Shown: piece after piece, positions 1-22,501 of the stretch
Layout of the letters: the number at the start of each line of letters is the position of its first letter
How positions within the stretch are numbered: position 1 is the first letter of the stretch
Source: a virus
Virus record (IMG/VR): IMGVR_UViG_3300047546_000396
Span: 1 to 22,501 of that record
Reading direction: 5' to 3' (one strand)
DNA: 22,501 nt
Position numbers and translations under genes: made by a program
Notes under the pieces: generated by a model
Database searches by the model: none
The model's input: only the letters and a program-made list of their open reading frames with translations
What the model was told of the DNA's origin: nothing

Positions 1-372
1 GTATTGGTTGAATATAGAAAGCAAGATGATGAAGTTAGAATGTTATCTTACAAATTATTAGTAGAAAATTTTAATAAAAAATATTCTAATTTATCAGTAA
101 ATCAGAAAAACTTATTAAAAGAATATATCAATAATATCAATAATACTGGCAAATTGAGTGAATATGTTTCAAACGAAGTAACAACATTAGTTAATTCATT
201 GAAAGAAGTTGGCTCTAAAATTTCAGATAAAGTTACAAAAATTAAATTAGCAGAAACCATTTCTAATATTAAGAAAATCAAAACGGCTAAAAAAATTAAA
301 GAAGAGCATTTATCAGCAATGATGATGACTTATGAACTTTTAAAAGAATTGAAAAATGCCAGCACAAAGTAA
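1..372 (+). CDS. Hypothetical phage protein, 5' truncated
   Basis: The frame is open from the first base, so the gene probably begins upstream; the TTG at position 4 is only the first possible start inside the window. About 120 lysine- and asparagine-rich residues remain, mostly predicted helical (for example a segment with LSYKLLVENFNKKYSNLS near the start and KKIKTAKKIKEEHLS near the end). No catalytic motif or membrane segment is visible. The gene overlaps the next one by 17 bp, which indicates translational coupling within one operon. Its place upstream of the prohead protease is where T4-like phages carry small prohead-core proteins (gp67/gp68), but I see no sequence match to these, so a core role is only positional inference. 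Confidence 0.6.
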   Translation, partial: VLVEYRKQDDEVRMLSYKLLVENFNKKYSNLSVNQKNLLKEYINNINNTGKLSEYVSNEVTTLVNSLKEVGSKISDKVTKIKLAETISNIKKIKTAKKIKEEHLSAMMMTYELLKELKNASTK

Positions 373-1123
373 AGCACAACAAAGATTTATGGGTATGGTT
401 CACGCTGCACAAAAGGGTGATTTAGAAAACCCATCAAAAGAAGTTGAAAAAGCAGCAGATTCAATGAGTGATAAAGATGCAAAAGATTTCGCATCGACTT
501 CTCATAAAGGATTACCGGACCATGTTAAAGAGCAAGTGTTAGCAGAGCTTCGTTCAGTTCGTACTATATCAAAAGATTTGGCAAAAGTAATCGATGGAAT
601 TCAACAATATTTAGATTTATATAAAAAAGCAAAAGGAACTCCAAATGAAAAGAAGTATGTAGAACAATTAAAAAAATTGGGTACTGCTAAAAAGCAATTG
701 GAAAAAGAATTAGATGATTCGGTTTCTGGCTTATATAAAGATGCTGAATTGAAAGTAGATGAAATGAATACATCGGGAGCAGCAGGTGAGTACAATACTC
801 CATTTGCGTTTGGAAAGCCCGAAGATGAAAAAACTAAAGGTAAAAGACAAGCCGATTTGACGGGATATAGTGTTGTGAAAGAAAATCGTTGGTTAGAATT
901 AAAAAAAGAAGATTCATCGGCAGTTTCAAAAATTGGAAAAGGTATCTCTAATATCAGCAAACAACTTTCAGAAATGGAAAGATTTCTTAATTGGTATGGT
1001 AAAATTAAGAATGAAAGTGGAATAAACAACAAAAGTTTTTGGAAAAGAACAAATAACCATATTTATACAATAAAAGAGAGATTGTTAAAATTGGACCAAA
1101 AAATAAGACAAATTTCAGAATAA
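356..1123 (+). CDS. DUF3008-domain phage protein
   Basis: Residues 1 to about 58 match what I recall of the small DUF3008 family: an MPAQSKAQQRFMGMVHA start, then an ASTSHKGLP motif near residues 47-54. DUF3008 proteins are usually about 60 residues long and stand alone; here the domain heads a 255-residue protein. The rest is lysine- and glutamate-rich and likely helical or coiled coil (residues about 60-130 and 185-250). It is interrupted near residues 138-165 by a YNTPFAFGKP segment followed by KRQADLTGY, a pattern I associate with structural proteins of marine T4-like phages. Function is unknown. The ATG lies inside the end of the previous gene, and the stop overlaps the next start as TAATG. 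A prohead-core or other virion role is plausible from position but unproven. Confidence 0.75.
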   Translation: MPAQSKAQQRFMGMVHAAQKGDLENPSKEVEKAADSMSDKDAKDFASTSHKGLPDHVKEQVLAELRSVRTISKDLAKVIDGIQQYLDLYKKAKGTPNEKKYVEQLKKLGTAKKQLEKELDDSVSGLYKDAELKVDEMNTSGAAGEYNTPFAFGKPEDEKTKGKRQADLTGYSVVKENRWLELKKEDSSAVSKIGKGISNISKQLSEMERFLNWYGKIKNESGINNKSFWKRTNNHIYTIKERLLKLDQKIRQISE

Positions 1124-1644
1124 TGAAAGTATCCAAAAATTTAAAAGAGTTTGTAAAGCAAACTGTTAGGGAAGAACAAGATTATCAGCAATTATTTAAA
1201 CATATGTTGGATAAAAGTGGTAAATCTATAACTTCTATGTCAGATGATGATAAGAAAAAATTCTTTAATGCGGTAGATACTGCTTACAAAGCAAAATCCG
1301 AAGGTAAATTAAGAGGATACAATGAAGCTGAATTAACAGCAGGGCAAAAGAAATTAGATGTAGATAAGGATGGAGAGATTGAGGGTTCTGATTTAAAAGC
1401 ATTAAGAGCTACAAACGAAGTAGGAACAAACGATTGGCATTTCAAAGCAATTATGGCTATGTATGATATGGCCGGTGATTATGGTAGAAAAAAAATTGGA
1501 GTAGCTGTATGTGCAGACCCAAATGCCAGTAGAAGAGAAATTGAAAGAGGAATTAAAGAAACCGATTATAACGAAATAAGTGATATATCGGATAAATTGA
1601 GATTAAAAGAGGTATTCAATAGAATATCTCAAAAAAAAAAATAA
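1123..1644 (+). CDS. EF-hand-like structural protein (possible 5' part of a frameshifted gene)
   Basis: The protein has 173 residues. Residues 79-90 (DVDKDGEIEGSD) form a calcium-binding loop of the EF-hand or dockerin type: acidic residues at loop positions 1, 3 and 5, glycine at 6, isoleucine at 8 and aspartate at 12. The N-terminal part (residues about 18-52, with FKHMLDKSGKSI and DDDKKKFFNAVD) resembles short motifs seen in other T4-like phage structural proteins. The start overlaps the previous stop by one base. The last codons run into eleven A residues (1631-1641), after which the frame stops at once. One base back, the reading frame stays open to 2054 and encodes a membrane segment, so the true product may be about 310 residues (see the next two entries). 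No enzymatic function is evident. Confidence 0.7.
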   Translation: MKVSKNLKEFVKQTVREEQDYQQLFKHMLDKSGKSITSMSDDDKKKFFNAVDTAYKAKSEGKLRGYNEAELTAGQKKLDVDKDGEIEGSDLKALRATNEVGTNDWHFKAIMAMYDMAGDYGRKKIGVAVCADPNASRREIERGIKETDYNEISDISDKLRLKEVFNRISQKKK

Positions 1645-1724
1645 ATGAGGATTTAGCATTTGATATAGTAGCAACTGTTGGTACTATTTTAATTGCTAAA
1701 GTTATTTTTTATTACTTAATAGAA
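1623..1724 (+). other. Candidate -1 frameshift site and start-less membrane-encoding extension
   Basis: In the frame of the downstream gene this stretch is open from 1623 but has no ATG, GTG or TTG before 1725. It encodes INEDLAFDIVATVGTILIAK followed by VIFYYLIELAG, a clear hydrophobic membrane-spanning pattern that would be lost if translation began at 1725. An A11 run at 1631-1641 lies where the upstream gene ends. A -1 slip on it joins RISQKKK directly to INEDLAF. A purine-rich AAAAGAGG at 1605-1612 lies about 18 nt upstream, where a frameshift-stimulating element could sit. Transcriptional slippage or a homopolymer sequencing error would give the same pattern. Confidence 0.5.
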
Positions 1725-2054
1725 TTGGCTGGAAACGGAATAAACTATTTAATGGGTAATAAAAAAGAAACAAAGAAAGTTTTAGAAAAAATATTGGGTT
1801 CATTGGAATCTAATAAAAAATTTATAGATGATGTTGTTAAATTATTAGATAACAAAAAAGGTATCGATGATTCAATAGCATCTAAAATGGTTAAATTACC
1901 ATATGTACAAACTCAAATAACCAAAGGTTCTGATAGTACAAATGGTGAGGTAACTGAAACGGAATTAGAAAATGAATTAAAAACCATTTTCTTAAAAACT
2001 TGGTCACAGCATAGTGGTAAAGTGATAGAAAAAGTAAAAAAAGATTTGAAATAG
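1725..2054 (+). CDS. Hypothetical membrane-linked protein (3' part, start uncertain)
   Basis: The first standard start in this frame is TTG at 1725, giving 109 residues, but the coding pattern continues upstream without a break. The upstream part encodes a transmembrane helix whose last residues (LIELAGNG) cross the TTG, so 1725 is unlikely to be the real start. I regard this as the C-terminal part of the EF-hand-like protein at 1123, expressed by a -1 shift at the A11 run, or as a gene interrupted by a sequencing error. After the membrane segment the protein is lysine-rich and helical (GNKKETKKVLEKILGSLESN), with no recognised domain. The stop is followed immediately by the protease ATG at 2055. 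Function is unknown; a membrane- or head-associated role would be a guess. Confidence 0.55.
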   Translation: MAGNGINYLMGNKKETKKVLEKILGSLESNKKFIDDVVKLLDNKKGIDDSIASKMVKLPYVQTQITKGSDSTNGEVTETELENELKTIFLKTWSQHSGKVIEKVKKDLK

Positions 2055-2645
2055 ATGAATAAGGGATTATTAATAGAAACTCATTTGTTTGAAGCAAAAC
2101 TTCAGCAAGAAGAAAACGGAACTTATTTAGTTAAGGGTATTCTTCAAAGAGCTGGTGCTCCAAATCAAAACCACAGAAGATATCCAAAAGAAATTTTGGA
2201 AAGAGAGTGTAAGAAGTATGAGCAACTTATTAAAGAAAGAAGAGCATTGGGTGAATTAGACCATCCAGATTCTCCCGTAATCAACTTAAAAAACGTATCA
2301 CATAACATCAGAGAAATTGGATGGGATGGGGATGACGTAGTTGGTGTAGTGGAAATTCTTTCAACTCCATCTGGTAACATCTTAAAAGAATTATTAAAAA
2401 ACAACATTCGTTTAGGGATTTCATCGAGAGGATTGGGTTCAGTAAAAGAACTTTCCGATGGTACTGTAATGGTTCAGGAAGATTTTGAATTAGTTGGATG
2501 GGATTTTGTTTCCAATCCATCTACACATGGAGCATTTATGGCACCAATGAACGAATCAAAACAATGGGCTAAAGTTGCAGAAGAATGTGGAAAATTCTGC
2601 AAAGCACAAGACTTGATGAGAGAAATTATAATTGAATTAAACTAA
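2055..2645 (+). CDS. gp21: Prohead maturation protease, T4 gp21 type
   Basis: This 196-residue protein matches the T4 gp21 prohead protease family (serine-protease fold shared with herpesvirus assemblin). That protease sits inside the prohead and cuts scaffold and capsid proteins after (L/I)-x-E. Visible landmarks: a GILQRAG segment near residue 28, HRRYP at 40-44, GELDHP with the likely catalytic His70, LGISSRGLGS with the likely catalytic Ser123 or Ser124, and VGWDFVSNPS with Asp150. The last is a conserved block and possible third active-site residue. Length is close to T4 gp21 (about 210). The ATG abuts the previous stop. Being just upstream of the scaffold and capsid genes is the usual T4 arrangement, though here four small genes and a terminator intervene. 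Family assignment is firm; exact catalytic residues are inferred by pattern. Confidence 0.93.
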   Translation: MNKGLLIETHLFEAKLQQEENGTYLVKGILQRAGAPNQNHRRYPKEILERECKKYEQLIKERRALGELDHPDSPVINLKNVSHNIREIGWDGDDVVGVVEILSTPSGNILKELLKNNIRLGISSRGLGSVKELSDGTVMVQEDFELVGWDFVSNPSTHGAFMAPMNESKQWAKVAEECGKFCKAQDLMREIIIELN

Positions 2646-2652
2646 TAAAAAT

Positions 2653-2916
2653 ATGAAATTAGTAAACTTAATGCCAGTAAACACTTATGAGCCAGTAGCT
2701 AAAATCAACGAAGATTTGGAGGATATGGATGTAACAATTCCTGCAAAAGTTGAAAAATTTTTGGATAGAGCATTGGAAGTAATTAAGGGATATAATTTAC
2801 CAAAAAGAAAAGAACAATTGGTAATGGCTAAATTAGTAGATGCATTGGGTATGACTCCGCAAGATTTACAACAAGCGGTTCAAAGATTGAAAAAATATAA
2901 AATCGCTCATAAATAA
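2653..2916 (+). CDS. Small hypothetical protein
   Basis: This 87-residue protein is not a family I recognise. It has a short N-terminal stretch (MKLVNLMPVNTYEPVAKINE), an acidic patch (EDLEDMD), then a compact helical part with TIPAKVEKFLDRALEVIKGY and a lysine-rich end. The last 40 residues (KLVDALGMTPQDLQQAVQRL) look like a small helical bundle. There is no signal peptide or membrane segment. It starts 7 bp after the protease stop, and the preceding bases are A-rich with no Shine-Dalgarno. Its constant neighbours are virion-assembly genes, so a head-assembly role is possible but not shown by sequence. Confidence 0.65.
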   Translation: MKLVNLMPVNTYEPVAKINEDLEDMDVTIPAKVEKFLDRALEVIKGYNLPKRKEQLVMAKLVDALGMTPQDLQQAVQRLKKYKIAHK

Positions 2917-2922
2917 TATAAT

Positions 2923-3360
2923 ATGATACGTTTAAAAGATTTACTTAAAGAAGAGGAAGCATATCAGCAATTACCTACTGATATTAAGAAACATTTTTTG
3001 GAAATAATTTCTACATTTGGTCAATTTAGAGAGCAAATGAATAGAAAATCCGATATCAGAAATATTGCCGAAACATTGGGTGGTATTGCAGATGCTGCAC
3101 AAGAATATACTTTAAGAGAAGGTGGTGATTGGTTTGATAGAGTAACTATTAAACGTAATATGAAAGAATTGAAAGCATTGCATGAAAAATTCCAAAAAGA
3201 ATCTTTAGAAGCTAAAGCACAAGAACAAAGATTAGAAGCTCTTTATGAAGATATGGGGCATGTATTAAATAGATACTTTGAAATAGCTGAAGTAACTGAA
3301 GATGTAATGAAACAAAGATTAGGATTACAAGAATGTAAAACTTGCGAAAAATTAAAATAA
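2923..3360 (+). CDS. Hypothetical helical protein
   Basis: The protein has 145 residues, is charged and apparently almost entirely helical. Residues about 65-120 (around KRNMKELKALHEKFQKESLE) have coiled-coil character. The C-terminus has a CKTC pair of cysteines (residues about 138-141), possibly a disulfide or metal-binding pair, although only one such pair is present. I do not recognise the family. It starts 6 bp after the previous gene and ends 5 bp before the ATG of the next, inside an unbroken gene run. Together with the small gene before it, it fills the space between protease and scaffold, a place for core or scaffold helpers; this is inference only. Confidence 0.65.
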   Translation: MIRLKDLLKEEEAYQQLPTDIKKHFLEIISTFGQFREQMNRKSDIRNIAETLGGIADAAQEYTLREGGDWFDRVTIKRNMKELKALHEKFQKESLEAKAQEQRLEALYEDMGHVLNRYFEIAEVTEDVMKQRLGLQECKTCEKLK

Positions 3361-3365
3361 TTAAA

Positions 3366-3737
3366 ATGGAACAATTAGCATCATTATTTTTACATAGTAG
3401 AACTCAAGCGCACGCTTTTCATTTAGGAGTTAAAGGAATTGGAGCGCATTCAGCACATGAAGCATTAGGTGAATACTATGATTCAATTGGTGGTATCATA
3501 GATGGTTTAGTAGAATCTTATCAGGGTAAATATGGTTTGATTAAATTACAACCTGTAAGTGGATTGGATACAAATAACGATATTAAAAACATAATTTCTT
3601 ATTTTGAAAAATTATGTGTAGCATTAGATAAGTTAAGAAAAGATGAAAAATTACAAGCATCTTATTTACAAAATCAAATTGATAATATTGAAGAATTATT
3701 ATATTCTACAAAATATAAATTAGTAAACCACCAATAA
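3366..3737 (+). CDS. DUF5856-like protein, possibly with a Dps/ferritin-like helical fold
   Basis: I choose the ATG at 3366, giving 123 residues. A TTG at 3342 would add eight residues but would overlap the previous gene. The N-terminal block SRTQAHAFHLGVKGIGAHSA, then HEALGEYYDSIGGIIDGLVE and SYQGKYG, resembles the phage family I know as DUF5856, described as helical and reminiscent of Dps/ferritin proteins. Two histidine-containing helices and an acidic helix (EYYDSI, LVESY) are consistent with such a fold, but I cannot show metal ligands. It lies between a helical hypothetical gene and the bS21 gene in the same operon. Function is unknown; protection of DNA or metal binding would be speculation. 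Confidence 0.68.
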   Translation: MEQLASLFLHSRTQAHAFHLGVKGIGAHSAHEALGEYYDSIGGIIDGLVESYQGKYGLIKLQPVSGLDTNNDIKNIISYFEKLCVALDKLRKDEKLQASYLQNQIDNIEELLYSTKYKLVNHQ

Positions 3738-3743
3738 TACGTT

Positions 3744-3941
3744 ATGTTAATCATTGATGTAAAAGATGGAAATGTAGATAGAGCACTTAAAGTTTACAAA
3801 AGTAAAGTAAAAAGTGTTAAGCAAATCGAATCATTAAGAGATAGAAAAGAATTCGAAAAACCATCAGTTACCAAACGAAAACAAAAGCTAAAAGTAGCTA
3901 GAGTAGAGAAATTTAAGAAAATTTTTGATAAAAACAATTAA
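3744..3941 (+). CDS. rpsU: Phage-encoded small ribosomal subunit protein bS21
   Basis: The 65-residue product has the length and pattern of bS21: MLIIDVKDGNVDRALKVYKS at the start, a basic middle, the REFEKPSVTKRKQK core near residues 35-50, and a lysine-rich tail. The MLII-x-VKDG start resembles Bacteroidota bS21 more than proteobacterial or cyanobacterial forms. bS21 sits near the anti-Shine-Dalgarno end of 16S rRNA and affects initiation. In Flavobacteria it helps to hide the anti-Shine-Dalgarno. Phage bS21 genes are known from several large or uncultured phages. Here it is the last gene of the first operon, 6 bp after the DUF5856-like gene and just before a terminator. There is no Shine-Dalgarno upstream. 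A likely role is replacing host bS21 to tune translation during infection (inference). Confidence 0.85.
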   Translation: MLIIDVKDGNVDRALKVYKSKVKSVKQIESLRDRKEFEKPSVTKRKQKLKVARVEKFKKIFDKNN

Positions 3942-3967
3942 TTTCTTTAGTTTTCTAAAAAATTTAT

Positions 3968-3975
3968 ATATTTAT
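3968..3975 (+). promoter_or_regulatory. ATATTTAT intergenic motif (candidate late promoter element)
   Basis: This is the first of seven intergenic copies of ATATTTAT. It lies 26 bp after the bS21 stop and about 150 bp before the scaffold ATG. Unlike the copies at 7089 and 17783 it precedes, rather than follows, a terminator hairpin. If it directs rightward transcription, the RNA would begin almost at the hairpin. Orientation is unproven. Confidence 0.35.
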
Positions 3976-3983
3976 TTTCAAAT

Positions 3984-4007
3984 ATCCCAACTAATTTGGG
4001 ATTTTTT
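3984..4007 (+). terminator. Rho-independent terminator after the bS21 gene
   Basis: ATCCCAA (3984-3990) pairs with TTGGGAT (3996-4002) around a five-base loop, followed by a run of six T. It closes the first operon about 45 bp after the bS21 stop. The 7-bp stem is modest, so read-through into the scaffold gene is possible. Confidence 0.75.
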
Positions 4008-4126
4008 GATTAAAACATAGTTGGTTAATGAATACCCTTCTCTATAAGGTGTGACCGAACAACCAATATAATATCATTGAAGTTCCACAATTACAATAAC
4101 TTCACAGGAACAAAAATCAAAAAAAA
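4008..4126 (+). promoter_or_regulatory. Structured leader upstream of the scaffold gene
   Basis: This 119-bp non-coding stretch is less A+T-rich than other gaps in the window. TTGGTT (4021-4026) can pair with AACCAA (4061-4066), enclosing a smaller possible CCTT/AAGG pairing (4036-4039 with 4046-4049). TGAAGTT (4078-4084) pairs with AACTTCA (4098-4104), leaving AGGAA at 4106-4110 just 3' of the stem. That AGGA is about 17 nt from the ATG, too far for ordinary use, and the last 15 bases are nearly all A. The element may set stability or translation of the scaffold-capsid mRNA; no known riboswitch was recognised. Confidence 0.35.
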
Positions 4127-5365
4127 ATGGCAAATTCAAAATTGTTAAAAGAAGCAATCGCAGATGCTAAAGCGGTTAAAGAAACTGCATTGGCTAACGC
4201 AAAGCTTGCTCTTGAAGAAGCCTTTACACCAAGACTTCAGTCTATGTTGACTCAAAAGTTGAGAGCTGAAGCTGAAATGGAAGGTGATGAGGAGCAAGTT
4301 GATGAAGAATTGGATTCAACAGGAATCGGTTCTAAAGTAGAAGCTGGATATGCCGAAACTCCTGGTGCAACACCAACATTAGATGCGGATACTGATTTAT
4401 CAGTAGGTGTAACTAAAGATAGTGGTAAGCCAGAACAAGCTGGTACTGACTACACTAAAGTAGCAGATATCAACGAAGAAGATGAGTTCGGTATGGAAGC
4501 AGAACCTGAAGCAGATTCTAAAGATGCAGAAATCGCAGAATTAAGAGCGAGATTGGCAGAATTAGAAGGTGAAGGTTCAGAAGAAGAAAATCCTTTCGCA
4601 GCAGATGCAGCAGAAGGTGGTGATGATATGGGAGCAGAAGCTGACCCATTCGCATCAGAAGGTGAAGGCGAAGATTACATGCCAACAGGTGATGAAGAAG
4701 AATCAACTGAAGATGACATGGATTTAGAAGCTATCATCAGAGAGTTAGAAGCACAATTAGGTGATGAAGAAGGTTCAGAAGAAGAAATGCCTGCAGAAGA
4801 GCAACCAGCAATCGCTGAAGACTTAGCAGATGGTTCTGAAGCTGGAACTGATAAAGGTGAAACACCTAAAGTTGTTGTAACTAACGAAGAAGAAGAATCA
4901 GATGAAGTTGACTTGGAAGAAATTTTAAGAGAAATGGAAGCTGATATGAAAGATGGTGAGAAAGTAGACGAAGCTGAAGAATCAGAAAAAGAAGCTGAAT
5001 TAGAAGAAGCTTACAAAACTATCAAATCATTACAAAAGACTATCAACGAAGTGAACTTATTGAACGCTAAGTTGTTATTCGCAAACAAATTATTCAGAGC
5101 ACACAACATGACTAACGAACAAAAAGTTAAAGTGATTGAAACTTTGGATAGAACTAAATCAGTTAGAGAGGTTAAATTGGTATTCTCTACATTAGCAGAG
5201 AACTTCAAATATACTTCAAATAACAAACCAGCTAAAAAAGCTATCTCTGAAGGAATCGCTTCTAAAGCAGTTAAATCAACTGCACCAAAAGCAGCTAAGC
5301 AAGTAATTGCAGAATCAGCAGATTTCTCTGAAAGATTTAGAAAATTAGCAGGTATCATTAAGTAA
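4127..5365 (+). CDS. gp22: Prohead core scaffolding protein, T4 gp22 type
   Basis: The protein has 412 residues and precedes the capsid gene, as gp22 does in T4-like phages. The N-terminus (MANSKLLKEAIADAKAVKET, then LALEEAFTPRLQSMLTQKLR) is helical and typical of prohead core proteins. Residues about 120-285 are extremely rich in glutamate and aspartate with low complexity. The C-terminal part (residues about 285-412) is again helical and ends ERFRKLAGIIK. Scaffold proteins fill the prohead and are degraded by the gp21 protease; several (L/I)-x-E sites such as LEE are present. The gene uses AAC, TTC and GAC codons more than most neighbours, in keeping with high expression. There is no terminator before the capsid gene, so the two are probably co-transcribed. 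Identity rests on position plus character rather than on clear residue conservation. Confidence 0.82.
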   Translation: MANSKLLKEAIADAKAVKETALANAKLALEEAFTPRLQSMLTQKLRAEAEMEGDEEQVDEELDSTGIGSKVEAGYAETPGATPTLDADTDLSVGVTKDSGKPEQAGTDYTKVADINEEDEFGMEAEPEADSKDAEIAELRARLAELEGEGSEEENPFAADAAEGGDDMGAEADPFASEGEGEDYMPTGDEEESTEDDMDLEAIIRELEAQLGDEEGSEEEMPAEEQPAIAEDLADGSEAGTDKGETPKVVVTNEEEESDEVDLEEILREMEADMKDGEKVDEAEESEKEAELEEAYKTIKSLQKTINEVNLLNAKLLFANKLFRAHNMTNEQKVKVIETLDRTKSVREVKLVFSTLAENFKYTSNNKPAKKAISEGIASKAVKSTAPKAAKQVIAESADFSERFRKLAGIIK

Positions 5366-5396
5366 TTTTTGTAAAAAAATTTAAAAAAAAATAAAA

Positions 5397-7010
5397 ATGA
5401 ATTTAAAATCAATTATGACAGGAAAAAACCCACAGTCATTAATGCTTGAGCAAACTAGAGGTTTGAAAGCAAAGTGGGAAAAAACAGGTTTGTTAGAAGG
5501 CGTTAAGTCTGAAACAAACAAGCATGGTATGGCAGTAATGTTAGAAAACCAAGCTAAGCAATTATTAGATGAGGCTACAAGAACAGGTACTTCAGCAGGT
5601 TCTGAAGAGTGGGCTGGTGTAGCTTTACCATTGGTAAGAAGAATCTTCGGTTCAATTGCAGCGAAAGAATTCGTTTCAGTTCAACCAATGAACTTACCTT
5701 CAGGTCTTATTTTCTATATGGATTTCAAGTATGGTACTGACACTGATACAGGTAGACCAGCTCAAAATTCATCAATGTTCGGTAACGGCGGTACTTTCGG
5801 TAAAGATTCTTTATCTCCAGCTGGTAACAAATTGGGTTCTACTCAAGCAGCTGAAGGTGGATTATACGGAGCAGGACGTTTCGGATACACAATCAACGAT
5901 TCAGCAGTAGCTAAAAACGCAACTGTTGCATCTGCATCTTTATCAGATATTAACTACAACTTGGTTGATTCAGCGTTCTCTGCAGCATTTGCAGCTGACA
6001 AAGTTAAGACTTTGACTGTAGCATTACCTGATGATGCTGATTTCAATGGTGCTAGAGCATTTGATTTAGCACAATCTGGTTCAGGTTTCACTTTATATCC
6101 TGAATTTACATCTGTTGAAGGTACAAACGTAACTTTCGTTGCGAAAGTAGCAGCAGCTAACACAATTTTTGGTACTGTAGGTGCTACTTTAGCATACCAC
6201 AAACAACCAACTGATATTTCTCGTGGTGATTTCGAAGATAGAGGTGCTGACTTACCTATCCCAGAAGTTGAATTAGAATTGAAATCTGAGCCTATCGTGG
6301 CTAAGACTCGTAAGTTGAAAGCAATTTGGACTCCTGAATTAGCGCAAGACTTAAACGCATACCACTCTGTAGATGCAGAAGCTGAATTAACTCAAATGTT
6401 ATCTGAATACATCTCTTTAGAGATTGATTTAGAAATTTTAGAGATGTTACAGCAAAACGCATTCTCTACTGAATACTGGTCTGCAAGAGTTGGATACGAT
6501 TGGACAGGTGCTGGTTTCGCAGCTGATTCAACTGCAGTAGCAGCAGGTGCTTACACAAAGAACACTTGGTATCAAACTTTAGGTATCAAATTACAAAAGA
6601 TATCTAACAAGATTCACCAATTAACTATGAGAGGTGGTGCAAACTTCATCGTTGTATCTCCAAACGTAGCAACTATTTTAGAATCAATGAATGGTTTCTC
6701 TGCAAATCCTGGTAAGGATGCAATGCAATTCGCAGCAGGTGTAACTAACATCGGTTCAATCTCTAATAGATACGATGTTTATAAGAATCCTTATATGACT
6801 GAAAACGTAATCTTATTAGGTTTCAAAGGTTCTAACTTCTTCGAAACAGGTGCTGTTTACGCTCCATATGTTCCGTTGATTATGACTCCTTTAGTTTATG
6901 ACCCAATCAACTTCACTCCAAGAAGAGGTGTGATGACTAGATACGCTAAGAAAATCGTAAGACCAGAGTTCTACGGTAAGATTATCGTTGATGGTTTAGA
7001 AACTCTTTAA
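5397..7010 (+). CDS. gp23: Major capsid protein, T4 gp23 type
   Basis: This 537-residue protein has the hallmark gp23 segments: GLLEGVKSETNKHGMAVMLE, then NQAKQLLDEATRTG, EEWAGVALPLVRRIFG and VQPMNLPSGLIFYMDF in the first 110 residues. The central LPIPEVELELKSEPIVAKTR comes near residue 286. The C-terminus has YDPINFTPRRGVMTRYAKK and RPEFYGKIIVDGLETL. It forms the hexamers of the HK97-fold head. A protease consensus LDE ends at residue 59 and is a likely site for removal of the N-terminal propeptide, near the position used in T4 (residue 65). Residues about 170-280 are the least conserved part and include an insertion-like, beta-rich region. It starts 31 bp after the scaffold stop with an A-rich upstream region and no Shine-Dalgarno. 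Asparagine is coded by AAC about three times as often as AAT, unlike most neighbours. Confidence 0.97.
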   Translation: MNLKSIMTGKNPQSLMLEQTRGLKAKWEKTGLLEGVKSETNKHGMAVMLENQAKQLLDEATRTGTSAGSEEWAGVALPLVRRIFGSIAAKEFVSVQPMNLPSGLIFYMDFKYGTDTDTGRPAQNSSMFGNGGTFGKDSLSPAGNKLGSTQAAEGGLYGAGRFGYTINDSAVAKNATVASASLSDINYNLVDSAFSAAFAADKVKTLTVALPDDADFNGARAFDLAQSGSGFTLYPEFTSVEGTNVTFVAKVAAANTIFGTVGATLAYHKQPTDISRGDFEDRGADLPIPEVELELKSEPIVAKTRKLKAIWTPELAQDLNAYHSVDAEAELTQMLSEYISLEIDLEILEMLQQNAFSTEYWSARVGYDWTGAGFAADSTAVAAGAYTKNTWYQTLGIKLQKISNKIHQLTMRGGANFIVVSPNVATILESMNGFSANPGKDAMQFAAGVTNIGSISNRYDVYKNPYMTENVILLGFKGSNFFETGAVYAPYVPLIMTPLVYDPINFTPRRGVMTRYAKKIVRPEFYGKIIVDGLETL

Positions 7011-7049
7011 TCTTTGAGTAAAAGATAAGGTTAATAAACTTTATAAAAT

Positions 7050-7082
7050 AAAAGAGTGGGTAGAAATATCCACTCTTTTTTT
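7050..7082 (+). terminator. Strong rho-independent terminator after the capsid gene
   Basis: AAAGAGTGG (7051-7059) pairs with CCACTCTTT (7070-7078). The inner bases can extend the stem by three pairs to close on a GAAA tetraloop (7063-7066). A run of seven T (7076-7082) follows. It lies 40 bp after the capsid stop and isolates the scaffold-capsid cassette from the neck genes. Confidence 0.88.
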
Positions 7083-7088
7083 ATTTTT

Positions 7089-7097
7089 ATATTTATA
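7089..7097 (+). promoter_or_regulatory. ATATTTATA motif upstream of the neck gene
   Basis: The motif starts 7 bp after the capsid terminator and lies 26 bp upstream of the neck-protein ATG, just where a promoter for the next unit is expected. On the - strand it reads TATAAATAT, containing the exact T4 late core TATAAATA, but pointing toward the capsid gene. Position supports rightward use; motif orientation by the T4 rule does not. Confidence 0.45.
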
Positions 7098-7123
7098 GTA
7101 AATAAACTTATAAAAATCGTATT

Positions 7124-8314
7124 ATGTCCGTAAACACATATTGGTCAGGTTCAGGTACTTTCGTTTCGGGTTCATCTACGCCATTTGGTATTTATGATGC
7201 GGATTCTCAATTTACAGCCGATGCACCAAAAACATCAGTTTGGGTAGCAAAAAGATTGGGATACCCTATTGTAAACGTAGAATTGGATAATGAACAAATT
7301 TGGGCTTGTTTCGAAGAAGCAACATCTGAATATTCTGCACAGGTAAATCAATTCAATCTTCGTAACAACGTTGATGTTTTAAGAGGCCAACGTAAAGGTG
7401 CAAATCAAAACTTTTCACAAACATTGGTAGATGGTTCGTTCTTACCTACGGCTATTCGTATGGCTCAACAATATGGAACACAAGCGGGTGTTGGTGGTAA
7501 TGTTGATATAAAGAAAGCATACATAGATGTTGAAATAGGTAGACAAAGATATGATTTATTAACTGAAGCAATTGATGTAGAAACATCTGCATCATTTACA
7601 GATATATTTACAAGCGGTTCTCGAATTGATGTAACAAAGGTATTTTATGAAGCAACTCCTGCAATTCAACGTTTCTTTGACCCGTATTCCGTTGGTGGAC
7701 AGGGTACATTGAATTTACTAGATGAAATGGGATTTGGTTCATATTCTCCGGCTGCACAATTTTTATTAATGCCAATTTACGAAGATGTATTAAGAATGCA
7801 AGAAATTGAATTCAATGATAACATCCGTAAATCTCAATATAGTTTTGGTATTGTAAATAACAAATTAGAAATATTCCCAATACCAACCGCTAGAACTGCT
7901 CAAAAAATATATTTTGAATATATGAGTAGAGATGAGTTTGAGCATGATTCTCAAACTATTCAACCTGATTCTCTTTCAGACTATTCCGATATTCCATATA
8001 ATTTTATCCAATATTCTAACATAAATGAAGTTGGAAAACAATGGATTAGAAAATATACATTGGCTCTTTCAAAAGAATTATTGGGAGCAATTAGAGAAAA
8101 ATATAATTCAGTTCCAATTCCAGATGGCGAAGTATCATTGGATGGTGCAGCATTGAGAGCAGAAGCACAGGTTGAAAAAGATGCGTTGGTAACTCAATTG
8201 AGAGAAAATTTGGAAGAAATGAGTAGAAAAAATGTGTTTGAAAAGCAAGCACACGAATCAACTCACCACCAAGAAATGTTAAGAAAAGTTCCTTTAAAAA
8301 TATATGTAGGATAA
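7124..8314 (+). CDS. gp13: Neck protein, T4 gp13 type
   Basis: This 396-residue protein matches the neck-protein family seen in T4-like phages: an N-terminal AKRLGYPIVNVELDNEQIWA segment near residue 42, then CFEEATSEYSAQVNQFNLRN. The middle has FFDPYSVGGQGTLNLLDEMG and FLLMPIYEDVLRMQEIEFND, followed by KLEIFPIPTA. Neck proteins seal the filled head and link it to the tail. It is longer than T4 gp13 (309 residues). The C-terminal 60 residues are charged and coiled-coil-like (EKDALVTQLRENLEEMSRK). It is the first gene after the capsid terminator and is followed after one base by the gp14-type gene, which supports the assignment. The ATG has no Shine-Dalgarno. Confidence 0.88.
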   Translation: MSVNTYWSGSGTFVSGSSTPFGIYDADSQFTADAPKTSVWVAKRLGYPIVNVELDNEQIWACFEEATSEYSAQVNQFNLRNNVDVLRGQRKGANQNFSQTLVDGSFLPTAIRMAQQYGTQAGVGGNVDIKKAYIDVEIGRQRYDLLTEAIDVETSASFTDIFTSGSRIDVTKVFYEATPAIQRFFDPYSVGGQGTLNLLDEMGFGSYSPAAQFLLMPIYEDVLRMQEIEFNDNIRKSQYSFGIVNNKLEIFPIPTARTAQKIYFEYMSRDEFEHDSQTIQPDSLSDYSDIPYNFIQYSNINEVGKQWIRKYTLALSKELLGAIREKYNSVPIPDGEVSLDGAALRAEAQVEKDALVTQLRENLEEMSRKNVFEKQAHESTHHQEMLRKVPLKIYVG

Positions 8315-8315
8315 T

Positions 8316-8783
8316 ATGCCAAAGTTTTTAGTAGGTAGAGATATAGATTTATTTAGAAGTTTTGCCAGAGAATTGGTTGATACAGTCATCCAAAATACTT
8401 GCGTTTTGTTTAAAATAAATGTAAATGAAACAAAAGTAAACATATATGGAGAATCTTTAAATAAAACTTGGTATCCCGGTGTTGAATTGTATGTATTAAT
8501 TGATAAAGAGCCTGAAAGTGTAAACTACGAAGGATTTGGTGCAGATACTAATCAAAACATAGAATTTAAATTTGATAGAGAATTGTGTAGAGAAAGAGGT
8601 ATTTATCCCGAAATTGGTGATGTAATACACTTTGATGAATCATACTATGAAATTGATAATACAAATGAAGTTCAATTTGTAGGTGGTATGCCGGGCGCTA
8701 ATTCTGAAAAAACTTGGAGTATCGTATGTTCTACATTTATGGTCCCAAAATCACAATTAAATATTGAAGAAAGAATAGATTAA
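8316..8783 (+). CDS. gp14: Head closure / neck protein, T4 gp14 type (short form)
   Basis: The protein has 155 residues against 256 in T4 gp14. The core has KTWYPGVELYVLIDKEPESV, then a characteristic EIGDVIHFDESYYEI (residues about 105-120), which parallels the gp14 segment around EGDLIYFPMDNSLFEI, and WSIVCSTFMVPKSQLNIEE at the end. It acts with gp13 in closing the DNA-filled head. The long C-terminal part of the T4 protein is absent. The gene order gp13-gp14-gp15 and spacings of 1 and 2 bp support the call. Confidence 0.75.
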   Translation: MPKFLVGRDIDLFRSFARELVDTVIQNTCVLFKINVNETKVNIYGESLNKTWYPGVELYVLIDKEPESVNYEGFGADTNQNIEFKFDRELCRERGIYPEIGDVIHFDESYYEIDNTNEVQFVGGMPGANSEKTWSIVCSTFMVPKSQLNIEERID

Positions 8784-8785
8784 TT

Positions 8786-9889
8786 ATGGCATCAAATAAA
8801 ATAAATAGAGCCACCCAAATAAAGTCAAATGATGGGGATGTTAAAAAGAGTGTATCTCTTTTTGATGTAGATTATGCTATGATGACATATTTGGAAGAAA
8901 CTGTTTTACCAAAATTAGATTATAATGGTAAATCCGTTAGTATTCCGGTTATATATGGTAATTCCGAAAGATGGAAAGGAGCCAGAAGAGATGGCGTTTT
9001 TAGAGATGCAAAAGGTAAAATTCAATTACCTTTAATGATGATTCGTAGAACATCTATTGCAAAGGATGATACTATGCCTATGTTGAATAGACATGTTTCG
9101 TATCCAACAGTAACAAAGTATTCAAAAGATAATAGATATGATAGATTTACAGCATTTGGTGGAGCTACAAAACCAAAATTGGAATTATATAATATTATGA
9201 TGCCGGAATATGTTCAAATATCATATGAATGTATGGTTTGGACAGATTATACAGAACAATTAAATGCAGTAATTGAAGCATTAAATTTCACATCGCAATA
9301 TTGGGGTTCAAAAGATAAATTTAAGTTTAGAACTTTAGTAACGGATTACAATGTAGTAAACGAAGTAGGAGAAGGAACTAATAGAATTAATAGAGTGGAA
9401 TTTTCATTAAATGTAAATGCTTATTTATTGCCAGAAAAATTCGATGGAGAATCTACTACAAAAAAATCTATAAGCACTAGAAAAGTTGTAGTTACCACCG
9501 AAACCGATATGACAGCAAATGGTAGATTGGAAGGATTTTTAACAACAACTTCTCCATATTACGATAATAAAGATTTGATAGATTTCTTATCTTTGAATAA
9601 TAGTAAGATACAAAATCCTACAATTAATAACACAATAACATTTTCAAATATTAAACCTATAAAAACACCAACATCATTAATGTCAATTGTAACGGGTGGA
9701 ATTGTACTTTCCGATACAACATATGATATTAGAGTTTACATAAATGGTGTACGTTATTATCATACAACGCATTTTAATGTAACAATGGCATCAAATTCTT
9801 TGGGTATAAATTTTATTACCGCTAATTTAGGATTTAATGTAACTCCAACTGATGAAATTTCGATAACTGGTAAATTTATAGATTTATAA
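8786..9889 (+). CDS. gp15: Tail completion / proximal sheath stabiliser, T4 gp15 type
   Basis: The protein has 367 residues. The gp15-like landmarks, in order, are: an N-terminal helix with DYAMMTYLEETVLPKLDY; SVSIPVIYGNSERW near residues 50-63, which parallels the IRVPITYASKEHF segment of T4 gp15; LPLMMIRRTS near 81-90; KLELYNIMMPEYVQISYECM near 131-150; and INRVEFSLNVNAYLLPE near 201-217, matching the RRIEWSLTFEVNGWMYPP segment. gp15 caps the head-proximal end of the tail tube and sheath. Residues about 225-367 form an extra, beta-rich C-terminal domain not expected from the T4 protein (272 residues), which may contact the fibres or neck. Asparagine is almost always AAT, the opposite of the capsid gene. 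The stop overlaps the next ATG by one base. Confidence 0.8.
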   Translation: MASNKINRATQIKSNDGDVKKSVSLFDVDYAMMTYLEETVLPKLDYNGKSVSIPVIYGNSERWKGARRDGVFRDAKGKIQLPLMMIRRTSIAKDDTMPMLNRHVSYPTVTKYSKDNRYDRFTAFGGATKPKLELYNIMMPEYVQISYECMVWTDYTEQLNAVIEALNFTSQYWGSKDKFKFRTLVTDYNVVNEVGEGTNRINRVEFSLNVNAYLLPEKFDGESTTKKSISTRKVVVTTETDMTANGRLEGFLTTTSPYYDNKDLIDFLSLNNSKIQNPTINNTITFSNIKPIKTPTSLMSIVTGGIVLSDTTYDIRVYINGVRYYHTTHFNVTMASNSLGINFITANLGFNVTPTDEISITGKFIDL

Positions 9890-10218
9890 TGAAAAGAACC
9901 TTATTAGATATCACTCAAAAAATAAGTAGAAGTCCAAAAAAAGTACAATTAGTTTCCAAAAATTTAAATGATTCCAATCATTCAATTTGGGAAGCTAAAG
10001 GATGGAAATTCAATGATATTTTGAGAGAAATTGAATATAGAGAAATACAAGATAGAGTTAAAATATTAATAAACACTCAATCAATAAGTGCAAAAGATTA
10101 TATTATAGAAATGGGTTCTAACGGATTGATTGTTAAATTTATAAAATCACATTTTGAATTCGAATTGGATGAATTCGATTATATTGAAATGGTTGGAGAT
10201 ATAGAAAAATATGCTTAA
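9889..10218 (+). CDS. Hypothetical protein between tail completion and fibre genes
   Basis: This 109-residue protein is not a recognised family. It begins MKRTLLDITQKISRSPKKVQ, has an aromatic stretch (SIWEAKGWKFNDILREIEY), and ends with an acidic segment (HFEFELDEFDYIEMVGD). No membrane segment or signal peptide is visible. The start overlaps the gp15-type stop by one base (TAATG), and its own end overlaps the next gene by 8 bp, so the three are almost certainly translated together. A virion role in the tail is likely from context only. Confidence 0.65.
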   Translation: MKRTLLDITQKISRSPKKVQLVSKNLNDSNHSIWEAKGWKFNDILREIEYREIQDRVKILINTQSISAKDYIIEMGSNGLIVKFIKSHFEFELDEFDYIEMVGDIEKYA

Positions 10219-10762
10219 ACAATTTAATTCAAATGCAAGAAAATTAAATAGAGTGATTCCTGCTAAAGTGAATCCAGAAAATCTTGTCAATTTGGATTTA
10301 ACGGGTAGTTTAAGTAATATAGAAATTCCAACAAATACTAAATTTAATTCTGCAACAAAATCAAATCCATATCCAATAAAGACTGTAAATAACAAAAACA
10401 CAATATCAGCATTTCATCAGGAAATATTGGAACATAGTGCAATGTATATTAAAGTAAAAGTTGATGAATTTGATAACGAAGCAAATACATTAACAATATA
10501 CAATTTAAATACTGATTATGGTACGGAAGGAGCATCTCCAAATAATTTCGAAGTTTTAGTATTTGGATTACATATACCTGGAAACTATAAAGTTGAAGAT
10601 ATTGGAAATAATGTGATTGTAACTTTATTTGATGAGTACATAGATTACGATAATGTTACAATAGATGATATTTATGTTATAGGTAAATTAAGATATTTAA
10701 ATTTAGATACGGAAAACGTATTAGATATAATAACCGAAAACGGAGAAGAAATAATAGTATAA
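10211..10762 (+). CDS. Hypothetical beta-rich protein upstream of the fibre genes
   Basis: The protein has 183 residues and no family I recognise. An N-terminal basic stretch (QFNSNARKLNRVIPAKVNP) is followed by a predicted beta-rich body with alternating hydrophobic residues, for example AMYIKVKVDEFDNEANTLTI and VIVTLFDEYIDYDNVTIDDI. It ends in an acidic tail. The ATG lies within the end of the previous gene, and the stop is 1 bp before the next ATG. Its position immediately before the first fibre suggests a fibre-attachment or baseplate function, but nothing in the sequence proves this. Confidence 0.65.
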   Translation: MLKQFNSNARKLNRVIPAKVNPENLVNLDLTGSLSNIEIPTNTKFNSATKSNPYPIKTVNNKNTISAFHQEILEHSAMYIKVKVDEFDNEANTLTIYNLNTDYGTEGASPNNFEVLVFGLHIPGNYKVEDIGNNVIVTLFDEYIDYDNVTIDDIYVIGKLRYLNLDTENVLDIITENGEEIIV

Positions 10763-10763
10763 G

Positions 10764-13703
10764 ATGGCAATAAGACATTATAAAAAAATATCAGAATTAG
10801 ATGCAATCACATCCGCATCATTAAATACATATGTAGCCGGTGTTGATAATGGGCAAACTGTAAGAATAACTTTGGATGTTCTTGCGGATGGTGTTAGAAA
10901 TACTATTAACACATTGGATATTCAACGTCTAAACGCATTAGAAGCTGCAACCGGTTCTTATTTAACATCTTTGAATGGGGCTATTAGTGGTAGCTCTCAA
11001 TTAACTTCTTCTTATGACGAAAGATATGTAATTAGTGGTTCATTAACCCAAACTACTTGGGATAATATAAGTGGTAAACCAAATGGATTGATTTCGCAAT
11101 CTACGGATTTATCGCATTTAAATTCATTTACATCTTCTCAAAATACATTAAATACGGCATTTACAAATGCTATTAGTGCAAGATTACAAACTACAACATA
11201 TAATACGGATTCTGCATCATTTGATGCAAGAATTATTGCAGCAACGAATGAGCAATCATTTAATGGATTAATAAGTGGTTCGGAGCAATTAACTTCTTCT
11301 TATGATGAAAGATATACTTTGAGTGGTAGTGTTGTTGTTTCACCAAACACAATAAGTTCTTCTACTCAAATTACCGATTTGGGATTTGTTAGTGGAAGTT
11401 ATGAAACGACTGGTAGAGGAATTTTAAGTGGTAGCATTTCCTACGATGATTTAACAAATATACCAACGGGTATAGTTTCAGAATCAACAGATTTAACTCA
11501 ATTAAATTCATTTACTTCATCGCAATCAGCTTTAAATGTTGCATTTACAAACGGAATGAACGGAAGATTGCAAACATCCTCATTTAATGAATTTTCAGCA
11601 TCGATTCATACCGAAATAGTTGCAGCAACTAACGAACAAAGTTTATCATATTTAGTAACAACTTCATCATTTAATTCATTTACACAATCATATAATACCG
11701 ATAGTTCATCTTTTGACACTAGAATTAATGCCGTATCATCTGGTTCCGTTTCTCTAATAAATGATATTATATATAATGGTGAAACATTTACAATTCAAAA
11801 AGGAACACCTTTATATGTAAGTGGTTCACAAGGAGCTAATCCAAAAGTTTATGTTGCGGATGCCTCCGACTCAAACAAAATGCCAGTTACTTATATAGCT
11901 GGTGCAAACATAAATTCAAATAATACGGGAGTTGGAATTTTATTAGGAGATATTAGCGGAATTAATTTAACCGGATACCAACCTGGCCAACAAGTATATG
12001 TAGCAGAAGGTGGTGGTTGGAGTATAAATCCACCATCGGGTTCAAATTCAATAAAACAATTTTTAGGTGTTATTGTAAAAGAAGGAAATGGTGGTAAAGG
12101 TTTGGTATTAAATCCAGGTCCTGCAACTCTACCTAATTTACAAACGGGATATTTGTGGGTAGGTAATACAAATAACCAAGCGACTACAATTGCTTCTTCA
12201 TCATTTGAAAAAACTGGTAGAAGTATTGTTAGTGGTTCATCACAATTAACTGCATCATATGATAGCAGATATGCATTGAGCGGTAGTGTTTTAACTTCAT
12301 TCTCACAATCGGTTGATAGTAGATTAGATAATATAGAAGCATTCAGTTCATCATTGAGTGTATTAGCAAATAGTGCAACAAAAATATTAGATAATGCTTC
12401 TTATACATCTGCAACTGCGTGGAGTGGTTCATATACCGGAAATGGTGGGACTGTAAAAGTAGAAGCTAATTTCACATTATATTCATCAACAAACAATTCA
12501 ACTAAAACATTATATCTTTATAGAGATGGTATTATTGTAGATAGTGGTAGTTTTTACTTCAATGCTGCAAATCAACATCTTGTAATGCCAACATTGTATT
12601 ATGTGGGTTCAACTGAAATCGGAATGCATACATATAGTGTAGGACACAATGCCAGTTCTGATATAAGTGATTATTGTACAATAGTAGTAACTGAAACATT
12701 CAATTCTTTAAACATAGAAGGTAATGTAAATTATGTGCAAGTATTAGGTGCATCAAAAACATTGAGTACAACTAATACTAATATAATAAGTGGAAGCATA
12801 ACAACATCTGGAAATCCTGTTCAAATTATGATTACAGGTGATGCAAACCCAGTATCATCAACAGGTCAATGGTGTCAAATACAAATATATAGAGATAGTA
12901 GTGCAATTGGTCAAATTATTCAAGTTGAATCATCGGCACAAAACGAAAACATACCATATTGTTTAAATGTTATAGATACACCGGCTGCCGGAACTTATAC
13001 CTATTCAATGAGAATGGTAACCAATAGTGGTGGTAATTTTCAATACGGAGAAGCAGCGGGTCCAGTTTTAACAGCGGTAGAATTAAAAACAAATACAAAT
13101 CTTCCTTCTTTAAACAATACATTTACAGGAACAAATACATTCAATGGGGTAACTAGATTTGGTACAGTTGGAGGTGATGAAGGTGGTGAGATAGAATTCG
13201 GTGTTCCACAAACAAATACAACATTATCAACTCGTGTAGTTGCCGATGTTTATAGAGATAGATTAAGAATTTTTGATGGTAATACCAAAGGCGTTTACAT
13301 AGATTTAAGTAAAGCACCAACGGGAGTAGGTGGTGAATTGGCGTGGAAAGCAAGTGGGTTTGTAAATGCAGGAGTATCAATTACATTGGATGATATACAA
13401 GCTAGATTTACAACAAGTGGTGGTAGAAGTTTAGAAGTAAGAACAACGGGAGCCAATTTTACAGCAATGGCTTCGGCACATACAACATATAATAATGGTT
13501 CTTACACATATTATTCCGATAAATCATTTACGATGAGTACGACATTTGGATATCCAGGTGGCCAATCTTGGGGATTCACTGGTGATGGTGATTTGGCAGT
13601 ATATTATATAAGAGATACAACCAATTTAAGATTTTGGAGAATGACATTGATGGTGGGACCGGGATATAATAATAACTTTATTACGATAGAAAGATTACAT
13701 TAA
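10764..13703 (+). CDS. Large tail-fibre protein with SGSSQ repeats
   Basis: The protein has 979 residues. The N-terminus (RHYKKISELDAITSASLNTY, then a segment ending TVRITLDVLADGV) resembles N-terminal attachment domains of marine phage fibres. Residues about 60-330 carry repeated short motifs: ISGSSQLTSSYDERY-like blocks (first near residue 72, with variants), and LNSFTSSQ paired with RLQT. Residues about 332-455 form a distinct beta domain (GETFTIQKGTPLYVSGSQGA). After another SGSSQLTASYDSRYALSGS block, residues about 530-780 look like beta-sandwich modules. The C-terminal domain (from about residue 800) ends RFWRMTLMVGPGYNNNFITI plus ERLH, a plausible receptor-binding tip. It is 1 bp after the previous gene and at the end of the neck operon. 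Host recognition is inferred. Confidence 0.8.
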   Translation: MAIRHYKKISELDAITSASLNTYVAGVDNGQTVRITLDVLADGVRNTINTLDIQRLNALEAATGSYLTSLNGAISGSSQLTSSYDERYVISGSLTQTTWDNISGKPNGLISQSTDLSHLNSFTSSQNTLNTAFTNAISARLQTTTYNTDSASFDARIIAATNEQSFNGLISGSEQLTSSYDERYTLSGSVVVSPNTISSSTQITDLGFVSGSYETTGRGILSGSISYDDLTNIPTGIVSESTDLTQLNSFTSSQSALNVAFTNGMNGRLQTSSFNEFSASIHTEIVAATNEQSLSYLVTTSSFNSFTQSYNTDSSSFDTRINAVSSGSVSLINDIIYNGETFTIQKGTPLYVSGSQGANPKVYVADASDSNKMPVTYIAGANINSNNTGVGILLGDISGINLTGYQPGQQVYVAEGGGWSINPPSGSNSIKQFLGVIVKEGNGGKGLVLNPGPATLPNLQTGYLWVGNTNNQATTIASSSFEKTGRSIVSGSSQLTASYDSRYALSGSVLTSFSQSVDSRLDNIEAFSSSLSVLANSATKILDNASYTSATAWSGSYTGNGGTVKVEANFTLYSSTNNSTKTLYLYRDGIIVDSGSFYFNAANQHLVMPTLYYVGSTEIGMHTYSVGHNASSDISDYCTIVVTETFNSLNIEGNVNYVQVLGASKTLSTTNTNIISGSITTSGNPVQIMITGDANPVSSTGQWCQIQIYRDSSAIGQIIQVESSAQNENIPYCLNVIDTPAAGTYTYSMRMVTNSGGNFQYGEAAGPVLTAVELKTNTNLPSLNNTFTGTNTFNGVTRFGTVGGDEGGEIEFGVPQTNTTLSTRVVADVYRDRLRIFDGNTKGVYIDLSKAPTGVGGELAWKASGFVNAGVSITLDDIQARFTTSGGRSLEVRTTGANFTAMASAHTTYNNGSYTYYSDKSFTMSTTFGYPGGQSWGFTGDGDLAVYYIRDTTNLRFWRMTLMVGPGYNNNFITIERLH

Positions 13704-13705
13704 TA

Positions 13706-13714
13706 ATATTTATA
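13706..13714 (+). promoter_or_regulatory. ATATTTATA motif filling the gap before the 209-residue fibre gene
   Basis: The gap between the two fibre genes is only 15 bp, and nine of these are the motif. It ends 4 bp before the ATG. If it is a promoter core placed as in T4 late promoters (about -13 to -6), transcription would start at or next to the ATG, giving a leaderless message. Confidence 0.4.
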
Positions 13715-13718
13715 GATA

Positions 13719-14348
13719 ATGGCAAATTTGATTAGATTAAAACAAATAGAAAGTGGTTCGGAATTAAATACAGCCGCAAATGTAGGTGCTGATTTTAGTT
13801 CATCTGTAAATGATATTGTATCTCAATCGATACAAACTACATTTTCCGCATCTATTGTTCAAATTATTACAAATAATGTTGCGGCTGTTTTGCCAGATGG
13901 AGTTGTATCATCTTCGGCTCAAATAGTACTGGCAGATACATCGGGTCAAATATCGGGCTCAAGAGTAATTGGAGATATTGCCGCAACTTCTGTAAATTAT
14001 GAAAATATTATAGGATTACCGACATTGGTTTCAGCTTCACAACAAATTTCATTTGATGGAGTTTCTAACAAACCTGCATTGGTATCCGGCTCACAACAAA
14101 TTTCATTCGATGGGGTTGTGGGTAAACCTACTTTAGTATCCAGCTCAATCCAAATTTCGTTTGATGGTATTTCCGATAAACCATCGATTGTATCTGGCTC
14201 TGAACAAATAGCAGACATATTGATTCCATTGAACCAACATTCGGAATCATTGAATATGTTTACTGCATCTCTTGATTTAACATATGCAACCGATAACGAA
14301 GTATATGTTTCTCAATCGAATATTAATATTGATATGGGAGAATTTTAA
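13719..14348 (+). CDS. Short fibre-type protein with 18-residue repeats
   Basis: The protein has 209 residues. The N-terminus (MANLIRLKQIESGSELNTAA) is basic then polar, unlike the RRG-type start of the later fibres but related in style to the 979-residue fibre. Residues about 60-75 have GVVSSSAQI. Residues 103-164 are three and a half copies of an 18-residue repeat of the form LVSGSQQISFDGVxxKPx. The end, NINIDMGEF, resembles the IDGGSF and IDAGSF ends of two other fibres here. It is a likely accessory or connector fibre subunit; no enzymatic motif. Preceded by its own ATATTTATA motif. Confidence 0.72.
   Translation: MANLIRLKQIESGSELNTAANVGADFSSSVNDIVSQSIQTTFSASIVQIITNNVAAVLPDGVVSSSAQIVLADTSGQISGSRVIGDIAATSVNYENIIGLPTLVSASQQISFDGVSNKPALVSGSQQISFDGVVGKPTLVSSSIQISFDGISDKPSIVSGSEQIADILIPLNQHSESLNMFTASLDLTYATDNEVYVSQSNINIDMGEF
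14025..14210 (+). repeat. 54-bp tandem repeat, about 3.4 copies
   Basis: Units start at 14025, 14079 and 14133, with a partial unit at 14187, all in frame. Each encodes an 18-residue block containing QISFDG. Copies differ mostly at third positions, which indicates selection on the protein rather than recent duplication. Confidence 0.8.
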
Positions 14349-14386
14349 TTTTTCTTAATGAAAGTTATGATTCTTATCATTTTTTA

Positions 14387-14394
14387 ATATTTAT
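14387..14394 (+). promoter_or_regulatory. ATATTTAT motif in the 169-bp gap before the 840-residue fibre
   Basis: The gap 14349-14517 is otherwise A+T-rich and non-coding. It contains a weak ATGAT/ATCAT hairpin followed by six T (about 14367-14386), the motif, and a 10-bp direct repeat CTTAATGAAA at 14354-14363 and 14459-14468. The motif is about 123 bp before the ATG, leaving a long leader if it is the promoter. Confidence 0.35.
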
Positions 14395-14517
14395 CAGTAT
14401 CAAACATTTAGTTGAAGGTTAGTATTGGTTTCTATCAATTATACTTTACTGAATTTCACTTAATGAAAATCAAAAATTATTTTTATTTAACGAAAACAAT
14501 TAATTAATTCAATTAAT

Positions 14518-17040
14518 ATGGCACAAATTATTAAACACAGACGTGGTAGTTTGGAAGCCCTATCGGCGGTAACATCATCCTTACAAAAAGGTGAAATTGT
14601 AATCGCTTCAGGTTCTTCCAATCTTACAACAACGAATGGCTCGTCAATAGTATTTGCTGCAAACGAAAATGGTCAGGTACAAGCGGTAAACCGCTTCTTG
14701 ATGGGTGATAATGCACCTAATACGTTTGCTGGCTCTACTTATAATGGCATGGTTAAAGGTGTTCCTTACTACGCAAGTGGTAGTTCAACCTTATATTTAT
14801 TAGGAACAGATGGTAACGAAGCTATTAATTTAGTAGGTAACATTCAACCATTCTCCGCTTCAGTTGCATCTTCAATCAACGCATTGAGTTCATCTATTGG
14901 TAGTGGAACTATTGGTAACTCTGTAAGCTTATTAAATTCTTATACTGCATCCAATGATACTACTAATGATGCACAAGATGCTAGATTATCTTCTTTAGAA
15001 GCATTCTCTGGTTCACAATTGGGTAAAGATGCTACATTAGCAACTTATACTGCAAGTGTTGATGCACATATTTCGGCAATCAATACTTTCTCTGCATCAC
15101 AAATATCTAAAGATTCAACTTTAGCAACATACACTGCTTCAATTGATGCACATGTATCCGCTGTAAACGCATTCTCTGCATCTCAATTAGGTAAAGATTC
15201 AACTTTAGCTACTTACACCGCTTCGGTTGATGCACACATCGCAGCAATCAATACTTTCTCTGCATCGCAAGAAGGAAAGGATTCAGCATTAGCAACTTAT
15301 ACAGGTTCAGTAAATAGTAAGTTCTCTACATTAGGTACTTACACTGCTTCAGTTGATGCAGATTTAACTGAATTATATGCAACTGCTTCTAACCACGAAG
15401 GTAGAATCGATACATTGGAAACATTCCAATCAGACATCGAAACTGCAATCACTGTTAGTGGTTCTAACGTAACTGTTAATGGTAACTTCACTGTATCTGG
15501 TACTCAAACTATCGTTGATTCAACAACTATTCAAATTGGTGATAACATCATCGAATTGAACGGAAGTGGAGCAGCAAATGGTGGATTATGGGTTAAAGAT
15601 GCTACCGCTCCTAACACAGCAACAGGTTCAATCGTTTGGGATTCAACAAATGACTACTGGAAAGCTGGTGTTAAAGGTGCAGAATCTAAAGTATTAGTAG
15701 CAGGTGGAGATAACGTAGTTTCAGGTTCATCTCAAATTACAATTTCTTCTACAACAGGATATACTGCATTTAGTTCTTCATTAGCAGCTAAAGATGCAGA
15801 ATTATTTGCATCAGCATCTGACCACGAAAGTAGAATCGATACAATCGAAGCTTCTGTTGGTGGAGCAGCTGGTATTGGAAGTAGAGTTTCTGCATTAGAA
15901 GCATACTCTTCTTCAAACGATACTGCACAAGCGGCACAAGATAATAGATTATCAGCATTAGAAAGTGAGACTGGTTCAATCGCTTCTGCACAATCAGCAC
16001 AAGATGCTAGATTATCGGCATTAGAAACTGAAACAGGTTCAATCGCTTCTGCACAATCAGCACAAGATGGTAGATTGAGTTCAATCGAAGGATTTACTTC
16101 TTCAATTAACACTACAATCAAATCTAAATTAGATGCGGATGGTGTAATTAGTGGTTCATCTCAAGTAACTTTATCATCTGTAACAGGATTTACTTCTTAT
16201 TCTACTTCAGTTGATAGTAGATTAGATAGTGTTGAAGCAGCAATTGGTAATGGTTCAAACATTGATACAAGATTATCATCTTTAGAATCATTCTCTGGTT
16301 CACAAGAATCTAAAAATTCAACTTTAGCATCTTATACTTCATCTGTTGATTCTAAATTCTCAACTTTAGCATCTTACACAGGTTCAGTAAATGATAAATT
16401 TGCAGCAGTTCAATCATCAACTTCATCGTTGAACGCATTTACTGCATCACAAGAATCTAAAAACTCAGCTTTAGCAACTTACACAGGTTCTGTAAATGAT
16501 AAATTTGCAGCAGTTCAAGCTTCTACATCATCATTAAATTCATTCACTGCTTCGGCTGATAGTAGATTAACTACATTAGAAGGAACAGGAAATATACAAG
16601 GTGTTGGTACATCTGACGAAGTAACATTCGCTAAAGTAACAACTTCTGGTGATGTAATCGTAGGTGGTGACTTGATAGTACAAGGTAACACTACTACATT
16701 GAACACTGCTCAATTAGTTGTTGAAGATAAACTTATCACATTAGCATCAGGTTCTACTTCAAACGCAACAGCGGATGGTGCTGGATTCGAAGTAGCTGGT
16801 ACATCTGCATCATTTAAGTATGATGGTACTAACAACCAATTCAGTTCTTCAGTTGATATCGTAGCAGACGTAACAGGTTCATTAAATGTACCAGGTTTCG
16901 GAACTTCGAAGAGAGCAGCATTCAGAAACGCAGCAGGTAACATTGATTTCGTAGCAGCACCAACAACTGCAGGAGATTTGTTACAATGGGATGGTTCTGA
17001 TTTTGTAATGAGTAACACAATTGACGGAGGTTCATTCTAA
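14518..17040 (+). CDS. Large repetitive fibre protein, probably highly expressed
   Basis: The protein has 840 residues. Its N-terminus (MAQIIKHRRGSLEAL, then KGEIVIASGS) is the RRG...GE pattern of Mtd-type fibre N-terminal domains. Residues about 115-300 are 28-residue repeats (LATYTASVDAHISAINTFSA), followed by a TASNHEGRIDTLE block. Residues about 322-400 are a beta module with NFTVSGTQTIVDSTTIQIGD. A second repetitive coiled-coil-like part follows (ETGSIASAQSAQDARL repeats, TGSVNDKFAAVQ repeats). A second module (DLIVQGNTTTLNTAQLVVED) leads to a C-terminus ending NTIDGGSF. Codon use is shifted to AAC, TAC and TTC like the capsid gene, which suggests an abundant product, perhaps the main long fibre or a whisker. 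It has a 169-bp private upstream region. Confidence 0.8.
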   Translation: MAQIIKHRRGSLEALSAVTSSLQKGEIVIASGSSNLTTTNGSSIVFAANENGQVQAVNRFLMGDNAPNTFAGSTYNGMVKGVPYYASGSSTLYLLGTDGNEAINLVGNIQPFSASVASSINALSSSIGSGTIGNSVSLLNSYTASNDTTNDAQDARLSSLEAFSGSQLGKDATLATYTASVDAHISAINTFSASQISKDSTLATYTASIDAHVSAVNAFSASQLGKDSTLATYTASVDAHIAAINTFSASQEGKDSALATYTGSVNSKFSTLGTYTASVDADLTELYATASNHEGRIDTLETFQSDIETAITVSGSNVTVNGNFTVSGTQTIVDSTTIQIGDNIIELNGSGAANGGLWVKDATAPNTATGSIVWDSTNDYWKAGVKGAESKVLVAGGDNVVSGSSQITISSTTGYTAFSSSLAAKDAELFASASDHESRIDTIEASVGGAAGIGSRVSALEAYSSSNDTAQAAQDNRLSALESETGSIASAQSAQDARLSALETETGSIASAQSAQDGRLSSIEGFTSSINTTIKSKLDADGVISGSSQVTLSSVTGFTSYSTSVDSRLDSVEAAIGNGSNIDTRLSSLESFSGSQESKNSTLASYTSSVDSKFSTLASYTGSVNDKFAAVQSSTSSLNAFTASQESKNSALATYTGSVNDKFAAVQASTSSLNSFTASADSRLTTLEGTGNIQGVGTSDEVTFAKVTTSGDVIVGGDLIVQGNTTTLNTAQLVVEDKLITLASGSTSNATADGAGFEVAGTSASFKYDGTNNQFSSSVDIVADVTGSLNVPGFGTSKRAAFRNAAGNIDFVAAPTTAGDLLQWDGSDFVMSNTIDGGSF
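15034..15285 (+). repeat. 84-bp tandem repeat, three copies
   Basis: Units at 15034, 15118 and 15202 each encode 28 residues of the type TLATYTASVDAHISAINTFS plus ASQxxKDS. They are partly preceded and followed by degenerate copies. Four-heptad length fits a trimeric coiled-coil or triple-stranded shaft. Confidence 0.85.
15949..16074 (+). repeat. 63-bp tandem repeat, two near-identical copies
   Basis: Units at 15949 and 16012 encode LSALE-S/T-ETGSIASAQ plus SAQDAR or SAQDGR. A run around GGTTCAATCGCTTCTGCACA is identical in both, so this pair may be a recent duplication and a recombination point. Confidence 0.8.
16369..16555 (+). repeat. About 100-bp repeat around TGSVNDKFAAVQ, two copies
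   Basis: Two in-frame copies encode TYTGSVNDKFAAVQ followed by STSSLNxFTAS and a QESKNS linker. The same block recurs in diverged form in the 1098-residue fibre (about 19450-19510), showing module sharing between genes. Limits are approximate. Confidence 0.65.
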
Positions 17041-17104
17041 CGTATGAGATTTACCAAAAGGTAATTTTAAAAATTATTAATGAACATCAAAAACAATAAA
17101 ATCA

Positions 17105-17722
17105 ATGGCTCAAAATTTATTACATAGAAGGTCGCTAATAGCAGGAAAAGTTCCTGATACTGGCTCATTGCTTGTAGGAGAGCTTGGTATAAACGTTTAT
17201 GATGGTAAGGTATATCTACATAAGTCGGGTTCCTCTGAATCGATTGAAACATTAGTATCAACTAATTCCATCACCACCGGTTCAATAACATTGACCGGAA
17301 CGGGTTCATTTGGTGAATTAAACATCACAAATGATATCAACGTTGGAGGTGATGCGTATATATCGGGAGATATAGTTGGTAATGGTGATTTAGATATACA
17401 AGGAGCAGTATCCGCATCAATTGTTTCAGCATCGTTTTTAGTAGGTGATGGTAGATATATTTCTGGCGTTACCGCATCAATGAGACCGGATGATTTTGAT
17501 TTTAATTCAGAACCATTCGCAGGAACAATTGGATACATCCAAGCATCGGGCTCTTTATACAAAGTAGCAACTACTCAAGACGCAGTAGAATTTAGATATA
17601 ATGATACCGCTTTCGCAACGTTTACAACGGGAAGCACTCAATTATATGGAATAGGTGATATTATGGCATTTAGTGCTTCAGTAGCAGCACAATTTGCAAT
17701 GATAGACGCCGGTTCATTCTAA
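17105..17722 (+). CDS. Short fibre-type protein (paralogue of the 17850 gene)
   Basis: The protein has 205 residues. The N-terminus MAQNLLHRRSLIAGKVPDTG, then LLVGELGINVYDGKVYLHKS, is the Mtd-type N-terminal domain and is clearly paralogous to the start of the gene at 17850. A beta-helix-like run follows (FGELNITNDINVGGDAYISG) with repeated G-D-I steps, then SASFLVGDGRYISGVTAS. It ends AMIDAGSF, like the NTIDGGSF end of the fibre before it. The 64-bp gap upstream (17041-17104) has no ATATTTAT motif and only a weak TTACC/GGTAA hairpin, so it is probably co-transcribed with the 840-residue fibre. A strong terminator follows. Confidence 0.75.
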   Translation: MAQNLLHRRSLIAGKVPDTGSLLVGELGINVYDGKVYLHKSGSSESIETLVSTNSITTGSITLTGTGSFGELNITNDINVGGDAYISGDIVGNGDLDIQGAVSASIVSASFLVGDGRYISGVTASMRPDDFDFNSEPFAGTIGYIQASGSLYKVATTQDAVEFRYNDTAFATFTTGSTQLYGIGDIMAFSASVAAQFAMIDAGSF

Positions 17723-17743
17723 TCGTTAAAAAGTAAAAAAACT

Positions 17744-17769
17744 AAACCCCACTTCGGTGGGGTTTTTTT
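17744..17769 (+). terminator. Strong rho-independent terminator with UUCG loop
   Basis: AAACCCCAC (17744-17752) and GTGGGGTTT (17757-17765) form a perfect 9-bp stem closed by a TTCG tetraloop with C-G closing pair, followed by seven T (17763-17769). It ends the unit containing the 840- and 205-residue fibres. Confidence 0.93.
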
Positions 17770-17782
17770 ATTTAAAAAATAT

Positions 17783-17790
17783 ATATTTAT
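17783..17790 (+). promoter_or_regulatory. ATATTTAT motif after the UUCG terminator
   Basis: It lies 13 bp after the terminator T run and 59 bp before the next ATG, the same terminator-then-motif arrangement as after the capsid gene. A 14-bp palindrome begins 4 bp downstream. Confidence 0.42.
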
Positions 17791-17794
17791 TAGG

Positions 17795-17808
17795 GTAGTA
17801 TATACTAC
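17795..17808. repeat. Perfect 14-bp palindrome
   Basis: GTAGTATATACTAC reads identically on both strands. It lies immediately downstream of the ATATTTAT motif and could be a protein-binding site or a short hairpin near the 5' end of the fibre transcript. No T run follows directly, so it is not a terminator. Confidence 0.5.
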
Positions 17809-17849
17809 TTTTCTTTTTGTTATAACGATTTAAATAGAATAGACTAGAT

Positions 17850-18689
17850 ATGTCTCAAACAATTGTACTGAAGCGTTCGGCGCAGCCAGGTAAGGTGCCG
17901 GATACAAGCTCTATTAATTTAGGAGAAATTGCCGTAAACACTTATGACGGTAAAATATTTTTTAAACGCTCAGGTTCAATTGAGTCTGTTCAATCAATCG
18001 TAACAACCGATTCCACTACAACTGGTTCTATTTATCTAACCCAAACGGGTTCATTTGGTGAAATAGCAGCAGCACAAGATGCAAACATACAAAGAGATGT
18101 TTTCGTTGGTAGAGATATCATTACAATAGGCGATATAGATGCCGGTGGTGATATTAGTGGTAGTGGTTTACAAATAAATGATACACTCAATATAATTCAT
18201 AATCACTTTGCTTTATCGGCAAGTGCGGAAATAACGGGTTCACTTTCGGTGGATGGTAACGTAACCATTTTAGGAGAAGTTAATGCCAGACAATTTAATA
18301 TATCGGTAATTTCTTCATCTATATTTTACGAAAGTGGAAGTTCTAAAATTGGTAACACATTAGATGATATACATCAATTTACAGGTTCGGTAGATATAAC
18401 GGGTTCATTAGTAGTAAATGGAAATGAAGTTGGAATTGCACCCGGACCAAATACATTTGATTTTAATTTAGACCCGGAAGCAGCAGGGACTGTAAACTTC
18501 ATAGAAGATTCAACGGGCAATACTCAAGCCATAGCAACCACATCTTCATTTGATGTAAAAGTTGGTGGAAATACATATCTATCTATTGGTGAAAACGTTA
18601 TGAACGTAGTAACGGGTAGTATAACGGCAAATTATATGCATTTAGCAAAATATATCTCTAATAGTGGAGATTTAGATTTTAATATTTAA
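17850..18689 (+). CDS. Fibre-type protein (paralogue of the 17105 gene)
   Basis: The protein has 279 residues. The N-terminus MSQTIVLKRSAQPGKVPDTS, then INLGEIAVNTYDGKIFFKRS and TGSFGEIA, aligns residue for residue with the 205-residue fibre, indicating gene duplication. The middle has GDI/GGDISGSG steps and SASAEITGSLSVDGNVTILG, a beta-strand repeat pattern. A block with TFDFNLDPEAAGTVNFIEDS mirrors DFDFNSEPFAGTIGYIQASG of the paralogue. It ends SNSGDLDFNI, unlike the DxGSF ends of others. Its own terminator-separated upstream region suggests independent expression. Function as a fibre or fibre adaptor is inferred from family style. Confidence 0.75.
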   Translation: MSQTIVLKRSAQPGKVPDTSSINLGEIAVNTYDGKIFFKRSGSIESVQSIVTTDSTTTGSIYLTQTGSFGEIAAAQDANIQRDVFVGRDIITIGDIDAGGDISGSGLQINDTLNIIHNHFALSASAEITGSLSVDGNVTILGEVNARQFNISVISSSIFYESGSSKIGNTLDDIHQFTGSVDITGSLVVNGNEVGIAPGPNTFDFNLDPEAAGTVNFIEDSTGNTQAIATTSSFDVKVGGNTYLSIGENVMNVVTGSITANYMHLAKYISNSGDLDFNI

Positions 18690-18691
18690 TC

Positions 18692-18700
18692 ATATTTATA
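18692..18700 (+). promoter_or_regulatory. ATATTTATA motif in the 30-bp gap before the S74 fibre
   Basis: It starts 2 bp after the previous stop and ends 19 bp before the ATG. It is identical over nine bases to the copies at 7089, 13706 and 22017 and is followed by AGAA, as at 22017. Confidence 0.45.
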
Positions 18701-18719
18701 AGAAACATAAAAGTATTAG

Positions 18720-21700
18720 ATGGCAGCAATAGTTCAATTAAGACGAGGTTCAACGGAAGTATCACTACAAGAAGCCGAATTATATTTAAATTATAGTTCA
18801 GGAGCAATTCAATTTGGTAGTGGTTCGGAAGTATATAGTCTATTACCAATAAATGCACCCGCATATGGTGATATCAATTTACAGGGTAATATATCGGCAT
18901 CGGGTGATGTGAGAATAGGTGGTAACATTTATTTAGGTAACGCAACTGCTGATAATATTCAAGCATTAGGACAATTTACAACAAATTTAGTACCTAATGG
19001 AACAATTGATATAGGTACTACATCTTCACCTTGGACAAATATTTACACAACAAATATATCTGCTTCATCTATAATAGGTTCTTTTAGTGGTTCTATAATT
19101 GGATTTGGAAATGTTACACAATTCTCTGCATCGGTTGATGGTAGATTAGATAGTTTAGAAACTTTTCAAAATTCCGAAGAATCTAAAAATACAACTTTAG
19201 CATCTTACACTTCATCAGTTAATGCAAATTTAACTGAATTGTATTCAACCGCATCAAATCACGAAAATAGAATTGATGTATTGGAGGATAAGCAAACTAC
19301 ATTAGGAAATTATACATCTTCAATTGATAGTAAATTTACTACTTTAGGTTCATATACATCTTCTGTTGATATTCATATTTCATCAATTAACGTATTTTCA
19401 GCATCGGAAGAATCTAAAAATAGCACATTAGCATCTTATACATCATCTATAAACGATAAATTTGTAGCAGTTCAATCTTCTACATCATCATTAAATGCTT
19501 ATACTGCATCTAATAATTTAAATGTAGCTGAATTATTTTGGACTGCATCTAATCACGAAGGTAGAATCGATTCAATTGAAGAATATACTTCATCTCTTAA
19601 AACCGCAATTGATGTAACCGATGGTAATACGACTATTAAAGGAAATTTAACGGTAGTTGGGACAACAACTGCGGTTCAATCTTCAACTTTAAATGTTGCT
19701 GATAAAAATATTAGAATTGCAAGTGGCTCTACATCATCTGCAACTTCGGATGGCGCCGGTGTTACAATTGATGGTGCAAACGTAACATTGGTATGGAGTG
19801 ATACAAATCAAAGAATTGAATTAAATAAAAATTTAGGTATCGAAGGTTCAATTAGTTCATCTACAATAGTTGGATTAAATGGTGCAAGTGTAAATGCTTA
19901 TTCTTGGTCTGTTGATGATAGATTGAAACATTTACAAGATGTATCTCAATCACACGATGCTAGATTATTATCATTAGAAACCGAAACGGGAAGTTTAGAA
20001 AGTAGAGCAACTACTTTATCAATAGTAACGGCTTCATTGAATACTTTTACCGCATCCGCTGAAGGTAGATTAAATAATATAGAACAATTTTCAGCATCAC
20101 AAGAAGGAAAAGATTCCGTATTAGAAACATATACATCTTCAATCGATGCTAAGTTTGATGAAGTAGAAGCAGCTACATCATCGTTGAATTCGTATACCGC
20201 ATCAAATACTTTCTATCGTAATCAATTATTTGATACGGCATCCGACCACGAAAGTAGAATTGATATATTAGAAGCAAAGCAAGATACAATATTAATCGTA
20301 ACATCATCATTGATGAGTACTACGGCTAGTTTATATTGGACTGCATCAAATCACGAAGATAGAATAGATGTTTTAGAATCAAAGCAAAATACTTTAGAAA
20401 CTTATACTGCATCTATTGATTCTAAATTTAGTGTATTACAAACAACAACCGCATCATTAATGAATGCTACCGCATCATTTAATACATGGACTGGTTCTGT
20501 TTATAATCCATTTAGTTCTTCGGTTGATTCTCGTTTAGATGAATTGGAATATACAACATCTATCAATTTAGGAAGTGGTGCACAAATATCCTTTGCTGCA
20601 TTACAGGCATATACAGCATCTCAAAATATTAAGCATGATAATTTAGCAATTTATACCGCATCGGTTAATGCTGATTTAAGTGCATTACATGCATATACGC
20701 AATCATTGAGCTCTATATATGAAGAAAAAGCATCAGCAACTCACACATTGGTGAGTGGTAGTTCGCAAATAGTAGATATATTAAGTTCATTAAATTCATA
20801 TACAAATTCATTAGATAATGCAATTGAATTAACAGGTTCGACTGTTTCGTTTTTAGGTGACATAGTTGTATATGGTACTCAATCGATTATCAATTCTGAA
20901 AATTTAGCAATTAATGATAACCTTATTTATTTAAATGAAGGTTCAACAATAACAAACCCAGATTTGGGAGTTGTTGGTAATTACAACGATGGTACATATG
21001 GACATACGGGTATTTTCAGAGATGCATCTGATAATGGTACTTGGAAAGTATTCAAAGGATATACATTAGAACCATCGGGTACTATTGATACATCTCACGC
21101 TTCATTTACTTTAGCAGATTTTAGAGCAGCAACTATAACGGGTGATACAATCGTTGGTTCTATTGCCGCAACAAATGGAGTAATTTCTTCATCGGCACAA
21201 ATTAATTCAATTTTTGAAGAAAAGGCATCAGCTACTCATACATTAGTAAGTAGTTCAGTACAAATATTAGGAGGAACAGGAATTGTTTCTGGCTCATCTC
21301 AAATATCATATATTGGATTATCCAATATTCCAAATGGTATTGTAAGTGGTAGTTCTCAAATAATTCCATTATTACCAACAGGTGTAGTTTCGGGTTCATC
21401 TCAACTTACAACTGAATTTGATGCCAGATATTTGAATACATTGGGTGAAGGTATTGTTTCGAGTTCATCTCAAATCAATTTAGGTTCAGCAGCTGGTAAT
21501 ATTACATTAGCAACTCAAACAACGGGAGATTATGTAGCATCATTAGTTGCAGGAACAGGTATTACTATTACAAATAATAGTGGTGAGAATGCAACCCCAA
21601 CAATAGCAATTGGACAAGCAGTAGCAACTTCATCAAATGTTCAATTTGCATCTATTGGAGTTGGAACTGCTGCAAGTGGAATAGCTGGAGAAATTATAGC

Positions 21701-22016
21701 AACGGGAGATATCGTAGCATTTTCAACATCCGATGAAAGATTAAAAGAAAACATTACTCCAATTCCAAACGCTTTAGAAAAAGTAAATCAAATTAGTGGT
21801 AACACTTACGATTGGAAAGAGGGATTTGAATTAATTCACTCACATGCAGGAAATGATATCGGAGTAATTGCACAAGAAATTGAAAAAGTAATACCACAAG
21901 CCGTTATAGATAGAGCGGCTGGATACAAAGCAGTGAACTATGAAAAAATTGTTCCACTTTTAATTGAAGCAATTAAAGAATTATCAGCAAAAATTGATAG
22001 ATTGGAAAATAAATAG
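18720..22016 (+). CDS. Tail fibre/spike with C-terminal Peptidase_S74 chaperone
   Basis: The protein has 1098 residues. The N-terminus MAAIVQLRRGSTEVSLQEAE follows the RRG-type attachment pattern. The long middle has at least four TASNHE/TASDHExRIDxLE blocks, spaced with YTSSIDSKF and STSSLNAYTAS repeats. Two beta modules (NLTVVGTTTAVQSSTLNVAD near residue 307; DIVVYGTQSIINSENLAIND near 713) and SGSSQI repeats (residues about 860-920) follow. The C-terminus is an intramolecular chaperone: STSDERLKENITPIP, then GNTYDWKEG, DIGVIAQEIEKVIPQAV, YKAVNYEKIVPLLIEAIKEL. In this family the Ser-Lys dyad of S-D-x-R-x-K cuts just before the Ser; here that is Ser1004 and Lys1009, releasing a 95-residue chaperone after trimer folding. 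It is the best candidate for the main receptor-binding fibre. Confidence 0.9.
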   Translation: MAAIVQLRRGSTEVSLQEAELYLNYSSGAIQFGSGSEVYSLLPINAPAYGDINLQGNISASGDVRIGGNIYLGNATADNIQALGQFTTNLVPNGTIDIGTTSSPWTNIYTTNISASSIIGSFSGSIIGFGNVTQFSASVDGRLDSLETFQNSEESKNTTLASYTSSVNANLTELYSTASNHENRIDVLEDKQTTLGNYTSSIDSKFTTLGSYTSSVDIHISSINVFSASEESKNSTLASYTSSINDKFVAVQSSTSSLNAYTASNNLNVAELFWTASNHEGRIDSIEEYTSSLKTAIDVTDGNTTIKGNLTVVGTTTAVQSSTLNVADKNIRIASGSTSSATSDGAGVTIDGANVTLVWSDTNQRIELNKNLGIEGSISSSTIVGLNGASVNAYSWSVDDRLKHLQDVSQSHDARLLSLETETGSLESRATTLSIVTASLNTFTASAEGRLNNIEQFSASQEGKDSVLETYTSSIDAKFDEVEAATSSLNSYTASNTFYRNQLFDTASDHESRIDILEAKQDTILIVTSSLMSTTASLYWTASNHEDRIDVLESKQNTLETYTASIDSKFSVLQTTTASLMNATASFNTWTGSVYNPFSSSVDSRLDELEYTTSINLGSGAQISFAALQAYTASQNIKHDNLAIYTASVNADLSALHAYTQSLSSIYEEKASATHTLVSGSSQIVDILSSLNSYTNSLDNAIELTGSTVSFLGDIVVYGTQSIINSENLAINDNLIYLNEGSTITNPDLGVVGNYNDGTYGHTGIFRDASDNGTWKVFKGYTLEPSGTIDTSHASFTLADFRAATITGDTIVGSIAATNGVISSSAQINSIFEEKASATHTLVSSSVQILGGTGIVSGSSQISYIGLSNIPNGIVSGSSQIIPLLPTGVVSGSSQLTTEFDARYLNTLGEGIVSSSSQINLGSAAGNITLATQTTGDYVASLVAGTGITITNNSGENATPTIAIGQAVATSSNVQFASIGVGTAASGIAGEIIATGDIVAFSTSDERLKENITPIPNALEKVNQISGNTYDWKEGFELIHSHAGNDIGVIAQEIEKVIPQAVIDRAAGYKAVNYEKIVPLLIEAIKELSAKIDRLENK

Positions 22017-22025
22017 ATATTTATA
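22017..22025 (+). promoter_or_regulatory. ATATTTATA motif directly after the S74 fibre stop
   Basis: It begins at the base following the stop codon and ends 60 bp before the next ATG. No terminator hairpin is seen in the 69-bp gap (22017-22085), so the next gene could be expressed by read-through as well. Confidence 0.42.
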
Positions 22026-22085
22026 AGAAGTTACATAATAACATAAAAATATTAAAATAATCGTACTAAAAAAAAGGTAAACTAA

Positions 22086-22501
22086 ATGGCACTTAAATTT
22101 AGACGTGGGACAACCGCACAACAATCAGGTTCGTTAGCATTCGGAGAACCATATGTAAACACAACATTAGGAACGTTGTTAATAGGTGGAGCAAATGGCG
22201 ACATCGTATTATCAGCAGCTGGTACAGGAAGTACTGGAACATTCGGTGAATTAAATGTATCTGGCAATGCATCAATTGGTGGAAACCTTACATTAGGTGG
22301 AGCAATTACAATTGGTGATGCTAGTTCCGATTCAATCAATGTTGTAGCATCATTGAGTTCTTCATTGATACCATCAAATAATAACGCATTTGATTTAGGT
22401 AGTTCTACTTATAAATACAAAGATGCGTATATAGCAGGAAATATTGTTGTAGGTGGTACAGTAGATGGAGTAGATGTTTCCAATTTAAATACATCTGTAT
22501 C
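22086..22501 (+). CDS. Fibre-type protein, 3' truncated by the window end
   Basis: The frame is open from the ATG at 22086 to the last base (138 complete codons). It starts MALKFRRGTTAQQSGSLAFG, then EPYVNTTLGTLLIGGANGD, the same RRG...GE...N...G domain as the other fibres. FGELNVSGNASIGGNLTLGG follows, as in the 205- and 279-residue fibres, and then a block with PSNNNAFDLGSSTYKYKDAY, which parallels NGTIDIGTTSSPWTNIYTTN in the S74 fibre. This SNxxFDLGSSxxxWxxxY type of segment is common upstream of S74 domains, so the missing end may carry one. An A-rich stretch with AAGG lies about 10 bp upstream of the ATG. Confidence 0.78.
   Translation, partial: MALKFRRGTTAQQSGSLAFGEPYVNTTLGTLLIGGANGDIVLSAAGTGSTGTFGELNVSGNASIGGNLTLGGAITIGDASSDSINVVASLSSSLIPSNNNAFDLGSSTYKYKDAYIAGNIVVGGTVDGVDVSNLNTSV

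Follow-up and report, generated by a model that had tools for sequence, protein, structure and literature searches.

Known slippage systems and the junction in the window

The closest known kinds of signal are the -1 signals of dnaX and the IS3 family, and phage morphogenesis frameshifts such as lambda G/GT. The dnaX/IS3-family signals consist of A_AAA_AAG and a stem-loop. Like the junction described here, they have the heptamer before the 0-frame stop and a 3' hairpin about 8-10 nt further on. They have 6 A's, whereas here there are A9-A12, and the hairpin here is very AT-rich, with a first pair in its main helix other than G-C. No Shine-Dalgarno-like stimulator is established here. The dnaX frameshift shortens its protein. 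Unlike dnaX, the shift here would lengthen the protein by a membrane helix. Known frameshift heptamers are A_AAA_AAG, A_AAA_AAA and A_AAA_AAC, and known stimulatory hairpins start 4-10 nt downstream (PMC4066793, PMC3711429). Of the signal rules used in PMC4066793, the spacing of 4-10 nt is found here, but the opening G-C pair of the main helix is not.

Transcriptional slippage in dnaX (Thermus thermophilus and a two-ORF cluster) resembles our case in having an A9-A10 tract and, in the cluster, two frames (PMC3711429, PMC5009743). That is another gene, and here a 3' hairpin is selected that polymerase slippage does not need. Lambda G/GT and the capsid of Lactobacillus phage A2 are, like our case, frameshifts in a morphogenesis gene that give two C-terminal variants. 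Here, in contrast, the gene adjoins the gp21 protease gene and the predicted extension is a membrane segment. Our gene resembles those of T4 core and internal proteins that are processed by gp21 in its position beside gp21, and possibly in a short N-terminal peptide with an [LI]xE match.

Among 50,697 annotated phage records we found no relative of the upstream protein at E<=1e-5 and none of the downstream part at E<=1. Two PHROG families without a known function match weakly, phrog_34309 in the downstream part (window 1626-2051, 8.7e-4) and phrog_28651 in the upstream protein (window 1123-1641, 0.005), and hint at distant relatives in sequenced phages. Cellular genome contigs gave 592 pattern hits and 0 relatives. 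The stretches of Mel-JY01 and immuto_3-5A have gp21 and lack this gene pair, judging from translations read by eye. Among the papers listed, mostly from outside the subscription journals, no title or start of an abstract describes such a frameshift.

The window is the whole stretch of DNA that was analysed, 22,501 nucleotides long. Its letters read C1630, then A11 at 1631-1641, then TAAATGAG. The junction has the following features.

1123..1644, + strand: 0-frame gene, predicted soluble product of 173 aa; helical at the N-terminus (MKVSKNLKEFVKQTVREE), a single loop of DxDxDG type (DVDKDGEIEGSDL), ending QKKK-stop
1631..1641, + strand: A11 slippery run, with the 0-frame heptamer A_AAA_AAA at 1635-1641 and the stop right behind
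1642..1644, + strand: 0-frame stop TAA directly 3' of A11 (sequence and relatives)
1641..2054, + strand: -1 frame extension of 137 codons and a stop, a predicted membrane helix followed by a helical domain (codon-position test, AF2, hydropathy)
1665..1721, + strand: codons of the predicted membrane helix IVATVGTILIAKVIFYYLI (19 residues, Kyte-Doolittle mean 2.15)

An earlier note on this DNA had the gene at 1123 ending Q-K-K-K-stop inside eleven A residues (1631-1641) and the -1 frame open from 1623 to 2054 with no usable start before TTG 1725. The window letters and the reading of its ORFs confirm both. The frame of ATG 1123 ends CAA AAA AAA AAA TAA, with its stop at 1642-1644. The -1 frame opens behind TAG 1620-1622 and stops at 2052-2054. 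Its earliest ATG, GTG or TTG is TTG 1725, which lies 3' of the membrane-helix codons. Gene calling from ATG, GTG or TTG starts the downstream part there, past the helix, so annotation and proteomic searches would miss the junction. By arithmetic the predicted fusion has 173 + 137 = 310 aa. The window is AT-rich, and shuffling predicts 12.2 runs of at least 8 A where 10 overlapping matches are found. The evidence is thus the conservation of the A run and not the run alone.

We argue that the junction is probably a conserved programmed -1 frameshift, made by the ribosome, in a head-region gene of uncultured T4-like phages. Ribosomes would come upon A_AAA_AA(G/A/C) within A9-A12, placed right at the 0-frame stop or a codon earlier, and be obstructed by a long hairpin whose main helix begins about 8-10 nt past the heptamer. 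Termination would be the usual outcome and would yield the soluble protein of 173 aa. In the remaining cases the ribosome would move back by one base and read 137 codons more, so that the product of 310 aa shares its N-terminus with the soluble form and carries a membrane helix and a helical domain in addition. The earlier note had already proposed two such products, a soluble form and a fusion of about 310 residues, by slippage on the A run. With the junction conserved across contigs this is the best-supported reading of the sequences.

The junction and its frames among relatives

Viral contigs were searched with the upstream protein and the best 80 of 388 matches were kept (scan 1). Two of these (L008, L062) have no stop inside the locus, which leaves 78 loci for counting. 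Among these loci, from the best 80 of 388 matches, 49 of 78 have an A run of at least 7 at the stop of the upstream ORF. A10 or A11 at the stop together with a -1 membrane ORF occurs in 47 of 78 (47 of the 49 with A7 or more), counted before any A9 filter. The extension has 135-141 codons in the complete loci of this slip type, and 3 of the 47 are cut by contig ends. The remaining two with a run, L058 and L065, have A7 at the stop, no membrane ORF and the gp21 gene directly behind. The other 29 of 78 scan-1 loci have no A run there. Seven of them (L009-L014, L046) have a membrane protein with its own start. Of the 22 others 19 were inspected, and in 19 of 19 the gp21 gene lies directly behind the upstream ORF. 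The membrane extension is missing in part of the relatives. A second scan used the downstream part as its query and gave at least 45 loci, some on contigs common to scan 1. Among these at least 45 loci are 40 of slip type, 4 with an own start and 1 irregular (L082).

Hits were collapsed by downstream sequence with a script that demands at least 9 A (89 hits including duplicates and the window). This gives 48 distinct junctions, every one in the same -1 relation. The run is A10 in 29, A11 in 17, A12 in 1 and A9 in 1, and run length and preceding codon co-vary, which keeps the -1 relation. The usual 0-frame end among them is (C/G/A)AA AAA AAA AA(G/A/C) TA(A/G). Six end AAA AAA AAA AGG TAA instead, and L120 ends GTA AAA AAA AAG AAT TAA. 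The heptamer A_AAA_AA(G/A/C) is present at the stop or one codon earlier in 48 of 48. At the stop it is AAAAAAG in 36, AAAAAAA in 4 and AAAAAAC in 1; it lies one codon earlier in the 6 AGG-type junctions and L120.

These junctions bear on the rival that the earlier note had ranked first, a homopolymer miscall of a true gene with 12 or 9 A and one plain frame. A11 is an error-prone place in principle. However, the variation from A9 to A12 is compensated by the 5' codon throughout the 48 distinct junctions, which come from many metagenome records, and a sequencing error would not be trailed by a selected hairpin. A separate record of 179,990 bases, possibly from the same sample as the window (L001), has a 100% identical upstream protein and the same A11 junction. 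We reject the miscall because the junction is conserved across many contigs, and its probability is close to negligible. The note had proposed looking in related phages for a conserved long A run, which is there (A9-A12 in 48 of 48 distinct junctions), and for a single-frame fusion of the two parts, which is in 0 of 78 scan-1 loci and 0 among the at least 45 loci of scan 2.

The same counts apply to phase variation, where slippage of DNA polymerase would toggle the fusion between individual phages. A long A tract is mutable, so one can imagine this. However, the in-frame (ON) fusion that it predicts is the version found in 0 of 78 and 0 among at least 45 loci, and the hairpin has no role in such a model. 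With no in-frame version among the loci examined we reject phase variation as very unlikely indeed.

The A run is treated differently from other A tracts in these phages. The fourth codon before the stop can be Q, E or K, yet its last two letters are AA in 48 of 48 distinct junctions. The base or bases after the run vary (G, T, C, GG). Within 502 unique ORFs of these loci (ATG start, 90 codons or more), runs of A9 or longer number 44 at the junction and 5 elsewhere. Three of those 5 are the A10 of own-start relatives, one is in an ORF of L032 and one is in the upstream gene of L095. Lysine is written AAA in 81% of cases in the ORFs of these loci, which leads one to expect all-AAA codons in 53% of KKK windows. 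Off the junction they are found in 4 of 134 (nominal p about 1e-37, with overlapping windows and related sequences). At the junction 23 of 58 KKK windows are all AAA and the remaining 35 have two AAA. From these counts of A9+ runs and KKK windows we argue that long A tracts are avoided elsewhere and kept at the junction.

The -1 frame itself looks like a protein. We took 34 representatives from the 48 distinct junctions, below 90% identity by ungapped comparison. Divergence in the -1 ORF is 0.30/0.18/0.45 at codon positions 1/2/3, and position 3 is the most divergent in 561 of 561 pairs, so the ORF has the pattern of a translated and selected protein. The earlier note had called its membrane helix convincing, and the hydropathy agrees: 34 of 34 representatives reach a Kyte-Doolittle mean of at least 1.98, and the window has 2.15. 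The AlphaFold2 model of the extension is all helical with a long first helix (mean pLDDT 82.4). The model of the upstream protein is poor (pTM 0.36). A PDB fold search with both models gave no match at E<=0.001.

The 3' hairpin, the ribosome and the polymerase

Fold prediction places a hairpin behind the heptamer.

1640..1713, + strand: 3' RNA hairpin, lower stem 1640-1645/1708-1713 (fold prediction)
1652-1658/1694-1700, 1660-1663/1689-1692, 1665-1670/1682-1687 and 1672-1674/1678-1680, + strand: main helix of the hairpin (fold prediction)

The hairpin runs through the helix-coding region, and its lower stem begins inside the slippery heptamer. The main helix begins 10 nt behind the heptamer in the window and about 8-10 nt behind it overall. 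Window positions 1644-1704 fold at -18 kcal/mol with a z of -4.30, against -2.34 and -2.63 for two window control stretches. Control stretches also have a z below zero under dinucleotide shuffles (-1.65, -1.69), for which reason we relied on a synonymous-codon null with the protein held fixed as the main fold test; its controls are nearer zero, though not zero. Against synonymous recodings the first 24 codons have a mean z of -3.51, and 25 of 34 sequences fall below -2. The control stretches have mean z of -1.12, +0.40 and -0.90, with 5, 1 and 9 of 34 below -2. L001, with the same junction as the window, has a z of -2.73. The 9 of 34 that are not below -2 are L003, L005, L006, L016, L019 and L031 of subfamily II, plus L039, L059 and L092.

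Alignment A2 holds 34 distinct sequences, with the structure taken from one of them (L017). In it 81.3% of structure cells are paired, against 38-56% when the partner is slid. Both sides have changed in 48 cells (double-change cells), where shuffling gives 29.1 (0/500), and covariation scores 0.191 against 0.148 shuffled (0/500) and at most 0.111 slid. Stricter counts are not clearly above the shuffles, either for pairs changed on both sides (10 against 7.8, 46/500) or for pair types (35 against 33.3, 125/500). The covariation shuffles ignore kinship among the sequences. In A4, a smaller set of 24 sequences, the paired share is 82.4%, double-change cells number 31 where shuffling gives 16.1 (0/500), and covariation is 0.182 against 0.137 shuffled (0/500); its stricter counts are not above the shuffles (pairs 8 against 7.5, 249/500; types 25 against 27.4, 481/500). 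Columns 19-66 are C-G in 16 sequences and U-A in 13. This switch is mostly synonymous, with Leu CTN going with Lys AAG and Leu TTN with Lys AAA. In A5, the window's own subgroup of 10 sequences with a register shifted by one, 85.7% are paired against 36-60% slid, and with too little variation no measure is clearly above shuffles (covariation 53/500). The 12 sequences of subfamily II have another hairpin shape, with a mean z of -3.07 over 32 codons and -1.52 over 24, and no double changes. RNAalifold alone finds only 11 pairs of the lower hairpin, at -1.61 kcal/mol. Synonymous variability is mildly lower over the hairpin (0.64 against 0.73). The conserved 3' hairpin appears to be a putative frameshift stimulator, with compensatory changes by some measures and not by all.

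The main alternative for the mode of slippage is programmed transcriptional slippage, sole or contributing. The polymerase would add or drop an A within A9-A12, and ribosomes would then read normally. An upstream nascent-RNA hairpin is one variant of this mechanism. The 48 nt upstream of the run have no notable structure (mean z -0.7, 7 of 34 below -2), so an upstream RNA structure as the stimulator of polymerase slippage is unsupported and was rejected. The run itself suits a polymerase. Every one of the 48 distinct junctions has at least 9 A, the base after the run varies, and because the Q, E or K codons end in AA the run is longer than a heptamer for ribosomal slippage requires. Polymerases are known to slip on A tracts above 7, and Thermus dnaX uses 9 A's (PMC3711429, PMC5009743). 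A10 is also kept in the own-start relatives despite their weak hairpin. However, the hairpin is transcribed after the run and cannot act on a polymerase there, it is stabler than the protein demands in 25 of 34 sequences, and it is weak in the 3 own-start relatives tested. We consider transcriptional slippage a serious possibility, though one somewhat short of even.

Ribosomal slippage is favoured because a 3' hairpin can hold a ribosome and cannot hold a polymerase that has yet to transcribe it. We infer from the hairpin and heptamer that the ribosome slips, either instead of the RNA polymerase or jointly with it. The earlier note had named both modes. Its A run stands as the slip site, but it missed the conserved hairpin, which favours ribosomal over purely transcriptional slippage. 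Some junctions argue the other way. The 6 AGG-type junctions and L120 need a slip one codon earlier. A bacterial ribosomal site needs A_AAA_AAG only, yet every run has at least 9 A. L059 has the slip site and no hairpin (z +0.95). L082, 1 among the at least 45 scan-2 loci, would need a +1 shift: its upstream gene has an internal deletion near 2490, after which the second part is in the +1 frame of the first, so it is a real variant or a chimera. Both L059 and L082 fit transcriptional slippage better. Ribosomal slippage is likely the main mode with polymerase slippage a contributor, perhaps dominant in cases like L059. As an observation apart, L059, L060 and L063 have a longer upstream protein (224 aa from the match start) with extra sequence, and their A11 slip site is still terminal.

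The own-start relatives raise another possibility, that of two separate genes, with the membrane protein started independently by re-initiation or from a non-standard start codon. An ATG and an N-terminus of its own (MIKLKSILIE) are found on the membrane protein of L009-L014 and L046, and L110, L114, L122 and L126 have an own-start version too. This version begins MIKLKSILIEVMKKKSVNEN, and an A10 behind an ATG is still present. Three distinct own-start loci read ATG-A10-GTGTAAATG, with a GT added relative to the slip type; through the added GT this ATG, with the N-terminus behind it, is read in one frame with the membrane protein. The hairpin is weak in 3 of 3 distinct own-start loci tested (z -1.42, -0.80, -1.14). 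From these three sequences, which are related to one another, we argue that the hairpin is found where a frameshift is needed. The window is different. Its -1 frame has no ATG, GTG or TTG before the helix, and the ATG right behind its 0-frame stop belongs to frame 0, where a stop follows three codons later. The junction codon also varies among relatives (ATA, CTA, GTA, GAA). The earlier note had held that homologues with a separate start would refute its reading. They do occur (L009-L014, L046), but as a distinct variant set apart by the added GT and the weak hairpin. We therefore reject an independent start for the slip type, where it is very unlikely, and accept it as real in the own-start variant.

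The head cluster and a proposed role

The surroundings of the junction are a T4-type head cluster, judging from these genes.

356..1123, + strand: DUF3008 gene in the same head-region cluster (PF11450, 1.4e-9)
2055..2645, + strand: gp21-type prohead protease, directly downstream (PF03420, 2.1e-29; PHROG 207, 6e-53)
3342-3737: DUF5856 family protein (PF19174, 4e-13); TTG start, overlapping the 3' end of the ORF before it
3744-3941, + strand: ribosomal protein bS21, on the same strand as the head cluster (PF01165, 2e-11)
5397-7010: major capsid protein (profile/family search)
18720-22016: fibre-like ORF ending in a Peptidase_S74 chaperone (3e-18)

L001 has more genes upstream, among them the ORF at 598-2325, a putative portal gene judging from its sequence and position. 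Bacteroidota phages that encode bS21 and have a head-gene cluster are described in PMC9723584; there bS21 is on the reverse strand, whereas in the window it is on the strand of the head cluster. The word 'frameshift' is absent from the main text of that paper. The likeness of bS21 and head cluster to those phages suggests a Bacteroidota host. Two side observations concern other parts of these genomes. Window positions 10764-22501 hold several large fibre-like ORFs with common T/A/S-rich repeats (SSLNAFTASQ...). Behind the gp21 gene L030 and L034 have a repeat-like ORF ISLVTRIFVSNNS...NLTHLEIDNNALTSLDVSGMTSL at the place of window 2653-2916, and L033 has a different ORF with a similar beginning.

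The earlier note called the upstream protein EF-hand-like. It does have one DxDxDG-type loop, but no Pfam model reaches its cut-off: Dockerin_1 scores 15.8 bits (cut-off 22.9), EF-hand_7 14.9 (30) and EF-hand_1 12.8 (25.4). The label is weak. [LI]xE is the rule for the site at which T4 gp21 cleaves a capsid-targeting peptide. It occurs within the first 14 residues of 33 of 33 distinct N-termini, though the motif is loose. The N-terminus that both products would share looks like a targeting peptide of the prohead core, and its gene adjoins the gp21 gene. As a separate observation, the own-start N-terminus MIKLKSILIE looks similar to [LI]xE targeting peptides. We know of no T4 internal protein that is made by a frameshift.

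In T4 the internal and core proteins have a capsid targeting sequence that is cleaved by gp21 (PMC3012670, PMC7411985) and proheads assemble on the inner membrane (PMC7411985), and in SPN3US release of the prohead from the membrane depends on the protease (PMC7411985). By analogy we propose that the fusion is a minor, membrane-anchored copy of a core protein that would tether assembling proheads to the inner membrane. One can imagine a more specific scenario where a small fixed anchored share, among many soluble copies of a core-targeted protein, docks the initiating prohead at the inner membrane until gp21 frees it by cleaving the shared N-terminus, with polymerase slippage and hairpin-driven ribosomal slippage setting the ratio on one site. 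We regard this ratio-controlled tether as doubtful. The fusion may instead be an ejected membrane protein or a lysis-related protein. Some relatives lack the membrane extension, so not all of these phages can depend on it as a tether.

If the frameshift is real, a conserved and structurally supported one would be added to the T4-like head-assembly region in an uncultured group. These phages form a natural series: junctions with slip site and hairpin, others where the hairpin beside the slip site is weak, own-start loci with a weak hairpin, and phages that lack the membrane part. Comparing them permits the signal to be dissected. The locus would be a candidate anchor, possibly made at a fixed ratio, and may give a handle on how T4-type proheads are attached to and released from the inner membrane.
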